Shown here piece after piece: positions 1 through 64,000 of a stretch of 64,000 nt of DNA; position 1 is the stretch's first letter; each line of letters opens with the position of its first letter. The translations under genes were made by a program, and so were the position numbers. The notes beneath the pieces are model-generated. The model was not told where the DNA came from and did no database searches. It worked only from the letters and a program-made list of their open reading frames with translations. The DNA lies in IMG/VR virus record IMGVR_UViG_3300033146_001382, positions 124,001 through 188,000 of that record. One strand, given 5' to 3'. This DNA is from a virus.

Positions 1-1
1 T

Positions 2-658
2 GTAGCTTCAAGAACTATTTTTACTTTAATTAATAACAATGATGAATGTATAACTTTAAGTATACGGGGTTCGCACTGGTTTGAAATAGGCATAGGTAAT
101 GTAAAGGCTTCTTTTTCTTCTTTATATGTTGATTCTAATAAGGTTGATTTAAGTAACTTTGTTTTTAGTATAGGGGATAAATTACATTTAGCATTAACTT
201 GGAGCCATGATGGCTCTGAAATGTCCAATGTAAACACTTTACGTTTATTTGTAAATGGTATAGAATGTCTCTCTTCTAATTCTACTTGGGATATATCAGA
301 TAATAAAGGAGTACTGTTAAGACTAGGTGGTGGTAACTCATACCTATCTACTAATGATAATGATGACGGTAGTGCAATTTTTAGTAATGTAAAGATATAT
401 AATTATTGTAAGGAGGAGTTTAATCTAGCAGAACATACTCCAATCATTTATGATGCGTTGTCTGCTAATAATTTTGTACGTTTATCTGCAGATGATATTA
501 CTTTTTACAATAATACAGCATTAGAACTACCTTTACTATTTGAATCAGTACAACCAGGAGAGAAAATAAAAGTATATACTAAAGTAGATAAAACTAAACC
601 AGAATTATATAATCAATTTACTGGTACTATTTCTGTAGATTGGGAAGTACCAGTCTAA
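2..658 (+). CDS. Virion protein with LamG/ConA-like jelly-roll domain (5' truncated)
   Basis: The reading frame is open from base 2 into the window and ends at 658, so the N-terminus lies outside. About 218 residues are visible. The alternation of short beta strands, with HLALTWSHDG followed by LRLFVNGIECLSS and VKIYNYCKEEF, is the pattern of laminin-G/concanavalin-A-like lectin domains that bind sugars in phage tail fibres. The last ~60 residues (ALELPLLFESVQPGEKIKVY onward) form a separate beta-rich end module that resembles the end of the next protein. It heads a run of eight large structural-looking genes on one strand. An ATG at 221 is in frame but the conserved domain begins upstream of it, so it is not the true start. 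A role in adsorption is inferred from fold and neighbours. Confidence 0.6.
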   Translation, partial: VASRTIFTLINNNDECITLSIRGSHWFEIGIGNVKASFSSLYVDSNKVDLSNFVFSIGDKLHLALTWSHDGSEMSNVNTLRLFVNGIECLSSNSTWDISDNKGVLLRLGGGNSYLSTNDNDDGSAIFSNVKIYNYCKEEFNLAEHTPIIYDALSANNFVRLSADDITFYNNTALELPLLFESVQPGEKIKVYTKVDKTKPELYNQFTGTISVDWEVPV

Positions 659-675
659 GGAGCTTAGGTATAAAT

Positions 676-3354
676 ATGTCAAATTATAATTTAATAAAAA
701 GTGGATTGATTAATACTAACAATTTAGGTACTAAATATTTAAACTCTACTCAACTTAGTTTTTTGTATGATGGTAATACTACTACTTCTGGTATAGATTT
801 AATTGTTACAGATACTTTATATCTAGATATAGATTTATATAATAGAATAGATGTAAAAGAGTTTAAATTATATATTGATGTGCCTGATAGACCAGCGGCG
901 CTAACAAAAGTTAATTTTTATTATAAAAATTTAGTTGAAGAAAATTATATTTTATGCTCAAAGGGCCAAGATGAATTTACATTCTACCCTGTAGGGCTAC
1001 CAGAGTTATTTGCTCCTAGGTTTTGTAGAATTACTATAGATTTATTAGAATGTACTATATTTGAAGTAGTATTACTTAATTCATCAGATCAGGTCGCCTT
1101 CGGTGCGGATGGTAATGAATCATCCATAGTTATGGATTATACTTATGATAATTATACTACTTTGCCTATTTTTAATAATGCAACAACAGGATCTGTACCA
1201 GTAAATGCATATGTAATGGTAGATTACCAAGAAAAGGAGTCTGATTTTTATCTTACTTTAAGTAGCTCTATAGATGGAGAGTATAAAGGTTTAGAGGACG
1301 GAGCACTTATAAAAACAGATGATTCATCTTTTAAATACACATGGTCTAAAGGTAAATTTAACGGGACCATGGTTGTGGGGGATAACATTCAGGTTGACCC
1401 TAATAATTATGGCACTTCTTATTATTATTATACTACGCCTGTGGTTTCTCTAGGGGACCCATTAATGTCTTCTTTTTTAATTACTAGGCGAACTACAAAT
1501 AGTGGTACTAGTATTACTTGGGGGAACCCAGAGGATGCTTCTTTAGTAAAAATACGTAGTTTTAATACTGCACCAGTATCATTTACTAAATTTTTTATTT
1601 CTAATACTTTGGTTGATAAACAAGTACTTATATATGAGGGTGATTTAGCTACTGGTGAGTTTGATAATAATATTACTATTTATTCTACATCAGTTGAAAA
1701 TAATTCTATTATATTTGATCAGCATTCTGGTACTTTTGTTATGTTGTTGGCAAATGATAAAGTGGTAAGACTTAAATATCATGTTCGTGGAGATACAAGT
1801 ATATTAGCCTCTTCTAGTTCAGATAGTAATAATAAATTTAATGAGCAATGGGGACTAGATGGGGTAGGTAATGTTTGGGGGTATGTTAGTAATTCTGGGT
1901 ATAAATTGAGATTTTTAACTAGTGATACATTAGTAGCTTCTACAGTATTAATTGATGAAGCCATCTCATTTGTTACTGATTTATCACCTAATATATTGTA
2001 CCCTAGCTGTTGGTTTACTGACTCAAGTGTGCGGATGTTAAAACAAGTAGATCCTAGTGGTGAACTATTAGTTAGCAAACCTATGAATAATCCTACTTAT
2101 GTTACTTCATTGTACGATGGTGGCTGTTTAGTGGTAGATGAAGGGCTTTCAACTATATTTCGTGTTAACTATAGTGGAGAAACTATTTTTGAAATACATT
2201 ATCCATCAATTTATGAAATTATAGATATAGAATATAATTTATTCTATGATGACATCTCTTCGTTACATGAAAGATTTTGGGTATTAACGTCTGATGGTCA
2301 TGTTTTTCAATCTACATTAGAAGGTGTAGGTATATCTGACACTAGATATACATTAGCTACTAGTATACATGCTTTTTTAGGAGGTTGTTTAGTACATTGC
2401 TCTGCTTCAAATCGTACTTATCAATTAAACTCTGATGGGATACAAACTAGAATTTGGGATTATTCTGGGCTTAGTACTATGGGTTTAGTTCCTTGCCCTG
2501 TTAGTTTATCCTATGATAAATACTTAGATAAATATAAATTTGATACCCTTTTACCTTTACCTTCTGACCCTTTATGGGAAAATGTTACTGAGCAGGGATG
2601 GCAAGAGGTAAAGGATGATGGGTATTTACTCCCATTTGCACAATATCATCAATTGAAATACAAATTTAATCCTATAATTTTAGAGGTTCCAATAACCAAT
2701 AGCGATTTTGAAACTGGTGATCTTACAGGGTGGCAAACGTCAGGTACTGGTTGGTACGCTTCTGGTGATAATGTTTATCAGGGTGCTTATAAGGCGAGGT
2801 TAATTCACACTTCATGGGCTACTGGTTATCTTTACCAGACACTTTCTTTAGATACAATTAATTCTATAGATTTTGACTTATTAGATTTTGATGTACAAGG
2901 CTACATATTTAATTTAAATTTTTGGTTTTATTGGACTATTGCTACTGATTGGAGCTATTATGCTAAAATTTCCTTATATTTTTATAGTCAGGCTATGCAA
3001 GAAATAGTTGATACTTCGGTGTCTGTTAAATATGGGGCCCCAGGGGGAGATAATAGATGGTATAATAAGTTTATTCAGGCTAAATTACCTAGTGGTACAA
3101 GATATGTTAAAATAGAGGTATTTAATAGTAAATATAGGTATGATAGTACTTATGACGCATTTGATTCATTTAGAGCACATTTAGTGCATTCCCCTGTACT
3201 ATCTATTGTAGGAGTACCTGAGCCTGTTAAATTACAGGATATCGCACCACAGACTTCGAAAAATGTATATCTTAAAACAAATTTTCCAGTAAATACTGTA
3301 GATAAGGATTATAAAACTAGATTAAAATGTTGGTGGGGCACTAAGGAGGAATAA
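676..3354 (+). CDS. Large virion/tail protein with beta-propeller-like core and carbohydrate-binding-like domain
   Basis: This is an 892-residue protein with start ATG 676, chosen because AAGGAG lies just before it. A TTG at 640 would extend it by 12 residues into the previous gene. The N-terminal ~200 residues are beta-rich. The middle (about 330-640) has repeated short blades with FWVLTSDGHVF and CLVHCSASNRTYQLNSDG, like NHL/WD-type propellers. Residues ~670-830, beginning NSDFETGDLTGWQTSG and ending in an amphipathic beta sandwich, look like a CBM4/9- or discoidin-type carbohydrate-binding module. The last ~50 residues (VKLQDIAPQTSKNVYLKTNF) resemble the end of the preceding protein. Aromatic- and Asn/Thr-rich composition is typical of phage tail fibre or baseplate-decoration proteins. 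The exact virion location is not determinable. Confidence 0.55.
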   Translation: MSNYNLIKSGLINTNNLGTKYLNSTQLSFLYDGNTTTSGIDLIVTDTLYLDIDLYNRIDVKEFKLYIDVPDRPAALTKVNFYYKNLVEENYILCSKGQDEFTFYPVGLPELFAPRFCRITIDLLECTIFEVVLLNSSDQVAFGADGNESSIVMDYTYDNYTTLPIFNNATTGSVPVNAYVMVDYQEKESDFYLTLSSSIDGEYKGLEDGALIKTDDSSFKYTWSKGKFNGTMVVGDNIQVDPNNYGTSYYYYTTPVVSLGDPLMSSFLITRRTTNSGTSITWGNPEDASLVKIRSFNTAPVSFTKFFISNTLVDKQVLIYEGDLATGEFDNNITIYSTSVENNSIIFDQHSGTFVMLLANDKVVRLKYHVRGDTSILASSSSDSNNKFNEQWGLDGVGNVWGYVSNSGYKLRFLTSDTLVASTVLIDEAISFVTDLSPNILYPSCWFTDSSVRMLKQVDPSGELLVSKPMNNPTYVTSLYDGGCLVVDEGLSTIFRVNYSGETIFEIHYPSIYEIIDIEYNLFYDDISSLHERFWVLTSDGHVFQSTLEGVGISDTRYTLATSIHAFLGGCLVHCSASNRTYQLNSDGIQTRIWDYSGLSTMGLVPCPVSLSYDKYLDKYKFDTLLPLPSDPLWENVTEQGWQEVKDDGYLLPFAQYHQLKYKFNPIILEVPITNSDFETGDLTGWQTSGTGWYASGDNVYQGAYKARLIHTSWATGYLYQTLSLDTINSIDFDLLDFDVQGYIFNLNFWFYWTIATDWSYYAKISLYFYSQAMQEIVDTSVSVKYGAPGGDNRWYNKFIQAKLPSGTRYVKIEVFNSKYRYDSTYDAFDSFRAHLVHSPVLSIVGVPEPVKLQDIAPQTSKNVYLKTNFPVNTVDKDYKTRLKCWWGTKEE

Positions 3355-3356
3355 TA

Positions 3357-5390
3357 ATGGAAGCAACTTTTAGTAGTAATAATTCATTTAAGGTTGTAGA
3401 TAATAGAACTGATGAGTTTTTACCCAATAGACGAATTAAATTAGATTGTGGTATTGATGGTATAAGGTATTCTTTAATTATTTCTTCTGTATTTACACTA
3501 GTTTCTAATGATACTTTAGTTGTTATAGAAGAATCAGTTGTGACGCCTAATATTTTGGAAGTATGGTATAGTGTGGTAAAACCAGGTATAAAAGGTAATT
3601 TGCCAGTGCACTACCATTCATCTATAGAAGGTGATGGAGGTTTTATAGAGCCTTCACCAGTTACTTTTATAGATTTAACAGATACTCCTTCTACCTATTC
3701 TGGAACAGGAGGTATGGTACTTACATCTACAGGATCTGGTACTGTATGGACTAATTCAGATGGTACTACCTCTTCTTTTATAGATTTAACAGATACTCCT
3801 TCTACCTATTCTGGAACAGGAGGTATGGTACTTACATCTACAGGATCTGGAATTAGTTGGGCATCAGGCAGTGAAGGTTCATCTTGGCATTATGGAGATG
3901 GTATCCCATTAACATCACTAGGTGATATGAATGATTTCTATATTGATAACGCCAGTGATACTAAGAATTATTACCATAAAGTACCTGGCTCTAATATCAG
4001 TGTATTGATTATTTCAGATAAAACTCATTATGCCAATAATGTTTATGGGTCACCTGCAAACCTTATTGATGGTAATTTATCAACCTATTGCCAAAATATG
4101 TCGTATTTAGCTATTGATTTAGGGAGTACTGGTGCTACTGTTGTGACTAAAATTCAAGTAGCAGTGCATAGTGCTTTAGCTGATTTTACATTTGTTGATG
4201 CCTCTCCTACTTTTCAAGGATCTAATGATTCTACTAATGGGGGTAATGGGCTTTGGACAACATTAATTACAATAGATGCTACTTTACAAGGGGTACCAGA
4301 TTCATATCCAGGTTTTGGGAATGAGATTACTATTGATAATAGTACTAGTTATAGATGGTATAGATTAAATGGATTAACTAAAACAAACAACACTGTATTA
4401 AATGAATGGAAACTTTGGGAGCGCGCAGGAGTTGAATGGACCTTTGTAGACCAGTTCAATGAGACGCTCACTAGTGGTACTAGTAGTTCTACATTTGTAG
4501 ATTTAATAGATACCCCCTCTACTTATTCTGGTACAGCAGAATTATTTCTTAGCTCTACAGGGTCTGGGACTCAATGGTCTTCTACATTTAATATGTTGTA
4601 TGGAGAGGGGACACCTTTCTATTTAAGTCCTTCAATTACTACTAGTTACACTGATACTGATACTGGGGATGTTTATTCTACTGAGGGGGGGACTACTTCA
4701 TATCATACCTCTTATGTTGGATCATCTACTAATAAAGAACAAGTATCCGCTTCATCTGTATATTCCTCTTCTTATCCCCCTGAATTAGTTTTTGATGCAG
4801 TAGATACATTATATTGGATTTCTTCTTCCTCTAATGGTCCTAATGTGAATGGGTCTTGTTGGCTTCAATGGGATTTTGAAGAGCCAAAAGCTATTTTTAA
4901 TTTTAGAATGCGACGCCGACCCGACGGCGGTTCAGAAAATTTTCCCGCAATTATGCAAGCGTATTCTAGTGCTACAGGTAGTTTTTCGGGTGAAGAGGTT
5001 TTGGTTAAAGAAGTCACTAATAATGATGTAGCAATAGGGGAATGGGCAGACTGGAATGCATTAGAAATGTCTTCTCCATTTAGGTACTTACGTATAGAAA
5101 TTCATTCTATGTATTTAAGTGGTAATTCAGCTACTTGGGTAGCAGTTAGGGAAGTGGAATTTAGTGAAACTATTATTATAGGTAATAATGGATGGTCCTC
5201 AGTATATGATAATAGTAAATCTTTTTTGGACCTAGTGGATACACCTACTACCTACTCAGGAGGTCAGTATTTAAGAACAACTTCCTCTGGTATAGAAGCA
5301 GTAGATGGTATAATTATGAAGTCACCTAATAACTCTGAATGGTTGATACAGGTTACCAACTCAGGGACCTTATATACTACATCTATGTAA
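3357..5390 (+). CDS. Tail protein with DTPxxY repeats and two discoidin-like domains
   Basis: This 677-residue protein starts at ATG 3357 behind AAGGAGGAATAATA and follows the previous gene by two bases. It carries four copies of a ~30-residue repeat, FxDLxDTPxTYSG...LxSTGSG..W, at about residues 102, 139, 381 and 620. This repeat is common in phage tail fibre proteins. Between the repeats lie two F5/8-type-C (discoidin-like) modules. The first runs from about NLIDGNLSTYCQN to KLWERAG. The second runs from SASSVYSSSYPPELVFDAVD to REVEFSE. Such modules usually bind glycans or lipids. The architecture fits a receptor-contacting tail protein, and the first two repeats are almost identical at DNA level (see the repeat entry). 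Confidence 0.6.
   Translation: MEATFSSNNSFKVVDNRTDEFLPNRRIKLDCGIDGIRYSLIISSVFTLVSNDTLVVIEESVVTPNILEVWYSVVKPGIKGNLPVHYHSSIEGDGGFIEPSPVTFIDLTDTPSTYSGTGGMVLTSTGSGTVWTNSDGTTSSFIDLTDTPSTYSGTGGMVLTSTGSGISWASGSEGSSWHYGDGIPLTSLGDMNDFYIDNASDTKNYYHKVPGSNISVLIISDKTHYANNVYGSPANLIDGNLSTYCQNMSYLAIDLGSTGATVVTKIQVAVHSALADFTFVDASPTFQGSNDSTNGGNGLWTTLITIDATLQGVPDSYPGFGNEITIDNSTSYRWYRLNGLTKTNNTVLNEWKLWERAGVEWTFVDQFNETLTSGTSSSTFVDLIDTPSTYSGTAELFLSSTGSGTQWSSTFNMLYGEGTPFYLSPSITTSYTDTDTGDVYSTEGGTTSYHTSYVGSSTNKEQVSASSVYSSSYPPELVFDAVDTLYWISSSSNGPNVNGSCWLQWDFEEPKAIFNFRMRRRPDGGSENFPAIMQAYSSATGSFSGEEVLVKEVTNNDVAIGEWADWNALEMSSPFRYLRIEIHSMYLSGNSATWVAVREVEFSETIIIGNNGWSSVYDNSKSFLDLVDTPTTYSGGQYLRTTSSGIEAVDGIIMKSPNNSEWLIQVTNSGTLYTTSM
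3664..3850 (+). repeat. Tandem 76-bp direct repeat within tail gene
   Basis: Bases 3664-3739 and 3775-3850 are identical over 76 bp and lie 111 bp apart. Both encode the FIDLTDTPSTYSGTGGMVL unit. Two further protein-level copies in the same gene have diverged at DNA level. The identity of this pair therefore points to recent duplication or gene conversion. Confidence 0.9.
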
Positions 5391-5449
5391 TAAAGTATCC
5401 TCTATATTAACAGAACTATATATTTAAATTTACAACGGGAGAGTACTTT

Positions 5450-8400
5450 ATGGCCATTTTTGTTAAATCAGTTGAGTACGTGGAGATTAATGTTCTTAGT
5501 ACTGAATTAACTGTTAGTAGTAGTTTAACTAAGGGGCAGGATTATAGAAATTGTGTTCCTTTTATGACATCTCATTCTAGTAATGACTATATGGATAGTA
5601 AGTTATTTGATATGTTCTTTTCTGGTACCTATCTTAATGGTATTATTAATTTTAGTAGAATGAACTTAAGATCAACTACTGCTACCATTAAATGTTATGT
5701 AGTTGAATTTTATTCTACGGAGGTACGAGTACAGCAAGGTACATTTAATAATAGTACAGCAACAACAGACACTGTTACAATCTCTACTACGGTAGATAGC
5801 ACTAAAACTGGTTTTACTTTTGGTTGGAAGAATTCATCAACTTCATTATCTTGGAATTCTCTAGTTGTACGAGGTACCATTAATGACACTTCTATAATAT
5901 TTTATAGAAATAACACAACCGGTAATTGTTCTGGTCATTGGTTTCTCTTTGAAGATTTAAATAATAATTTTAATGTAACGCATATCTCATCTTCTTATAC
6001 TACAGCATCTCAATCTGTTACTATAGATGATGGTAGGTGTGTAGACCCTTTAAGAACTTTTATACTAAGTTCATACACTACAAATAATAGTAATGATGAC
6101 TCCAATAGACAATCTATGAGAGTCATGTTATACACTAATGGGTCTCTTCGTGCTAATAAATATAATACGTCTTATGCAACTATGTTTTGGAGTGCGCAAG
6201 TAATAGAATTTTTAGATCAGGAGAAAGTATATGTACCTTTTGACCACTTTCTTTGGAACTCTATTACTACGCCTATAGTAAGGAGTGTGGGTAATGACAC
6301 AAATAGAGTACCATTTTCATGTAATATGGCTTATAGTATGGCCTGCTCCGCTATGGTGCAAGGAATTAGTAGAGTAGATGGCAGTACTCCAGCAGATGTA
6401 GATGAGTGCTTTATGTCAGTAGAGTTAACTGATGCTAATACTATTACACATACTAAATCGGCAGCGTCATATACTGTTTATCCTTCTATGTCTTTTGCTG
6501 TTGATTGGCGAGGTATTTCTGTAGATATAGGCACTAATAGTTCCACGATACCTGAAGGTGTAGGCTCCGGCGAGTCCTTTGTAAAATCTGTTGAAAATTT
6601 TAGGTTTGATTTATATGATTTTTTTGGTGCAAAAGTACTAAGTAAAGGGCAGAACTGGCAAAATTGTGTTGTATTTGCATCTACTAGAGGAACAGGTACG
6701 GATACTCCTGTGAGTAATACTGCAAATGTCTATTTAGTGTCCCCAGGGATAGTGTGCTTTCGATCATGGACTGCCAGTAATAGAGTTATAGATGTTAGTG
6801 TAGTAGAATTTTGGCCTAATCAGGTTAAGGTACAACATCAAACCAGACACACTCAACGTATTAACACAACTACTACTACTATTGAACCAGTATCTGATCT
6901 TAATAAATGTTTTTTAACTTCTAAGATTGGACTTGCCACTACATCTACCATTGGGAATAAAATAACCGCACGTACTAGGCTTACAGCTGTAGATACAGTG
7001 GAGTTTTACTTAAACAGTGGTGGTGCAGCTACGGATATTTCTTTCTTTGTCGTGGAAGATTTACAAGATAATTTTGATACAAGGCATTTTTTAGGATCAT
7101 TCTCTACTCAAACTTATTCTAACTATGATGACTCTTTTAATTGGGATACGGAAAATACATTTATTTTAAGTTCGTATGCAAATAGTGGAGGTAATGATGA
7201 CTGCGATAGAAATTATATAAGATCTTATTATGTTAATGAGCACCGTCCATTTTACACTGATAAACAAAATACAACGTACCCTATTGTTTATATAGCATCT
7301 ACAATAGTTAAATTTAAGAAAAAAGGGAAACATGTAAAGCACATTAACACGAGTTTTTCTGCAGCAGTACATACAGGTGAATACTCTGCTACTACTTCGG
7401 GACATGAAAATGCATTAACTTGTTTTAATAATGTGCAGTCTAGCTGTATACGATGTAATACTAATAGTGCTAACGGTATCTCTGATTCATTTGCTACTAT
7501 TAGAATAACTGATTATGTCGCTAGAAGGTGGGAGACATCTAAAGCTGCTCATTCTTATTCTTCATGGGGTTCGTTTACATTAATAGATTGGATTGGCGCT
7601 GATTATCAGACTGATAATAATATACCAGCGGCTACCTCAACACGTTCTGTTATTAAATCAGTTCAAACAGATTTTTATGATGGTACTAGTAGTTACTTAT
7701 CAATACCATTAACTAAAGGACAAGATATTAAACAGTGTGTACCTTTTCTTTCTAATTCATGTTCATCTAGTAATTTTGATGTTAATAGATTTTATAAGGC
7801 TATTTACAGGTACGACTCCCCAGATCATTTTAGTGTAAGATATGGGGCAAGTGCTTCTTCTAATAGAAAAGTTACTACTTATTTTGTTGAGTTTGGTGAT
7901 AATATAAGAGTACAGTACGGAAGTGGATACAGTACAGATCACACAAAGACTTTTATTATAGACGAAGTCTTATTAGATAGAGCTTTCCTAGTTTTTTATG
8001 CTTATGGTGATTCTGGTGAGAATTTTATAAGAACTCATGCGGTGTGTGGGCTCATCCGCAGTTCTACTACGTTAGAATTTATTAGAGCTTATGATGGTGG
8101 ATCTATGTTTATAAGTTGGTATGTGGTGGAATGTCCAGATGATGATAGTTATTGGAAAGTCCAACATGCTTATGAAACTGCCAAGGGCGGAGCTGCCTCA
8201 GTTAATGTAACTATACCTGGTAAGGTTGACCCAGCTAGGACTTTGTTTTTAGCTTCTTGGGCAACAACAGCCGCTAATGATTATCCTAGTAGAAATACCT
8301 ATAGGATGTATTTTAATTTAAATAATAAGGTTTATTTTAATAAATATGATTCAACATATTATAATATGAATAATGTTAATGTAGAAGCAGTTGAGTTTTC

Positions 8401-9013
8401 AAAGGGGTTGTATTCTAAGGGATTTAAAGCCCATTCAGATGACGTTTCATTGACTACTACTGATACAGTTGAAAAAAGTCTTAGAGGAAATAGTTTTGAT
8501 TTTTCTAGATCTATGGTTATTAGTGGAAATCAACAAAATGAGGGTAAGGTGGACGTCAATGCCGAACAAGGCTTTGATGAGGGCTACCATCATTATTCTT
8601 TTAAAAATCCTACCACAATAACAGCGTTAAAATCAGGTGGTACATCTTATACTACTTCCAGTTATTTTTTTGCATATCAGTGGCCTGAATATAATAAATA
8701 TTATATGGAAGGTACTGTTGTAGAGTCTAGGGAACAGTCGTATTTACCAGTAGATAGAGAAGTATGCGCGTATAGAGCTCTTACTGGTGAATTAGTAGAC
8801 AGAACTACTTCGTCCGGAGGGTATTTTTTTGTAGAATCACCTTATGCTGACGAGCATTACATAGTATGTAGAGATGATATAGCTGGCACTGATTATAATG
8901 ATTTGATTTATAGTAGGATACAACCTGCTGTAATTTCTGGGACTTTCGCGTATAATGAGGGTTTAGTAACTTTATCAGGTATGGATATTGGTATACCTCT
9001 TGGGAGATTATAG
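5450..9013 (+). CDS. Large repetitive virion protein, three ~365-residue repeats plus C-terminal carboxypeptidase-regulatory-like domain
   Basis: This 1187-residue protein starts at ATG 5450 with a GGGAGAG ribosome site. A long module occurs three times, beginning near residues 4, 374 and 733: FVKSVEYVEIN..LTKGQDYRNCVPF, FVKSVENFRFD..LSKGQNWQNCVVF and VIKSVQTDFYD..LTKGQDIKQCVPF. Each unit continues with a V-x-VVEF strand and a TFILSSY..N.NDD..R segment. The third unit shows TLFLASWATTAANDYPSR at that point. The C-terminal ~80 residues (VCAYRALTGELV...GYFFVESP...YNDLIYSRIQP) match the ends of the proteins at 12201 and 14168 and look like a CarboxypepD_reg-type beta sandwich. It is probably a tail or capsid-surface fibre. 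No enzymatic motif is visible. Confidence 0.55.
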   Translation: MAIFVKSVEYVEINVLSTELTVSSSLTKGQDYRNCVPFMTSHSSNDYMDSKLFDMFFSGTYLNGIINFSRMNLRSTTATIKCYVVEFYSTEVRVQQGTFNNSTATTDTVTISTTVDSTKTGFTFGWKNSSTSLSWNSLVVRGTINDTSIIFYRNNTTGNCSGHWFLFEDLNNNFNVTHISSSYTTASQSVTIDDGRCVDPLRTFILSSYTTNNSNDDSNRQSMRVMLYTNGSLRANKYNTSYATMFWSAQVIEFLDQEKVYVPFDHFLWNSITTPIVRSVGNDTNRVPFSCNMAYSMACSAMVQGISRVDGSTPADVDECFMSVELTDANTITHTKSAASYTVYPSMSFAVDWRGISVDIGTNSSTIPEGVGSGESFVKSVENFRFDLYDFFGAKVLSKGQNWQNCVVFASTRGTGTDTPVSNTANVYLVSPGIVCFRSWTASNRVIDVSVVEFWPNQVKVQHQTRHTQRINTTTTTIEPVSDLNKCFLTSKIGLATTSTIGNKITARTRLTAVDTVEFYLNSGGAATDISFFVVEDLQDNFDTRHFLGSFSTQTYSNYDDSFNWDTENTFILSSYANSGGNDDCDRNYIRSYYVNEHRPFYTDKQNTTYPIVYIASTIVKFKKKGKHVKHINTSFSAAVHTGEYSATTSGHENALTCFNNVQSSCIRCNTNSANGISDSFATIRITDYVARRWETSKAAHSYSSWGSFTLIDWIGADYQTDNNIPAATSTRSVIKSVQTDFYDGTSSYLSIPLTKGQDIKQCVPFLSNSCSSSNFDVNRFYKAIYRYDSPDHFSVRYGASASSNRKVTTYFVEFGDNIRVQYGSGYSTDHTKTFIIDEVLLDRAFLVFYAYGDSGENFIRTHAVCGLIRSSTTLEFIRAYDGGSMFISWYVVECPDDDSYWKVQHAYETAKGGAASVNVTIPGKVDPARTLFLASWATTAANDYPSRNTYRMYFNLNNKVYFNKYDSTYYNMNNVNVEAVEFSKGLYSKGFKAHSDDVSLTTTDTVEKSLRGNSFDFSRSMVISGNQQNEGKVDVNAEQGFDEGYHHYSFKNPTTITALKSGGTSYTTSSYFFAYQWPEYNKYYMEGTVVESREQSYLPVDREVCAYRALTGELVDRTTSSGGYFFVESPYADEHYIVCRDDIAGTDYNDLIYSRIQPAVISGTFAYNEGLVTLSGMDIGIPLGRL

Positions 9014-9016
9014 TAT

Positions 9017-9994
9017 ATGGCTGATTTATACTCTTGGGTAGATTCCTCTGGATATTCCTGGTCTGATGAGCCTTATATCCAATGGGCTATTTTAACTGGT
9101 ACTACACTTAATCAAGTTTGGCAGGATGCTGACTATGCATATTTAGCTACGTCTAAGGGGTTAGACATTATATCTATGGAGCTAGTAGAGAAGGTAGCTT
9201 ACATTCCATGGCATACAGGGTTTTCTACTGTATGGGCCTCTGATGATATTGTCTATTTAGGAACTAATACTGGTGTTAAGTATTTAAGTAAGTCTTCTAT
9301 TTTAGAAGATGGTTCTGATCCTATAAATCTAATACCATTTTTAAATACTTATACTTACTTCAATCCTACGTCGGAAAATATAAATTATATTCATGGGTAC
9401 TCAAATAAACTTTCAATTGTAACTACTTCAGGTATGGATTTAGTAGATAACACTTCTAATGGATTTAAAAGTTCTACTTTAAATTCTAATATCCATAAAT
9501 GTTTTTCTACAGCTGCTAGATCGGTATATTACACTGTAAATGGCTCAGGTACTAATGGTATATTTAAAATTAATTCTTATCTATTTGATTGGGTAACTCC
9601 AGATGTAAGTTATATAACTGGAGATTCATTTTTACCTCCAGTAACCATCACTGATTTATTTGTAACTTTAGGTACTGCGAGTAGTGGGGTAGGAGATACT
9701 TTATTTGTGGCCACCTCTTCAGGAGTATATGTATTTGATGAAGATTCAGGACAAGCTACTCATTATACTAACACTTTAGCTGGAACATCTGTAGGTATAG
9801 TGGGTATTTGGGCTGATGTAACTTCAAGTAGTAATTCAGGTAAAATGTATATAGTTTCTAGTGGAGTTGGGGCTGCATTTTCTATTTATGACCTGACTTC
9901 TGATAGCTTATTAGATAAGTACACGCTTACTGAGAAAGGTAGCTCAGGACAAGTTCTACTATCTGAAGATATAATTGATATAGGGGGTAATTAA
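9017..9994 (+). CDS. Beta-propeller-like virion protein
   Basis: This 325-residue protein starts at ATG 9017, three bases after the previous stop. Repeated strands of the form YLATSKGLDIIS, VYLGTNTGVKYLS, LSIVTTSGMDLVD and LFVATSSGVYVFD recur about every 45 residues. This is the signature of ligand-sensing or NHL-type beta-propellers, each blade ending in a TSxG turn. No catalytic residues are evident. It overlaps the next start by one base (TAATG), so the two products are translationally coupled. A structural or adsorption role is inferred from the surrounding fibre-like genes. Confidence 0.5.
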   Translation: MADLYSWVDSSGYSWSDEPYIQWAILTGTTLNQVWQDADYAYLATSKGLDIISMELVEKVAYIPWHTGFSTVWASDDIVYLGTNTGVKYLSKSSILEDGSDPINLIPFLNTYTYFNPTSENINYIHGYSNKLSIVTTSGMDLVDNTSNGFKSSTLNSNIHKCFSTAARSVYYTVNGSGTNGIFKINSYLFDWVTPDVSYITGDSFLPPVTITDLFVTLGTASSGVGDTLFVATSSGVYVFDEDSGQATHYTNTLAGTSVGIVGIWADVTSSSNSGKMYIVSSGVGAAFSIYDLTSDSLLDKYTLTEKGSSGQVLLSEDIIDIGGN

Positions 9995-12201
9995 TGCCTC
10001 CCTTTATTCCATCAAATTTTAAAGACATCCACTTTAAGTTTGATACTGGCGGATATGTACCACCAAATTTTAATAGTATTAATTTTAAATTTGCTCCTAA
10101 TTTGGCATGGGCATCACTCAAAAATGTAATTACTGGTATTCCTCATAGTGTACAGCCTAATGATTATCTAAAAGGATGCGATACTAATATAGTTGGATAC
10201 TCAGATGGTAACGCTCAAGTTTTTAAGGGTAATTGTGTATATGGAGGTATTAGAGATTTACAGTTAACTATTCGTACTACTAATTTTAGAAATTTATCTG
10301 CGTATATAAAGACAACTCAAGTAGTTTATTCTGATTTAAGTAATAATGTTAGAGTGTGGGATAGACAAGAAATAGATGATATTTCTTTAGTAATAAAAGG
10401 TAGAGTAGAACAGTCTACTGATTTGTTTGTTTATTTAAAGCAGGGTTTAAAAGCACAAAAAGATTTAATAGAACATCTAAAGGTGTTTAAGTCACAACAA
10501 ATGTATTTAAATGAGATTATAAAGGGTAGGGATACAAGTGTACCTAAAGATCTTTTTAATACTATAAGAGTGTATAGATTTGGGGATAGTGATATATCAG
10601 AATATGTTAAAGTTACCTCTAAAACTTCGGTAGATTTAGGGACAGTAGTGTATAAGATTTGGCAGCATAATAATAGAAATATTAATTTAATGTTGCATAG
10701 TTGGCAAGTAGCTGATTTATACTATAGTATTCATTCTTGGCATATTGAAAATTTAAATATAGCCATACGAGCTATTTATTTTAATAATATAGGTGCTTTT
10801 TTGTATGCTATACAACCAGTAGATATAAAGGGTGACATTATAGGATGGGATATTAGAGATTTATTTATATCTATATCAGAAGGTAGATATGGAGGCGATC
10901 TACCTATAAATATTTATGGTATTAATTCTACTAATTTACATATAGGTATAATAGGTAAGATCGGTATAAATGTTATTAAAGATCTGAGATGTTTTACTAC
11001 TAATTTAGTTGAGGAGGATCTTCCTGCTTATCTAAATACTATTGAATATTATGATTTAAAAGCTTATTTATTATCTTCTAGACTTACGTCAGATTTAGGG
11101 GTTGAAATATTTCCAAAAATTGTATTTGTTAGACATAATATAAATATATCTTTTTTAGAACATAGAGATTTAGCAGCAGCCATAAATTACACCTGTGTAA
11201 GTTCTACTTTTAGGGAGTTGCGTTGTAATTTACTAGTAAAATATAAACTAGATCTTCCTTGTTATGTTTTTGGTAGTGATGGTAGTAATGTTATAGATTT
11301 AAAGGTTCTTATTAATTCGTATGACTATATCTCACAAAATATGTTAGAGGTATTATACGTTAATTTAAATCCAAATACAAAGTTAAATGTTAATTACACT
11401 AAGTCTGCTATATATCACATAGATACTATAGATATTTACAGTAGTACTATAAATAAAGGATATTCTAATTTTAGTTATAATATTATCGGCGATATGTTAT
11501 ACGAAAATTTATTAGTAAAAATACATCCATATTCTAATAGGCATTACGGCACTCGTGTGAAGCAGAAGTTTGTTACATTGAAGTTGAAGGATAACATAGA
11601 GGACTTTAGAAAATATGTAGAAATTACATTTAATTCTTACGCTAGTAAATATTATTATTTTTCTGGTAATCAAAAAGCTTATAAAGCTTTTCATAATGAC
11701 CATTGGGTAGTAAAGGTGGAAGGGCATAAAATTTTACCTGTAGGGAGAGGGTATGAAAAAACACAAGTAAGTAGAAAGTATATTTTTAATTTAAGGCACT
11801 ATGATTCTATAGATGCTGCTATAACTGATATGATAGATAGAGTTACACAGTTAAAATATCTAGATTTAGGGGTAGGTATAACACCTATAGCTGGCCCACA
11901 TAAGGATTTAAATGCTTGTGTAATGCCTACTGATTTAAATGGTATAGTTTCACGTGTTAGGTACTATACTAATAGAGTATTATTAGGGTCTATTTTAGTA
12001 ACTAGACCACAAAAAGAAGATTTAATTTCTTCTATTACATCCATGTATCCTAAGGGAGAAAGTAACTTAGAAATAAATATTACAGCCAAAGAGTATGTAG
12101 GATCGAATACTGGTGCCGTTAATTTTAATTTTGAAGGCTCAGGCGATATCTTACCAGAACCAGATCAAATTGATTTTACATTTATATTGGAGGATGACTA
12201 A
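9994..12201 (+). CDS. Repeat-rich virion protein with terminal FxF motifs
   Basis: This 735-residue protein starts at ATG 9994 (TAATG overlap). Its ends carry the short motif seen in many phage surface proteins: PSNFKDIHFKF and PPNFNSINFKF at the N-terminus, and TGAVNFNFEG with PEPDQIDFTF at the C-terminus. Between about residues 40 and 640 a ~20-25-residue unit of type R-x-L-x-x-x-I (or DL...I/L followed by a short loop) recurs many times. Examples are IRDLQLTIRT, FRNLSAYIKT, IDDISLVIKG, STDLFVYLKQ, IENLNIAIRA and IRDLFISISEG. The regular D/N-L-x-x-x-I spacing suggests a solenoid or stacked beta structure. I do not recognise the family. Its position between propeller and beta-helix proteins suggests a fibre shaft or baseplate component. 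Confidence 0.5.
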   Translation: MPPFIPSNFKDIHFKFDTGGYVPPNFNSINFKFAPNLAWASLKNVITGIPHSVQPNDYLKGCDTNIVGYSDGNAQVFKGNCVYGGIRDLQLTIRTTNFRNLSAYIKTTQVVYSDLSNNVRVWDRQEIDDISLVIKGRVEQSTDLFVYLKQGLKAQKDLIEHLKVFKSQQMYLNEIIKGRDTSVPKDLFNTIRVYRFGDSDISEYVKVTSKTSVDLGTVVYKIWQHNNRNINLMLHSWQVADLYYSIHSWHIENLNIAIRAIYFNNIGAFLYAIQPVDIKGDIIGWDIRDLFISISEGRYGGDLPINIYGINSTNLHIGIIGKIGINVIKDLRCFTTNLVEEDLPAYLNTIEYYDLKAYLLSSRLTSDLGVEIFPKIVFVRHNINISFLEHRDLAAAINYTCVSSTFRELRCNLLVKYKLDLPCYVFGSDGSNVIDLKVLINSYDYISQNMLEVLYVNLNPNTKLNVNYTKSAIYHIDTIDIYSSTINKGYSNFSYNIIGDMLYENLLVKIHPYSNRHYGTRVKQKFVTLKLKDNIEDFRKYVEITFNSYASKYYYFSGNQKAYKAFHNDHWVVKVEGHKILPVGRGYEKTQVSRKYIFNLRHYDSIDAAITDMIDRVTQLKYLDLGVGITPIAGPHKDLNACVMPTDLNGIVSRVRYYTNRVLLGSILVTRPQKEDLISSITSMYPKGESNLEINITAKEYVGSNTGAVNFNFEGSGDILPEPDQIDFTFILEDD

Positions 12202-14165
12202 TGTCTGTACGTAGAGTAGGCCCAACTAGAAAATACCCAACTATTATGAAAGCTTATTATGAGGCTTATTCAGGGGATATAATTCTAATTGATGAAGGCG
12301 TATATAGTGAACAGCTTAGTGTACATCATAATAAATATGTACATTTTATTGGCAATACAAGAAAACCAGGTAATGGGAAAGTTATAATACGTCCATATAA
12401 TGAAGCTAATGGTAATTGTATAACTTTTTCTGATATTTTGGTGAGTACGCCTATTTATATAGAGGGAATAAATTTTAAATTACCTTTAAATAGCACCCTT
12501 CCACCAGTGGTAGCTTTAAGATGTCCCAATGTAAATTTAATTTTTAATAGATGTATAATAAATGCTTCTACTAAACATACTTATGTATTTGATTCTAATA
12601 TTGATGAGCTAGCTTCCATCACCCTTAATTATTGTAAATTGATTTGGAAGGATGATTATGTGTACGGGTTAAGTAGGGCAAAGCACTTTGAACAGGCGGG
12701 TAAAAAGGTAGAATATAAAATAAATCATTGTATTTTTAATAACTCTATTGATAATTTTGCAATAAGTGATGTAGAGAGGTATGAAGGTAATACTTATTTA
12801 AGTGAGGATAATTTTACGTACCCTAGTGTATATGGAGAGAATGAGCTATCTACTAGTAATACTACTTATCCTATAGGTGTCATAGATAATTACCAAAATA
12901 TGTTTGATATAGATATAACTCCTTCATCTTTAGCTACATGCACTCAGTTAGTGACAGGAGATATTCTAACTTTTTTTACAGATTTTGGTTTAGGTAATGA
13001 AAAGAAAATTATTTATTTTCGTTTAAATAATTATGTATATAATTCTACAGCAGATAGTGTATATTTATATGCTTCTTTAGATAATATTATATGGGTGAAA
13101 CTATATGGTTTAATACACTCTTCATACCATTGGTTTGCTTATTTAGATAATACTACATTTTATAGATACTATAAATTAGATATAGAGGCTCCGTTTGGTA
13201 GTTTGACTAGCCAATTTTTCATACAAGACTACACATTAGCATCAGCAAATACAGAGTATGCACCCTTAGATTATAAACTAACTTCAAATGAAGTAGGCTA
13301 TGGGCCATATTATGGTAGTTACCAGAAATACACATTAAATGAGTACTATTTAGATGGTACTGTTACTGATGCGCTTCAAGATAATGTTCAAGTTGATTCT
13401 ATTACTTTTGATATTAATAACAAAGGGAGAGATATAGAGCTAAGTTCAGATAATTTGACTGCCGAATTATCTACAGCTTTTTCTAGTAAATATGAAGTGG
13501 TTAAAGCTAATTTAGGTAAGTACACAGGTAAATATTATTTTGAATTTAGTGTAGTATCTTCTATTCATATTACTCACGTAGTTGTAGGTTTTGGAGTAGG
13601 CTCAGCCTCTAACGATGTGGCATGTGGTGGACGCGGGTCAATAAGTTGGGGACTAGATCTAGCATCTGGAAGGTATTTACATAATGGTGTATATGCCAGT
13701 CAAAGAAGTTCGACTATACGTAATTATGATATTATAGGGGTAGCGTTAGATTTAAATAATGGTAAGGCTTGGTTTTCTATAAATGGAGTATGGCAGCTAG
13801 ATGGTAATCCATCTTATGGAGATAATCCTATATTTGTATTTAATAACTATACTCTATTTCCTATGACTTCCCTGTATACTATAGGCATATATACCGCTAA
13901 ATCGCATATGATTTGTGATCCAGCTCATCTACAGTTTGAGATACCGGATGGGTTTACTTACTATGGAGTCAATGTTAAATGGAAGGTTAATTATTATAAT
14001 ATGATAACTAATGAGTATCTAGGGTATGTGTATACTAACGAGGATGGTACATACCATATAGACACTTCTTACTCTGGTCCACATTTATTAATTTGTGAAG
14101 ATGCTTCTACAGCACCTGTTTATAATGATTTAGTGTATAGCAATATAATACCAAAGAGGTACTAA
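12201..14165 (+). CDS. Tail protein: beta-helix N-terminus, SPRY domain, shared C-terminal domain
   Basis: This 654-residue protein overlaps the previous stop by one base (TAATG). The N-terminus (VGPTRKYPTIMKAYYEAYSG, DGxxLIDEGVY pattern, HFIGNTRKPG) is typical of pectin-lyase-like right-handed beta-helices. Residues ~440-570 form a SPRY/B30.2 domain: GKYYFEFSV, VVVGFGVGSA, GRYLHNGVY, IIGVALDLNNGKAWFSINGV. The C-terminus (DGTYHIDTSYSGPHLLICED, YNDLVYSNIIP) matches the end domains of the proteins at 5450 and 14168. SPRY and beta-helix modules in phage are mainly found in tail fibres and tailspikes. No polysaccharide-lyase or hydrolase active site could be assigned. Confidence 0.65.
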   Translation: MSVRRVGPTRKYPTIMKAYYEAYSGDIILIDEGVYSEQLSVHHNKYVHFIGNTRKPGNGKVIIRPYNEANGNCITFSDILVSTPIYIEGINFKLPLNSTLPPVVALRCPNVNLIFNRCIINASTKHTYVFDSNIDELASITLNYCKLIWKDDYVYGLSRAKHFEQAGKKVEYKINHCIFNNSIDNFAISDVERYEGNTYLSEDNFTYPSVYGENELSTSNTTYPIGVIDNYQNMFDIDITPSSLATCTQLVTGDILTFFTDFGLGNEKKIIYFRLNNYVYNSTADSVYLYASLDNIIWVKLYGLIHSSYHWFAYLDNTTFYRYYKLDIEAPFGSLTSQFFIQDYTLASANTEYAPLDYKLTSNEVGYGPYYGSYQKYTLNEYYLDGTVTDALQDNVQVDSITFDINNKGRDIELSSDNLTAELSTAFSSKYEVVKANLGKYTGKYYFEFSVVSSIHITHVVVGFGVGSASNDVACGGRGSISWGLDLASGRYLHNGVYASQRSSTIRNYDIIGVALDLNNGKAWFSINGVWQLDGNPSYGDNPIFVFNNYTLFPMTSLYTIGIYTAKSHMICDPAHLQFEIPDGFTYYGVNVKWKVNYYNMITNEYLGYVYTNEDGTYHIDTSYSGPHLLICEDASTAPVYNDLVYSNIIPKRY

Positions 14166-14167
14166 TA

Positions 14168-16021
14168 ATGGCAATAATTAGAGTCGGCATAGATAAAGAA
14201 TTTAAAACTATACAAACTGCCTTTCATGCAGCTTCTTCAGGAGACACCTTATTAATTGATGAAGGAGTTTACGAAGAGGCCTTATATTTTGTTAATAAAG
14301 CTGTGAATTTAATTGGTAATACTGATTTTCCTAAGGAAGGTAATGTCGTAATAAAGCCTATAAGTACTTCTGTATATGGGGTAACTACTCGTTATGAGGT
14401 ACCACTTACTATAGAATACGATGAAAGTAGTCCAGATACTTATATGTTTATAGAGGGTCTAAAGTTTGTATCTGATGCCCATAGCTATGAGTCTACAATT
14501 ATTTATTTAAAGCAGGGAAATTCTACAGATTTTGTACCTTTAAGACTAGTCTTTAATAAGTGTATATTAGATGCATCTATGGGCTTAAAAAGTACCGGAA
14601 ACATTATAAAATGGTTAGGGGCTGCTGGTTATCCTATAAAAGAGTTAACTTTATCTAATTGTGAAATAATATGGGCTGGAGATGACACTATTATATCTAG
14701 TGAGTGTAATGCTATTCCTGTTAAGAAACTAATTAAATGCATACTAAGTGATTACCCACCTTTAGATTTTTTTGGTGTAGGGCACACAAGTGTTATTACT
14801 ACTACCTCGTCTGGGGTCATAAATCCTGATAATTTATTTGATAATAATACTAGCACTTATAGTGATTTTCAGCATTCACCTCCTGGTTGGGTGCAACAAC
14901 AATTTGATGTCCCAAAAATTATAAATCAAGTAAGATTTAGGCAATATTATGCTGGATTTGGTGGAGCAGGTTTTATTTTAGAAGCTTCTAATACCGGAGA
15001 ATTTTTAGGGGAACAAGTGGAGTTGTATAGAAATTTAGTAGCTGTACCTGGAACTTGGAGGGTGTACTATTTTGAAAATGATATCGCATATAAATATATA
15101 CGTTTATATAATTCCAGTTTAGCAGCGTCTGTATGGCGTTTATACTCAGTTATTTTTGAGTGGGCTTATGTTCACAATGAGGACTATATTATGCAAGATA
15201 ATGAGAATATTTTTGAATACGGACCTATATACTCAGATTATATTACTACTATCCCCCCTACACACTGCTTTTCTGGTATAGTCTCTACTCAGGATGTGCC
15301 GATGGAGACTAGTTTAAAAATATTTAGACGAGATAATGCACAAGTTATGGATACTATTACTTCTAACGCAACTACCGGAGAGTATTATTTTGAAACTAGT
15401 TTTGCTGGTTATCATAATATTATGTGTAGTGATGCTTCTGGTCCACCTATTTATAATGCTTTATTAAAATCTAGATGTGTCCCTAAACCCTTATCTAATA
15501 TTTACACTCCAGTAGTAAGAACTTCTAAAGAAATTAAAACCATTGTTGTTGATATAGCAGATAACTGGGGGGCAACCAACTATATAGCTATAAGAGCTAT
15601 AGACTTTTTAATTAATGGTATAATAATTAGATGCGGCCCAGTTTATGGGTCTGCTTACTCTACTACATATAGTAGTAATGCTTATAAAGCTGAATTTACA
15701 TTTAATTACGCACTTTCTAAACTTGGGTCAGCTTGGGGTAATTCTTGGTTGTCTATAAATGGTCAGTACACTAATCAACGTCTAATATTTGTTTTTAACC
15801 AGATACACACTGTTGATCAATTAAGAATAACTAATGGGCATCATTCAGTAGGTAATACTATTTATAGTGGTGCAAAAAATATAAATATTTATATTTCTTC
15901 TGATGCTTATACAGATACTATTTATGGTAATCCAATACCTGGCAGTGAACTTGTTTTTAGTGGTATTTTACCTATACATGTAGATGCTAATAGACATTTT
16001 TATTACGATATTTTTTTCTAA
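14168..16021 (+). CDS. Tail protein: beta-helix N-terminus, discoidin-like and C-terminal domains
   Basis: This 617-residue protein starts at ATG 14168. The N-terminus (RVGIDKEFKTIQTAFHAASS, LLIDEGVYEEAL, NLIGNTDFPKEG) is paralogous to the start of the preceding gene and looks like a pectin-lyase-like beta-helix. Residues ~220-335 (NPDNLFDNNTSTYSDFQHSP, FDVPKIINQVRFRQ, YKYIRLYNSS) look like an F5/8-type-C domain. Residues ~370-435 repeat the shared module (TTGEYYFETSFAGYHNIMCS, YNALLKSRCVP). A further beta-rich domain of ~180 residues follows. It is the last gene of the left structural block. A 200-bp gap with a promoter separates it from the replication genes. It probably arose with the preceding gene by duplication followed by domain swapping. 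Confidence 0.6.
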   Translation: MAIIRVGIDKEFKTIQTAFHAASSGDTLLIDEGVYEEALYFVNKAVNLIGNTDFPKEGNVVIKPISTSVYGVTTRYEVPLTIEYDESSPDTYMFIEGLKFVSDAHSYESTIIYLKQGNSTDFVPLRLVFNKCILDASMGLKSTGNIIKWLGAAGYPIKELTLSNCEIIWAGDDTIISSECNAIPVKKLIKCILSDYPPLDFFGVGHTSVITTTSSGVINPDNLFDNNTSTYSDFQHSPPGWVQQQFDVPKIINQVRFRQYYAGFGGAGFILEASNTGEFLGEQVELYRNLVAVPGTWRVYYFENDIAYKYIRLYNSSLAASVWRLYSVIFEWAYVHNEDYIMQDNENIFEYGPIYSDYITTIPPTHCFSGIVSTQDVPMETSLKIFRRDNAQVMDTITSNATTGEYYFETSFAGYHNIMCSDASGPPIYNALLKSRCVPKPLSNIYTPVVRTSKEIKTIVVDIADNWGATNYIAIRAIDFLINGIIIRCGPVYGSAYSTTYSSNAYKAEFTFNYALSKLGSAWGNSWLSINGQYTNQRLIFVFNQIHTVDQLRITNGHHSVGNTIYSGAKNINIYISSDAYTDTIYGNPIPGSELVFSGILPIHVDANRHFYYDIFF

Positions 16022-16099
16022 TAGGTTTACAATGTATATTTAATACTTATATTTTGATTAAGAACTATTTTATATCTTTAATTAATTTAATATAGTATC

Positions 16100-16130
16100 T
16101 TGACAATATCTATTTTAAGTATTATATTAT
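16100..16130 (+). promoter_or_regulatory. Sigma70-like promoter for the replication block
   Basis: TTGACA at 16100-16105 is followed after 17 bp by TATATTAT at 16123-16130. It lies in the 200-bp gap 16022-16222, which holds no ORF. It predicts a start near 16136 and a leader of about 87 nt before the clamp gene. The leader contains a weak 6-bp inverted repeat (ACTAAG 16156-16161, CTTAGT 16173-16178). The same -35/-10 pair recurs at 39972, 48529 and 52207. Confidence 0.7.
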
Positions 16131-16222
16131 AATTATAATGGAGATAGCTCTATTAACTAAGATTAAACTGACCTTAGTATAAATAGAATAAAGTAAACTA
16201 ATATTAAATAATAGAGGTATTA

Positions 16223-17347
16223 ATGGAATTTTATATTAAGACTGAAGATGCTCAAAGGGTTTTTAAATTTTTAAGTGTTACAGCAAAGATAAATACTACA
16301 GATTTTGGAGGTCAAATTGTCATTAATACGCTACCTGATAGTGTTATATTTTTATCTAATAATGGCAGCTCAGGAATTTCGTGTGAAATACCAGCTAACG
16401 TAGTAACCCAAGGCAAATCTACAATAATTTATAGTAAGATAAAATCATTTATTATGACGTTTATGCCTTGGGACGGAGAGTCAGGTATGAAGGAGTTTTG
16501 TTTTTGTACGGATAAAGACAAACTGAATATATCTGCTATAACTACCCACCTGAATGAACTTAAAACTAATAGTAATTTAAAATTACCACAAGTTAGAGAA
16601 TCAGCCTTTTTTTCCAAGGTAGTTTTAGATAAGCCATCTATTACACTTAATTCTAGTATTTTAAAATCAGCAATAGAAAAGGGACTGTATGCAATAAATT
16701 CTGGTAGTAAGATTGACTACATTCAGGGTCTACGTATGTATTTAAAGGATAATACAATTAGATTTACGTCTACTAATGGACACGTTGTTTCTGATTATGC
16801 TGTTGTGAGTGATGTTGAATTGGAAGATGGAGAATATTTTCTATCTCATGAGTTTTTAGCTGGCCTTAGGCGTGTACTTGTAGATGACACCCAACTTTTT
16901 TTAGAATTTAGTAAAACTAAAACTATTGTAGCAACTGAAAATATTGTTTATTGGGCAGCAGCTTTGCATTATGATGTATACCCTTCGTATATGTCACTTT
17001 TTACTGGATTTAAAGGTGAGATTGAGGTGGATCGGGAAATTCTATTAAATGGACTAGCTTCATTTATAGATGTATTAGATGCAGAGGATAATAACAGAGT
17101 GACTATTGAAGTAGCCGATAATAAATTAGCTCTAAAAACTGATAATTCTCTATTTGAATACCCAGCACCTACTGAGTCTGTAAAGTTTAGTTTAGACCTT
17201 GATGGTTCTGAGATGAGAGACACTTTACAAGCACTAGGTGACGATACTTTAAAGCTAATTTCATTAGGTGCAGATAGAGGTATGGTGTTTGAATCGGTGG
17301 GATATGAAGATCATAAATCATTAGTTGTTAGTTTAAAACCTAGATAA
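16223..17347 (+). CDS. dnaN: DNA polymerase sliding clamp (beta subunit-like)
   Basis: This 374-residue protein is close in length to bacterial beta clamps (~366). The beginning MEFYIKTEDAQRVFKFLSVT, the central GLRMYLKDNTIRFTSTNGHV (equivalent to the conserved ATDGHRL strand) and the following EYFLSHEFLAGLRRVL are typical of DnaN. The family forms a ring around DNA that tethers the replicative polymerase. It starts at ATG 16223 behind AATAGAGG and is the first gene after a strong promoter. Its partners in this window are the clamp loader at 40039 and the family A polymerase at 41407. Sequence divergence from cellular DnaN is high. The fold assignment rests on the pattern, not on an alignment. 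Confidence 0.75.
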   Translation: MEFYIKTEDAQRVFKFLSVTAKINTTDFGGQIVINTLPDSVIFLSNNGSSGISCEIPANVVTQGKSTIIYSKIKSFIMTFMPWDGESGMKEFCFCTDKDKLNISAITTHLNELKTNSNLKLPQVRESAFFSKVVLDKPSITLNSSILKSAIEKGLYAINSGSKIDYIQGLRMYLKDNTIRFTSTNGHVVSDYAVVSDVELEDGEYFLSHEFLAGLRRVLVDDTQLFLEFSKTKTIVATENIVYWAAALHYDVYPSYMSLFTGFKGEIEVDREILLNGLASFIDVLDAEDNNRVTIEVADNKLALKTDNSLFEYPAPTESVKFSLDLDGSEMRDTLQALGDDTLKLISLGADRGMVFESVGYEDHKSLVVSLKPR

Positions 17348-17354
17348 TAATATT

Positions 17355-17954
17355 ATGTATAAACATAAAGTAGTAGAGTTAAGTAAAGCAATTGAAGAAT
17401 TTAATTCAGGTAATTTATTAATTCCAGAGTCATTTTTACTAGATACTATACTAAGTAAATGTAGGGATTTATTAATATGTAATAATTATGCGGTAATTAA
17501 GAAGCCAAGAACAGCATTAAAAGTTAAAAATACAAAAGGATTAGTAGACTTATATTATTTTATTCTTAATGCTACTACCAATTTAATACCTTATAGAAAC
17601 GATAAAATAGATCTAAGTATAGCTAAAGCACTATTAGCTTTTATACAGACCTCTACTGGATTGGATAGACAACTCTCGCTTGTGAAAGCTACTAATATTG
17701 TAGAAGGTTTATTTATATATAAAAAGCAATTAAATTTAGATCCAGAGATTATGACTACATTTAAAGTTTTTGGCCAAGATAAGTTGGGGTGGATTACAAA
17801 TAAGATCATATATTTACTAAATAAGGAGCAATGTGATGAGGCTAAACTAGTAACTCGCGCAGATGCTAATACAGAAATGTATGTTAAAAAGAACAATATA
17901 CAGTTTGGATGGGATGACTTAGAGGAAATAGCTAATAACTTAGGAGATAATTAA
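17355..17954 (+). CDS. Unknown protein between clamp and recA
   Basis: This 199-residue protein starts at ATG 17355, seven bases after the clamp gene. It is mostly helical and rich in Lys, Leu and Asn. There is no signal peptide, no membrane segment and no recognised motif. It ends with an acidic tail (FGWDDLEEIANNLGDN), the kind of C-terminus that replication accessory proteins often use to contact partners. Its place between a clamp and recA suggests a replication or recombination role, but this is inference from position only. Confidence 0.45.
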   Translation: MYKHKVVELSKAIEEFNSGNLLIPESFLLDTILSKCRDLLICNNYAVIKKPRTALKVKNTKGLVDLYYFILNATTNLIPYRNDKIDLSIAKALLAFIQTSTGLDRQLSLVKATNIVEGLFIYKKQLNLDPEIMTTFKVFGQDKLGWITNKIIYLLNKEQCDEAKLVTRADANTEMYVKKNNIQFGWDDLEEIANNLGDN

Positions 17955-17955
17955 T

Positions 17956-20100
17956 ATGGCTGCAAAAAAGAAAAAAGAGACTTTGGAAGATAGTAAACTT
18001 AGTGCTGCTTTAGAAAAAAAAGCAACTAATTCTGTATTAACTAAAATTAAGAAGAAATATGGGAATGTTTTATCTCCATTATCTGAAGCTAATAATAGTA
18101 TTAACACTGTAAGTACTGGGTCTTTGAGCTTGGATCTGGCTTTAGGAAGAGGTGGTATGGCATTAGGACGTGTTTACGAGGTATATGGCCCTAATAGTAG
18201 TGGTAAGAGTACCTTAGGGGTACATGTAGTAATACAAGCGCAAAGAAGGGGGCTGAAGTGTGCCTATTTAGATGCTGAGGTAGCAGTAGATCCTAAATTA
18301 TTTGCTAACTATGGTGTTGACTCTAAGAAATTGGATCTAGTGCAAGTATATGGTGGCGAACCTAATTTAGACATCTTACAAAAACTAATTGAAACAGGTG
18401 CATACTCCGTAATAGTAATTGATAGTGTTAGTGCCCTTATTCCGATGTCAGAAGCAGAAGCTGATATAGATAAGGATCATATGGCCCTGCAAGCTAGGCT
18501 TATGAGTAAAGCGCTCAGAAAGATAGCACCTAAGGCTGCTGAAAATAATACTTTACTGATATTTGTTAACCAGCTGAGGATGAAGCTTGGGGGTTATGGA
18601 TGTTTTCATTATGATACGCTTGTTAATTTTGTTGATGGACCCAGTTTGCCTATAGGAAAAGTAGTTAATGATAAAATACAAGGAGAGGTTTGGTGCTTTA
18701 ATGAAAAATTAAATAAAGTAGAGTCTAAACCAATAATTAATTGGTATGATAATGGGGATGTTACGGATAAAGATGCTTTTATTCATATACAAACAGCGTC
18801 TATTAATGGTAGAGGTAGGTTTGGTTTAACTTGTACAACTAATCATAAAATTTTAACTGACAGTGGTTGGAAAGAAGCGGGTAATTTATCTTTTGAGGAT
18901 AAGTTAGTTTCAAAATATGAAGAAACTATTAATGGTACTTATGGTGATTTTTTAAGTGGTATATTAATAGGTGACAGCTATATTTCAGTTAGACATAAAA
19001 ATACAGGTTCTTTGAGGCTACAGGACAATGAAAATAAAGACTATATTAATTGGAAACTTGATAAACTATCTAATTTCATAGATTTTAATGAATTAAAGAT
19101 GAGCAGAGGATATAGATACGACAGTAATTATACTTATGAGTTCGCTAAGATAAAAAGAGATATAGGTACTAGAGATCCCATGTATTTTCTAAATAATTAT
19201 ACTGACTTAGGATTTGCTTTATGGCTTATGGATGATGGCAATTTAGATTTGAATAATGGGCATAGACGTTATGGTGTGTCTATTAAAAGATTTAAAAATA
19301 ATGTAGAAAAATGTAATGAAATTAAAAATAAATTTATTAAACTTGGATTTGTTTGTAATTACACTATAGACTCCGGATTTTTTCAATTTGAAACTTCAAT
19401 TACTGATAAAATAGCTTTGAAGATTTGTAAATATATCCCAAAATGTATGGAGTATAAGCTTCCATTTGAATACAGAGATAGATATAAAGAATTTATACTA
19501 GAAAATAAATCACAAATGAAAACTGACTTAGTAGAAATTAAAGAAATAAGAGAAGCTTCTGATAGGCAGTTAAGAAAAAGAAGAAAATTTGATATATCTG
19601 TTGAAAATAATCATAACTATATGGTTGGTGGTAAATATAACGGTGTTTTTGTACATAATTCACCAGAAACAACTACTGGTGGGGAAGCACTAGGTTTTTG
19701 GACTACTGGAAGGATAAGTATAAGAGGCCCAGAAGCTAGAAAAAGAAGGTTACTAGATGATGCTGGAGAGGTATATGGACATATAGCTGCGCATGAAGTT
19801 CAGAAGAATAAATTGGGTGAACCATTTAAGAAGGCTAATTTAAATCTTATTTATAATAAGGGGTATGATTTTTATAATGAAGTACTAGAAATGGCAGTCA
19901 GTATGGATATCGTTGAGAAAGCTGGGTCTTGGTTTAAGTATAAAGATGAAAATCTAGCTCAAGGTAATGACAAGACACTTGCTATTTTAAAAGAAAATAC
20001 TAAATTATTTAATGAGATTAGAACTATTGTAATAGAAACTGTAGGATTAAAGGAGCAATATGAGCTACATAGCAACCCAGGTCCACTCTACCCTAATTAA
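17956..20100 (+). CDS. recA: RecA recombinase interrupted by an intein
   Basis: This is a 714-residue precursor. The exteins are residues 1-215 and 569-714, giving a 361-residue mature RecA (E. coli 353). Walker A is GPNSSGKST at 78-86 and Walker B is SVIVIDSVSAL near 141. The conserved FVNQLRMKLGG stretch leads into loop L2. The L2 sequence SPETTTGG resumes directly after the intein, so splicing restores YG-SPETTTGG. The family catalyses ATP-dependent strand exchange for recombination-dependent replication and repair. The N-terminus is lysine-rich, and the C-terminal acidic tail of bacterial RecA is not evident. It sits in an operon with clamp, helicase and primase genes. The last 41 bases overlap the nuclease gene at 20060. 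Confidence 0.93.
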   Translation: MAAKKKKETLEDSKLSAALEKKATNSVLTKIKKKYGNVLSPLSEANNSINTVSTGSLSLDLALGRGGMALGRVYEVYGPNSSGKSTLGVHVVIQAQRRGLKCAYLDAEVAVDPKLFANYGVDSKKLDLVQVYGGEPNLDILQKLIETGAYSVIVIDSVSALIPMSEAEADIDKDHMALQARLMSKALRKIAPKAAENNTLLIFVNQLRMKLGGYGCFHYDTLVNFVDGPSLPIGKVVNDKIQGEVWCFNEKLNKVESKPIINWYDNGDVTDKDAFIHIQTASINGRGRFGLTCTTNHKILTDSGWKEAGNLSFEDKLVSKYEETINGTYGDFLSGILIGDSYISVRHKNTGSLRLQDNENKDYINWKLDKLSNFIDFNELKMSRGYRYDSNYTYEFAKIKRDIGTRDPMYFLNNYTDLGFALWLMDDGNLDLNNGHRRYGVSIKRFKNNVEKCNEIKNKFIKLGFVCNYTIDSGFFQFETSITDKIALKICKYIPKCMEYKLPFEYRDRYKEFILENKSQMKTDLVEIKEIREASDRQLRKRRKFDISVENNHNYMVGGKYNGVFVHNSPETTTGGEALGFWTTGRISIRGPEARKRRLLDDAGEVYGHIAAHEVQKNKLGEPFKKANLNLIYNKGYDFYNEVLEMAVSMDIVEKAGSWFKYKDENLAQGNDKTLAILKENTKLFNEIRTIVIETVGLKEQYELHSNPGPLYPN
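18601..19659 (+). mobile_element. LAGLIDADG-type intein in RecA loop L2
   Basis: The intein is 353 residues (216-568 of the precursor). It begins with Cys (CFHYDTLVNFVDG) and has a block-B-like TCTTNHKILTDSG. It ends in the splicing motif NGVFVHN followed by Ser as the +1 extein residue. Two dodecapeptide motifs mark a homing endonuclease: LSGILIGDSYI and FALWLMDDGNL, the second resembling the LAGLIDADG_2 form. Both acidic positions (D in GDS and in MDDGN) are present, so the endonuclease looks intact. It is inserted in one of the most conserved stretches of RecA, as is usual for inteins. Confidence 0.93.
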
Positions 20101-20422
20101 ATTATTCCCTTCTAATCCATTTAAACAAGTGTTTTGTGAGTACTATGTTAATTATAAGGGGCAGAAATTATTCTTTGATTTTTATATTAAAAAGTTAGAT
20201 GTATTTATTGAAGTTCAAGGCAGACAACATACAGAATTTGTTAAACACTTCCATAAAGATAAAAAAGCTTTTTTACAACAAAAAGAAAGAGATAATTTAA
20301 AAATAATTTGGGCAGAAGAGAACGATTATTGCTTAGTAAGGATAAATTTTGATGAGGAAATAACCGACCAGTTGGTTATGGACAAGATAACAAAAGCAAT
20401 GGAGGGTGGATTTTATGAATAA
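20060..20422 (+). CDS. Small PD-(D/E)XK-type endonuclease
   Basis: This 120-residue protein starts at ATG 20060 preceded by AAAGGAGCAAT, inside the last 41 bases of recA. The motif FDFYIKKLDVFIEVQGRQH provides a D...E-x-Q core as in Vsr-like and PD-(D/E)XK nucleases. It is followed by a helix with KERDNLK and a final strand CLVRINFDEE. Similar small proteins are seen in phage recombination gene sets. The likely role is cleavage of DNA intermediates near RecA action, though a homing function linked to the adjacent intein-bearing gene is possible. The nuclease fold assignment is moderately sure and the substrate is unknown. Confidence 0.6.
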   Translation: MSYIATQVHSTLIKLFPSNPFKQVFCEYYVNYKGQKLFFDFYIKKLDVFIEVQGRQHTEFVKHFHKDKKAFLQQKERDNLKIIWAEENDYCLVRINFDEEITDQLVMDKITKAMEGGFYE

Positions 20423-20723
20423 TATAGTTAATAGTACTACACAACAACCCACTTCTGACTCTGTGCACTATAAAAAGGATTGTATGGACTTTATTTGTCT
20501 TAATGATGGGACTATTTATAGGGAGTGTAAGTACTGTGAGCACAGCTTGGTTTGTAGGCAAGTTGATTTATTAAATGGCAAACCTATTTTAATGGAGTCG
20601 CATTATTGTCCAGTAGTTGACCCTATAACTCAAAAAACTACAGAGTGGCAGTATTATTGCACAGGAAAGTATGATCACAGAACCCTTATTGAGCAGCAGG
20701 ATGGTGATGATAAAATATCATAG
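20415..20723 (+). CDS. Unknown small Cys-containing protein
   Basis: This protein is 102 residues from ATG 20415. A GTG at 20406 is in frame, but GGAGGG at 20401-20406 fits the ATG better. It overlaps the nuclease stop. The centre has ECKYCEHSLVCRQ plus a later HYCPV, giving four Cys and a His that could bind one zinc ion. No family is recognised. Its place in the recA-helicase run suggests a replication-linked role, without direct evidence. Confidence 0.5.
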   Translation: MNNIVNSTTQQPTSDSVHYKKDCMDFICLNDGTIYRECKYCEHSLVCRQVDLLNGKPILMESHYCPVVDPITQKTTEWQYYCTGKYDHRTLIEQQDGDDKIS

Positions 20724-20732
20724 GAGTAAATT

Positions 20733-21194
20733 ATGGATAATGGAGTAATGTCGTTTAATAAGATAGAAATAAATAATGGATTTTTAGAACAAATTTGGAA
20801 GTTTAATCCCATAACTTTAGGATCTTTAGATGATCTCACTGTTAGTCAGTACTCCATTTGTTTGGCACAATATTTAATATTTTTTAGGTCAGAGTTGAAT
20901 CAAACTAAAGCTATTATCGCCAAGAAAAAGAAATTATTAGACTCATCTATAGCAATTGCGTTAGATGCTAATATAATTAAAATGTATAAAACTAAAACAG
21001 CAGCTATTGATTTTATTAAAAACTCTAACCCTGAATTATCGGAGCTAGAACAGGAAATAGGTGATTTAACGGCAGAAGTAATACGTATAGATGGTATAGA
21101 TAAAGCTGTTAGTGAATATATAGCTACGTTTAAGCGTGAGTTGACACGTAGAGAGAAAGAGTTATTTGCAGTAAGAGCAGAGAGGAGAAGTTAA
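20733..21194 (+). CDS. Helical protein, possible UvsY-like recombination mediator
   Basis: This 153-residue protein starts at ATG 20733 with AGGAG at 20722-20726. It ends in a TAATG overlap with the helicase start, so the two are co-translated. Nearly the whole chain is predicted helix, with a Lys-rich coiled-coil (TKAIIAKKKKLLDSSIA), a NSNPELSELEQEIGDLTAEV segment and a basic C-terminus (TFKRELTRREKELF). The pattern of an initial YLxxxxSEL helix, a D/N-P-E-L turn and a final FKRE helix resembles phage UvsY (137 residues in T4). UvsY loads the RecA homologue on SSB-coated DNA. The gene's position between recA and helicase fits. The assignment is an inference from pattern and context. Confidence 0.4.
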   Translation: MDNGVMSFNKIEINNGFLEQIWKFNPITLGSLDDLTVSQYSICLAQYLIFFRSELNQTKAIIAKKKKLLDSSIAIALDANIIKMYKTKTAAIDFIKNSNPELSELEQEIGDLTAEVIRIDGIDKAVSEYIATFKRELTRREKELFAVRAERRS

Positions 21195-22624
21195 TGGCAG
21201 TAGATATAGTATCTGAGGTAGCTCAGAAAGATCTTTTTTATCGCCCAGGGGATGAACGTACTGTTTTGTCTTATTGCTTCAAAAGTGTGGATTATTTTTA
21301 TGACCTAACTTCTAAACTAACTGAAAGAGACTTTCTTTCTCCAGAACACCAATTATTATATGCTATATTTAATGGTTTTATGAATGAAGGTGTAGCAGTA
21401 CTTGATTTATCTATGGTTATAAATCAGGCACAGAGTCTTGGAGTTATTGACCTATTAGGTGGTGTGGGTTATCTTCAATCTATTAGTAATATACAAGCAG
21501 ATCCTGCTAATTTTAATGTCTATGTAAATAATGTTCTAGAGGCTAGTACTAAATTTCAAGTACATATGTCTTTAACCCAACATTTAAATACCATAGAAGC
21601 AAATGCTCAGTCAGGACTAAGTGGGATGGATTTGGTAAGTAAAGTAGAGGTTGATATGTTAGATATGTCCTCCGTATCTTTATTAAATGATGATCCTGTT
21701 AAATTTGGTGATGGACTTAAAGAGTATCTAGATGAGCGTAGACATAAAAAAATAACTATGACAGGACTATCTACAGGGTATCCTATTCTAGATCGTCAAA
21801 TAGATGGGCTAATCTCAGGTACTTTAATGGTAATAGCTGCTCGTAAGAAAATGGGGAAAAGTGCTTTTTTAACTAATGTGGCACTATTTAATGCATTTAA
21901 ATCTAATGTAGCTACTCTTTATATTGATACAGAATTAACTTATCTAGAATGGCAAACTAGGGCATTATCAATACTGTCTGGAGTTAAAGAAAGAGATATA
22001 AAACATGGTGGGTATACTGATGAGCAGATTAGAAGGCTAGAGTGGGCAAGAAAGGTTATATCTAAAGGTAAAGTGTTTCATAAATATATGCCGGGCTATA
22101 GTGTGGATAAGGTGGTGTCTCTTTGTAAAAAATACAAACTAAAAGAAGATATAGGGTTAATAGTTTTTGATTATCTTAAAGAACCTGACCTATCTACTAC
22201 TGATGGTAGTCGTAAGGAGCATCAATTATTAGGAGATATTACTACAAAATTAAAAGATTTAGCTGGTATATTAGATCTTCCAGTACTAACTGCTGTACAG
22301 TTAAATAGACAGAATGATATTGCTGATAGTGATAGGATAGCTAGATTTGGTGATATTATTTCTATTTGGGGAGCACGTACAGAAGAAGAAAAAGATCAAT
22401 GTGGCCCAGAAGGAGGGTCGTATAAATTGGTAATTAAAGATACACGTAGAGGTGGTAGTACAGGTAGTGAAGGGATTGGTTATTGGTTTTTTAAGGATAG
22501 GTTAACAATTAGAGAAGTAAGCCCAACTGATCAGTACTTTATTACCCAGGGGGATGAGGTAGCTAATGTAGATGACTTAGATGATGATCTTTATATGAGG
22601 GAGGTTGGAGATGAGTTTGCCTAA
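21194..22624 (+). CDS. dnaB: DnaB-type replicative DNA helicase
   Basis: This 476-residue protein is the usual DnaB length. The N-terminal helical domain (DERTVLSYCF, LSPEHQLLYAIFNGFMNEG, LLGGVGYLQSI) is followed by a RecA-fold ATPase. Walker A is AARKKMGKS near 215-223. The H2-type acidic strand is IGLIVFDYLKEPD, and a conserved glutamine motif is AVQLNRQND. The hexameric family unwinds DNA 5' to 3' ahead of the polymerase and binds primase, whose gene overlaps this one by 14 bases. The C-terminus is an acidic tail. Confidence 0.93.
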   Translation: MAVDIVSEVAQKDLFYRPGDERTVLSYCFKSVDYFYDLTSKLTERDFLSPEHQLLYAIFNGFMNEGVAVLDLSMVINQAQSLGVIDLLGGVGYLQSISNIQADPANFNVYVNNVLEASTKFQVHMSLTQHLNTIEANAQSGLSGMDLVSKVEVDMLDMSSVSLLNDDPVKFGDGLKEYLDERRHKKITMTGLSTGYPILDRQIDGLISGTLMVIAARKKMGKSAFLTNVALFNAFKSNVATLYIDTELTYLEWQTRALSILSGVKERDIKHGGYTDEQIRRLEWARKVISKGKVFHKYMPGYSVDKVVSLCKKYKLKEDIGLIVFDYLKEPDLSTTDGSRKEHQLLGDITTKLKDLAGILDLPVLTAVQLNRQNDIADSDRIARFGDIISIWGARTEEEKDQCGPEGGSYKLVIKDTRRGGSTGSEGIGYWFFKDRLTIREVSPTDQYFITQGDEVANVDDLDDDLYMREVGDEFA

Positions 22625-23660
22625 ACGTAAAGAGGATGATTTTAAACTTCGTATAGACTCTGTTAAACAACTAATTGACCCAGTATATCTTGCAGAATCC
22701 TTAGGATTTAAACTAACTAATGAAACAGTTAAAGAGTTTAGAGCTGCATGTATAGTACATGGGGGAGATAATACTACTGCTTTTAGAGTGAATAAAGATC
22801 TAAAGACTTGGGTGTGCTTCACCCATAAATGTCATGATGAATTTGGTAATGATATGTTTGGTTTAGTGCAAGCTGTTAATAAATGTGGTTTCATGGCAGC
22901 TCTTGAGTATTTAGAAGAGTTAACTGGTAGTAAAACTATTAATAGGCTTCAGTTAGATGCTTTTAAACGTAAACGTGAGCAACAATCCTTTATACGTCAG
23001 AGTACTGGTGGAAATGAGAAGCCTTCAGTAGTAGATGCTACTAGATTAAAATATTACAAACCATTTAGATCTTCATTATTTATAGAGGATGGATTTTCCT
23101 CTGAAACACTAGATTATTTTGAAATAGCAGGGGGTTACGTAGATAATGAAGGAGTAGTGCGTGATATTATACCAATACATGATGATAAAAGCTCATTAGT
23201 GGCGTATAGTCTTAGGGATATTAGGCATAATGCTATTGACCAAGATAGAAAATATAAATTAACTTTTGGTTTTGATAAAAACACAGTACTGTATAATTTA
23301 AATAGAATCAAAGATATTGTGGGTAAGACACCTGTTATCATAGTAGAAGGTTTTAAAAGTGTATGGCGTTTATATGAATTAGGTATTAAAAATGTAGTAG
23401 CCTGTATGGGGTCAGGTATTACCGAAGGTCAGGCTAATTTATTGTGCACTTATGCAAACAAAGGTGTTGTTTTTTTCTTTGACAACGATTATGCTGGAGT
23501 AACAGCTATTGGTAGATCATTTGAGTTATTGAAAGGTAAGATGAATATTAATGCAGAAGTTATAACTGAGGTAGATGATAATGGTGAAGGACTAGATCCT
23601 TCTGATTTAACTACTGAACAAATAAGGTATTATTTAAATAATTATATAAAGGAGAATTAG
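22611..23660 (+). CDS. dnaG: DNA primase with CHC2-type zinc finger and TOPRIM domain
   Basis: This protein is 349 residues from ATG 22611. A TTG at 22605 is in frame, but GGGAGG at 22599-22604 favours the ATG. The zinc finger is ACIVHGG...WVCFTHKC (C-x2-H, C-x4-C) near residues 46-75. The TOPRIM domain has VIIVEGFKSVW (catalytic Glu) and VFFFDNDYAG (metal-binding Asp pair). It is shorter than bacterial DnaG (~580) because the C-terminal helicase-binding domain is absent or reduced, as is common in phage primases. It synthesises RNA primers for lagging-strand replication. It overlaps the helicase gene by 14 bases. Confidence 0.9.
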   Translation: MSLPKRKEDDFKLRIDSVKQLIDPVYLAESLGFKLTNETVKEFRAACIVHGGDNTTAFRVNKDLKTWVCFTHKCHDEFGNDMFGLVQAVNKCGFMAALEYLEELTGSKTINRLQLDAFKRKREQQSFIRQSTGGNEKPSVVDATRLKYYKPFRSSLFIEDGFSSETLDYFEIAGGYVDNEGVVRDIIPIHDDKSSLVAYSLRDIRHNAIDQDRKYKLTFGFDKNTVLYNLNRIKDIVGKTPVIIVEGFKSVWRLYELGIKNVVACMGSGITEGQANLLCTYANKGVVFFFDNDYAGVTAIGRSFELLKGKMNINAEVITEVDDNGEGLDPSDLTTEQIRYYLNNYIKEN

Positions 23661-23661
23661 T

Positions 23662-23997
23662 ATGATTGGAGAGAATTTTGTGACTTTAGTGGGTACAATT
23701 GCTAGGGGCTCGTATAAAGAAGTAGGACAATTTAATACTGGATTATTTAAAGGTAGTTTAGCTATTCCTACTGTTAAAGGTACAGATCAGTATCTAAAGA
23801 TAGCAGCATGGGCCGATTTAGCTAAGGCTTTAAGAGATACAGATAAAACAGTCACTATTAAAATACATGGGCATATAGAAGAAAGTTCATATGATGGGAA
23901 ATGTAGGCATTGTAATGGCCCAGAAAAGAAGTATTGGACTGAAGTTATTGTGGATAATTTTGTAGTTATTCCAGATGAGGGGTATGATAATGAATAA
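23662..23997 (+). CDS. ssb: Single-stranded DNA-binding protein (OB-fold)
   Basis: This 111-residue protein starts at ATG 23662 behind AAGGAGAA. The N-terminus ENFVTLVGTIARG, the strand YLKIAAWADLAKALRD and the final strand WTEVIVDNFVVI follow the OB-fold SSB plan (N-x-V-x-L-x-G, W at the core, final V-x-V-D strand). An unusual insertion SSYDGKCRHCNG carries a CxxC pair in the L45-like loop. The acidic tip found on bacterial SSB is short here (DEGYDNE). Its placement after helicase and primase supports a replication role. Confidence 0.75.
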   Translation: MIGENFVTLVGTIARGSYKEVGQFNTGLFKGSLAIPTVKGTDQYLKIAAWADLAKALRDTDKTVTIKIHGHIEESSYDGKCRHCNGPEKKYWTEVIVDNFVVIPDEGYDNE

Positions 23998-24328
23998 AAA
24001 ATATACTGGCTTACCTACTATGTCTTTGTTGCCCTTAACTAATGTTGAATTTTCACAGATTAAGGAGATAGAGATAGTTATACCTAGAGCAGGTAATTAT
24101 GCTGATTTAGATATAGATTTATTTAAAGAGGTAGATGGTAAATTTAATATATTAGATACTAAAAGTAGTACACTGTATTTACCTTCTATTACTAAAGTGC
24201 TATTAGCTAGTAATAAGTATCCTGAGTTGGCACCAAATCAGTTGTTTACCCCCTCATCTTTTACATTTACTACTGATTCTGTTGTAATAAAAGGAAGTAT
24301 ACTAGAAATTTTTAAGATTAAAGCATAG
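23990..24328 (+). CDS. Unknown beta-rich protein
   Basis: This protein is 112 residues from ATG 23990, which lies eight bases inside the end of ssb and has GAGGGG at 23977-23982. ATGs at 23975 and 23984 are less well placed. The protein is beta-rich (IEIVIPRAGNYADLDIDLF, VVIKGSILEIFKI). No recognised motif is present. It is co-transcribed with the replication genes. Confidence 0.45.
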   Translation: MNKKYTGLPTMSLLPLTNVEFSQIKEIEIVIPRAGNYADLDIDLFKEVDGKFNILDTKSSTLYLPSITKVLLASNKYPELAPNQLFTPSSFTFTTDSVVIKGSILEIFKIKA

Positions 24329-24339
24329 GAGATAATAAT

Positions 24340-24489
24340 ATGACTGTAGCTAAAGAAGAAAATACTAAAGGTTTGTTAGACACTATTCATAGGTGTATTA
24401 TGTGTGATGCACCTGCTTATGAGGTTTCGGAGAACGAGTATAGTTGTACTGAATGTGATTGTGTATGGAAAGTAGTTGATTGTGAATAA
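24340..24489 (+). CDS. 49-residue zinc-ribbon protein
   Basis: A short ORF from ATG 24340 behind TAGGAGATAA encodes 49 residues with two CxxC knuckles, HRCIMCDAPAYE and SCTECDCVW. This is the minimal zinc-ribbon layout. It overlaps the start of the RuvC-like gene. It resembles in size and plan the protein at 48564. A nucleic acid- or protein-binding role is inferred from the fold. Confidence 0.6.
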   Translation: MTVAKEENTKGLLDTIHRCIMCDAPAYEVSENEYSCTECDCVWKVVDCE

Positions 24490-25015
24490 AAATTCTTACC
24501 GAATTTTGAGCCTAGATGTTTCTTCTACATCTACTGGGTGGTCTTTTATTACTAAACGTAAAGGGTTTTTGAAGTTTGGTACTATTAGACCTCCCAGCAA
24601 ATTATCAGTGCCTGAGAAACTTAATTTCTTTAGACTTGAATTAATAAAAGTGTTGACTACATATAAACCGACCTACATTGTATTAGAAGATACTTTTATG
24701 GGAGCAAACCCAAAAGTTACTAAGTTATTAGCTAAGTTTGGTGGGGTGGCTGAGCAAACCGTTTATGAGTATAGCAGCAAAGCTCCATATATTATGAGTA
24801 ATACAACACCTAAATCATTTTTTAAAGCTAAGAAAAAGGAAAAATTATTTATTTTAATTATAGACTTGCTTGACTTAGCTGATAAGATGGTTACATTTAA
24901 AGAATGGAATGATATAACAGACAGTATTGCACAGCTATGGTGTTACTGTGATTCAGTACTACATGTTGAGAATATTCGGGAGGAGAAAGAGTATGGTTAC
25001 AGATTCAGGGTGTGA
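24482..25015 (+). CDS. ruvC: RuvC-like Holliday-junction resolvase
   Basis: This protein is 177 residues from GTG 24482 (GGAAAG at 24467-24472). An in-frame TTG at 24476 is too close to that site. The RNase-H-fold catalytic acids are in ILSLDVSSTSTGW (Asp), YIVLEDTFMG (Glu) and WNDITDSIAQLW (Asp), the order seen in RuvC. RuvC family enzymes cut four-way junctions. In phage they process recombination intermediates before packaging. Length matches RuvC (~173). It overlaps both neighbours, so it is part of the same operon as recA and helicase. Confidence 0.85.
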   Translation: MNKNSYRILSLDVSSTSTGWSFITKRKGFLKFGTIRPPSKLSVPEKLNFFRLELIKVLTTYKPTYIVLEDTFMGANPKVTKLLAKFGGVAEQTVYEYSSKAPYIMSNTTPKSFFKAKKKEKLFILIIDLLDLADKMVTFKEWNDITDSIAQLWCYCDSVLHVENIREEKEYGYRFRV

Positions 25016-25355
25016 CCTAGCATCTCATGCACGTAGGGAAACACTTAAACTAGAGCTTTTAGATCTACTTGTTGGTCTTGCAGATAAGCATTCTATCTTA
25101 CTAGATAAAGCTGCAAAAAAACATATGTATACATATATGGATCATATAGTCAAGAAATTGGATTTAGGAGAAGAACATAAAATACCTATTGAACGTATCA
25201 TAGTAGAAGAGGATTCTAAAGAACCTACTAGTTATGTAAAATACGAGGATGTAGTGACTTTAACTGATAAATTTAAAATTAAATTAGGTACAGTGCTTAT
25301 AGATTTAATGAGTTATGAGCTTGAGTTATTTCTTTCAAAGGAGTGTAATGACTAA
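24993..25355 (+). CDS. Unknown protein
   Basis: This protein is 120 residues from ATG 24993, with GGGAGGAG at 24978-24985. The reading frame is open 66 bases further upstream, inside the RuvC-like gene. It is mainly helical and charged (RRETLKLELLDLLVGLADKH, KKLDLGEEHKIPIERI). There is no cysteine cluster, signal peptide or known motif. It overlaps the RuvC-like gene upstream by 23 bases and the nuclease gene downstream by 8, which suggests co-expression with recombination proteins. Confidence 0.5.
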   Translation: MVTDSGCDLASHARRETLKLELLDLLVGLADKHSILLDKAAKKHMYTYMDHIVKKLDLGEEHKIPIERIIVEEDSKEPTSYVKYEDVVTLTDKFKIKLGTVLIDLMSYELELFLSKECND

Positions 25356-26553
25356 AAAAATAATTAAACTTAGTGCTACTAGAATAAGTTCTTATTTAAG
25401 ATGTAAACGTAAATACTGGTTTCAATATGTAGAACGTATGCCTAAGCTTTCCAACCCCGCTTTTAAATTAGGGTTGGCATGCCATGAATCGTTGGAACTA
25501 GCAGGTAAAATATGGATAGCGGATGGTAAATTTAGTAAGGCTGCATATAAAAAAATATTTAAATACTACGATCAGGTTTCTGTAAGAGAAGGTATAGAAG
25601 CTATGGAGGTGCACACTCAGGGCAAGGTACTAGTTAAAAATAGATTAGATAACTTTGCTTTAGGTACCAAAATAATAAGTCTTGAGGAGAAATTTGGATT
25701 TGGTAAGGACACTAAGGATGTGTTTACTTCCTTAGGTGTCCCGTTGATTGGTGCTATGGATAAAGTAGTAGAATTAGATCCTGAAACTATTGTAGTAGTA
25801 GATTATAAGACTTCGAAAACTGCTCCTACATATGAACAACTTAAAGAAGATTTACAATTGTCATTATATGACTTAGTAGCAGGCATACTTTTTCCACAAT
25901 ACCCTAGGGTGGTATTATGTTTAGATATGCTTAAGTCAGAGCCGGTATACACTTATAGAACTCCTTTTCAAAGAGAAGAGTTTAATAATTATTTATCAAT
26001 TATACATGAAGAGATGTCAGCACTTAAAGAGAAAGATGCATATGAGTCGTTAAATGTATTTTGTCCTTGGTGTGATTTTAAAGATCATTGTAATGCTTAT
26101 CAGAAAGCCAGTTCTCAGACTAAGTATGATTTTTTACCTTTATCTAAGATGAGTGACGCTGATTTAATAGAAGAACATGAGAGAGTTAAAGGTGTGGCTA
26201 AGATTTTAGATATGAGGAAAAGAGATTTGGCTATGATTCTTATGGAGAAAATAAAGATAGCTGGCACTGATTTAAAAGGCGGAGATAATCAGATGTATAT
26301 TAGACAAAGTGCTAGAACTAATTATGATGCCAAAGGGTTACATAAGTTAATTCCACCAGAAGAATTTGCTACTATGGTATCTTTAAACAAGAAGGCAGTA
26401 GATTCTTATTGCTCTAAACATCCTAAATTAAAAAAAGAAATAGAGAGAAATGCTACCACTAATTATACATCTCCATTTCTTGCAGTTAGAAAGATAAAGG
26501 AACCAAAAAAGAAAGTAACCACTAAAAAAATAGTTAAAAATAAAGGAGAATAG
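25348..26553 (+). CDS. RecB/Cas4-like PD-(D/E)XK exonuclease
   Basis: This protein is 401 residues from ATG 25348 (AAAGGAG at 25338-25344). The N-terminus LSATRISSYLRCKRKYWFQYVE is the classic start of the PDDEXK_1 family, followed by LGLACHESLE. The core is LIGAMDKVV...IVVVDYKTSK (D...D-x-K) and QLSLYDLVAG. The C-terminal cluster FCPWCDFKDHC, together with the N-terminal Cys, can hold a 4Fe-4S cluster as in Cas4 and AddB. Such phage enzymes resect DNA ends for recombination or repair. About 140 residues after the cluster form a charged extension unlike Cas4. No cas genes are nearby, so a CRISPR role is unlikely. Confidence 0.85.
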   Translation: MTKKIIKLSATRISSYLRCKRKYWFQYVERMPKLSNPAFKLGLACHESLELAGKIWIADGKFSKAAYKKIFKYYDQVSVREGIEAMEVHTQGKVLVKNRLDNFALGTKIISLEEKFGFGKDTKDVFTSLGVPLIGAMDKVVELDPETIVVVDYKTSKTAPTYEQLKEDLQLSLYDLVAGILFPQYPRVVLCLDMLKSEPVYTYRTPFQREEFNNYLSIIHEEMSALKEKDAYESLNVFCPWCDFKDHCNAYQKASSQTKYDFLPLSKMSDADLIEEHERVKGVAKILDMRKRDLAMILMEKIKIAGTDLKGGDNQMYIRQSARTNYDAKGLHKLIPPEEFATMVSLNKKAVDSYCSKHPKLKKEIERNATTNYTSPFLAVRKIKEPKKKVTTKKIVKNKGE

Positions 26554-26558
26554 TTTTA

Positions 26559-27866
26559 ATGAAAAAAAGAAAATTAAGTAAACAAGTTCAGCAGAAAAAA
26601 ATTAAAGTGTTAGCATATTGTGACTCACCATCATGTGCTACTGGTTTTGGTACAGTATCTAGAAATATATTTGAAGCTCTTTACAAGACTGGTAGGTATG
26701 AAATAGATATTCTAGGTATTAACTATTGGGGAGATCCACATGGTCTACCTTATCGGATATGGCCAACAGGTATTAATGGAGACAAGGACCCTTATGGGCG
26801 TAGAAAAGTTACAAGTATGATCCCACAGATGAAATACGATATATTATTTTTGTTACAGGATTCATTTATACTTGATTTCATGCCAGCACTTATGTCTCAG
26901 CTTAAGTCTTCCGGTAAAGAATTCAAATCTATTTGTTATTTCCCTATTGATGGTACACCTAAGTCACAGTGGATAGATAATGTAACTCAGGCTGATGAAG
27001 TAGTAGCTTATTCTCAATTTGGTGTAGATGCAGTTAAAGCTATTCAGCCCGATTGTAAGGATTTACATATTATTCCACACGGCGCTAATGTAAATGAATT
27101 TAGGCCCTTACCTAAAAAAGATGTTAAAGCTTTTAGAAATCAGTATTTTGGTAAACATGCTGATAGTTTCATTGTTACTAATTTGAATAGAAATCAGCAT
27201 AGAAAGGATATCCCGAGAACTATAGCGGCTTTTAAAAAGTTTAGAGAGTCAGTACCTAAATCTATTCTATACCTTCATATGGCATCTAAGGACCAGGGTT
27301 GGAATTTACCAGAGGTATGTAAATCTTATGGTTTTGATTTAGCAAATGATATTATTTTCCCAGAAAATTTTGGGCCCAATCAAGGATATCCTAGAGAGAT
27401 AGTTAATATGATTTATAATGCTTCTGATTTAGTTGTGAGTACTACTTTAGGTGAAGGATGGGGCCTATCTTGGGTAGAAGCTATGGCTGCTAAAACACCA
27501 GTACTTATGCCTAATAATACAGCTATAACTGAGAACATAAGTGCTGAGAGAGGGTACTTATGTGATAGTGGTACTAGTGCTGCTCTAACTACAGTTCTAG
27601 CTAATGATAATGAAGTAGTTAGGCCCTTGGTGGATGTAGAGGATATGGCTAATAAAATGGTGCATATAGCTAATAATTATGATGAAGCGCTAGCTAAAGC
27701 TGAAACAGCTTATAAATGGGTACATGATAATTTAAATTGGCAAGGTAATGTTGGCAAACAGTGGGTAGCTTTGTTTGATAAAGTGTACGCTGATTTAATA
27801 GAAGAAAAAATGTACGGTATTAGCTCTAGTACAGACAAAAAAACTATTAAAGCTGAAGTATTATAG
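26559..27866 (+). CDS. GT-B fold glycosyltransferase (GT4-like)
   Basis: This 435-residue protein starts at ATG 26559. The N-terminal Rossmann part begins KVLAYCDSPSCATGFGTVSR. The C-terminal half has IIPHGANVNEF, FIVTNLNRNQHRKDIPRTI and the sugar-nucleotide site ASDLVVSTTLGEGWGLSWVE, which contains the E-x7-E element of GT4 enzymes. It transfers a sugar from a nucleotide donor with retention. It is the first gene of the glycan island. The acceptor is unknown: host surface, virion or DNA base. About 30 residues at each end are low-complexity and lysine-rich. Confidence 0.85.
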   Translation: MKKRKLSKQVQQKKIKVLAYCDSPSCATGFGTVSRNIFEALYKTGRYEIDILGINYWGDPHGLPYRIWPTGINGDKDPYGRRKVTSMIPQMKYDILFLLQDSFILDFMPALMSQLKSSGKEFKSICYFPIDGTPKSQWIDNVTQADEVVAYSQFGVDAVKAIQPDCKDLHIIPHGANVNEFRPLPKKDVKAFRNQYFGKHADSFIVTNLNRNQHRKDIPRTIAAFKKFRESVPKSILYLHMASKDQGWNLPEVCKSYGFDLANDIIFPENFGPNQGYPREIVNMIYNASDLVVSTTLGEGWGLSWVEAMAAKTPVLMPNNTAITENISAERGYLCDSGTSAALTTVLANDNEVVRPLVDVEDMANKMVHIANNYDEALAKAETAYKWVHDNLNWQGNVGKQWVALFDKVYADLIEEKMYGISSSTDKKTIKAEVL

Positions 27867-27899
27867 TTTGTACTATAAGATTAGTAACTAATTAAGATA

Positions 27900-27944
27900 A
27901 TGACCGCAAGTCTAAGTAATTTTGATTACTATTCTTGCGGTCAT
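27900..27944 (+). promoter_or_regulatory. Nested RNA hairpin before the ThyX-like gene
   Basis: An 11-bp perfect stem (ATGACCGCAAG 27900-27910, CTTGCGGTCAT 27934-27944) encloses a second 6-bp stem (AGTAAT 27915-27920, ATTACT 27925-27930) with a TTTG loop. It has no following T-tract, so a standard terminator is unlikely. The ribosome site AAGGA and ATG 27960 lie just downstream. The ATG at 27900 within the stem is unlikely to be the gene start. It could be an RNA-processing, protein-binding or translational control element. Confidence 0.6.
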
Positions 27945-27959
27945 GGAATAAGGATTTCT

Positions 27960-28556
27960 ATGATTAAAGTAAAAAAACTAGCTGAAGATAAGAATAATTT
28001 TTTAGCTGCTTTATTAGGTATGGGATTGGCGTTTGATAAGACTATAGAAGGTCTGGATAAAGGTATTGATATATTTTTTCACTCTGATGGCTCTTATAAT
28101 AAATTGTACTTTACTATGTTGGATAGGGCAAAACGTATGTCATTTAAAGGTAGGGGCCATAATAAATTTCTTAGGGCTATCAATATTGATTTTATTATAC
28201 AAGCCCCCTGTGATTGGTGGCAACAACAAGCTACTTATACAACTGTAGCTGCAGTACAATCTACCAGTACTATGCATATGCTAAAAAAATCTGGATTGGC
28301 TAACGGGGTAGACCCTTTAGTAGATGAGCTTATACTGAAAAGATATAATGAACTTCTTAAAGAAACTAATGATTTAGTTGTGTTGAAACGAAATTTACCT
28401 TCTGGGTATATGTATATAAGGACTGTTCATTTAAATTATATGACTTTACAGCATATGGTAAATCAACGGCTTGAACATAAAGAACCAGAATGGCCAGAAT
28501 TTTGCAAACAGGTATTAAATCAGATAGATCACCCCTATTTAGTTTTAAAAGATTAA
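27960..28556 (+). CDS. ThyX-like protein, probably divergent or inactive
   Basis: This protein is 198 residues from ATG 27960 (TAAGGATTTCT before it). An upstream ATG at 27900 sits inside a strong hairpin and would add 20 unlikely residues. The segment FLRAINIDFIIQAPCDWWQQ followed by TYTTVAAVQSTSTMHML parallels the ThyX strand and loop holding RHRxxSxNxxSxRY. The later LP...NYMTLQHMVNQRLEHKEPEW parallels the ThyX helix that binds FAD and dUMP. The RHR triad is replaced, so flavin-dependent thymidylate synthesis may be lost or altered. It lies inside the glycan island, not with the nucleotide genes. The homology is inferred from pattern. Confidence 0.4.
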   Translation: MIKVKKLAEDKNNFLAALLGMGLAFDKTIEGLDKGIDIFFHSDGSYNKLYFTMLDRAKRMSFKGRGHNKFLRAINIDFIIQAPCDWWQQQATYTTVAAVQSTSTMHMLKKSGLANGVDPLVDELILKRYNELLKETNDLVVLKRNLPSGYMYIRTVHLNYMTLQHMVNQRLEHKEPEWPEFCKQVLNQIDHPYLVLKD

Positions 28557-28593
28557 TAAACTGACTTTATAATTTATAAAAGGATATATACAA

Positions 28594-29712
28594 ATGGAAA
28601 TAAAAGGAATAAAATATACTGGACCTATATTAGATAATTCTGGATATAGTAAGGCTTGTAGAGGTAATATTTTAGCTTTGTATCACGCAGGTGTACCTAT
28701 TACGCTTAATTCAATATCTTTTGAGTCAGCTCGTCCTGACCTAGGAGAAGATGGTAAAATTATTTATAGTTTGATAGATAAGAAAATAGATTACAATATC
28801 AATTTGATACATACTACACCTGAATTTTGGTCTCAGCATAAAGAGCGCACTGCTTGTAATATTGGGTATACTATATGGGAGACTACTAAACTACATGACG
28901 ATTGGCCTGACTATATTAATAACAATGTGGATAAAGTACTCGTTGGCTGTAAATGGAATGAGAGTGTATTTAAAAATAGTGGGGTTACTATCCCTATTGG
29001 GGTTGTGCCACATGGTATAAATATTAATGAGTTTAATACCATTGCACCATATCAAATAGCTGGTGTAAGGGATACTGATTTTGTATTTTATAGTATTTTC
29101 CAGTGGACTGAGCGGAAGTGCCCTTTAGCATTGCTGAAAGCATACTACCATGCTTTTCAAAACAATGAAGAGGTAGTATTAGTCTTGAAAGCCTATGGGA
29201 ATGATTACAGTGCAAAACAAAAACAGTCTATAGTTAATGCAATAAAACACTTAAAATGGAATATGCCTATGCCTGTATTTCCTAAAGTAGTATTAATAGG
29301 TAATATGCTAACAGAAGATGAAATATCTGCAGTTCACGCACGTGGAGATTGTTATGTATCTCTAGATAGAGGTGAGGGATTTGGTCTTAGTCCATTTACT
29401 GCCGGTGCAGCAGGTAATCCAATTATAGTGACAGGTTTTGGTGGATCAACTGAGTATGCTAAAGAAGATAATAGTTACTTAGTAGATTATACGCTTACAC
29501 CTGTTTATGGAATGCCATGGTCCAGGTGGTATAACGGTACCCAGCTTTGGGCAGAGCCAGATGTAATCGATGGCGCTAATAAAATGAAATATGTTTATGA
29601 GCACCAAGAGAATGCTAAAGTAAATGGACAAGGGCTACAGGAGTATATTAGAGAGAATTTTTCATGGGAAGTAATCGCTAGAAAGATTATCAGCGAGATT
29701 GAGGAGCTATAG
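28594..29712 (+). CDS. GT-B fold glycosyltransferase (GT4-like)
   Basis: This 372-residue protein starts at ATG 28594 behind AAAAGGATATATAC. Features are GPILDNSGYSKACRGNILAL (N-terminal donor/acceptor loop), VPHGININEF, FYSIFQWTERKCPLALLKAY and the nucleotide-sugar motif VSLDRGEGFGLSPF near residue 260. It is distinct from the GT-B protein at 26559 (low identity), so two different linkages are likely. No signal peptide or membrane segment is visible, so it is cytoplasmic. Confidence 0.85.
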   Translation: MEIKGIKYTGPILDNSGYSKACRGNILALYHAGVPITLNSISFESARPDLGEDGKIIYSLIDKKIDYNINLIHTTPEFWSQHKERTACNIGYTIWETTKLHDDWPDYINNNVDKVLVGCKWNESVFKNSGVTIPIGVVPHGININEFNTIAPYQIAGVRDTDFVFYSIFQWTERKCPLALLKAYYHAFQNNEEVVLVLKAYGNDYSAKQKQSIVNAIKHLKWNMPMPVFPKVVLIGNMLTEDEISAVHARGDCYVSLDRGEGFGLSPFTAGAAGNPIIVTGFGGSTEYAKEDNSYLVDYTLTPVYGMPWSRWYNGTQLWAEPDVIDGANKMKYVYEHQENAKVNGQGLQEYIRENFSWEVIARKIISEIEEL

Positions 29713-29721
29713 TAATAGCTA

Positions 29722-31134
29722 ATGGCCAGATTAATAGATATAGAAAGTATAAAGACTTTGTTTAAGAAAGATAATTATTTAGTATTATCTACTAAGTATA
29801 CACATTCTAAACAGAAGATTTCATATAAATGCCCTGATGGACATTTACACTCCATGCGACTTGACCATTGGAGGAGAGGTGTTAGATGTCCGTATTGTTC
29901 TGATAAGTTTAAAAAATCTATTGAGTACATAAGGCCATTTTTCGCACTAGAAGGTTATAACTTAATATCTGACACATATATAGACGCTAATACTAAATTA
30001 CACTTAGTTTGTCCTGAAGGGCATGATTATTACACTAGTTGGCATAACTGGAAATCAGGAAATCACAGGTGTTCAAAGTGTAATGGAGGTATACGTTTGG
30101 ACGCATCCAGTGTTAATAATGTATTTAGTAAAGAGGGCTATACTATGGTAGGTGCATATGGTAACTGTCACTCTCCTATCGAATGCCAATGCCCTGAAGG
30201 TCATACATATTTGGTCACATTTGGTAATTTTACATCTAAAAACACTAGGTGTACTGAATGTAGCGGTAATGGGGCGTCTTCTGGTGAAATTATGTTAAGG
30301 GATCACATTAAGTCTTTAGGGGTAGTAGCTATATACAACAATAGAAAATTAATAACCCCATTAGAACTTGATATAGTAATACCATCTAAGAAGATAGCTA
30401 TAGAATATTGTGGTTTGTATTGGCACTCAGAATTAAATGGAAAAGATAGAAAGTATCATTTAAATAAATTAAATCTGTGTCAAAAAATAGGTTATAAATT
30501 GATTACTATTTTTGAAGACGAGTTGTTATCTAATAAAGAAATTGTTTTTAGTAGATTAACATGTTTATTGTCCAAAACTACTAGTAAAGTATATGCACGT
30601 AAATGTTCAGTGCGTCAGATTTCCCCTAGATTGGCTAAGGAGTTTTGCTCAACTAATCATATGCAGGGATACGGAGCAGGGGCTTACATAAAATTAGGAG
30701 CGTTTTATAAAAATAATCTAGTAGCGGTTATGACTTTTGCTAAACCATCTATTGCTAAAGGGTATAATAGTAAATTAGAGGGTGTGTATGAGTTACATAG
30801 ATTTTGTAGTGTTAAGGATACTATTGTTGTAGGAATAGCTTCTAAACTGTTTAAATATTTTTTAAATAATTTTAAGTTTAATACTCTATTTTCCTACGCT
30901 GATAGACGATGGTCTACAGGAAATGTATATACTAAATTGGGGTTTGTTTTTAATAGTTATACTAGACCTAATTACTGGTACATTAAGGGTAAGAGAAGGA
31001 TTAATAGATTCTCTCTTAGGAAAACAGTTGCTGATAACCAAGATATTACAGAATGGGAAAATAGGCGTCTCGCAGGCTATGATAGAATATGGGATTGCGG
31101 TAATTTAAAATATGTGTATAAAAAAGGAGATTAA
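29722..31134 (+). CDS. Vsr-like (EDxHD-type) homing endonuclease with zinc-finger repeats and GNAT-like C-terminus
   Basis: This is a 470-residue protein. Three treble-clef zinc modules of form CPxGH...W..G.RCxxC lie at about residues 35-60, 95-120 and 155-180. They carry knuckles CPDGH/CPYC, CPEGH/CSKC and CPEGH/CTEC. The catalytic part reads LDIVIPSKKIAIEYCGLYWH...YHLNKLNLCQ..YKLITIFEDE, the arrangement of Vsr-fold homing nucleases with a D...E...H...E/D site. Residues ~290-430 (VSVRQIS-type CSVRQISPRLAKEFCSTNHM, ADRRWSTGNVYTKLGF) resemble the GNAT-like domain fused to many of these. The ribosome site is weak and the gene sits between island genes without partner overlap, as expected for a free-standing mobile gene. 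Confidence 0.8.
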   Translation: MARLIDIESIKTLFKKDNYLVLSTKYTHSKQKISYKCPDGHLHSMRLDHWRRGVRCPYCSDKFKKSIEYIRPFFALEGYNLISDTYIDANTKLHLVCPEGHDYYTSWHNWKSGNHRCSKCNGGIRLDASSVNNVFSKEGYTMVGAYGNCHSPIECQCPEGHTYLVTFGNFTSKNTRCTECSGNGASSGEIMLRDHIKSLGVVAIYNNRKLITPLELDIVIPSKKIAIEYCGLYWHSELNGKDRKYHLNKLNLCQKIGYKLITIFEDELLSNKEIVFSRLTCLLSKTTSKVYARKCSVRQISPRLAKEFCSTNHMQGYGAGAYIKLGAFYKNNLVAVMTFAKPSIAKGYNSKLEGVYELHRFCSVKDTIVVGIASKLFKYFLNNFKFNTLFSYADRRWSTGNVYTKLGFVFNSYTRPNYWYIKGKRRINRFSLRKTVADNQDITEWENRRLAGYDRIWDCGNLKYVYKKGD

Positions 31135-31138
31135 TTGT

Positions 31139-31624
31139 ATGAAGAAGACACTGAATATTGGGGCTGGTGAACGTGTGTACGCACATTACCCTACGGATAA
31201 TTATGAGTGTATTAATTTTGATGAGAGGGATTTAAAAAGTACTGATGTAGTAGGTGACGTAAGGGATTTAAGTATGTTCAATGATGAAGAGTTTGATTTT
31301 ATTTTAGCTAGTGATATTATAGAACATTTTCCAATTAAAGATGTACAAACTATATTAAAAGAATGGAGTAGAGTATTAAAACCTATTGGTGTTATTGAAT
31401 TTAGGCTTCCTAACTTAGCCGCCATTTGTAAGCAATATATTAATAAAAAAAATGCTAGAAATATTAGTTGGTTACTATATGGAGGGCAAGATTATTCAGG
31501 CAATTTTCATTATACTTGCTATGATAGGGGGCTGTTCACAGAAGAGTGTGAAAAAGCAGGATTTAGTATACTTACCTACAGTGAAGAAGGATTTAATATG
31601 GTAGTCCGTTGTAGGAAGAATTAA
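31139..31624 (+). CDS. SAM-dependent methyltransferase
   Basis: This protein is 161 residues from ATG 31139 (AGGAG at 31125-31129). The frame is open further upstream, inside the endonuclease gene. Class I fold marks are TLNIGAGE (motif I), VVGDVRDLSMF, FDFILASDIIEHF (motif IV with the acceptor-side His) and IGVIEFRLPNL. It belongs to the Methyltransf_11/UbiE-like group that often acts on glycans in polysaccharide gene clusters. It lies two bases before the next glycosyltransferase. The substrate is inferred to be a sugar or glycan. Confidence 0.8.
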   Translation: MKKTLNIGAGERVYAHYPTDNYECINFDERDLKSTDVVGDVRDLSMFNDEEFDFILASDIIEHFPIKDVQTILKEWSRVLKPIGVIEFRLPNLAAICKQYINKKNARNISWLLYGGQDYSGNFHYTCYDRGLFTEECEKAGFSILTYSEEGFNMVVRCRKN

Positions 31625-31625
31625 A

Positions 31626-32267
31626 ATGTCTCAATTAAAGCTAGTGAGTGCTAATTTTGTTAAAAATGAGGCTCATTGTATAGAATTAATGCTAGACTCA
31701 GTACAGCCATTTGTTGATGATAGTTATATTTTAGTTGATAAAGACACTACTGATAACACTGCAGATATCTGTAAATCTAGAGGCTGTAAAGTTGAATACT
31801 TTGAGTTTGAGAATTTTGCTAAAGTTTGGAATACGCTTTTATCTTGGGTTAACAGTGCTACAGATTGGACTATATTTATTGCTCCGGATGAAACTATTGA
31901 TGCAGAGTTTGGTAATTTTTTAAGGCCCGCTATCGAAAAGATGCATACTAAAACTACTGATGGTATGTGGTTTAGAAGGAAGCATTGGGTAGATTTAGAA
32001 AAAACTAAAGAATATACTGCACAAAATTGGTACCCTGATTGGCAATTACGTTTAATCAGAAACGACTACCCAAGAATACATTTAGTAAATTATGTGCATG
32101 AATGGCCCAAAGGTATACGAAAGACTATACGTACTAAAATGGATATACATCATTTTAATATGTATTGGAAACCGCGTTTAAATTATAATTTTGAAAAAAT
32201 GAATACTTTATATGCTAAATTACAGAAATTACAGAAGGAAGATGGCGGAGGTAATATTTGGCCATAA
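31626..32267 (+). CDS. GT2-like glycosyltransferase (GT-A fold)
   Basis: This 213-residue protein has the GT-A start LVSANFVKNEAHCIELMLDS, then DDSYILVDKDTTDNTADI (nucleotide-binding Asp), TIFIAPDETIDAEF (replacing the usual DADE metal motif by PDE) and a basic aromatic end. This short form with VKNE...W resembles Wzz-adjacent SunS/WaaE-type GT2 enzymes. The PDE variant leaves one acidic residue at the metal site. Activity is plausible but not certain. It is co-transcribed with the methyltransferase and dehydrogenase. Confidence 0.75.
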   Translation: MSQLKLVSANFVKNEAHCIELMLDSVQPFVDDSYILVDKDTTDNTADICKSRGCKVEYFEFENFAKVWNTLLSWVNSATDWTIFIAPDETIDAEFGNFLRPAIEKMHTKTTDGMWFRRKHWVDLEKTKEYTAQNWYPDWQLRLIRNDYPRIHLVNYVHEWPKGIRKTIRTKMDIHHFNMYWKPRLNYNFEKMNTLYAKLQKLQKEDGGGNIWP

Positions 32268-32277
32268 GGAGCTTAAT

Positions 32278-33285
32278 ATGAAAATAGTTATTGTCGGTGC
32301 AGGATACTGGGGAAAAAATTTAATTAGAACATTTAATAATCTTGGGGTTTTAGCTGCTATTTATGATTTGGATACTAAGGCTCTAGAACATTATAAGAAA
32401 GACTCTGCATATAGTAAAGTAGAATTTGGTACTGATTATACTAAGTGTTTACAACGTTGGGATATAGATGGAGTAGTAGTAGCTACTCCTCCAAACACTC
32501 ATTATAGTATTGCTTCTGAAGTTTTAAGTAGTGGTAAACATGTATTTATAGAAAAGCCTATGACTTTAGATGAGGAATCTTCTACACAATTAGTGGCTTT
32601 GGCAGAAGAGAAAAATAAAATCATTATGGTAGGGCATATTTTTCTTTATAGTCCAGAAATACTTAAATTAAAAGAGATTATTTCGGCAGAAACTTTTGGA
32701 GATATATGTTATGCATATACTCAACGGTTAAACTTAGGTAAAATTCAGGAATGTGGTGTTATAATGGATTTGGCTCCTCATGATGTGTCTATTTTAGATT
32801 ATTTACTAGATGACACTTGTGAAAAAGTAAAAACCGTAGCTGACTCTCATGTTATAGATAATGTAGAAGATGTTTCTTTTATAACATTACGTTATAAAAA
32901 AGGGACATTAGCACATTTACATTTAAGTTGGCTAGATCCTCTAAAAGTTAGAAACACTGTAGTAGTTGGTACTAAACAGATGGTAGTGTGTGATTCAGGT
33001 ACAAAAAAAATAGACATCTATAATACTTCAGTTGATTTTGATGGGATTAAACAAGCGTCTAATAGCTCTTATGGAGCACATTTACTTACGTATACATATG
33101 GCGATGTAGTAACTCCATTTATACCTAATGTAGAACCTATGAGGGCAGAAGCAGAAGAATTTTTAAATTGTATGAAATTAAATAAATTACCACTTGCAGA
33201 TGGATCATTAGGTTTAAGTGTAGTAAAGACTATAGTAGCTATGAAAAATTCTTTAAAGGGGAATGGAAAATGGCAGAAAGTATAA
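32278..33285 (+). CDS. Gfo/Idh/MocA sugar-nucleotide dehydrogenase (GnnA/WlbA-like)
   Basis: This protein is 335 residues from ATG 32278, with ATAAGGAGC before it. It shows NAD-binding MKIVIVGAGYWGKNLIRTF, DGVVVATPPNTHY and the family catalytic motif KHVFIEKPMT (Lys of EKP), followed by MVGHIFLYSP. Within polysaccharide clusters this family oxidises C3 of UDP-GlcNAc or its uronic acid (WlbA, GnnA). The nearby aminotransferase (38351) and LpxA-like protein (34106) supply the next steps of a 3-amino-sugar route. The fold and family are clear; the exact substrate is inferred. Confidence 0.85.
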   Translation: MKIVIVGAGYWGKNLIRTFNNLGVLAAIYDLDTKALEHYKKDSAYSKVEFGTDYTKCLQRWDIDGVVVATPPNTHYSIASEVLSSGKHVFIEKPMTLDEESSTQLVALAEEKNKIIMVGHIFLYSPEILKLKEIISAETFGDICYAYTQRLNLGKIQECGVIMDLAPHDVSILDYLLDDTCEKVKTVADSHVIDNVEDVSFITLRYKKGTLAHLHLSWLDPLKVRNTVVVGTKQMVVCDSGTKKIDIYNTSVDFDGIKQASNSSYGAHLLTYTYGDVVTPFIPNVEPMRAEAEEFLNCMKLNKLPLADGSLGLSVVKTIVAMKNSLKGNGKWQKV

Positions 33286-34103
33286 GTGCACACTTAATAA
33301 CACATCAATGTGTCACTCTAGATTTTTGTGTGGAATCTACTATTAGAAGTATGCTTGATTTCTGTGATGATATTTATATTAATGATGGAAAATCTACTGA
33401 TGGTACCTTGGATATTTTGTATTCATTACAAAATGAATATGGTAGAGATAGAATAAAATTGTTTGAACGAGAATGGCAACATAATAGACGTATGTGGGCG
33501 GACGAGAAGAATTTTATATTAGATAAGATACCACAAGATTCTTATGTCTTATGCATAGATGCTGACGAAGCTTTACATGAAAAAGATATACATAAGTTAA
33601 AAGAGCTGACTTCAAAGGGGTTTAAATCTATTTCTTTTAATGTAATACATTTTTATGGTAGACCTACTAATTTTATAGAAGGGCCAAATTGGTATAAAAG
33701 TCATACACGCTTATGGAAACGGTCTACAGGTATTAAGTTAATATGTAGGCCAGGTGGTTGTGCAGATGATGTAGTATGGCCCAACGGACAACCAGCTCAT
33801 ATAATTAATCATCAACCTAGTGGGATATCTATTTATCATTATGGTAATTGTAGAGATCCTAAAGCCCTTGGGATGAAAGCAAAAAAAGCTGATGATTTAT
33901 ATCAAAATAGTGATGAGTACAAAGGCGGGTTATTAGCTAAGCCCAGAGCATTTACATATGCTTTTGATTCTATTAAAACTCAAGTATTTAAAGGGACTCA
34001 TCCTAAGTATGTAAAAGAATGGTGTAAAATACATAATAATCAGCCAACAGAGTACTTAGTAGAGGGTGAACAGCAAAATAAATTATGGTGTTTTGAGGAG
34101 TAA
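33270..34103 (+). CDS. GT2-like glycosyltransferase
   Basis: This 277-residue protein starts at ATG 33270, overlapping the dehydrogenase end by 16 bases, with AAAGGGGAA as ribosome site. The GT-A core has DDIYINDGKSTDGTLDIL, then YVLCIDADEALHEKD, in which DADE is the metal-binding D-x-D element. A C-terminal region holds many His and Trp residues (HYGNCRDPKALGMKAKKADD). It is a cytoplasmic, inverting transferase. It likely adds one of the sugars made by the flanking enzymes. Confidence 0.8.
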   Translation: MAESISAHLITHQCVTLDFCVESTIRSMLDFCDDIYINDGKSTDGTLDILYSLQNEYGRDRIKLFEREWQHNRRMWADEKNFILDKIPQDSYVLCIDADEALHEKDIHKLKELTSKGFKSISFNVIHFYGRPTNFIEGPNWYKSHTRLWKRSTGIKLICRPGGCADDVVWPNGQPAHIINHQPSGISIYHYGNCRDPKALGMKAKKADDLYQNSDEYKGGLLAKPRAFTYAFDSIKTQVFKGTHPKYVKEWCKIHNNQPTEYLVEGEQQNKLWCFEE

Positions 34104-34105
34104 TT

Positions 34106-34726
34106 ATGACTATTATAATACATCCTACAGCGGTAGTTGAGACTACTAATATAGGAGAAGGGACTTATATAGGACCATTTACATATATTACCAAAAGAGT
34201 TAAGATAGGTAAAAATTGTATAATAAATAATGCTTCTATAGGGTTGCCTGGAGAACATCCTGAAATTGTGGAAGACCATGGACATTTTATAGAAATTGCA
34301 GACAACGTGACTATTAGAGAGTATGTTACTATTAACACACCATTATTCAGTAAAAGAACTTTTATAGGGGCTGGTAGTTACTTAATGGCTAAGTCTCATG
34401 TAGGACATGATGCTTCATTAGGAAAACATGTAGTATTACATACTGGTGCAGTAATAGGGGGGCATTCTACTATAGGTGACTATTGCTATTTAGGACTTAA
34501 TTGCTCTACCCATCCATTTGCTAGATTAGATAGTTATTGTATAGTTGGGGCAAATGGTATTTATAAAGGTAAATCTCCATCAGCATTAGTTTGGGTGGGA
34601 GTTCCAGCTGTTCCAATTAAAATTAATATGGTAGGGCTCGATAGGCATTGCAAAGAGGGATTAAAACAGACTTTAATTGCTAATGCAGAAGTATTTTTAA
34701 ATAGAGGGGGAACGAAAAATAAATGA
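34106..34726 (+). CDS. LpxA-like left-handed beta-helix acyltransferase
   Basis: This 206-residue protein contains hexapeptide repeats from IIHPTAVVETTNIGEGTYIG onward. The central AKSHVGHDASLGKHVVL matches the LpxA catalytic-His region (HIAHD), and VPAVPIKINMVGLDRHCKE matches the LpxA C-terminal AxPxGVNxxGLxRR segment. LpxA (~262 residues) transfers an acyl chain to the 3-position of UDP-GlcNAc or UDP-GlcNAc3N. This shorter form has a reduced C-terminal helical domain and may acetylate instead, as in QdtC- or WlbB-type enzymes. Its place between a GnnA-like dehydrogenase and a GnnB-like aminotransferase supports action on a 3-amino sugar. Confidence 0.8.
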   Translation: MTIIIHPTAVVETTNIGEGTYIGPFTYITKRVKIGKNCIINNASIGLPGEHPEIVEDHGHFIEIADNVTIREYVTINTPLFSKRTFIGAGSYLMAKSHVGHDASLGKHVVLHTGAVIGGHSTIGDYCYLGLNCSTHPFARLDSYCIVGANGIYKGKSPSALVWVGVPAVPIKINMVGLDRHCKEGLKQTLIANAEVFLNRGGTKNK

Positions 34727-35667
34727 GGTTAATTTGTGCAACACCTATGTATAATGAATTAAATCATGTCCACGAATTCATTAATAATGTAGTTAGTCTT
34801 GACATATATGATGAAGTGGTTATATTGGATGATGGGAGTACTGATGGTACATATGAAATACTATTAGATTATACTAAAAAATATAATAATTTACATGTTT
34901 TTAGAAATGATACTAATAGTATTTTATCGCATGGGTATAATAGATGGACTAGATTATCTGAGTTGGTACGGGAGTTTAATCCTACTTGGGTAAATCTTAG
35001 AGCGGCTGATACTAAATATTCTTATCAATGTAGTTTATTTATGAGAGATAGATTAATAAAACTCATGAATGAAGATATCCAATTGATCAGCCTCCCATGG
35101 GTGAATATATGGAGATCTAAAACCTGGTATCGTACAGATGGTCATTGGGGTAATTGGGCAAGACACGGAGTAGTACCTATCTGGAGATTTAGTGATAAGT
35201 TTAAATGGCACCCACAGCACACCAAGACAGGTATGCATCAGGGTATGTGTATACCATCAGATTTAGGTTTTAATGGGAAGAGATCTGTAGCCGGTTTAAA
35301 TACTGATTCTAATTTGCCAATGGTTATTCTTCATGAAGGTTTGAGTACCCATGAGCAGATAGTGGATAAGTTTAGAAACTGTATGAGTTTAGCTAGAGCA
35401 GCTACTAAGATAGGAAGATCTAGAACCATGCCACCACCAGAAAATATGCCATCAGTAAACTCATGGCGTAATTTTGATGGGTACAAAGCATTTTATGAGT
35501 TTAATATTACATTAAAGCCTATCAATATGGAATGGTTATTCCCATCAGATAGATTAGAACTAGAGCCAAGTCCTATACCTAGATCATTATATGAGGTAAT
35601 AAATGAGTTTAGCCCTGTGAGGGCAGAGGAATATAAAATACTATTTAATAAGAGGTTTGTTATATGA
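34723..35667 (+). CDS. GT2-like glycosyltransferase with altered metal motif
   Basis: This 314-residue protein overlaps the previous stop (ATGA). The core is RLICATPMYNELNHVHEFIN, DEVVILDDGSTDGTYEIL, then WVNLRAADTKYSYQC where the D-x-D element would be. Only one Asp (AAD) is kept, so metal use may differ. The middle is Trp-rich (WVNIWRSKTWYRTDGHWGNW). It overlaps the following methyltransferase by four bases. A promoter-like TTGACA-N16-TATATT lies within codons 26-35 (34799-34826). Confidence 0.75.
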   Translation: MRLICATPMYNELNHVHEFINNVVSLDIYDEVVILDDGSTDGTYEILLDYTKKYNNLHVFRNDTNSILSHGYNRWTRLSELVREFNPTWVNLRAADTKYSYQCSLFMRDRLIKLMNEDIQLISLPWVNIWRSKTWYRTDGHWGNWARHGVVPIWRFSDKFKWHPQHTKTGMHQGMCIPSDLGFNGKRSVAGLNTDSNLPMVILHEGLSTHEQIVDKFRNCMSLARAATKIGRSRTMPPPENMPSVNSWRNFDGYKAFYEFNITLKPINMEWLFPSDRLELEPSPIPRSLYEVINEFSPVRAEEYKILFNKRFVI

Positions 35668-36332
35668 AATTAAATTATAAGAAAGCACCTAGAGAATTTT
35701 TTGAATCTTACCATAATAAATATGATGACGAACGTACTTTGATTAATCCTGATTGGGAATGGTGGAGAGTAAAATATCACTATAATTTAGTAGAGAATGA
35801 CATTATGTACTGGTTGTTAGCTACTAATCAATCTATGTCGGATATGTCTATTTTGGATATTGGTGGTGGTACAGGTCATTGGTTGGATTTTTATACTAAT
35901 TATTTAGAGTCTCTTAACATTACCATGTTAGATTTTTCTGAAGTGGTAGTAAAACGATTACGAAAAAAGTATCCTAAAATTAAAATACAACATTCTAATG
36001 TTGCTACTAAACAGTCACAATTTAGTAATAAATTTGATGTGATAAATGCAATAGGGGTAATGTTTCATTTAGTAGATGATTCTATGTGGGAATCTGCTGT
36101 GATTAATCTATGTGCATATTTAAAAAGTGGTGGTGTAGCTATTATAGGAGGTGAATTCGGGATTAACACCTATCAAGTTAGTCATCATAGAGTAGCTAGA
36201 TCTTTAGAGTATTGGAAATCAGTAGTTGAAGCTAATGATTGTAAGATTGTTGGTGTAAAACAAAATAATTGGGTTTCTGGTATCTCTAATAACGGTATAA
36301 TGGACAATACATTAGCATTCACTAGGAGATAA
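35664..36332 (+). CDS. SAM-dependent methyltransferase
   Basis: This 222-residue protein starts at ATG 35664 (ATGA overlap). Motif I is MSILDIGGGTGHWLDFY and motif II is TMLDFSEVVV. FDVINAIGVMFHLVDD is the motif IV region and GGVAIIGGEFG follows. It belongs to the Methyltransf_12/25-type class I group, and the N-terminus is aromatic and charged (REFFESYHNKYDDERT). The substrate is probably a glycan intermediate, by location between a glycosyltransferase and the FemAB-like fusion. Confidence 0.8.
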   Translation: MKLNYKKAPREFFESYHNKYDDERTLINPDWEWWRVKYHYNLVENDIMYWLLATNQSMSDMSILDIGGGTGHWLDFYTNYLESLNITMLDFSEVVVKRLRKKYPKIKIQHSNVATKQSQFSNKFDVINAIGVMFHLVDDSMWESAVINLCAYLKSGGVAIIGGEFGINTYQVSHHRVARSLEYWKSVVEANDCKIVGVKQNNWVSGISNNGIMDNTLAFTRR

Positions 36333-36333
36333 T

Positions 36334-37527
36334 ATGTCAAATTACATTGGCAAAGATTTTATTCATTATGGTTGCGGTTTGGAGATAAATTCAGAAGTAG
36401 TACTATCTTCAATTCCTAGAAGCTCAAAAAAAAATATTAAAAAGGCTGAAACCTCTGATATAATTGTGACTAATGTCATAGGCACAGCTGAAGAATTAGA
36501 AGACCTTAGGGGTATTTGGTATTATTATGACGACCCTAATTTTCCCCAGTATGATAAAAATAATTTAGTATATATGGCGTACTTAAATGAGGAGCTTATT
36601 GGTGGAGCTATATTAGTTCCAGTAGGAAACCATTTATTTCTTAATAACCTAATGGCTTCTGCAGTAGGAAAAAAATATCAATTACAAGGGTATCTTTTAT
36701 GGTATATTGTAAATAATTTAATTACTTCACGGTTTAAATATATTGATGTGGGTGTTTCATATAGATTTAATTTATATAGTTTTTTTAAGAAATGGGCTAC
36801 TTTCCATTATCCGGTTATTTTTAATCCACCAAAAATTGGCCCTCATATTAAATTTACACCTTTTAAAAGTATTGAGAATTTAACTAATGCTAAAGTAAAT
36901 AATGATATTATAAATAGTTTTTTTAAAAATAGACCATTTACTATTGTACCAGACATAAATTATGCTAATACTATAGCAGAGAAAGAATCAATTATAATAA
37001 ATAGAACAATTGATGAATTTACATCACCTATTAAGCATGATCTAGAGCCTATAGAAATTATAGATTTGACTGAATTGCTCCCTTTGCAGTTTGGTGCAGT
37101 GGTTGTTGGTATGGAAGTATCACCTGAAAGACTATGGGAAAAGTATGCATGTTATGACCATTATAAAACTGAATATATAAAAAAGTATATTTCTAAAGAT
37201 TCTAAGTTGTATGAAGGTATAAAAGAACAACGAAGACATGTATATGAATTATTTAATAATTATTTTAGTCAAGAAGATGTTACTATCATACATACTTCTA
37301 AATTTATAACTGGTTTTGAATTTTCATGTAAAGATATTAAATTATTGTCTAAACGTTATACTAGATTTAAAGTAGCACATAAATTAACTAGTAGTACTTT
37401 AATTTTCCCCTGCCATCAAAATATCTCTGAGGTGGACGTAGAATATATTTATGCCATTTACAGAGGGTATTTGAATTTATGTAGTGAGTGGGAGTCTACT
37501 GGTGTTAAAGGGGTATTGAAGATATGA
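36334..37527 (+). CDS. FemAB/GNAT-like N-acyltransferase fused to a degenerate DegT aminotransferase end
   Basis: This 397-residue protein has two parts. Residues ~20-170 (SIPRSSKKNIKKAE, VYMAYLNEELIGGAILVPVG, YLLWYIVNNLITSRFKYIDV, YSFFKKWATFHYPV) have the FemAB/GNAT layout of peptidyl- or amino-sugar N-acyltransferases. Residues ~230-397 (LPLQFGAVVVGMEVSPERLW, IKEQRRHVYELFNNYF, TLIFPCHQNISEVDVEYIYA) match the C-terminal small domain of DegT/StrS aminotransferases, which normally ends with an LPCHQ-type motif. The PLP-lysine region is absent, so the second half cannot be an active aminotransferase. The fusion may recognise the product of the real aminotransferase at 38351. Confidence 0.6.
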   Translation: MSNYIGKDFIHYGCGLEINSEVVLSSIPRSSKKNIKKAETSDIIVTNVIGTAEELEDLRGIWYYYDDPNFPQYDKNNLVYMAYLNEELIGGAILVPVGNHLFLNNLMASAVGKKYQLQGYLLWYIVNNLITSRFKYIDVGVSYRFNLYSFFKKWATFHYPVIFNPPKIGPHIKFTPFKSIENLTNAKVNNDIINSFFKNRPFTIVPDINYANTIAEKESIIINRTIDEFTSPIKHDLEPIEIIDLTELLPLQFGAVVVGMEVSPERLWEKYACYDHYKTEYIKKYISKDSKLYEGIKEQRRHVYELFNNYFSQEDVTIIHTSKFITGFEFSCKDIKLLSKRYTRFKVAHKLTSSTLIFPCHQNISEVDVEYIYAIYRGYLNLCSEWESTGVKGVLKI

Positions 37528-38348
37528 AAAATATTATAATAAATGGATTTGATAGATGTGGATCTTCTATGATATGTAGAGTGCTAGCTAAACATCCAGA
37601 TGTGTCTATGTTATTTCAACCTACTAATAGTACAGAGATACATAAGGATTTATTTAGATATTGGCATCCAGAAGAAGTACATGATGCTACATATTCTTTT
37701 TTTAGCTCTTTAATAGAAAATAAATTAGATAAAAACTATATTAAATCTATATGGTTTGATAAATATAGTAAATTAAAAAGTGGAGCTTCTATTAATTTAA
37801 TAAAAGAAACTAAATGTCATTTAAAGATTGAGTGGTTACGCTATAATTTTCCAGATATAATTGTTTATGGTATATGGAGGGACCCTAAAGGTATACTCTG
37901 TTCTTTGGTTAGAAATAATTTTCATGAGGATTGGTATAAAACACATTTAAATACATCAGAGTCTGCACATATTAAAGTAATAGAATTATTAAAAGTTTTA
38001 AATAGATACTCTGAATTTGAGGAAGTGTATAATTTAACTTCCAGTTCAATAGATAAAATGGCTTTCGTTATATCTGTGATGGTACAATTAATGGCAGAGA
38101 AGCTTCAGCCTACTGAATGGTTAATATATGAGGATATAGTATTAGATCCAAATAAATTTTATAATTTATTTTTAGGTAAATTTGGTTTACCTTATTATGA
38201 TTTTAATTCTTATATGAAAAAACCATATAATGTTAGTGGCCATATGGATAATATAAATCCTTTTATTTGGAAAACTACATTTTCAAAAAAGCAAGTAGAT
38301 AAATTAGACATATTATTTAATAATTTATATTGTATAGCAAAGGAGTAA
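37524..38348 (+). CDS. Sulfotransferase
   Basis: This 274-residue protein starts at ATG 37524 (ATGA overlap). The 5'-phosphosulfate loop is IINGFDRCGSSMICRVLAKH and the 3'-phosphate site is IVYGIWRDPKGILCSLVRNN (R-D-P...S). Both are diagnostic of PAPS-dependent sulfotransferases. The C-terminus has basic FSKKQVDKLD near the family's GxxGxWK-like region but without clear glycines. It would transfer sulfate to a glycan, here probably the product of the neighbouring transferases. PAPS must come from the host, because no PAPS synthase genes are seen. Confidence 0.8.
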   Translation: MKNIIINGFDRCGSSMICRVLAKHPDVSMLFQPTNSTEIHKDLFRYWHPEEVHDATYSFFSSLIENKLDKNYIKSIWFDKYSKLKSGASINLIKETKCHLKIEWLRYNFPDIIVYGIWRDPKGILCSLVRNNFHEDWYKTHLNTSESAHIKVIELLKVLNRYSEFEEVYNLTSSSIDKMAFVISVMVQLMAEKLQPTEWLIYEDIVLDPNKFYNLFLGKFGLPYYDFNSYMKKPYNVSGHMDNINPFIWKTTFSKKQVDKLDILFNNLYCIAKE

Positions 38349-38350
38349 TA

Positions 38351-39469
38351 ATGAGTGTAAATTTTTTAGATTTAAAAAAACAGTATAGTAATATAGATAT
38401 CCCAAAATTAATGGTGGGGTTAGAAGAAATTGTAACTAATGGAGCATTTGTAGGAGGACCACATGTTGAGTTATTTGAGCATAATTTTGCTCAATATCAC
38501 AATATGAAGTATGCCTTAGGTGTGGGTTCAGGCACTGACGCACTAATATTTGCTTTAGCAGGTCTAGGGATTGGTCCTGGAGATGAGGTGCTTATACCAG
38601 GTAATACATTTATAGCTACAGCTCTAGCAGTAACACATGTAGGTGCTACTCCAGTATTTGTAGATGTGAATTCACTTACTTATAATATAGATTATAATAT
38701 TTCCAATTATATTACAAGGAAAACTAAGGCTATTATACCAGTACATTTATATGGAAATCCAGTCAATATGGATAATATCATGAGTGTAGCTAAGCTTGCC
38801 AATCTATTTGTTATTGAAGATTGTGCTCAAGCTATAGGTGCAAAATTTAAGGGCCAGAAGGTAGGGACATTTGGAGATGTAGGGTGTTTCTCTTTCTACC
38901 CCGCTAAAAATCTAGGAGGTTTAGGGCAAGGCGGGGCTATCATAACCAATAATAAATTTGTTTTAAATAAAGCTAGATGCCTTGGTAATGTAGGTAGAAA
39001 GGATGACTCTTGGTATGAGTACAGTGCCGTGGGCTATAACTCTAGATTAGACGCAGTAAATGCTTTATTTCTAAATACATGTTTAAATCATATAGACAAA
39101 TGGAATACTAAACGTAGATCAGTAGCTAAAAAATATAAGGATAACTTAGAGGCGTGTACAGGAGTTGCGGTACCTTTCATAGATACAGGCTGTACCCCCG
39201 TGTACCATTTATATGAACTTAAATGTGAAAATAGTATGGAAAGAGATAACCTAAAGGCCTATTTAGCAGGACATGATATTTATTCAGCACTTCATTACCC
39301 TGTACCATGTCATAAACAAGAAGTATATAAGGAATCAAATGGTTTAGTTTTAGGTGTAGTTGAGTCATTAGCTGCTACTTTACTATCATTACCTATGCAT
39401 CCTTTCATGACTACTGCTGAAATAGAAACAGTTACTACTATAATTAAAGAGTACTTTAATAAGGGATAA
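38351..39469 (+). CDS. DegT/DnrJ/EryC1/StrS PLP aminotransferase (GnnB/WlbE-like)
   Basis: This protein is 372 residues from ATG 38351 (AAGGAG at 38339-38344). Features are VNFLDLKKQYSNI, the glycine-rich site ALGVGSGTDALIFAL, VIEDCAQAIGAKFKG (cofactor Asp) and the PLP lysine in FSFYPAKNLGGLGQGG. The C-terminal domain has ALHYPVPCHKQEVYK. The family aminates keto-sugar nucleotides. The pairing with a Gfo/Idh/MocA dehydrogenase and an LpxA-like protein is the gene set for 2,3-diamino-sugar synthesis. Confidence 0.9.
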   Translation: MSVNFLDLKKQYSNIDIPKLMVGLEEIVTNGAFVGGPHVELFEHNFAQYHNMKYALGVGSGTDALIFALAGLGIGPGDEVLIPGNTFIATALAVTHVGATPVFVDVNSLTYNIDYNISNYITRKTKAIIPVHLYGNPVNMDNIMSVAKLANLFVIEDCAQAIGAKFKGQKVGTFGDVGCFSFYPAKNLGGLGQGGAIITNNKFVLNKARCLGNVGRKDDSWYEYSAVGYNSRLDAVNALFLNTCLNHIDKWNTKRRSVAKKYKDNLEACTGVAVPFIDTGCTPVYHLYELKCENSMERDNLKAYLAGHDIYSALHYPVPCHKQEVYKESNGLVLGVVESLAATLLSLPMHPFMTTAEIETVTTIIKEYFNKG

Positions 39470-39475
39470 ATTAAA

Positions 39476-39970
39476 ATGGATTTTAGTAATATTGATATAA
39501 TAGTTAGTGAGATAGACGGCATTCTTACAGATGGCTTCAAACCTATAGATAATATGAATCTATGCCTGTTTAAAAACTATTGTGTGCAGGATTTTGAAGC
39601 CATTAATAAGTTGAAACAGTTTTTTACAGTGGTATTCATCTCTACTGATTCTGATGTGAGTTATAATGTAATGAGATCTAGGAGTATACCTGCCTATTTT
39701 ACTAAATCTAAGGAAACTAAGCTAGAGGTATTGACTAAAAAAATTATGCCTAGGTATAATATGTCTCCAAACAACTTATTATACTTAGGTAATAAATTAT
39801 CTGATGTACCATGTATGTATTATGCTGATTGTAGTCTTACTATAGCTGAAGCTACTAATAAAGTAGTCTGTGCAGCTAAGAAGGTACTCCCTATCAGTTC
39901 TGGTACAGGGGTATTTACTAAACTATATGAAATACTTTCCCCTGAGCTAGACAGAAGGGCTAGACAATAG
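39476..39970 (+). CDS. KdsC-like HAD protein with substituted catalytic residues
   Basis: This 164-residue protein follows the layout of KdsC-type phosphatases (3-deoxy-octulosonate-8-phosphate phosphatase, also fused to CMP-sugar synthetases). IIVSEIDGILTDG corresponds to the usual DVDGVLTDG. VVFISTDSD takes the place of ISGR. LLYLGNKLSDVPCM takes the place of YIGDDxxDLP. The nucleophile Asp is replaced by Glu and the motif IV Asp pair by Asn-Lys. The phosphatase reaction is therefore probably impaired and a binding role is likelier. It ends the glycan island, just before a promoter. Confidence 0.65.
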   Translation: MDFSNIDIIVSEIDGILTDGFKPIDNMNLCLFKNYCVQDFEAINKLKQFFTVVFISTDSDVSYNVMRSRSIPAYFTKSKETKLEVLTKKIMPRYNMSPNNLLYLGNKLSDVPCMYYADCSLTIAEATNKVVCAAKKVLPISSGTGVFTKLYEILSPELDRRARQ

Positions 39971-39971
39971 C

Positions 39972-40001
39972 TTGACAATCATGTAATATGTATTATATTA
40001 T
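39972..40001 (+). promoter_or_regulatory. Sigma70-like promoter before clamp loader gene
   Basis: TTGACA at 39972-39977 is followed after 16 bp by TATATTAT at 39994-40001. It starts just after the HAD gene stop and gives a leader of about 30 nt before ATG 40039. It matches the promoters at 16100, 48529 and 52207. Confidence 0.7.
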
Positions 40002-40038
40002 TAAAAGTTGAAATTAATTTTAGTTAAAAGAGGTGTAT

Positions 40039-41097
40039 ATGTTAATTAAACGAGCAACTAGTTATGGGGCAAATGATCTTATAACTACGTATCGCCCTTG
40101 TACTATAGATGAATTTGTAGGCCAAGAAGTAAATAAAAAAATAATTAAAAACAATCTAAAGAAAGGTACTACCCCACATTCTATGTTGTTCACTGGGCCT
40201 CCTGGATGTGGTAAAACTACGGCTGCTAGAATTATAGCGCTTAGACTGAATTGTGTAAATCTTCCATCTAAAGATACTTATATACCATGCCTAGACTGTG
40301 CCATCTGTAAAGCTACTTTGGAACAACAGAATTTGGATATAGTAGAAATAAACGTGGGAAAATCAGGTGGAAAGGCTGCGGTTGAAAAAATAACTGCCGA
40401 TCTAGCATATGCTCCCTTAATGAGTCCTAATAAGGTACTTATATTTGATGAGGCTCATAAATTGACTCCTGCAGCACAAGATTTATTATTAAAAGAGATT
40501 GAAGACGGGTATGACAGTGTATATTTTATATTTTGTACCAATAAACCTGAAAAACTAGATCCTGCCCTCATAGACAGGAATTTTAGCATGCATTTTGGTA
40601 CTATTTCAGATAAATTACTTACAGAACTACTCAAAAACATCTGTGACTACGAAGGTACTAATTATACTTCTGATGTTATAAAATATATAGTGGAAGTATC
40701 TAAGGGTACACCTAGAAAAGCTATAATGAGTCTAAAAGTAGTCATAGATGAGGGGAGTTGGGACTTAGCTAATGTTAAAGCAGCACTTATAAGTCAAAGT
40801 ATTGATGAAGATAATCCAAATATAATGGAAATTGGTAAATATTTAATAGCTGGTAGATTTAAGGAGGCTATTGGAATTTTAAAGAAATTAAAAAATATAC
40901 CAGAAGAAACTATACGTATAGCCACCGCAGGTTTTTTTACTAATAGATTGACTTGGTGTAAAACTTTAAAAGAGGCAGATAGACTTTCTGAGGTATTAGA
41001 TTTTATGACAGTACCAATTCTTATGACAGGTAAACCTGCATATCATAAATTAGTTAATAACTTTTATAAAGCCTCTAGAGTAATGAGGAAAAATTAA
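40039..41097 (+). CDS. dnaX: Clamp loader subunit (DnaX/RFC-like AAA+ ATPase)
   Basis: This protein is 352 residues from ATG 40039 (AGAGG just before). An in-frame GTG at 40033 is closer to that site. TYRPCTIDEFVGQE is the usual DnaX/RFC entry motif. Walker A is FTGPPGCGKTTAARI, the zinc cluster is LNC...CLDCAIC, Walker B is VLIFDEAHKL and sensor 1 is YFIFCTNKPE. GTPRKAIMSL is the sensor 2 region. The complex opens and loads the sliding clamp (16223). It is followed without gap by the HNH gene. It is shorter than bacterial DnaX because the tau/gamma tail is missing. Confidence 0.9.
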   Translation: MLIKRATSYGANDLITTYRPCTIDEFVGQEVNKKIIKNNLKKGTTPHSMLFTGPPGCGKTTAARIIALRLNCVNLPSKDTYIPCLDCAICKATLEQQNLDIVEINVGKSGGKAAVEKITADLAYAPLMSPNKVLIFDEAHKLTPAAQDLLLKEIEDGYDSVYFIFCTNKPEKLDPALIDRNFSMHFGTISDKLLTELLKNICDYEGTNYTSDVIKYIVEVSKGTPRKAIMSLKVVIDEGSWDLANVKAALISQSIDEDNPNIMEIGKYLIAGRFKEAIGILKKLKNIPEETIRIATAGFFTNRLTWCKTLKEADRLSEVLDFMTVPILMTGKPAYHKLVNNFYKASRVMRKN

Positions 41098-41379
41098 ATG
41101 AATCTGCCTGTAAATTATACCAATTTAAATTATAAAGATAAACGTGCAATAAGGGAAGAATATATTAAATTGCAGCATGGTAAGTGTTACCATTGTGGTA
41201 AGTCTTTAGATATGCCACCCTCCTCAGAGGTAAGAAATAGACCTGTAGATAAAACTTTATTTCCAGTTAATTTTTTTAAATGGCCCATACACTTGCATCA
41301 TAATCATAGTACTGGAATGACTATAGGAGTAGTCCATAGTTATTGTAATGCAGTTTTGTGGCAATACTATGGAGAGTAG
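41098..41379 (+). CDS. Small HNH / endonuclease VII-like protein
   Basis: This 93-residue protein starts immediately after the clamp loader stop. GKCYHCGK gives a zinc knuckle. IHLHHNHSTGMTIGVV with HSYCNAVLWQYY gives the H-H-N/H core typical of HNH and T4 endonuclease VII-like phage proteins. A second Cys in HSYC completes the knuckle only in part, since CxxC is clear at one end. Roles in resolution or homing are both possible. The fixed position between clamp loader and polymerase argues for a resident, not mobile, function. Confidence 0.65.
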   Translation: MNLPVNYTNLNYKDKRAIREEYIKLQHGKCYHCGKSLDMPPSSEVRNRPVDKTLFPVNFFKWPIHLHHNHSTGMTIGVVHSYCNAVLWQYYGE

Positions 41380-41406
41380 ATTTTTAAGTAATATTAGGAG
41401 AATTTA

Positions 41407-44400
41407 ATGTCAACATTTGAAGTAGAGCAAGTAGGATTACCAAAACCTAATTATGAGTACATAAATAATGGCGAAGCTGTAGGAGTAGCTATTGAAGACA
41501 TACTTAAACATAATATTATTGAAGTAGATACTGAAACTACTGGTTTTGACCCTTACACTAAAAAAATAGTACTAGTTCAAATAGGTATACCTGGTAAATC
41601 ATATGTATTTGATGTTAGAAGTGATACAGAACGATCTAGTATGCATCTAGACCAATTACAACCAGTATTAAATAATGCTACCATTTTAAAATTATTACAG
41701 AATGCAGTGTTTGATATGAAAATGCTAAAAGTTAAAGCAGGTTACTATCTAGAAAATATCTATGACACAATGCTTGTAGAGCAATTGTTTAATCTAGGTA
41801 AGATAGGTAGGGGGGCTAGACTTGCTGATTTAGTATTAAAATATCTAGGCTTAGTATTACCTAAGGAACCAGCCACTACATTTAAAGACTATAATCAGGA
41901 GTATAGACCATTTCAGTTAGAGTACGCAGCTAATGATGTTACGATTTTGTCATTGATTAGGGAACTGCAATTACCTAGAATTAAATCAGAAGGGTTTGAA
42001 AATGTATGTAGACTAGAATTTGAATTTACCAAGCCTATGTGTGAGATGGAGTTGAATGGTATCACTTTAGATAAGGATAAGTGGCGTATCATGATGAAGG
42101 ACATAGACGCAGAACGTAATTCTGAGTTTAATCTAATCCAAGAATTATTATTTTCTACCTATGGTAAAAATGTATTGTTTGGAGTTCCAGTGGTTAACTT
42201 AGATAGTCCAAAACAATTACTTAAAGCATTAAATACTTATGGTATTACTAATTTAGATAGTACTGCCGAAGCTTCTTTAAAAAGGTACAAGGATGTGCCA
42301 GTTATTAATTCACTACTAAAGTTTAGAAAGCTTAACAAACTAATGTCAACTTATGGTGAGACTCTTCTAGAGAAAATACACCCAATCACTGGTAGATTAC
42401 ACACTCGTTTTAAACAGATGGTAAGCACAGGTAGAATGAGTTCTTCAGCTCCTAATTTACAGAATATACCTAAAAAACAGAAGTATAGAAGTTGTTTTAT
42501 AGCAAAGCCTGGGTATAGTTTAGTTACTGCAGATATGTCTGGTGCAGAGTTAAGGATACTTGGTAATATATCAGAAGATAAAGTGTTCATTGAGTGTTAT
42601 GCTAATGGGATAGATCTACATACTAGAACTGCATCGGAGGTATTTGACACACCTATGGACAAAGTTAAGTCCTCTATGAGGGGCTCAGCAAAAGCTATTA
42701 ATTTTGGATTGTGTACTTCGGAACACACTGAAATTATTACAGATTCTGGTATTAAAACAATAAAAGATGTCAAAGTAAACGATGTTGTACCTCATGATAT
42801 AGGCACCAATAAAGTAATCGATCATATGTATATGGGAGAAAAGGAAGTATTTGAAGTAACTACTAAATATGGCTATTCAATAGAAGTAACTTCAGAACAT
42901 TTAATGAAAGTAATAGATGGAGAAAGTAACTATGTAGATAAAAAACTAGAAGATATCTCAATAGACAAAGATAACATGTGCATTAAGTTAGGTTCAAATC
43001 TTTTTCCAAAAACTAATTCTATTTTTGAAGACTTCAAAATAGAAAAAAAAACTAATTATAAAGATTTTAGCTTACCTAAAATATTGGATACTAATTGGGC
43101 AGCCTTCTTAGGTCTATTTATTGCAGAAGGTAGTGTTTTTAAAGTAAAAGGTAGAGATACTTATAGTACTGTGGGTTTTGATTTTTCTAAAAAAGATTAT
43201 CAACTTATAGAGGAGATAGATAAATTATTTAATAAATTGTTTGAAGATAGGTTTGTTAGGGTAACTACTGATGAATTCATTAGATACACTATAAATTCTG
43301 TTATTTTTGCAGAATGGCTAGTAACTATACTAAATATTAAAGGCATAAATAAAACTAATGAAATTAAAATCCCTTCTTGTATTAAGAACTCATCTAAAGG
43401 TGTTCAAAGTGTTTTTCTATCTTGGTTATTTGAGGGAAATGGAGCTATAAAATCTAATGGTAAAGGATACAGAATACAATATAGTAGTAAATCTAAACCA
43501 TTAATGAATAATTTACAGGTCATGTTATTAAATTTTGGAATTCTAGTCTCATTAACGTATGAGTATAGGAAAGGCTACCCCGATAAGTACTATTGTTTGA
43601 CAATTATACCATATGATTACTCTTCAATTTTTATGAATGATATAGGCTTTATAACCTATAGGAAAAACAATAGAGCAAACACTGCATCTGTATACCACAC
43701 TTCTTGTTATTTTATAGGAGCTTGTAGAGATAAAATAGAGAAAATAATAGAGAACTGCGATGTAAGTCCGCAACTTAAAAAAAGATTCTATAAAAAAAGA
43801 TGTGGTGGCTTAATTGAAACTATTTATTTAGAAGAATTAGCTAAGTATGACGAGTTCTTTAAGTTTATTGCTATTAATAATGTAGTTACGTTACCTATAG
43901 TATCTATTAAAAGTAAAGGCATTAAGAGAGTATATGATATTTCTGTGGACAACCATCCATATTTTTTAGCTAACGGATTCATTGTTCATAATTGTTATGG
44001 ACTATCTAAGTACGGTTTAGCAGACAGACTTAAAATTACTGAGAAAGAAGCAGATAGAATGATTAACACTTACTTTGAACGCTATAGTGGAGTAAAAACG
44101 TACCTGGACGCTGCTGCTAGAGGGGCCATAAAGAATGGTTTCTCACAGACAGTGAGTGGCCGTAAAAGATTTTATAATGTACCACCTTACGGCCATCCAG
44201 ACCGTAAAAAAGTACAACGGTCAGTAGAAAGAGCAGCTAAGAACGCAGGTATTCAAGGAGCTAACGCAGACACAATTAAAGAGTCTATGATTTTAGTTGT
44301 GAACAGATTAGAACAGAGCGGTTTGGACGCTAAGCTTTTACTGACTGTACATGATGAAGTTGTAGTAGAGGTAAGGAATGATCAGATCAGTGAGGTTTCA

Positions 44401-44619
44401 GATATAGTTTCTCAATCCCTTATTGATGGGTTTGCTACTTACTTTAGTAAGATTCCTATGGAGGCTGACGCGTTATCTGGTCCTTGTTGGTTAAAAGGTT
44501 CTTGTGAGGCAGAAGATACAGATGGGAAAGAGTGTGGTAGTACAAAAATGGAGTTTGCTCCAGATGATAAGTTAGGTACTAAATTAGTGTGCTCTAGTTG
44601 TGGGGCACCACAAGATTAA
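41407..44619 (+). CDS. polA: Family A DNA polymerase with intein and C-terminal zinc-ribbon tail
   Basis: This is a 1070-residue precursor with a 643-residue mature polymerase (1-435 plus 863-1070). The 3'-5' exonuclease motifs are EVDTETTGFD (Asp41, Glu43), QNAVFDMKML (Asp103) and YAANDVT (Tyr173, Asp177), all intact. Polymerase motif A is VTADMSGAELRIL (Asp376). Motif B is RGSAKAINFGL joined after splicing to CYGLSKYGLA, and motif C is LLTVHDEVVVEV. There is no 5'-3' exonuclease domain. The last ~40 residues (KGSCEAE, KECGST, LVCSSCG) form a four-Cys ribbon not usual in Pol I. It is the replicative polymerase candidate, working with clamp, loader and DnaB helicase. Confidence 0.95.
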   Translation: MSTFEVEQVGLPKPNYEYINNGEAVGVAIEDILKHNIIEVDTETTGFDPYTKKIVLVQIGIPGKSYVFDVRSDTERSSMHLDQLQPVLNNATILKLLQNAVFDMKMLKVKAGYYLENIYDTMLVEQLFNLGKIGRGARLADLVLKYLGLVLPKEPATTFKDYNQEYRPFQLEYAANDVTILSLIRELQLPRIKSEGFENVCRLEFEFTKPMCEMELNGITLDKDKWRIMMKDIDAERNSEFNLIQELLFSTYGKNVLFGVPVVNLDSPKQLLKALNTYGITNLDSTAEASLKRYKDVPVINSLLKFRKLNKLMSTYGETLLEKIHPITGRLHTRFKQMVSTGRMSSSAPNLQNIPKKQKYRSCFIAKPGYSLVTADMSGAELRILGNISEDKVFIECYANGIDLHTRTASEVFDTPMDKVKSSMRGSAKAINFGLCTSEHTEIITDSGIKTIKDVKVNDVVPHDIGTNKVIDHMYMGEKEVFEVTTKYGYSIEVTSEHLMKVIDGESNYVDKKLEDISIDKDNMCIKLGSNLFPKTNSIFEDFKIEKKTNYKDFSLPKILDTNWAAFLGLFIAEGSVFKVKGRDTYSTVGFDFSKKDYQLIEEIDKLFNKLFEDRFVRVTTDEFIRYTINSVIFAEWLVTILNIKGINKTNEIKIPSCIKNSSKGVQSVFLSWLFEGNGAIKSNGKGYRIQYSSKSKPLMNNLQVMLLNFGILVSLTYEYRKGYPDKYYCLTIIPYDYSSIFMNDIGFITYRKNNRANTASVYHTSCYFIGACRDKIEKIIENCDVSPQLKKRFYKKRCGGLIETIYLEELAKYDEFFKFIAINNVVTLPIVSIKSKGIKRVYDISVDNHPYFLANGFIVHNCYGLSKYGLADRLKITEKEADRMINTYFERYSGVKTYLDAAARGAIKNGFSQTVSGRKRFYNVPPYGHPDRKKVQRSVERAAKNAGIQGANADTIKESMILVVNRLEQSGLDAKLLLTVHDEVVVEVRNDQISEVSDIVSQSLIDGFATYFSKIPMEADALSGPCWLKGSCEAEDTDGKECGSTKMEFAPDDKLGTKLVCSSCGAPQD
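42712..43992 (+). mobile_element. LAGLIDADG-type intein in DNA polymerase motif B
   Basis: The intein is 427 residues (436-862 of the precursor). It begins CTSEHTEIITDSGIKTI and ends with FLANGFIVHN followed by Cys as +1 residue. Splicing rejoins INFGL and CYGLS of motif B, next to the nucleotide-binding helix. The block-B-like element is VTSEHLMKVID. The endonuclease dodecapeptides are FLGLFIAEGSV and FLSWLFEGNGA, with Glu in place of the usual Asp, which is tolerated in several LAGLIDADG enzymes. It is unrelated in detail to the RecA intein. This points to separate acquisitions. Confidence 0.93.
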
Positions 44620-44643
44620 AAAAAATAAAAGGAGAATTTACCA

Positions 44644-45093
44644 ATGAACGTAGAAATTAAATATATAAAACTAGACAAAGAGGCTGTACTTCCTAAATAT
44701 GCACATGATACCGACGCATGCTTTGATATTTTTGCTTTAGAAGGTGGTAAACTGAGGCCACACATGCATGTATTAGTTAAAACAGGATTGGCTTATGCCT
44801 TACCTGCTGACTATGAGATACAAATTAGGCCTAGAAGTGGGAATGCTTATAAGAAAATGGTTACAGTGTTGAATACACCTGGAACCATTGATCAAGATTA
44901 TAGAGGTGACCTTGGTGTAATCCTTGTTAACCACAGCAATAACCCATTTGTTTGGGAAGCCGGCCAAGCTATAGCCCAGGGAGCAATAAAGCCTGTGTAT
45001 AGAGCTGACTTCATTGAAGTAGATACTTTAGATGAGACTGTAAGAGGTGGAGGTGGATTTGGGTCCACTGATGCACCTAAAGAAAATAACTAA
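44644..45093 (+). CDS. dut: dUTP diphosphatase
   Basis: This 149-residue protein starts at ATG 44644 behind AAGGAGAATTTACC. All five trimeric dUTPase motifs are recognisable: HDTDACFDIFA, RPRSGNA, TPGTIDQDYRGDLGVILVN, AQGAIKP and RGGGGFGSTD. It hydrolyses dUTP to dUMP and pyrophosphate, keeping uracil out of phage DNA and supplying dUMP. It forms a nucleotide block with the ribonucleotide reductase immediately downstream. The dCMP deaminase at 53822 also yields dUMP. Confidence 0.95.
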   Translation: MNVEIKYIKLDKEAVLPKYAHDTDACFDIFALEGGKLRPHMHVLVKTGLAYALPADYEIQIRPRSGNAYKKMVTVLNTPGTIDQDYRGDLGVILVNHSNNPFVWEAGQAIAQGAIKPVYRADFIEVDTLDETVRGGGGFGSTDAPKENN

Positions 45094-45108
45094 GGAGGCA
45101 ATTAATAT

Positions 45109-47652
45109 ATGCCATTTATAGACAGTTTTCAGGAGAAGATTTGGAAGGACAAATATCAATATAATAACGAAACATATGAGGATTTTTGTAATAGAATTGC
45201 TACTACTATTTTCCCTAACGATCAACTTAAAGCTGCACAGTTAAAAGAATCAGTAGGGTCCTTTAGGACATTATTTGGTGGACGTATTAACTCTAATATA
45301 GGTATAGATGAGAAGGGGTTAACTTTATTTAATTGCTTTATAGAAGCTACAGTTAAAAATCCAGATTCATTAGAAGGTATATTTGATGCAATAACTAAGT
45401 ATGGATTAACACTGAAGAGTGAGGGTGGAGTTGGTTTTTGTGCTAATTATCTGAGACCAGCAAACACTTTAATTAGGAAAGTAGGTGTAACTACACCTGG
45501 GGCTATTAAGTTTCTAGAAATCTATGATAAAGTAAGTGAAGTTATTACTTCTGGAAGTGTGTCTAAAGAAGATAGTTATCAAGGTACACCTACTAAAAAT
45601 AGTATTAGAAAGGGTGCTACTATGGTTACTCTTTCTTGCTGTCATCCAGATATAGAGGAGTTTATAACTGCTAAATCTGTACCAAATAAATTAACTAAGA
45701 TGAATATGTCAGTGCTAATAACTGATGCGTTTATGTACGCTGTAGATAATGATTTAGAATGGAACTTATGGTTCCCAGATATTAGTCACGATCAGTATGA
45801 TAAAGAATGGGATGGTGATTTTGAAAAATGGGCTGAAAAGGGGTATCCAACTGTTATCTACAAAACAGTTAAAGCTAACTATTTATGGGAGTTATTACTT
45901 AAGAGTTCCTTCAATAGGAATGAACCAGGAATTTTATTTATTGATACCGCAAGATCCAAAGATAATCTCTACTACTTGAAAGATTGTAGTATTTTAAGTA
46001 CTAACCCATGTGCGGAGATTTTTGGGAACACAGGAATGATAGAACATAAAGGAGTTTTATACGAGCTTGGTGATGTATGTAACTTAGGATCTTTAGTACT
46101 ACCTAGATACTATGATATGGATAATGAAAAATTCGATGAAGATATGTTTAAAAAGGATGCTACTCTAATGGTAGAAGCCTTAGATAATGTTATAGAAATT
46201 TCTGATTACCCCCTTGATATGTACAAAATGGCCTCTGAACTTAAACGTAAGATTGGTATAGGGGTCGCGGGTGTAGGTTCTCTTTTCATGATGATGGGTG
46301 TACGTTATGGTAGTGAAGAAAGTATTAATATATTAGATAATATATTGTCTATCTTTATGAATACTGTTTATCAAGCATCTGCTTTATTGGCCAAAGAAAA
46401 AGGACCGTTTGAGCTTTATTCAGAAGAATTACTCCAAGGAGGATATGTAGCAAATAATAATGTATTAACAAAAGAAACTATGGATTTAATTAAGAAGTAT
46501 GGGATTCGTAATAGTGCACTATCAGCTATAGCACCAAATGGGACTCTCTCAATTCTAGCTGGTAATGTTTCGGGTGGTTTGGAACCTGTATTTTCACCAG
46601 AATTCACTAGATGGAACAGGATAGAGGGTAAGAAGCTTGGCTTTAAATATCCTAAAATTCATAAAGGTGAGTGGTTTGAAACTGATTATTTTAAAGAAGA
46701 GCTAATAGCTGATGAAACTATCTTAGTGTCTACTGATGGTAAATATAGAATAGATAAGAATCAAGGCCTATGTCAAGAAGTTACTATTAGAGATTATGGT
46801 TATGAGAAAGCACTAGAGTATGGAAAGACTGAACATACTACTGCTATGGAACTATCCGTTACAGAACATTTTAATATTTTAAAAGAAGTTACATCTAAAA
46901 TTGATCAGTCAGCTTCAAAAACTATAAACTTGCCAGCAGATATTACCTTTGAAGATTTTAAGGCGCTGTATGGTAAGATTCATAGCCATGGTATTAAAGG
47001 CTGCACTACTTACAGAGCAGGGACTTCTATAGCTATTTTAGAGGTAAAGAGAGAAGAGAAAGACAAGACTATCAAAGCTCAGCAGAAAGAGTTTTTAGAG
47101 GCCTTCAGAGGACACGAGAATGGAAATATAATGCATGATATAGTTAAACTTCCTGAAGAGTTCCCTTCAAAAAGTTATATTATAAAAGCCTCGTCTGCCA
47201 AGTGGTATGTCACAGTCGGTTTTAAAAATAAGGAAATGACAAAACCGTTCTGTATATTTATTAATACTAACAGCCCTTCTGCAACACCTATAACTATGAG
47301 CGCTATTGATAGACTGAAAGAGCTCGCTGAGTCAAAGGGGCTAGGTGGTAATAAATTAGTTGAGGTAGAAAAGAAGTTTACTAATCAAAAGAACTCTGTT
47401 AAAATAGCCAGGATGCTCGGCTATTTGCTGCGGCATAATCTTAAAATAATTGATATTATTAGGGCACTTGATAAGGTGGAGGATGCACATCCTGGAACTT
47501 TTGTGTTTAGAATTAAGAAGTTCCTTGGGCAGTTTATTACTGAACCAGTAACAGATTTAGGCATGGCTTGCCCTGAATGTGGCAGTAAGGAAATTGTGTT
47601 TCAAGAAGGGTGTTTTATGTGCGATCAATGTAAATATTCCCGATGTGGTTAA
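45109..47652 (+). CDS. nrdJ: Class II (adenosylcobalamin-dependent) ribonucleotide reductase
   Basis: This 847-residue protein starts at ATG 45109 with AAGGAGGCA before it. Active-site segments are TLSCCHPDIEEFI, STNPCAEIFGN (Cys and Glu of the radical site), CNLGSLVLPRY and RNSALSAIAPNGTLSILAGN. The C-terminus ACPECGS...GCFMCDQCKYSRCG is the redox Cys tail of class II NrdJ enzymes. There is no R2 subunit gene nearby, which fits a cobalamin-dependent enzyme. It makes deoxyribonucleotides for phage replication and depends on host B12. No intein is present, although RNR genes are frequent intein sites. Confidence 0.9.
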   Translation: MPFIDSFQEKIWKDKYQYNNETYEDFCNRIATTIFPNDQLKAAQLKESVGSFRTLFGGRINSNIGIDEKGLTLFNCFIEATVKNPDSLEGIFDAITKYGLTLKSEGGVGFCANYLRPANTLIRKVGVTTPGAIKFLEIYDKVSEVITSGSVSKEDSYQGTPTKNSIRKGATMVTLSCCHPDIEEFITAKSVPNKLTKMNMSVLITDAFMYAVDNDLEWNLWFPDISHDQYDKEWDGDFEKWAEKGYPTVIYKTVKANYLWELLLKSSFNRNEPGILFIDTARSKDNLYYLKDCSILSTNPCAEIFGNTGMIEHKGVLYELGDVCNLGSLVLPRYYDMDNEKFDEDMFKKDATLMVEALDNVIEISDYPLDMYKMASELKRKIGIGVAGVGSLFMMMGVRYGSEESINILDNILSIFMNTVYQASALLAKEKGPFELYSEELLQGGYVANNNVLTKETMDLIKKYGIRNSALSAIAPNGTLSILAGNVSGGLEPVFSPEFTRWNRIEGKKLGFKYPKIHKGEWFETDYFKEELIADETILVSTDGKYRIDKNQGLCQEVTIRDYGYEKALEYGKTEHTTAMELSVTEHFNILKEVTSKIDQSASKTINLPADITFEDFKALYGKIHSHGIKGCTTYRAGTSIAILEVKREEKDKTIKAQQKEFLEAFRGHENGNIMHDIVKLPEEFPSKSYIIKASSAKWYVTVGFKNKEMTKPFCIFINTNSPSATPITMSAIDRLKELAESKGLGGNKLVEVEKKFTNQKNSVKIARMLGYLLRHNLKIIDIIRALDKVEDAHPGTFVFRIKKFLGQFITEPVTDLGMACPECGSKEIVFQEGCFMCDQCKYSRCG

Positions 47653-47664
47653 TTAAAATCTAAC

Positions 47665-47722
47665 TAGCCTCCTTATTAGTAAGTATCCCTGTGGTATATT
47701 AATATAACTTTTAAGGAGGTTA
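47665..47722 (+). promoter_or_regulatory. Stem sequestering the ribosome site of the GIY-YIG remnant
   Basis: TAGCCTCCTTA at 47665-47675 can pair with TAAGGAGGTTA at 47712-47722 over 11 bp, with one G-U pair. The strong Shine-Dalgarno of ATG 47730 is fully inside the stem. A TATATTAA at 47695-47702 in the loop could act as a -10 element. A transcript starting there would lack the upstream arm and be translatable. T4 I-TevI has a comparable arrangement (ribosome site hidden in early transcripts, internal late promoter). The link is inference. Confidence 0.6.
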
Positions 47723-47729
47723 ACTTTTT

Positions 47730-47909
47730 ATGAAGAACTTTGGTTTAATATATAAGGTCACTAATACCATTAATAATAAATCCTACATTGATCAGACTAC
47801 TTTAGGTTTAAGACACGAGGCACATGTAGAACTGAGCGATGGTAGAGACCTAGCTACGCTATTGAAAGAAAATGATTTTGAAAAACTAAACTTTTATAAT
47901 GTAGATTAG
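47730..47909 (+). CDS. GIY-YIG endonuclease remnant, 59 residues
   Basis: A short ORF from ATG 47730 (ATTTTTAAGGAGG-type ribosome site) begins KNFGLIYKVTNTINNKSYID and continues QTTLGLRHEAHV. This matches the start of GIY-YIG homing endonucleases, with GLIY for GIY and YID for YIG. The chain stops at 59 residues, so the catalytic Glu and DNA-binding parts are gone. It is probably a decayed homing gene or a reused small domain between nrdJ and a nucleotidase. No missing parts are seen downstream in any frame. Confidence 0.6.
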   Translation: MKNFGLIYKVTNTINNKSYIDQTTLGLRHEAHVELSDGRDLATLLKENDFEKLNFYNVD

Positions 47910-47921
47910 TGAGGAGATTAA

Positions 47922-48524
47922 ATGAATTTTGGATTTGATTTAGATGAGGTTATAGCTAAGACAGCTCATATGGCAGTAGCACATTTAAATGATGTGTTTA
48001 ATTGTAACTATGGTATAGAAGTATTTAAGAGTTTTGTATTTTCTGAGAATACTTTTTCTGATGATGAAGAAGAGCAGAAAGCAGCAGTAGATACCTTAAC
48101 TTGGGCTGTTTTGGACAAGAGAATGATGTCTACTGTTAAACCATATAATGATGCAGTTAAAGTTATAAATGATTTAAAACGACATGGGCATAAGATTTTT
48201 ATTATCACAAAAAGATCTGATGAGTTTAAAGACACAACCATTAATTGGTTAAGTAAATATAAGATAAATTTTGATCGTTTAATACTAACAGGATTAAGTA
48301 GTAAAGGTGAATGTGCTAAGTCATTACAATTAGATTGTTTTGTAGATGATTTAGAATCTAATCTATATGATATGTACCATGCAAAACAACGCTGGACTAA
48401 AGGATTAATTTTAATGACTAGGCCTTGGAATGAAGTAAATTATATAGATGCTAGTAAGTTTTCTAGAGCAAATAGTTGGCAAGATATTAGAAAATTATTA
48501 TCTATAGGGAATAGATTAAAATAA
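47922..48524 (+). CDS. HAD-superfamily 5'-nucleotidase-like phosphatase
   Basis: This 200-residue protein starts at ATG 47922, behind GAGGAGATTAA. HAD motif I is NFGFDLDEVIAK (D-x-D-E-V-I), motif II is IFIITKRSDEF, the motif III Lys lies in SSKGECAKSL and motif IV is DCFVDDLESN. The layout matches the 5'(3')-deoxyribonucleotidase/NT5C group found in phage, which removes phosphate from nucleoside monophosphates. All catalytic acids are present, in contrast to the HAD protein at 39476. It is grouped with nucleotide metabolism genes. Confidence 0.75.
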   Translation: MNFGFDLDEVIAKTAHMAVAHLNDVFNCNYGIEVFKSFVFSENTFSDDEEEQKAAVDTLTWAVLDKRMMSTVKPYNDAVKVINDLKRHGHKIFIITKRSDEFKDTTINWLSKYKINFDRLILTGLSSKGECAKSLQLDCFVDDLESNLYDMYHAKQRWTKGLILMTRPWNEVNYIDASKFSRANSWQDIRKLLSIGNRLK

Positions 48525-48528
48525 TAAC

Positions 48529-48558
48529 TTGACATACACTAAATACTAATTATATTAT
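48529..48558 (+). promoter_or_regulatory. Sigma70-like promoter directly before a start codon
   Basis: TTGACA at 48529-48534 is followed after 16 bp by TATATTAT at 48551-48558. The start codon ATG 48564 lies where transcription should begin, and no ribosome site lies between. The same elements are seen at 16100, 39972 and 52207. Confidence 0.7.
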
Positions 48559-48563
48559 ATACT

Positions 48564-48713
48564 ATGAAAAATAATACAGATGAATATGTAGAACCACCTA
48601 AAAAACATAAAGGGCTTACTTGTAGAAAATGTGGTGTAAGTTCTTTTTATATTAAAGATAAATGTTGGTTGTGTGGTACTTATTTTAAAAAAGGAACAAA
48701 GGATGAGAATTAG
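48564..48713 (+). CDS. 49-residue zinc-ribbon protein, probably leaderless mRNA
   Basis: The ORF from ATG 48564 encodes 49 residues with two CxxC knuckles, LTCRKCGVSS and DKCWLCGTYF, spaced as in small zinc ribbons. There is no Shine-Dalgarno. The promoter just upstream predicts a transcript starting at about the A of ATG. It overlaps the next gene by 11 bases. It is short and basic. A nucleic acid- or RNA polymerase-binding role is possible but not shown. Confidence 0.55.
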   Translation: MKNNTDEYVEPPKKHKGLTCRKCGVSSFYIKDKCWLCGTYFKKGTKDEN

Positions 48714-48954
48714 TTATTTATTAATATGGTTGTTAGTAATTATAGGGTGTGGTCAGGATGCTAATCAAGGTATGGAGGCAGTACAGAGAAAATATACTAA
48801 TGAAGTAGTACTTAATATACCTGAGAGTGCAAATCAATACATAGTATTAATGAAAGACAGACGGACTATTCGGTATGTTACTACAAGTACTGGAACCTAT
48901 GTAAATACTATACGTACAGATATAGAATTATACAAAAAAGGAAAATTAAAATGA
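48703..48954 (+). CDS. Small lipoprotein
   Basis: This protein is 83 residues from ATG 48703, with AAGGA about seven bases before the ATG. MRISYLLIWLLVIIGCGQD is a short lipoprotein signal with lipobox VIIGC, giving Cys15 as the lipidated residue. The mature part is small, with many charged residues and YVTTSTGTYVNTIRTDIE. T5 Llp and similar phage lipoproteins block receptors against superinfection, and Rz1 spanins are another small-lipoprotein class. No Rz partner is adjacent. It is expressed from the promoter at 48529. Confidence 0.6.
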   Translation: MRISYLLIWLLVIIGCGQDANQGMEAVQRKYTNEVVLNIPESANQYIVLMKDRRTIRYVTTSTGTYVNTIRTDIELYKKGKLK

Positions 48955-49235
48955 AAATTAAATGTAATATGTGTTTAAATGAGTCAGAGAGAAAATGTCT
49001 AATTAAAAAAACTACAGTTAATGTAACTAAGTCTCGTAAATGTAATGACTATGAGTTTGATCAGCCTAGAGACATTGTTAGATTAGAACGTAAGGCTAGA
49101 CTCATGGATCAACAAGAGGCAAGAGTTAAGGCACAGCAGGAGGCTTATATAGCTGCGGAAGAACTTATTGAAAATAATACTCGTCATCCATCCACTGGGG
49201 ACCTAAGTAGGTTTAAATCTAGTGCAGCCGAATAA
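48951..49235 (+). CDS. Small Cys-containing helical protein
   Basis: This 94-residue protein starts at ATG 48951 (ATGA overlap). The N-terminus has CNMCLNESERKC and a later SRKCNDY, giving four Cys. The rest is a charged helix (ERKARLMDQQEARVKAQQEA) likely forming a coiled coil. It overlaps the RNase HII start by one base. No family is recognised. Confidence 0.5.
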   Translation: MKIKCNMCLNESERKCLIKKTTVNVTKSRKCNDYEFDQPRDIVRLERKARLMDQQEARVKAQQEAYIAAEELIENNTRHPSTGDLSRFKSSAAE

Positions 49236-49849
49236 TGCCGCATAGTTTTGCATCATATGAATTAGAATCTAATATCATGGCAGATGGATACTCTTATATT
49301 ATAGGGGTAGATGAAAGTGGTGTAGGGGCAGGTAGTGGCCCAGTAGTGGCTGCTGCCTGCTATGTACCAGAAAATGCAATATCAGACCTTCTATTTAAAG
49401 TAAAAGATTCAAAAAAATTAAGCTCCAAAAAATTAAAAGAGTTATACATATTAATTAAAAGAACTTGTGAAGTAGGTATAGGTATAGTTAGTAATAAAGT
49501 TATAGATGATATAAACATACTAAATGCCACCAAAGTAGCTATGGAAGAGGCATTAATTCAAATAAGTAATATTGATTATGTGTTAATAGATGGTATGACT
49601 GTATTACCTGATTTTCCTATACCACAGAAGCAAGTAATTAAAGGTGACGCTACATCTATATCAATAGCAGCTGCCTCAATAATAGCTAAAGTTACTAGAG
49701 ACATTATCATGAAGGACTTACATAGTATTTGGAGCTTTTATGGTTGGGATAGGAATAAGGGATATCTTACTAAAGAACATATAAAGGCTTTAAAAATTTA
49801 TGGCCCATGTGAGATGCATAGGGTTACTTTTAATAAAGTAGGGCGATAG
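49235..49849 (+). CDS. rnhB: Ribonuclease HII
   Basis: This 204-residue protein starts at ATG 49235 (TAATG overlap, no clear ribosome site). An alternative ATG 49277 would still keep the domain. Features are YIIGVDESGVGAGSGPVVAA (Asp-Glu pair), KDSKKLSSKK, VLIDGM (Asp), KGDATSISIAAASIIAKVTR (Asp plus the substrate loop) and PCEMHRVTF. The GVG in the first motif replaces the usual GRG. It cleaves RNA in RNA-DNA hybrids and removes primers or misincorporated ribonucleotides. A gap of 84 bases with no ORF follows. Confidence 0.9.
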   Translation: MPHSFASYELESNIMADGYSYIIGVDESGVGAGSGPVVAAACYVPENAISDLLFKVKDSKKLSSKKLKELYILIKRTCEVGIGIVSNKVIDDINILNATKVAMEEALIQISNIDYVLIDGMTVLPDFPIPQKQVIKGDATSISIAAASIIAKVTRDIIMKDLHSIWSFYGWDRNKGYLTKEHIKALKIYGPCEMHRVTFNKVGR

Positions 49850-49933
49850 ATGTAAATCAGAATTAAAAAAATACTTAATAACTAGTATGTAATGACTGTA
49901 CCATAGGTAAGTTATGAAAAAAAGGAAACATAT

Positions 49934-50740
49934 ATGAATAAACCATTTTTAAAATGGGCAGGAAGCAAGAGGAAATTGATTACTACTCTTCAAGAATATA
50001 TAGGCCAACCAAACTATAGGCTTATTGAGCCATTTGTAGGATCTGGTACTGTATTTTTAAATATAAAGGCAGAAAGTTATATTTTATCTGATTTAAATTA
50101 TGATTTAATAACACTATTTAAATTATTACAACAAGATAATGGAACCTTCATAAAATATGTAAAAAAAGAATTTTTTACTACTAACGTTAATACTGAAGAT
50201 ACATTTTATAGGCTTAGAAGTAATTTCAATACTGAAACAGATCCTTTTATTAAATCAGCTCTTTTCATTTATTTAAATAGGCACGCTTTTAATGGTTTAT
50301 GTAGATACAATAAGTCTGGTAAATTTAATGTACCTTACGGTAGGTATAAAACCATTTATTTTCCTGAAAAGGAGCTTATTTACTTTTCTAATAGTATTAC
50401 TAACTGTACCTTTTTGCACCAGGACTTTAGGCAGTCTTTAGCGAATTTAAGGCCTACAGATGTGGTGTATTGTGACCCACCGTATTCACCAGTATCAAAA
50501 ACTTCAAGTTTTACAGGGTATTGTCCTGGGGGGTTTAATGACCAAGATCAAATAGATTTAATTAATATAATAAAACAGTTAGACAACAAGGTTATTATTT
50601 CTAATAATTTTACAGATTTTATAAAAGGTTTATACACAGATGCAGATAAACTAGTAGAACTACAAGTTCAAAAGAATATAGGAAGTAAAGGTGATAGTAG
50701 AAAAAAGGTAAAAGAAATATTGGCAATTTATAATTATTAA
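49934..50740 (+). CDS. dam: DNA adenine methyltransferase (Dam-like)
   Basis: This 268-residue protein starts at ATG 49934 behind AAAAGGAAACATAT. Features are PFLKWAGSKRKL (SAM loop), RLIEPFVGSGTVFLNI (motif I region) and DVVYCDPPYSP (catalytic DPPY). This is the D12/alpha-class N6-adenine methylase layout of Dam and T4 Dam, whose usual site is GATC. GATC sites are not visibly depleted in the window, which suits self-protection. The nuclease-like gene 14 bases downstream suggests a restriction-modification-like pair. Confidence 0.9.
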   Translation: MNKPFLKWAGSKRKLITTLQEYIGQPNYRLIEPFVGSGTVFLNIKAESYILSDLNYDLITLFKLLQQDNGTFIKYVKKEFFTTNVNTEDTFYRLRSNFNTETDPFIKSALFIYLNRHAFNGLCRYNKSGKFNVPYGRYKTIYFPEKELIYFSNSITNCTFLHQDFRQSLANLRPTDVVYCDPPYSPVSKTSSFTGYCPGGFNDQDQIDLINIIKQLDNKVIISNNFTDFIKGLYTDADKLVELQVQKNIGSKGDSRKKVKEILAIYNY

Positions 50741-50754
50741 ATTAGGAGCATACC

Positions 50755-51315
50755 ATGGGAACAAGTAAAAGTGTACTTAAAAATGAACGAAGTAATGGCA
50801 AATTAGCAGCTAGTACATCAATTAGAGTTATACATAAAGACTCTTGCATTCAAGGAAAGAATGCTAATTTTACGGGTAAAAAATTTGAGGATAAGGTTGA
50901 AGATATTATTGTAGCTAAAGGCGTGGTACCTATTCCTTATACTAAATGGGTAAATAATAAAATCTCAATACCAGATGGGGTCACAAAGATTTTATTTAAA
51001 CAGGTAGCCTATACTAAATTATGGGGTACTACTGGGAGAAATGATTTTAAATTAGTACTTCCTAAAGGCAGATCTGTTAGAATAGATGTACGGTGTCAAG
51101 CAACTCCAGGCTCTGTAGAAGAGAAGATTTGTTATTTATTTGAAACTGCAGTACATTGTTACCCTAATTCGGAAGTTATCATTATTCTGGATGGTTTAGG
51201 TGTAAGGCCTTCTATTAGAAAATGGATTGAAGGTAAAGCACAGGCAATAAAACATAAGTCAATTAAAGTTATGACTTTATCTAGATTCAGAGAATGGGTT
51301 AATACTAACATATAA
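50755..51315 (+). CDS. PD-(D/E)XK nuclease paired with Dam
   Basis: This 186-residue protein starts at ATG 50755 with TTAGGAGCATACC. The first half has GKKFEDKVEDIIVAKG. The core reads SVRIDVRCQATPGSVEEKIC, then EVIIILDGLGVRPSIRKWIE and MTLSRFREWVN, the plan of the PDDEXK_7 family often encoded beside adenine methylases. D-x-C...E with Q-x-T replaces the textbook D...E-x-K, so catalysis needs confirmation. The pair may restrict host or competitor DNA while phage DNA is methylated. A strong terminator follows. Confidence 0.65.
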   Translation: MGTSKSVLKNERSNGKLAASTSIRVIHKDSCIQGKNANFTGKKFEDKVEDIIVAKGVVPIPYTKWVNNKISIPDGVTKILFKQVAYTKLWGTTGRNDFKLVLPKGRSVRIDVRCQATPGSVEEKICYLFETAVHCYPNSEVIIILDGLGVRPSIRKWIEGKAQAIKHKSIKVMTLSRFREWVNTNI

Positions 51316-51323
51316 ATAATATT

Positions 51324-51366
51324 ATAAGATAGGTATAAATATTTATACCTATCTTATTTATTTTTA
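51324..51366 (+). terminator. Rho-independent terminator with 34-bp palindrome
   Basis: Bases 51324-51357 are a perfect 34-bp palindrome: half-site ATAAGATAGGTATAAAT followed directly by its complement. A T-rich run to 51366 follows. It forms a long hairpin at the end of the nuclease gene. It abuts the ribosome site of the next gene (AGGAGG at 51366-51371), so it can also influence its expression. Confidence 0.75.
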
Positions 51367-51375
51367 GGAGGTACT

Positions 51376-52203
51376 ATGTTTGGGACTAAAACTAAGGAAC
51401 AAGTGCTAGCTTTGTTTCCAAAACAAACTATTTTAATGGCGTATAGAGGTAGTATAGCCCATGGTATGTACGTGCCTAATACTGACCCATACAGTATAGA
51501 TGATATCGATTTATTTGGTATACACATGGCTCCGTTAGACTGTTATTTAGGGTTACTAAGACATAAAGATTACTATGAACCTTTATCAGCTAAATATAGA
51601 GAAACAGTGGAAGCATTTCATGATGAATATGATGTAGTAAGTTACGAATTTAAAAAAATGATGCATTTATTGATGAATAATAATCCTAATGTGTTAGCTC
51701 TTTTAAATCTTAAAGCAGAACACTATATCAGTGTTACTAGTGCTGGAGAATTGTTAATTAAACACAAGCACATATTTTTTTCTCAAAAAGTTTATTACTC
51801 TTTTGTTAGATATGCTGAAGACCAACTCAAAAAAATGAAACGTACTAAATTTAAAGGATACATGGGTAAAAAGCGTAAAAGTTTGGTTGCTGAATTTGGC
51901 TATGATACAAAGATGGCCGCCCATTGTATACGATTACTTAGAACATGTATTGAGTTTTTATCTACTGGAGAATTAAATGTTTATAGAGAAAAAGATGCAG
52001 ATGAGTTATTACAAATTAAACTAGGTAAACGAAGTTTGGAGTCTGTTAAGTTAGAGTCAGAAGAACTATTAGTTGAAGCTGTCTATGCTAAAAAGCATTC
52101 AGTGCTGCCTGAAAAGCCTGATTATAAAACTATTAATTTATTAACTAAACAAATAATTTATGACTATATCACTACAGAGACTTCAGGTATTTATATAAAA
52201 TAA
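51376..52203 (+). CDS. RlaP-like nucleotidyltransferase
   Basis: This 275-residue protein starts at ATG 51376 with AGGAGGTACT. TILMAYRGSIAHGMYVPN and IDDIDLFGIHM hold the G-S and D-x-D of the nucleotidyltransferase fold in the COG3541/RlaP group. Members are often found beside RNA or DNA ligases, and the next gene is an ATP-dependent ligase. The helical C-terminal half has FGYDTKMAAHCIRLLRTCIE, typical of the group. The target (RNA end or small molecule) is unknown. Confidence 0.7.
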   Translation: MFGTKTKEQVLALFPKQTILMAYRGSIAHGMYVPNTDPYSIDDIDLFGIHMAPLDCYLGLLRHKDYYEPLSAKYRETVEAFHDEYDVVSYEFKKMMHLLMNNNPNVLALLNLKAEHYISVTSAGELLIKHKHIFFSQKVYYSFVRYAEDQLKKMKRTKFKGYMGKKRKSLVAEFGYDTKMAAHCIRLLRTCIEFLSTGELNVYREKDADELLQIKLGKRSLESVKLESEELLVEAVYAKKHSVLPEKPDYKTINLLTKQIIYDYITTETSGIYIK

Positions 52204-52206
52204 TTA

Positions 52207-52236
52207 TTGACAAAATTTAATTTTGTATTATATTAA
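52207..52236 (+). promoter_or_regulatory. Sigma70-like promoter before ligase gene
   Basis: TTGACA at 52207-52212 is followed after 16 bp by TATATTAA at 52229-52236. It gives a leader of about 30 nt before ATG 52271. It begins four bases after the preceding stop. Confidence 0.7.
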
Positions 52237-52270
52237 AGTGTAATCAATAATAAGAACATGGAGATAGTTT

Positions 52271-53563
52271 ATGCCAGAAATAATTCTAGTTCAGCAGAAT
52301 TCTAATAGAAGAATAAAATTTATTATTCTTACATTAGAAGAAGATACCGTAAGTAGAGTATGGGGGCTAATTGATGGGAAAGCTCAAACTACTAGTAACA
52401 TATATAGTTATATTAATAAAGGAAAAGCTAATGAACTTAATCCTAGTGAAGCAGCAGCTGCTGATTTTTATAGAATTATTGATACTAAACTTAAAGAAGG
52501 GTATATTAAAACTGAATCATTAGATGATTTACCTAAGTTTACCAATGAACATATGGATTTTAGTGGTCTACCAGTACAGTTTTGTTGTTCTAAACCACAC
52601 ACTAGTATTTCTACAACAAAGTGTAACAAACTTATTAAACAACAACTAGCCCGTTTCTTTGTTAAGGAAAATGGGCTTTGCCATTTCATTCTTATAACTG
52701 ATACTGGAGAAGTTAAAATATATACTAGGCGTATAGATGATCATACTAGAAAGTATCCAACTATTGTAAAGACTATACAAGAATTGAATCTACCTAAGAA
52801 GACTTTACTTATTACAGAATTTATAGTTGATCCTGAATTGATGATTCCCCATATGCAGGGGTTTAGTTTAATTTCTAGTATTTCTAGGTCCGACACATTG
52901 AAAGGTAAAGTACGAGAAGATATTACACAAACTTTAGCGTTACAAGAAAAATGTAGGGTAGTAGCTGTAGTGTTTAATATTCTATTTGTAGATGGAAATA
53001 ATCTTACAGAAATAGAGTATGGAGAGATATTAGAGTTACTGTCTGAAATAGATTTACGTAGTACTAGTAATGACGGATCTCATTCTAATATTATACTACC
53101 TAAAGAAATGAAGTTTAAGTCCTATGAAAAAGCATACAGTTGGGCATATAATAATAAAAAACAGTATGAAGGATTAGTAGTTTGGAATGTACATGAGAAT
53201 GCAGACATTACTTATAATGGTAAACCTAATAGAAGAGCATGTTATAAACTTAAAGCAGTAACAGAAGATGACGTAGTAGCTTATGATTGGAAAGAAGGTA
53301 CTGGGGCTAAACAAGGTAAAGTCGGTAGTCTATTGATAGGTAAATACGATAAAGATGGAATTATAGTTCCAATGGGTAATGTAGGCTCTGGATTAAAAAT
53401 TAAACAAGGTGAGTGCGAAGTATCTTATTGGGAATTTCCTTGTGTAATTGAGATTGAATACGATCAAAGATTCCCTACAGGTTCTTACCAATTCCCTAGG
53501 TTTAGTAAACGTCATGAAGATAAAATACCTTTAGATGTGGTAATAGATAAGGATGGATTTTAG
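52271..53563 (+). CDS. ATP-dependent DNA ligase with WGR-like N-terminal domain
   Basis: This 430-residue protein starts at ATG 52271. Residues ~1-80 (NRRIKFIILTLEED, SRVWGLIDGKAQTTSN, AADFYRIIDTKLKEGY) follow the WGR domain layout. The nucleotidyltransferase core has motif I FFVKENGLCHFI (Lys132, K-x-N-G instead of K-x-D-G), motif III LLITEFIVD, motif IV YEGLVVWN and motif V CYKLKAVTEDDVVAYDW. The last ~70 residues form an OB-like domain (GNVGSGLKIK, VIEIEYDQRF). It seals DNA nicks with ATP. The Asn in motif I is unusual for DNA ligases, so an RNA ligase is less likely but possible. Confidence 0.8.
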   Translation: MPEIILVQQNSNRRIKFIILTLEEDTVSRVWGLIDGKAQTTSNIYSYINKGKANELNPSEAAAADFYRIIDTKLKEGYIKTESLDDLPKFTNEHMDFSGLPVQFCCSKPHTSISTTKCNKLIKQQLARFFVKENGLCHFILITDTGEVKIYTRRIDDHTRKYPTIVKTIQELNLPKKTLLITEFIVDPELMIPHMQGFSLISSISRSDTLKGKVREDITQTLALQEKCRVVAVVFNILFVDGNNLTEIEYGEILELLSEIDLRSTSNDGSHSNIILPKEMKFKSYEKAYSWAYNNKKQYEGLVVWNVHENADITYNGKPNRRACYKLKAVTEDDVVAYDWKEGTGAKQGKVGSLLIGKYDKDGIIVPMGNVGSGLKIKQGECEVSYWEFPCVIEIEYDQRFPTGSYQFPRFSKRHEDKIPLDVVIDKDGF

Positions 53564-53564
53564 T

Positions 53565-53822
53565 ATGATTACAATAAATAATATAAAACGAACTACATTA
53601 AATTATAAATGTGAATGTGGGGCAGTAGGTCAATGTATGTTTAAAGCTCCAGAAGGTGATTTAGCTTTAATAATAGATCTTCAATGTCCTATGTGTGATG
53701 ACGTAGAACGTATTAAAATCATTAAATACTCTACTGAAGAGAAGAAGTTACAATTACTAACAGATGACACAGAACTACATTGGGCTATTGTAGTAGACAA
53801 TATAGTGGAGGGGCAATACTAA
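53565..53822 (+). CDS. Small zinc-finger protein
   Basis: This protein is 85 residues from ATG 53565, just after the ligase stop. An in-frame ATG at 53553 would overlap the ligase end. YKCECGAVGQC and LQCPMCDD give CxC and CxxC knuckles. The rest is acidic and beta-rich. It overlaps the next start by one base (TAATG). No family is recognised. It is one of several small Cys-knuckle proteins in the window. Confidence 0.5.
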   Translation: MITINNIKRTTLNYKCECGAVGQCMFKAPEGDLALIIDLQCPMCDDVERIKIIKYSTEEKKLQLLTDDTELHWAIVVDNIVEGQY

Positions 53823-54781
53823 TGAATAAGCACTTTACAGATGATTCATTATTTAAATTATTATGGAGTGATTTAGCTTCTACTAATTTAGGGGACGATA
53901 TAACTATTAAAGAGGCAAAGTATGAAGACATATATCATATTTTAAATTTAATTAAAGCTAGTTTAGTTTCTAATGTCTCATTTACTGACTGTTTTATACA
54001 AGTATGTGCTACTACTGCATTAATGGAGACTGATGAAGAAGTATTAAAAAGGCTCACTTTCGCTATTGCATTTAGACATTTATTAGCATTAAATGATACA
54101 GATATTGTATCCTTTATTCGTCCCAAAAGAGATTTTTTAGCAGAATTAGCGGCTCAAAAATATAATATACACATAGAGCGTGTAACTACTGTAGAAAAAG
54201 AAAAACTTATTACAGAAGATACTAGTAATTATTCTATTACAGACCCTCCAGTACCTAGTTGGGATGAATACTTTTTTAATGTATGTAGACAAGCTGCTAG
54301 ACATTCTAAATGTAGATCTAGACGAATAGGTGCTATTTTAGTTAAAGATAAAAGTATTGTAAGCACTGGTTATAATGGTCCACCTAGGGGTGTACCTAGT
54401 TGTGAGAATAGATGGGTATTAGATTCTAAATTTATAGATAAGTATAAAAGTAAGATAGTAATACCCATAGATAATGATAAACCTTCTTGTCCTAGGTATA
54501 ATTTAGGTGCAAAGTCTGGAGAAATGTTACAAATTTGTATAGCAGGACATGCCGAGGAAAATGCTATTTTAAATGCTGCTTGGCATGGTATTAGTACTAA
54601 AGGGGCTACACTATATATGACGTGTGCTATACCTTGTTTTAGATGTTTGATAAAAATAATTAATGCAGGTATATCTGAGATAGTAGTTACTGGAGCTTCT
54701 TTTTATGATGATAACTCTGAATTTCTTCTCAATAATAGTAAAGTTAAAGTACGTTTTTACGATTTCCTAAAAAAAATGTAA
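53822..54781 (+). CDS. dCMP deaminase with extra N-terminal domain
   Basis: This protein is 319 residues from ATG 53822 (TAATG). Residues ~1-135 form an unrecognised helical domain (EDIYHILNLIKASLVS, CFIQVCATTALMETDEE). Residues ~145-319 are a deoxycytidylate deaminase: SWDEYFFNVCRQAARHSKCR, RIGAILVKDKSIVSTGYNGP, AGHAEENAILNAA (zinc His and catalytic Glu) and TCAIPCFRCLIKI (zinc Cys pair). It converts dCMP to dUMP for thymidylate synthesis. Phage dCMP deaminases are usually ~150-190 residues, so the fusion is unusual. A gap of 75 bases follows with a TACTATATAGTA palindrome but no clear promoter. Confidence 0.85.
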   Translation: MNKHFTDDSLFKLLWSDLASTNLGDDITIKEAKYEDIYHILNLIKASLVSNVSFTDCFIQVCATTALMETDEEVLKRLTFAIAFRHLLALNDTDIVSFIRPKRDFLAELAAQKYNIHIERVTTVEKEKLITEDTSNYSITDPPVPSWDEYFFNVCRQAARHSKCRSRRIGAILVKDKSIVSTGYNGPPRGVPSCENRWVLDSKFIDKYKSKIVIPIDNDKPSCPRYNLGAKSGEMLQICIAGHAEENAILNAAWHGISTKGATLYMTCAIPCFRCLIKIINAGISEIVVTGASFYDDNSEFLLNNSKVKVRFYDFLKKM

Positions 54782-54856
54782 TACTTTTTTTATTTATGTA
54801 CTATATAGTATATAGAGGGTATTAAAACCTACTAAATTAAAAAGGAGAAATAAATT

Positions 54857-55366
54857 ATGTCAGAACATGATTTTTATCAAATTGACCACACTGGAGTTAA
54901 AGAGCCTGATAGGTACGTAAATACAAGAACCGATACATCTACCCCTATTAGACGTGCTGCTGATGCGAAAATTTCGAATTTTGGTGCAAAAAATATAGGT
55001 ACTAGAATGGATTCAGACTATACAAGAACTGTACTAGAATTTGAATCTAAAGACACATTACTAGATCATAATGTGCTCACAGAAGATACTGGTATTGGTA
55101 GTAATATTGGGGGAAGAGGAATAAATGTAGATCATAATCCTTATGTGGACGGCTCTACTGTTAAACGTGTTAGGGATGAACAAGCATTTAGAATTGGTAT
55201 GTCAGATAATAGAGGCGCAAGTATTGATGCCCCAGGTTTTGATGTATCTGATACTAATGTTGTACTGGCAGCTTTAATAGCTGGAAAGAATTGGCCCACA
55301 GAGGGTTGGCGTTCTTATGGTGGAAAATATGACTTTACACCTTATACTGGTGGCGGTATACATTAA
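54857..55366 (+). CDS. Unknown protein, Gly/Asp-rich
   Basis: This 169-residue protein starts at ATG 54857 with AAAAAGGAGAAATAAATT, a strong ribosome site. The chain is rich in Asp, Gly and Asn with low hydrophobicity (DYTRTVLEFESKDTLL, GIGSNIGGRGINVDHNPY, WPTEGWRSYGGKYDFTPY). No signal or membrane segment is present. This looks like a flexible structural or inhibitory protein. It opens the block of small genes that leads to the PAS sensor. Confidence 0.45.
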   Translation: MSEHDFYQIDHTGVKEPDRYVNTRTDTSTPIRRAADAKISNFGAKNIGTRMDSDYTRTVLEFESKDTLLDHNVLTEDTGIGSNIGGRGINVDHNPYVDGSTVKRVRDEQAFRIGMSDNRGASIDAPGFDVSDTNVVLAALIAGKNWPTEGWRSYGGKYDFTPYTGGGIH

Positions 55367-55386
55367 TTAAGAAAGAGTATAATTAA

Positions 55387-55599
55387 ATGGAAAAGACTTA
55401 TTGTGAATGTGAGCAATGGAATTTTTATGTAACACATTATCATGAAACTTTTTATTGGAATTCTAAAGCAAAGGGCTGGTACGTCCAATGGGTGAACCTC
55501 TCAACACGTGAGGGGTACACTCAAGTTTCTAGATATGCTATACCTATGATATTCTGTCCTTTATGTGGCGGTATATTAAATGAACCAGAGGAAGGCTAG
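55387..55599 (+). CDS. Small zinc-binding protein
   Basis: This 70-residue protein starts at ATG 55387. YCECEQWNFYV and FCPLCGGIL hold CxC and CxxC pairs around a Trp- and Tyr-rich core (FYWNSKAKGWYVQWVNLS). The compact zinc fold suggests protein or nucleic-acid binding. No family is recognised. Confidence 0.5.
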   Translation: MEKTYCECEQWNFYVTHYHETFYWNSKAKGWYVQWVNLSTREGYTQVSRYAIPMIFCPLCGGILNEPEEG

Positions 55600-55608
55600 C
55601 TTTTCATT

Positions 55609-56142
55609 ATGGATGATAATACAAATAGAGATCCTGCAATAAAACTACATTTACAAGAATCTAAGAATATGCAGAAGGAATGGTTTACCTACGCTTTAGA
55701 CGCCATTCAAAAACTTTCTGATAAGATTGAGGCTACTGTACTATCTATACAGAAAGAGCGTGAAGGTTCTTTACTACGTATGGTAGAGCTTCGTGAGCAA
55801 TTAATGGACCAGCTTACCGTAAATGATAAAAGTAATTCAATAGAATGGGCCAATATTAGTAGTAAATTAGATGTGACACTAAAAGAAATAATAGAACGTC
55901 TTGCTAAATCAGAAACTGAGACTAATTCACTTTTACAAAACTATACCAAGGAGTATGACAATAAGATTAAGGAAGTGTCCACTGCTGTACAATCTACTAG
56001 GGATACTCAATTAATAGTAGGGACTAAAGTAAAAGTATATATAGCAATGACAGGAATGATTGTAGCCACAGTAATAACGACACTAGCTGGTGGAGCTTTA
56101 GTATTATTTAAAGACACCATTAAAGCTTGGATAGGGAGTTAA
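55609..56142 (+). CDS. Coiled-coil protein with C-terminal membrane anchor
   Basis: This 177-residue protein starts at ATG 55609. Residues ~15-145 form a long charged helix or coiled coil (QKLSDKIEATVLSIQKERE, KLDVTLKEIIERLAKSETE). A hydrophobic segment AMTGMIVATVITTLAGGALV follows near residue 150, then a short basic tail. The topology is a cytoplasmic coiled coil anchored in the inner membrane by its C-terminus. It is followed three bases later by the PAS sensor, so it could be its membrane partner. A holin-like role is less likely because there is only one hydrophobic segment. Confidence 0.55.
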   Translation: MDDNTNRDPAIKLHLQESKNMQKEWFTYALDAIQKLSDKIEATVLSIQKEREGSLLRMVELREQLMDQLTVNDKSNSIEWANISSKLDVTLKEIIERLAKSETETNSLLQNYTKEYDNKIKEVSTAVQSTRDTQLIVGTKVKVYIAMTGMIVATVITTLAGGALVLFKDTIKAWIGS

Positions 56143-56145
56143 AAA

Positions 56146-58293
56146 ATGACTCATGACTTAGAAAAACTACGACAATTAACTGAAACTTTGACTAGTAATG
56201 GGTATCTTACTGACCAGGCCGCCTCCTGGGAATATGCATTTGATTCGGTTAAAGCTTTTGTCTGCATTACTAACACCTCATTTAAAGTAAAATACATCAA
56301 TAAACCTCTCCGTAATACTTTAAATATTAAATCAACTCAGTGTATAAATAAAGATTTACATACTATCTTAGGTGATAAAGATTTACAAAAAGAACTAGAT
56401 AGTAATCAAGGGATACAAGATCCTAAAGAAGGGGTTATAACCTATCAAGAGTTATTTATAAAATCATTCAATGGTTGGTATGAATCGCATAGACATGATA
56501 TTACTACAGACCATGGTGAACTTATAGGATATATATATCTGTTTGTAGATGTCACACAGAAAAGATTAACACTAGAAGCATTGAAAAAGAGTGAAAAAAA
56601 TTATAGATTATTGTTTGAATCTATGTTAGATGGTTTCGCACTACATAAGATGATATTTAATGATGATGGCGAACCATATGATTATGAATTTATAAATGTA
56701 AATCCTGCTTTTGAAAAACTAACTGGATTAACTACTAAACAATTAGTAAATCATTCTGCATTAGAAGTTTTACCTAAGTTGGAACAACACTGGTTTGATG
56801 TTTATATTAAAGTTGTACAGACTGGGGAGTCTTACAGATTTAGTAATTATTCTGCTGAATTATGTAGATACTATGACGTAGTAGTATTTAGACCTATGCC
56901 TGGTTATTTTGCGTGTATAATATCTGATATAACTGATAGGACATTAGCAGAAGAGAATCTTCATATGTCAGAAAGACGTTTTCGTGAGATAATTGAAAAG
57001 GTAGAAGGTATAGCTATACGAGGGTATGATGATAAATTTAATGTAATATTTTGGAATAAGGCATGCGAAACTTTATATGGGTACACTAAACAAGAAGCAG
57101 AAGGTGAAAATATAGAGGATTTAACTTTTTTAAAAGGCTTAAAGGTGCCTGTAGAAGAGTTTTTGGACAATTGGTTTGATGATAAAGAGCCACCATCTGC
57201 TCAGGAACTAATTTTAAAAAATAAACTAGGTGAAGACGTTCATATATTTTCTTCTAATGTATTGCACCAAGGCGCAAATGGTAAAGAGATGTTTTGTATA
57301 GATATTGATTTAAACCCCATTAAAGATGCACAAAAAGCATTGTATGATACTAATTTACTTTTAAATGGTATACTGAATGCAATACCTGATGTAATAGTAG
57401 TACAAGATGCAGATCATAATGTAATTAAACACAATAAGACAGCAAAAGAGTTCTTTAATGTAACCTCTAAGAAGGCAGAGGGTAAAAAATGTTTTCATTA
57501 CCTAGGGCGTGGTACAAATTGTACTGATTGTCAGACTGCTATAGCTATGGCTACTAAAAAGCCTTCTAAATTAGAAAGGTATATAGAAGAATTACAAGGA
57601 TGGTTTGATTGTAGATCATACCCTATTTTAGATACTGATGGTAATGTTACTAAGATAATAGAACACTTGAGAGATATATCAGACTGGAAAAAAGAACAAG
57701 AACTATATAAAGAAGTACATTTAAAAGTTGAACAGGCTTTCCATAGACTAAGATTCATAGTAAGAGCAGTTGATGGCTTTCTATGGGAAAAAACATGGGA
57801 TATGGAAAAAAATGCATGGGTACTGACTTATGTTGACCCTCAATTTTGTAGGGAGTTTTATTACTTAAATGGCACTGATGAGGAAGTATGTGAAAAAGCA
57901 TATGGTAAATCAACTGATAATTTATTACAGTTTGATTTCAATGACCTAGATTATAAAAATTCATTTGCAAACGTATGTATGCTCACAGACAAACACTGTC
58001 TTGAGCAGGAAGAAGCCAGCGAGTATTTTGAGATGGGTTATATGAATAATGTTTGGACTATTTTAAAGGTAAGAAAAACTCCTCTATATGATGGCCGGGG
58101 TAAATGTACAGGTATTCTAGGATTTGCTAAAAATTGTTCTGATGACTCTTATTCTATTAAAGAGCTTCTTGAAGTGGGTATACAAACGAATAGAATTAAA
58201 AAACTTACTACAGGAAGTAATAGATTAAAATTGTATTGGGTAGTACAAAGAAAAAATGAAGCAAAAGATTTAACTCATTTAGATTTTCCTTAA
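56146..58293 (+). CDS. Multi-PAS sensor protein without kinase domain
   Basis: This 715-residue protein shows five PAS or PAS-like domains at about residues 28-137, 150-265, 275-390, 400-515 and 530-665. Each of the first four ends in the PAC-type IxxxIxDITxxK pattern (FVDVTQKRL, ISDITDRTL, DIDLNPIKD, LRDISDWKK). PAS4 carries CFHYLGRGTNCTDC (Cys449, 459, 462), a Cys cluster seen in some sensor kinases. No HisKA, HATPase, GGDEF, EAL or HTH domain is present. The final ~45 residues are basic. The likely role is signal sensing or binding to host regulators. A stand-alone receiver domain lies 2.2 kb downstream. Confidence 0.8.
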   Translation: MTHDLEKLRQLTETLTSNGYLTDQAASWEYAFDSVKAFVCITNTSFKVKYINKPLRNTLNIKSTQCINKDLHTILGDKDLQKELDSNQGIQDPKEGVITYQELFIKSFNGWYESHRHDITTDHGELIGYIYLFVDVTQKRLTLEALKKSEKNYRLLFESMLDGFALHKMIFNDDGEPYDYEFINVNPAFEKLTGLTTKQLVNHSALEVLPKLEQHWFDVYIKVVQTGESYRFSNYSAELCRYYDVVVFRPMPGYFACIISDITDRTLAEENLHMSERRFREIIEKVEGIAIRGYDDKFNVIFWNKACETLYGYTKQEAEGENIEDLTFLKGLKVPVEEFLDNWFDDKEPPSAQELILKNKLGEDVHIFSSNVLHQGANGKEMFCIDIDLNPIKDAQKALYDTNLLLNGILNAIPDVIVVQDADHNVIKHNKTAKEFFNVTSKKAEGKKCFHYLGRGTNCTDCQTAIAMATKKPSKLERYIEELQGWFDCRSYPILDTDGNVTKIIEHLRDISDWKKEQELYKEVHLKVEQAFHRLRFIVRAVDGFLWEKTWDMEKNAWVLTYVDPQFCREFYYLNGTDEEVCEKAYGKSTDNLLQFDFNDLDYKNSFANVCMLTDKHCLEQEEASEYFEMGYMNNVWTILKVRKTPLYDGRGKCTGILGFAKNCSDDSYSIKELLEVGIQTNRIKKLTTGSNRLKLYWVVQRKNEAKDLTHLDFP

Positions 58294-58318
58294 TAGATGA
58301 GTAAATTTTAAATAAGGT

Positions 58319-58331
58319 ATTATGGGGCTCC
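58319..58331 (+). repeat. 13-bp inverted repeat, left copy (hsp20 flank)
   Basis: ATTATGGGGCTCC at 58319-58331 is the exact reverse complement of GGAGCCCCATAAT at 58858-58870. The two copies enclose the hsp20 gene with 526 bp between them. The left copy overlaps the anti-Shine-Dalgarno arm (CTCCT), so the right copy could compete for pairing in a full-length mRNA. Confidence 0.85.
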
Positions 58332-58342
58332 TATAAAAGGAG
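58328..58342 (+). promoter_or_regulatory. Candidate RNA thermometer before hsp20
   Basis: CTCCT at 58328-58332 pairs with AGGAG at 58338-58342 around a five-base loop (ATAAA). AGGAG is the ribosome site of the hsp20 ATG at 58350. The short stem would hide the site at low temperature and melt when warm, as known for bacterial heat-shock thermometers. The function is inference. Confidence 0.5.
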
Positions 58343-58349
58343 AAAAACT

Positions 58350-58850
58350 ATGAAAAGAAATATGAAAGATTTAGTTAAGAAACACAGCTCTATAGGGAGT
58401 GTGTTTGCTTCTAATCGTTTCGATGACCTTTTTAGTGAAGTATATGCACTAATGGATCATGCTTGGAATGATTGGGACTTAAGTGCTAGTGCGTTTCAAG
58501 CACTACAACCTAAAGCAACGTTTCCAAAGATAAACGTAGCAGAAACTGACACTGAGTATGAAGTTGAGATTGCAATATCTGGGTTTGATAAAGACAACCT
58601 AGAGTTGGAATTTAAAGACTCATGTCTATTCATTAAAGCTGATAAAGCTGAAGAAGATAATGATACTAATAAAAAGTGGCTAAGAAAGGAAATATCAAGT
58701 CGGTCATTCAGACGGGCGTTACAATTCCCATTAAAAATTGATAGTACAGCAATTAATAGTTCATATGATGATACTAGAGGTATTGTCACCTGTGTACTAC
58801 CAAAGCAACTTAAAAAAGAACCAGATGTAGTAAAAATAACAATAGACTAA
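58350..58850 (+). CDS. Small heat-shock protein (Hsp20/alpha-crystallin)
   Basis: This 166-residue protein starts at ATG 58350. The alpha-crystallin domain runs from PKINVAETDTEYEVEIAISG to VTCVLPKQLKKEPDVVKITI. It has the typical SGFDKDNLELEFKDSCLFIKA and SFRRALQFPLKID segments, and the conserved final strand with GIVTCVLPK for G-V-L-x-x-x-x-P. Hsp20 oligomers hold unfolding proteins for refolding and are carried by various large phages, probably to aid virion assembly under stress. An RNA-thermometer-like hairpin and a flanking inverted repeat are present. Confidence 0.93.
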   Translation: MKRNMKDLVKKHSSIGSVFASNRFDDLFSEVYALMDHAWNDWDLSASAFQALQPKATFPKINVAETDTEYEVEIAISGFDKDNLELEFKDSCLFIKADKAEEDNDTNKKWLRKEISSRSFRRALQFPLKIDSTAINSSYDDTRGIVTCVLPKQLKKEPDVVKITID

Positions 58851-58857
58851 ACAAAAG

Positions 58858-58870
58858 GGAGCCCCATAAT
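58858..58870 (+). repeat. 13-bp inverted repeat, right copy (hsp20 flank)
   Basis: GGAGCCCCATAAT at 58858-58870 lies seven bases after the hsp20 stop and is the exact reverse complement of 58319-58331. It sits ahead of the AAGGAG ribosome site for the next gene. There is no T-tract, so it is not a terminator by itself. Confidence 0.85.
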
Positions 58871-58891
58871 CCCAACACTAAAGGAGAATAT

Positions 58892-59116
58892 ATGGCTAGA
58901 AATTTTTATGATTGTGCCAAAAATGGCGGAAAGGTAGTGAGTAAAAAAACAAAGGAAGGTAAAATGATTAAAGTTTGTTATGACAAAGATGGTAATTCCC
59001 ATGTAAAATTTAATAATAAGAAAAATAAAAATAGAAATAAAATGGCACGAAACACTAAAGCTTCTGTGGCAAGCCTACAGAATTTAGCTGCACATTTCAA
59101 TAACAATAGACATTAA
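58892..59116 (+). CDS. Small basic protein
   Basis: This 74-residue protein starts at ATG 58892 behind AAAGGAGAATAT. It is Lys- and Asn-rich (KKTKEGKMIKVCYDKDGN, KKNKNRNKMARNTKAS). High charge suggests nucleic-acid binding. No family is recognised. Confidence 0.5.
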   Translation: MARNFYDCAKNGGKVVSKKTKEGKMIKVCYDKDGNSHVKFNNKKNKNRNKMARNTKASVASLQNLAAHFNNNRH

Positions 59117-59131
59117 TAAAGGGATTTACTT

Positions 59132-59605
59132 ATGATAAGATTTGAAGATGGAGACGATAACTTAGTAGAAGTATTTTTGGAAGTAATGGAGACTAGATTT
59201 CCACATTTTCAGTTTTTAAATTTTAAATTAGTGTATGATTTAAAGAAAAGAACTAAGAATGGTAAAACTACATTAGCTAGTATAGAACTAGCCTCTCCCA
59301 AAATTAAATATTTTTCACAAGATGATAAGGCTTCTGAGGGGTATGATTACATTTTGTTTATTGACAAGAAAGCTTGGGAGTTATCTAATGATAAAGATAA
59401 AAGACGACTTATCTCTCACGAAATGCGCCATGTATTTGTAGATGAGAAAGATAAGGCTAAATTGGTAGGGCACGAAATAGAGGACTTCTATCAAGAAATA
59501 GAACTAAATAAAGATGACCCAGAATGGGGTCGCAATCTAGTTAGATTGGTTTCAGATGTTTATGATCAAGAAAAAGAAATGTCTAAACCAAATAAAGGAT
59601 ATTAA
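59132..59605 (+). CDS. Putative phage metallopeptidase
   Basis: This 157-residue protein starts at ATG 59132. RRLISHEMRHVFVDEKDK contains HExxH (zinc ligands and catalytic Glu), and LVGHEIEDFYQEI supplies a third ligand. The gene-wide pattern matches the phage metallopeptidase family (PhageMetallopep), small zinc enzymes of unknown target. The N-terminal strand MIRFEDGDDNLVEVFLEVME is an acidic lead. It lies beside Hsp20 and the sensor genes, so a role in proteostasis or in cleaving a host regulator is possible. The reaction is unproven. Confidence 0.75.
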   Translation: MIRFEDGDDNLVEVFLEVMETRFPHFQFLNFKLVYDLKKRTKNGKTTLASIELASPKIKYFSQDDKASEGYDYILFIDKKAWELSNDKDKRRLISHEMRHVFVDEKDKAKLVGHEIEDFYQEIELNKDDPEWGRNLVRLVSDVYDQEKEMSKPNKGY

Positions 59606-59616
59606 GGAGTGAGCAT

Positions 59617-59865
59617 ATGAAAGACAAGAAAGAAGTAACTGCCCATGAGTGGGAAGTAGAAGTAAAGGCTAAACTTGATGAGTTTATTAATAATTTTCTT
59701 AGTGTTTCTAAAGAGTGTAATATGGCCACTAAGTATTTTTATCCAGAATTGGAAGTATTTGAAACTCATACAGAATATGACAAATCTAAGACTAATGGTG
59801 CTGAACTTAGAATAGTTTTTAATTTTGTTGACAATGTTGACTTATCCTCAATGAATTTTACTTAA
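59617..59865 (+). CDS. Unknown small acidic protein
   Basis: This 82-residue protein starts at ATG 59617 with TTAAGGAGTGAGCAT. It is helical and charged (KVKAKLDEF-like EVKAKLDEFINNFLSVSKEC), ending in strands LRIVFNFVDNVDLSSMNF. It has no membrane segment or Cys cluster and the family is not recognised. It follows the metallopeptidase by 12 bases and is co-transcribed. Confidence 0.45.
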   Translation: MKDKKEVTAHEWEVEVKAKLDEFINNFLSVSKECNMATKYFYPELEVFETHTEYDKSKTNGAELRIVFNFVDNVDLSSMNFT

Positions 59866-59897
59866 TTATTTAACCTCATGTATAGTAGGAGTAAATT

Positions 59898-60452
59898 ATG
59901 GATAATGGGACTATTTATTTTAGAGATGGTGAGTTAATTACAAAGAGTGGTGAAGTTAAAGTGTATCAAATGCAAGATGATTTATTCATGGAGGCCGGTA
60001 GGGGCAATCTTATAGCTTCAGACCGAGACTTAAGTGATTATATCTGGCAAATAAATAATAAACCATTTGGTAATTGTTTAGTTGTGGGACTAGGTCTGGG
60101 TGTATCAGCTAGGTATATCTCATCCATGGCTAAGGTGGATAAAGTTACAGTATTAGAAGAAGACGCAGATGTTATTACTGCACAAACTAATGCTACTCCT
60201 TTTGATAGTAATAAAATTACTATAATTAATAATAATATTTTATCTTTTCTTTACACTACTAAAGAAAAATATAATTTTATTTTTATCGACTGCTACAATA
60301 TAATTGATGAGGACACCTTCCCAGTTATAGCTGATATAGTAGCAGCCAGTAAAGTACCATTATCCACGAATGGTATTTTAATAGGGTGGTTAGATAGTAG
60401 TACACCTGAAATATTTATAGATGCATTTTATGGGTTATTCACACTTCATTAA
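59898..60452 (+). CDS. SAM-binding protein, spermidine-synthase-like fold
   Basis: This 184-residue protein starts at ATG 59898 (GTAGGAGTAAATT). The core NCLVVGLGLGVSARYISSMA is a Gly-rich SAM/dcSAM loop. It is followed by KVTVLEEDADVITA, where the acidic pair binds the ribose, and then by NFIFIDCYNIID. This matches spermidine-synthase-like methyltransferases. The N-terminal half of a full spermidine synthase (~280 residues) is reduced. The substrate is unknown. Confidence 0.65.
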   Translation: MDNGTIYFRDGELITKSGEVKVYQMQDDLFMEAGRGNLIASDRDLSDYIWQINNKPFGNCLVVGLGLGVSARYISSMAKVDKVTVLEEDADVITAQTNATPFDSNKITIINNNILSFLYTTKEKYNFIFIDCYNIIDEDTFPVIADIVAASKVPLSTNGILIGWLDSSTPEIFIDAFYGLFTLH

Positions 60453-60467
60453 GGAGACTAATTAAAT

Positions 60468-60851
60468 ATGGAGATATACGACATCTTGGTTGTAGATGAT
60501 GATTCAGAAGTTGCTATACTTTATGAGGCTTTTATGGAGTTAATGCCATATTCATTTAAAGTAGCATCATCTGCAGATGATGCTTTAGAACTACTTAAAC
60601 ATACTAAATTTACAGTATTTATATTAGATATAGATTTAGGATACAATTCTATGAATGGAGTTGATCTTAGTATCAAAATAAAAGAAATACAGTCTGACGC
60701 TAAAGTATATGCCTTAACAGGCCATGCTGGAATTTTTGATGGGTTTGACCCTGCTATAGCTGGTTTTGATGAGGTATTTAGTAAACCTTTTGGGTATAAG
60801 AATTTAATTATATTATTAAAAAGTATACTAGGTGATAGGACTGCTAAATAG
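60468..60851 (+). CDS. Stand-alone response-regulator receiver (CheY-like)
   Basis: This 127-residue protein starts at ATG 60468 (AAGGAGACTAATTAAAT). DILVVDDDSE gives the acidic Mg pocket (Asp10-12). FILDIDLG holds the phosphoacceptor Asp54, VYALTGHAG holds Thr84 and VFSKPFGYKN holds Lys106. All key residues of a receiver are present and no output domain follows. No histidine kinase is seen in the window. It might take phosphate from host kinases or pair with the five-PAS sensor at 56146 in an unusual scheme. Confidence 0.9.
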   Translation: MEIYDILVVDDDSEVAILYEAFMELMPYSFKVASSADDALELLKHTKFTVFILDIDLGYNSMNGVDLSIKIKEIQSDAKVYALTGHAGIFDGFDPAIAGFDEVFSKPFGYKNLIILLKSILGDRTAK

Positions 60852-60980
60852 TTTAAGGGCTAGTTTATATTAATGTATAAGTGTGCCATCACTCACTAAC
60901 TTGATATCTACCCCTTATTGCACAGCCATTAGGCTGAAATAATTAAGTTTAATAAAAAAATAAAAGGAGGAAATTTGACT
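60852..60980 (+). other. Intergenic region with small hairpin before virion genes
   Basis: No ORF of note. CAGCC 60923-60927 and GGCTG 60932-60936 form a short hairpin with loop ATTA. A TATATTAA lies at 60866-60873 without a good -35 partner. A strong AAAGGAGG at 60963-60970 serves ATG 60981. It may hold a promoter for virion genes; I cannot assign one. Confidence 0.4.
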
Positions 60981-62789
60981 ATGGCTCTATTTGGAGTTGA
61001 AAATGGAGTAAGGATAGAAACCTCAGACGGTAATGCAGATTTATTGTTTGGAGTGTCTGACCCTTCTGTAGTCGGAAAAGCTGCCCCAGAGGGCTCTTTA
61101 TATCTAAGATCTAATGGAGTGTCTTACAAAAAGACAGGACCAGGTGATTATGATTGGGAGTTAGCTTCACAAGCTGAAGGCGCAGCTATAGGTTATGTAT
61201 TCATAACTGACGTTACTAATGTAGGCAATATAGGTTCTGAATCTTATGTTGCTAACACAGTACCAGCCGACACTGTTTTAACAGAATGTACTACAGACAC
61301 TACAGATGTTACGATAGCTTTTCTTGCAGAACCAGCAGGTTTTTATAGCCCTACTCTTTCTATTAGTGGCGTCAATTGTACAAATTTAGCTCAATATGGG
61401 GATGATAGACGTCTCTTTAGTGGATCTATTGGAGTAACTTTAACATGCGCTGCCGGAGAACATCAAGATTTTGTAGTAGAAAGTTCTACTGGTCAAAGTA
61501 CAACAGTTAGAATTAATAGAGCTGGTGCAGGACCAGAGATTACTGCAATAGTTTTTGGCTCATACCCAGGAACACAGACAGATTTAAAAAATAATGATCA
61601 GATTGGTGTAACTGTTACGGTAGCTAATGATGCTTCATCTGTATGGATAGAAGCAGATAAAGCTTCTAAAACACTAGTCAACTTAACGTTGGGAGCAGTA
61701 GATGGGGCAGGTGTTGGTTATAGACATGCAACTGGTACTATTACTATCTCTTCTATAGCTTCAGACGCACCAGTTGATGCCCAGGCAGAAAATACATTAG
61801 GGACTAAAGGGGATGTATTTACCTCTAGTGACTTAAGTATTGATCAGGTTTATCCTACCATTACCTTTAATTCTATTACGTATCCAACAACACAGGGTGC
61901 GATTAAAAATAGTGAGACTGCAGATGTTAATGTTTCTGTAACTAATTGGGTTTCAGGTACCGATACTATTACTTATAGTACCCCACTTAATCAGATCTCT
62001 ATTCCTGGTACTACTATTTACGCTCAAACTAAAACTGTTACTAGAATTGCTGGGGATTATAATGTAAGTTCTAATAATTATAGTATATCAGCAACTAAAG
62101 TTAATAATGATGCAACTAGGTCTGCCAGTTATAATGTCAGAATAGCACATGTTGCAGCGCAATTAGCAGTTAATGAGCCAGCAGCTAGACTCAGGACAGG
62201 AGGTACTGGTTTTTCTAATGTAGGTCTTACGACAGCAGCTTCTACAGCTGAACATACTATTACTATAGCAGCTAATCAGATTCTAAACGCAGTTCCTACT
62301 CTTGCTAATCCAAGTGCTGGGACTGGTAGTTGGAAGAATGGTGCTTTTGCTAATGCTGGTGGTATGGCGTCTTTTACTAATACCATACAACTACCAGATG
62401 ATAGTACTCGTGGCACACATTCTTGGGGTGCTATTAGTGGAGTTAATCTTGCAGGTATTACTACTTCAGCTATTACTGGTAATAGTTCTTATGTTATTGG
62501 TGGTTTTCTACCGAGATACTATAGATTGGTTCTTGGTCAGAATGAAAGTTCTGGTGCAGTTGAAACAACTACATATACTAAATTTACACTTGATTGGCAA
62601 GCAACTAATGGGAATGGACAAGTTAAGTCCCTATCTAGGGCAGCCACTATTAATACTGCACCGCCAGTAACTGGTCAGTATACTATTGATGCTGTAGATG
62701 GTAATCCTACTAAGTTTATTATTTTAGACACAGCAGCTACACAGGGACAAACTGTGGATTCTGCAATACGTGTAGAGGAGGTCGTGTAA
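60981..62789 (+). CDS. Virion protein with Ig-like repeats
   Basis: This protein is 602 residues from ATG 60981. The in-frame TTG at 60975 is too close to the ribosome site. The N-terminal ~70 residues (VENGVRIETSDGNADLLFGV, EGSLYLRSNG, WELASQ) are typical of phage fibre or trimer lead domains. The rest is a chain of beta-sandwich units rich in Thr, Ser, Ala and Gly (TVTVANDASSVWIEADKASK, ADVNVSVTNWVSGTDTITYS, TKVNNDATRSASYNVRIAHV), as in Ig-like surface modules. It ends with TAATATG linkage to the next gene. No enzymatic motif is visible. Confidence 0.55.
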   Translation: MALFGVENGVRIETSDGNADLLFGVSDPSVVGKAAPEGSLYLRSNGVSYKKTGPGDYDWELASQAEGAAIGYVFITDVTNVGNIGSESYVANTVPADTVLTECTTDTTDVTIAFLAEPAGFYSPTLSISGVNCTNLAQYGDDRRLFSGSIGVTLTCAAGEHQDFVVESSTGQSTTVRINRAGAGPEITAIVFGSYPGTQTDLKNNDQIGVTVTVANDASSVWIEADKASKTLVNLTLGAVDGAGVGYRHATGTITISSIASDAPVDAQAENTLGTKGDVFTSSDLSIDQVYPTITFNSITYPTTQGAIKNSETADVNVSVTNWVSGTDTITYSTPLNQISIPGTTIYAQTKTVTRIAGDYNVSSNNYSISATKVNNDATRSASYNVRIAHVAAQLAVNEPAARLRTGGTGFSNVGLTTAASTAEHTITIAANQILNAVPTLANPSAGTGSWKNGAFANAGGMASFTNTIQLPDDSTRGTHSWGAISGVNLAGITTSAITGNSSYVIGGFLPRYYRLVLGQNESSGAVETTTYTKFTLDWQATNGNGQVKSLSRAATINTAPPVTGQYTIDAVDGNPTKFIILDTAATQGQTVDSAIRVEEVV

Positions 62790-62790
62790 T

Positions 62791-63357
62791 ATGGCATCCA
62801 TAGACGGTAATGCGTTTGAAATCGAACGTAGGTTTATACAGTTAAAATATAACACCAATATGCCTGATGATACTATTTTAGGTTGGGATAATAATCCAAA
62901 TACAGTATCTAATGGTAATACAGATGGTGAAACATTAATTTATAATGTTGCAATGGGGGCATCTTTTCTACAAAGTAATGGTAAACTTTGGTTTAAGAAG
63001 TCCTTGCCAAACACTTGGATTGAAATTGGGGGTTCTACCTCAGTAGCCAGTAACGTTACTACTTACGTTATTCCTACAGGTAATACCCAACAATTTTATA
63101 GTTTAGCTTTAAGTAACAACCAGAATTATGAATGGACAGTGGATACTACTGCTACTACTGGTACTAGTTTATCTAAGTTCTCTAGTCTATATAATGACCC
63201 AGATATGGTCTCAAATGAGTACAGTTTTCTAGGGGAAGTAGTAGACATGGACGTAGATATCACAGCAAGTGGTACTAATTGTAATTTTTCTATTACAAAT
63301 AATGAGGCAGCCTCTATTACTTGTTCAGTTAAGGTTGAAGCTTTTAACGCACTTTAA
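62791..63357 (+). CDS. Virion-like beta-rich protein
   Basis: This 188-residue protein starts at ATG 62791, two bases after the previous stop. Its start (ASIDGNAFEIERRFIQLKYN) and the segment SNGKLWFKKSLPNTWIEIGG resemble the N-terminal lead of the preceding protein (LRSNGVSYKK, WELAS). The two may assemble together. The C-terminal half (MDVDITASGTNCNFSITNNE, ITCSVKVEAFNAL) is a beta sandwich. It is followed by a strong terminator, so it ends its transcription unit. Confidence 0.5.
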   Translation: MASIDGNAFEIERRFIQLKYNTNMPDDTILGWDNNPNTVSNGNTDGETLIYNVAMGASFLQSNGKLWFKKSLPNTWIEIGGSTSVASNVTTYVIPTGNTQQFYSLALSNNQNYEWTVDTTATTGTSLSKFSSLYNDPDMVSNEYSFLGEVVDMDVDITASGTNCNFSITNNEAASITCSVKVEAFNAL

Positions 63358-63364
63358 TATTAAT

Positions 63365-63394
63365 AACCTACCCCTTAATTGGGGTAGGTTTAAC
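63365..63394 (+). terminator. Rho-independent terminator
   Basis: AACCTACCCC at 63365-63374 and GGGGTAGGTT at 63381-63390 form a perfect 10-bp GC-rich stem with loop TTAATT, then a short TAAC tail. It is the most stable hairpin of the right end and follows the virion gene by eight bases. The T-run is short (TTT), so efficiency may vary. Confidence 0.7.
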
Positions 63395-63407
63395 TGAGGT
63401 AAGACTT

Positions 63408-63824
63408 ATGGAAGTAGAAAATATAAATTCATTAAAAGGTTTAATAACTAAAGCTAACCGTGTAATGGGCAGGCATAGTCCTAAAAGTAAACTAAGTGAA
63501 TATGCTTTTTGTAGTAAATTAAATATGTTCCCAGTACCAGACTGTGATCATATAGCGGTAGCTAGAGCTTATCTAGGTAAATCTAAATTTACTAAAGAAG
63601 CAAAAGAAAAGATAGCTGATTGTATTAATAAAAGGTCTGATGAACTAGGTTGTACTTCTAATACAAAAATAACAGCTAGTAGGAAGTACCCTATTTATAT
63701 AGAGCTGTCTTATAAGCAAAAACAACTGTATAGTTCTGAAGTATTTAGGGTTACTAGAAATTTAGTGGAAGATTCTATTATTAACCCAGGTAAGAAACTG
63801 AACTCTATAGATATTATTTTGTAA
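63408..63824 (+). CDS. Unknown conserved-looking phage protein
   Basis: This 138-residue protein starts at ATG 63408 behind TGAGGTAAGACTT. The segment AFCSKLNMFPVPDCDHIAVA followed by RAYLGKSKFTKEAKEKIADC and INKRSDELGC resembles a small helical domain (FPVPDxxHxxxAxxxLGxSK...I..CI..K...LGC). Versions of this domain occur in many phage structural or capsid-associated proteins. The second half is basic and beta-rich. The function is unknown. It starts after the terminator and precedes a DNA-repair gene. Confidence 0.45.
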   Translation: MEVENINSLKGLITKANRVMGRHSPKSKLSEYAFCSKLNMFPVPDCDHIAVARAYLGKSKFTKEAKEKIADCINKRSDELGCTSNTKITASRKYPIYIELSYKQKQLYSSEVFRVTRNLVEDSIINPGKKLNSIDIIL

Positions 63825-63834
63825 AGGTATATAA

Positions 63835-64000
63835 ATGAATTTAGATTATTTACAAAACAAAGTAGCTAATTGTAGGATGTGTAGTTTAGCTAAGACTAGG
63901 AAAGTTCCAGTGTTTGCTAAAGGTAATCCGTATGCTAAACTATTAGTTTGTGGTATGTGTCCAGGTCCTGAAGAGAATAGTTTGGAGAATGAAATGGGCT
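63835..64000 (+). CDS. Family 4 uracil-DNA glycosylase (3' truncated by window end)
   Basis: The first 55 residues are visible from ATG 63835. ANCRMCSLAKTRKVPVFAKG gives the first C-x2-C iron-sulfur ligands of family 4 uracil-DNA glycosylases. LLVCGMCPGPEEN corresponds to the GEAPGxxED active-site segment with altered residues (MC for EA). It would remove uracil from DNA and fits with the dUTPase and dCMP deaminase in this phage. The 3' part, including the other two Cys ligands, lies outside the window. Confidence 0.7.
   Translation, partial: MNLDYLQNKVANCRMCSLAKTRKVPVFAKGNPYAKLLVCGMCPGPEENSLENEMG

What the first reader, a model, noticed from the sequence alone, without database searches (positions are those of the whole stretch)
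26559..39970. Phage-encoded amino-sugar and glycan island
Sequence shows a Gfo/Idh/MocA dehydrogenase, a DegT-type aminotransferase with PLP Lys and an LpxA-like acyltransferase with the catalytic His. They sit among two GT-B and three GT-A glycosyltransferases, two methyltransferases and a sulfotransferase. In bacteria the pair GnnA-GnnB plus LpxA makes 3-acylamino sugars for lipid A-like glycans. A complete route with decoration enzymes in a phage suggests it remodels host surface glycan (superinfection exclusion), glycosylates virions or modifies DNA.
Basis: partly seen in the sequence, partly recalled or inferred. Interest (0 to 1): 0.8.

Follow-up and report, generated by a model that had tools for sequence, protein, structure and literature searches.

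The report
Exchangeable phage glycan-building locus
An undescribed group of large phages carries, inside its DNA-replication genes, a two-enzyme sugar-transfer core plus a swappable set of sugar-making genes; in this phage the set builds an amino sugar, and whether the finished sugar chain goes on the phage's own DNA or on its particles is not known.

Summary
In detail: 26559-39970 holds a Gfo/Idh dehydrogenase, a DegT aminotransferase with its lysine, an LpxA-like acyltransferase with its histidine, two GT-B and three GT-A glycosyltransferases, two methyltransferases and a sulfotransferase.

The island is one allele of a hypervariable glycan locus. In 80 related IMG/VR loci the order PD-(D/E)XK nuclease - GT4a - GT4b recurs. 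Between the two GTs there is either nothing (36 of 61 groups) or nearly always a thymidylate-synthase-type enzyme (23 of 25 filled slots), of three kinds. The part between GT4b and the HAD/clamp-loader genes is exchangeable cargo: the closest relative (GT4a 85% identical) has an L-FucNAc-type sugar trio there instead of Gfo-DegT.

No membrane protein is encoded, which argues against surface-polysaccharide assembly. The best-supported reading is a soluble pathway that builds an oligosaccharide on an intracellular acceptor. The replication-gene setting and the synthase slot favour the phage's own DNA (about 0.4); a virion protein (about 0.33) is not excluded. Acceptor, donor sugars and host are unproved.

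The parts
25315..26553 (+). PD-(D/E)XK nuclease, fixed upstream neighbour of the locus
   Evidence: PF12705 6e-23; upstream of GT4a in all 80 related loci as annotated
26559..27866 (+). GT4a, retaining GT-B glycosyltransferase, universal core
   Evidence: PF00534/PF20706; AF2 pLDDT 88.5; best PDB fold B736L 3oy2 E 4e-23
27900..28556 (+). divergent ThyX-family protein in the slot between the two GTs
   Evidence: relatives hit Pfam Thy1 8e-6; AF2 pLDDT 85.5, the 50 best PDB folds listed are all ThyX; RHR motif replaced
28594..29712 (+). GT4b, second GT-B glycosyltransferase, universal core
   Evidence: PF13692 8e-7; best PDB sequence match B736L 3oy2
29722..31134 (+). homing endonuclease (zinc ribbons, nuclease, Mom-like C-terminal domain); probably a mobile passenger
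   Evidence: phrog_559 1.5e-116, phrog_1384, PF25680
31112..31624 (+). methyltransferase MT1, common in relatives
   Evidence: PF08241 1e-10
31626..32267 (+). GT2-type glycosyltransferase (GT-A)
   Evidence: PF00535 2e-5; 46-68% identity in relatives
32278..33285 (+). Gfo/Idh/MocA dehydrogenase, predicted UDP-GlcNAc 3-dehydrogenase (ORF opens at 32212; the family starts at 32278)
   Evidence: NF040723 2.6e-51; EKP motif conserved
33270..34103 (+). GT2-type glycosyltransferase (GT-A)
   Evidence: PF00535 5e-10
34106..34726 (+). LpxA-like left-handed beta-helix acyltransferase
   Evidence: TIGR01852 1.3e-33; PDB LpxA 3r0s 1.5e-19
34723..35667 (+). GT2-type glycosyltransferase (GT-A)
   Evidence: PF00535 1e-12
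35664..36332 (+). methyltransferase MT2
   Evidence: PF13649 7e-13
36334..37527 (+). GNAT/FemAB-like protein, possible N-acyltransferase; no family hit
   Evidence: no Pfam, PHROG or NCBIfam hit; 22% match to a gene near a bacterial Gfo-DegT locus, L283; fold assigned by eye only
37524..38348 (+). sulfotransferase
   Evidence: PF13469 1e-7; sulfotransferases also in islands of L014, L017, L022, L024
38351..39469 (+). DegT aminotransferase, C3-type
   Evidence: PF01041 4e-103; QdtB, WbpE and DesV class among best PDB hits; Lys conserved
39476..39970 (+). KdsC-like HAD protein, conserved pseudo-phosphatase
   Evidence: TIGR01670 9e-11; nucleophile Asp replaced by Glu in 12 of 12
40033..41097 (+). 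clamp loader, fixed downstream neighbour
   Evidence: PF13177 4e-24

Best explanation
The island is a soluble, phage-encoded glycan-assembly locus in the replication module. GT4a and GT4b, with MT1 and the HAD pseudo-enzyme, are the conserved core; the genes between GT4b and the HAD are exchangeable cargo that decides which sugars are used. Here the cargo oxidises UDP-GlcNAc at C3 (Gfo/Idh), transaminates it (DegT) and probably N-acylates it (LpxA-like, or the GNAT-like protein); GT-A enzymes then extend the chain and methyl and sulfo groups are added. The most likely acceptor is the phage's own DNA, through a pyrimidine made or altered by the ThyX/ThyA-type enzyme in the slot between the GTs, giving a sugar-coated genome that resists nucleases. 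Shown: gene content, conservation, slot, cargo exchange, absence of membrane proteins. Inferred: each enzyme's substrate, and above all the acceptor.
For: Gene families; C3-amino-sugar pair; Gfo and DegT both present in 8 of 8 islands read through to the HAD that hold either, both absent in 3 others; PD-(D/E)XK - GT4a - GT4b order in 80 loci; the GT slot is empty or filled by a synthase: 10 ThyA-like, 8 divergent ThyX, 5 canonical ThyX, 2 other of 25; ThyX fold of the window's slot protein; replication setting with beta clamp, RecA, primase, RuvC upstream and clamp loader, PolA, dUTPase, NT5C, dCMP deaminase downstream; no membrane protein among 104 island ORFs of relatives apart from one of 84 aa; cargo exchange in the closest relative; inteins at the catalytic GEGxGL motif of both GTs.
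Against: No test of the acceptor was possible. GT4a/GT4b are not basic (median pI 5.9). T4 DNA glucosyltransferases are not among the 50 best folds; the best is chlorovirus B736L. Canonical ThyX in five slots suggests plain dTMP supply, and most of the ThyX-like family occurs in phages without these GTs. 36 of 61 groups have no synthase in the slot. No TET/JBP hydroxylase in 22 records. Recombination between the flanking GT genes could swap slot genes without any functional link.
Confidence: 0.4

Rival explanations
1. The same soluble pathway glycosylates a virion protein (capsid or tail), as chloroviruses and mimiviruses do with their own enzymes; the cargo varies because the virion glycan is under diversifying selection.
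For: Best sequence and fold match of GT4a, and best PDB sequence match of GT4b, is chlorovirus B736L; a 31% identical GT4a homologue of phage S-CBS4 lies between portal and capsid genes; GT4a/b lack the basic character expected of a DNA enzyme; glycosylated capsid and tail proteins are known in mycobacteriophages (as cited in PMC12619734).
Against: The acceptor of B736L is itself unknown (PMC9614988) and T4 alpha-GT also matches it strongly (PMC6024577, table 3), so the match does not discriminate. The locus lies with replication genes, not structural genes, and its slot prefers thymidylate-synthase-type genes.
Confidence: 0.33
2. The genes alter the host's surface glycan during infection, to exclude other phages.
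For: Enzymes of this kind are typical of O-antigen and capsule loci; cyanophage clusters have been given this reading (PMC7824862).
Against: No flippase, polymerase, ligase, GtrA or membrane-anchored GT in the window's island, and no multi-pass membrane protein in seven relatives.
Confidence: 0.12
3. The ThyX/ThyA-type gene simply supplies dTMP and is an unrelated passenger between two GT genes; the GT locus sits near replication genes by historical accident. (Not exclusive: it is compatible with any acceptor.)
For: Five slots hold canonical ThyX with RHRxxS; jumbo phages commonly carry either TS or ThyX (PMC7824862); flanking homology would allow repeated swaps.
Against: 23 of 25 filled slots are synthases of three different kinds and little else; the window's version has lost the RHR motif and differs further from its family.
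Confidence: 0.4

Closest known systems
WbpB-WbpE-WbpD (WlbA-WlbE-WlbB) and archaeal UDP-GlcNAc 3-dehydrogenase/aminotransferase pathway
   Same: Gfo/Idh dehydrogenase paired with a C3 DegT aminotransferase and, in relatives, WbpD-type hexapeptide acyltransferases
   Different: No WbpA-type C6 dehydrogenase found in the island; the window lacks the two hexapeptide enzymes of its relatives; acceptor not a surface polysaccharide as far as the genes show
GnnA-GnnB-LpxA (GlcN3N lipid A route)
   Same: Dehydrogenase, aminotransferase and an LpxA-like acyltransferase in one operon
   Different: LpxA-like protein is 206 aa against 262, not an LpxA equivalog; no other lipid A gene in the island; in L014 the LpxA-like gene coexists with the usual acyltransferases
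T-even DNA glycosylation (gene 42 hydroxymethylase, alpha-gt, beta-gt) and arabinosylating relatives
   Same: Soluble GT-B enzymes beside a thymidylate-synthase-superfamily or ThyX gene inside the replication module
   Different: GT4 enzymes not specifically close to T4 GTs by fold; multi-step sugar synthesis and decoration; synthase activity unproved
Autonomous virion glycosylation of chloroviruses and mimiviruses
   Same: Virus-encoded nucleotide-sugar enzymes and soluble GTs; GT4a is closest in fold to chlorovirus B736L
   Different: Phage, replication-embedded, with synthase slot and cargo exchange; no capsid acceptor shown
Glycosyltransferase core of moraphages (PMC12619734)
   Same: Uncultured large phages with several GTs in the core genome
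   Different: Moraphages have a family B DNA polymerase; this group has family A with this locus; no genome of that study was compared here

Membership tests
C3-amino-sugar (Wbp/Gnn-type) pathway | 3-dehydrogenase of the UDP-GlcNAc type with EKP and catalytic His | tested here: met
   NF040723 best of all families, 2.6e-51 but 175 bits against a 450 cut-off; motif 11 of 11
C3-amino-sugar (Wbp/Gnn-type) pathway | DegT aminotransferase of the C3 class with PLP Lys | tested here: met
   best PDB relatives include QdtB, DesV-type and WbpE, ahead of the C4 enzyme ArnB; Lys 8 of 8
C3-amino-sugar (Wbp/Gnn-type) pathway | N-acyltransferase acting on the 3-amine | tested here: inconclusive
   LpxA-like protein present, but WbpD-type proteins of relatives are absent in the window
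LpxA | LpxA equivalog score and full-length C-terminal domain | tested here: not met
   TIGR01852 116 bits against cut-off 231; 206 aa
ThyX (flavin-dependent thymidylate synthase) | ThyX fold | tested here: met
   top 50 PDB hits all ThyX, TM up to about 0.70
ThyX (flavin-dependent thymidylate synthase) | RHRxxS flavin/dUMP motif | tested here: not met
   DTY family-wide, ATY in the window
Phage DNA glycosylation system | sugar on a base of phage DNA | not testable with these tools
   needs LC-MS of DNA
Phage DNA glycosylation system | enzyme making a hydroxylated base (hydroxymethylase or TET/JBP) | tested here: inconclusive
   ThyX/ThyA-type gene present, product unknown; no TET/JBP
Phage DNA glycosylation system | GTs of a known DNA-GT family | tested here: not met
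   no T4 GT among top 50 folds of GT4a
Virus-encoded virion glycosylation | GT close to virion-glycosylating viral GTs | tested here: inconclusive
   closest to B736L, whose acceptor is unknown (PMC9614988)
Surface O-antigen conversion or polysaccharide locus | membrane GT, flippase or polymerase | tested here: not met
   hydropathy only
HAD phosphatase (KdsC) | catalytic nucleophile Asp | tested here: not met
   Glu in 12 of 12

The most novel reading that the evidence does not exclude
A whole phage group carries on its genomic DNA oligosaccharides built from exchangeable, 'serotype-like' cassettes (3-amino-3-deoxy sugar in one phage, L-FucNAc-type in its close relative, with sulfate, methyl and acyl groups), attached through a pyrimidine made by a repurposed ThyX- or ThyA-type enzyme.
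Probability: 0.28. Interest if true: 0.88.

Novelty: new variant of a known kind. Interest (0 to 1): 0.6.

Why it matters
If the acceptor is DNA, this is DNA modification with a diversity like that of bacterial O-antigens, shaped by arms races with nucleases and DNA glycosylases, and a source of new DNA-glycosylating enzymes. If it is a virion protein, it is a bacterial-virus counterpart of the autonomous glycosylation of giant viruses. Either way, a fixed two-GT core with exchangeable sugar cassettes in the replication module makes the question testable with one isolate or with purified GT4a.

Tried and rejected
Profile search of the ThyX-like alignment against PDB sequences found nothing; only the fold search was decisive. 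Hydroxylation by TET/JBP looked for, absent. Isoelectric points as a sign of DNA binding: not informative, slightly against. B736L similarity first looked like evidence for virion glycosylation, but its acceptor is unknown and T4 alpha-GT matches it too. Moraphages considered as the same lineage and set aside because of their family B polymerase. The HAD protein as a sugar phosphatase: rejected, nucleophile lost. A DegT-like C-terminus of the 36334 protein was suspected by eye and not tested. The paper on viral GTs that hypermodify DNA with diverse glycans (Pyle 2024, known here only as a citation) is not held and was not read.
Full report
What is there. The window is bases 124001-188000 of a 189,441-base IMG/VR virus record. 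The dehydrogenase is nearest to the UDP-GlcNAc 3-dehydrogenase family (NF040723, 2.6e-51, below its strict cut-off), the aminotransferase to C3-aminotransferases such as QdtB, DesV and WbpE, the hexapeptide protein to LpxA. Four genes were missed: a divergent ThyX at 27900, a homing endonuclease with a Mom-like domain at 29722, a GNAT-like protein at 36334, and a KdsC-like HAD protein at 39476.

Setting. Upstream lie beta clamp, RecA, DnaB helicase, primase, RuvC and a PD-(D/E)XK nuclease; downstream clamp loader, family A DNA polymerase, dUTPase, ribonucleotide reductase, 5'-nucleotidase, RNase HII, Dam, ligase and dCMP deaminase (DnaB and the reductase are named by eye from the translations). 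So the glycan genes are inside the replication module.

Comparative anatomy. Scans of IMG/VR found relatives of the dehydrogenase, clamp loader, ThyX-like protein and GT4a. In 80 GT4a loci the nuclease precedes GT4a, and GT4b follows wherever the contig is long enough, with few exceptions. Grouped at 95% GT4a identity there are 67 groups, 61 of them with GT4b: in 36 the two GTs are adjacent; in 25 something lies between, and in 23 of those it is a thymidylate-synthase-type gene: 10 ThyA-like (best NCBIfam model the archaeal thymidylate synthase TIGR03283), 8 divergent ThyX-like, 5 canonical ThyX with an RHRxxS motif (the five were labelled 'other' by the script's stricter motif and are assigned). 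In 12 of 16 records tested first, exactly one of the ThyA-like or divergent ThyX-like types was found, never both. The otherwise closely similar loci L012 and L013 differ by a ThyA/ThyX swap at this spot.

The slot protein. Two relatives reach Pfam's Thy1 threshold. The AF2 model (pLDDT 85.5) has ThyX structures as all of its 50 best PDB matches. The RHR motif of ThyX is DTY across most of the family and ATY in the window's clade, so the chemistry may differ. The family is common in phages without these GTs.

Cargo exchange. Between GT4b and the HAD gene the content varies. L011, L013, L014, L017, L024, L161 and L165 have Gfo and DegT with differing acyltransferases, sulfotransferases, Asp/Glu racemases and further GTs. 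The closest relative (GT4a 85%, clamp loader 82%, HAD 73%) has neither: it carries a WecB-type 2-epimerase (above cut-off), a PseB/FnlA-type dehydratase and an RmlD-like reductase, the composition of L-FucNAc-type pathways, with a sulfotransferase, methyltransferases and other GTs. L203 has the core and almost no cargo. This resembles serotype-cassette exchange.

The amino-sugar pair in cellular genomes. Of 80 bacterial and archaeal loci with the nearest dehydrogenases (33-40% identity), 49 have a DegT homologue within 2.5 kb, often with a small hexapeptide gene nearby. The phage pair is thus a real pathway pair. The window lacks the two hexapeptide enzymes common in its relatives, so which enzyme acylates the amine, or whether it stays free, is open.

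Membrane proteins. Hydropathy scanning of the window's island found no membrane segment; among 104 plus-strand ORFs in seven relatives there was one clear segment, in an 84-aa ORF, and four marginal ones in proteins of soluble families. This speaks against surface-polysaccharide assembly.

The HAD protein. In 12 of 12 sequences the nucleophile Asp is Glu, and motif IV is degenerate. It persists where Gfo and DegT are absent, so it belongs to the GT core, not to the amino-sugar route. Its role is unexplained.

GT core. GT4a's model (pLDDT 88.5) is best matched by chlorovirus B736L (E 4e-23; next 7e-18); T4 DNA glucosyltransferases are not in the top 50. B736L's acceptor is unknown (PMC9614988), and T4 alpha-GT matches it strongly by HHpred (PMC6024577), so this does not decide. 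In L017 inteins interrupt both GTs at the same catalytic motif, GEGxGL, a sign that the site is strongly conserved.

Verdict. Anatomy, conservation and cargo exchange are well supported (about 0.9). The C3-amino-sugar route is likely (about 0.75). The acceptor is unresolved: own DNA about 0.4, virion protein about 0.33, host surface about 0.12, other about 0.15. Known work on phage DNA glycosylation and on viral glycosylation makes this a new variant of a known kind.

Noticed in passing
L017:1125-3677 and 4328-7924; L011:7096-9288; L014:5823-8063: Inteins with LAGLIDADG domains inside GT4 glycosyltransferases; in L017 both paralogues are cut at GEGxGL, and GT4b carries a second one.
   Followed up: partly
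window 39476-39970 and relatives: KdsC-like HAD protein with nucleophile Asp replaced by Glu in all 12 sequences, retained next to the clamp loader even without amino-sugar genes.
   Followed up: partly
window 17956-20100, 41407-44619; L003:11986-15033: Inteins in RecA, DNA polymerase A and a 1015-aa ORF of unassigned function: the phage is rich in inteins.
   Followed up: no
window 56146-58293: 715-aa protein with several PAS domains, unusual in a phage.
   Followed up: no
window 51376-52203: RlaP-type nucleotidyltransferase (RNA repair) near the DNA ligase.
   Followed up: no
L004:8857-9633 (record 46857-47633): Sulfatase/phosphodiesterase-superfamily protein outside the island, possibly linked to sulfated glycans.
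   Followed up: no
L011:15309-15608, L017:16508-17188: Asp/Glu racemase-family genes in the cargo of relatives, suggesting D-amino acid decoration.
   Followed up: no
L038-L112, most loci: Widespread phage family phrog_6721 (unknown function) is a divergent ThyX with DTY in place of RHR, often near dUTPase or DNA polymerase.
   Followed up: partly
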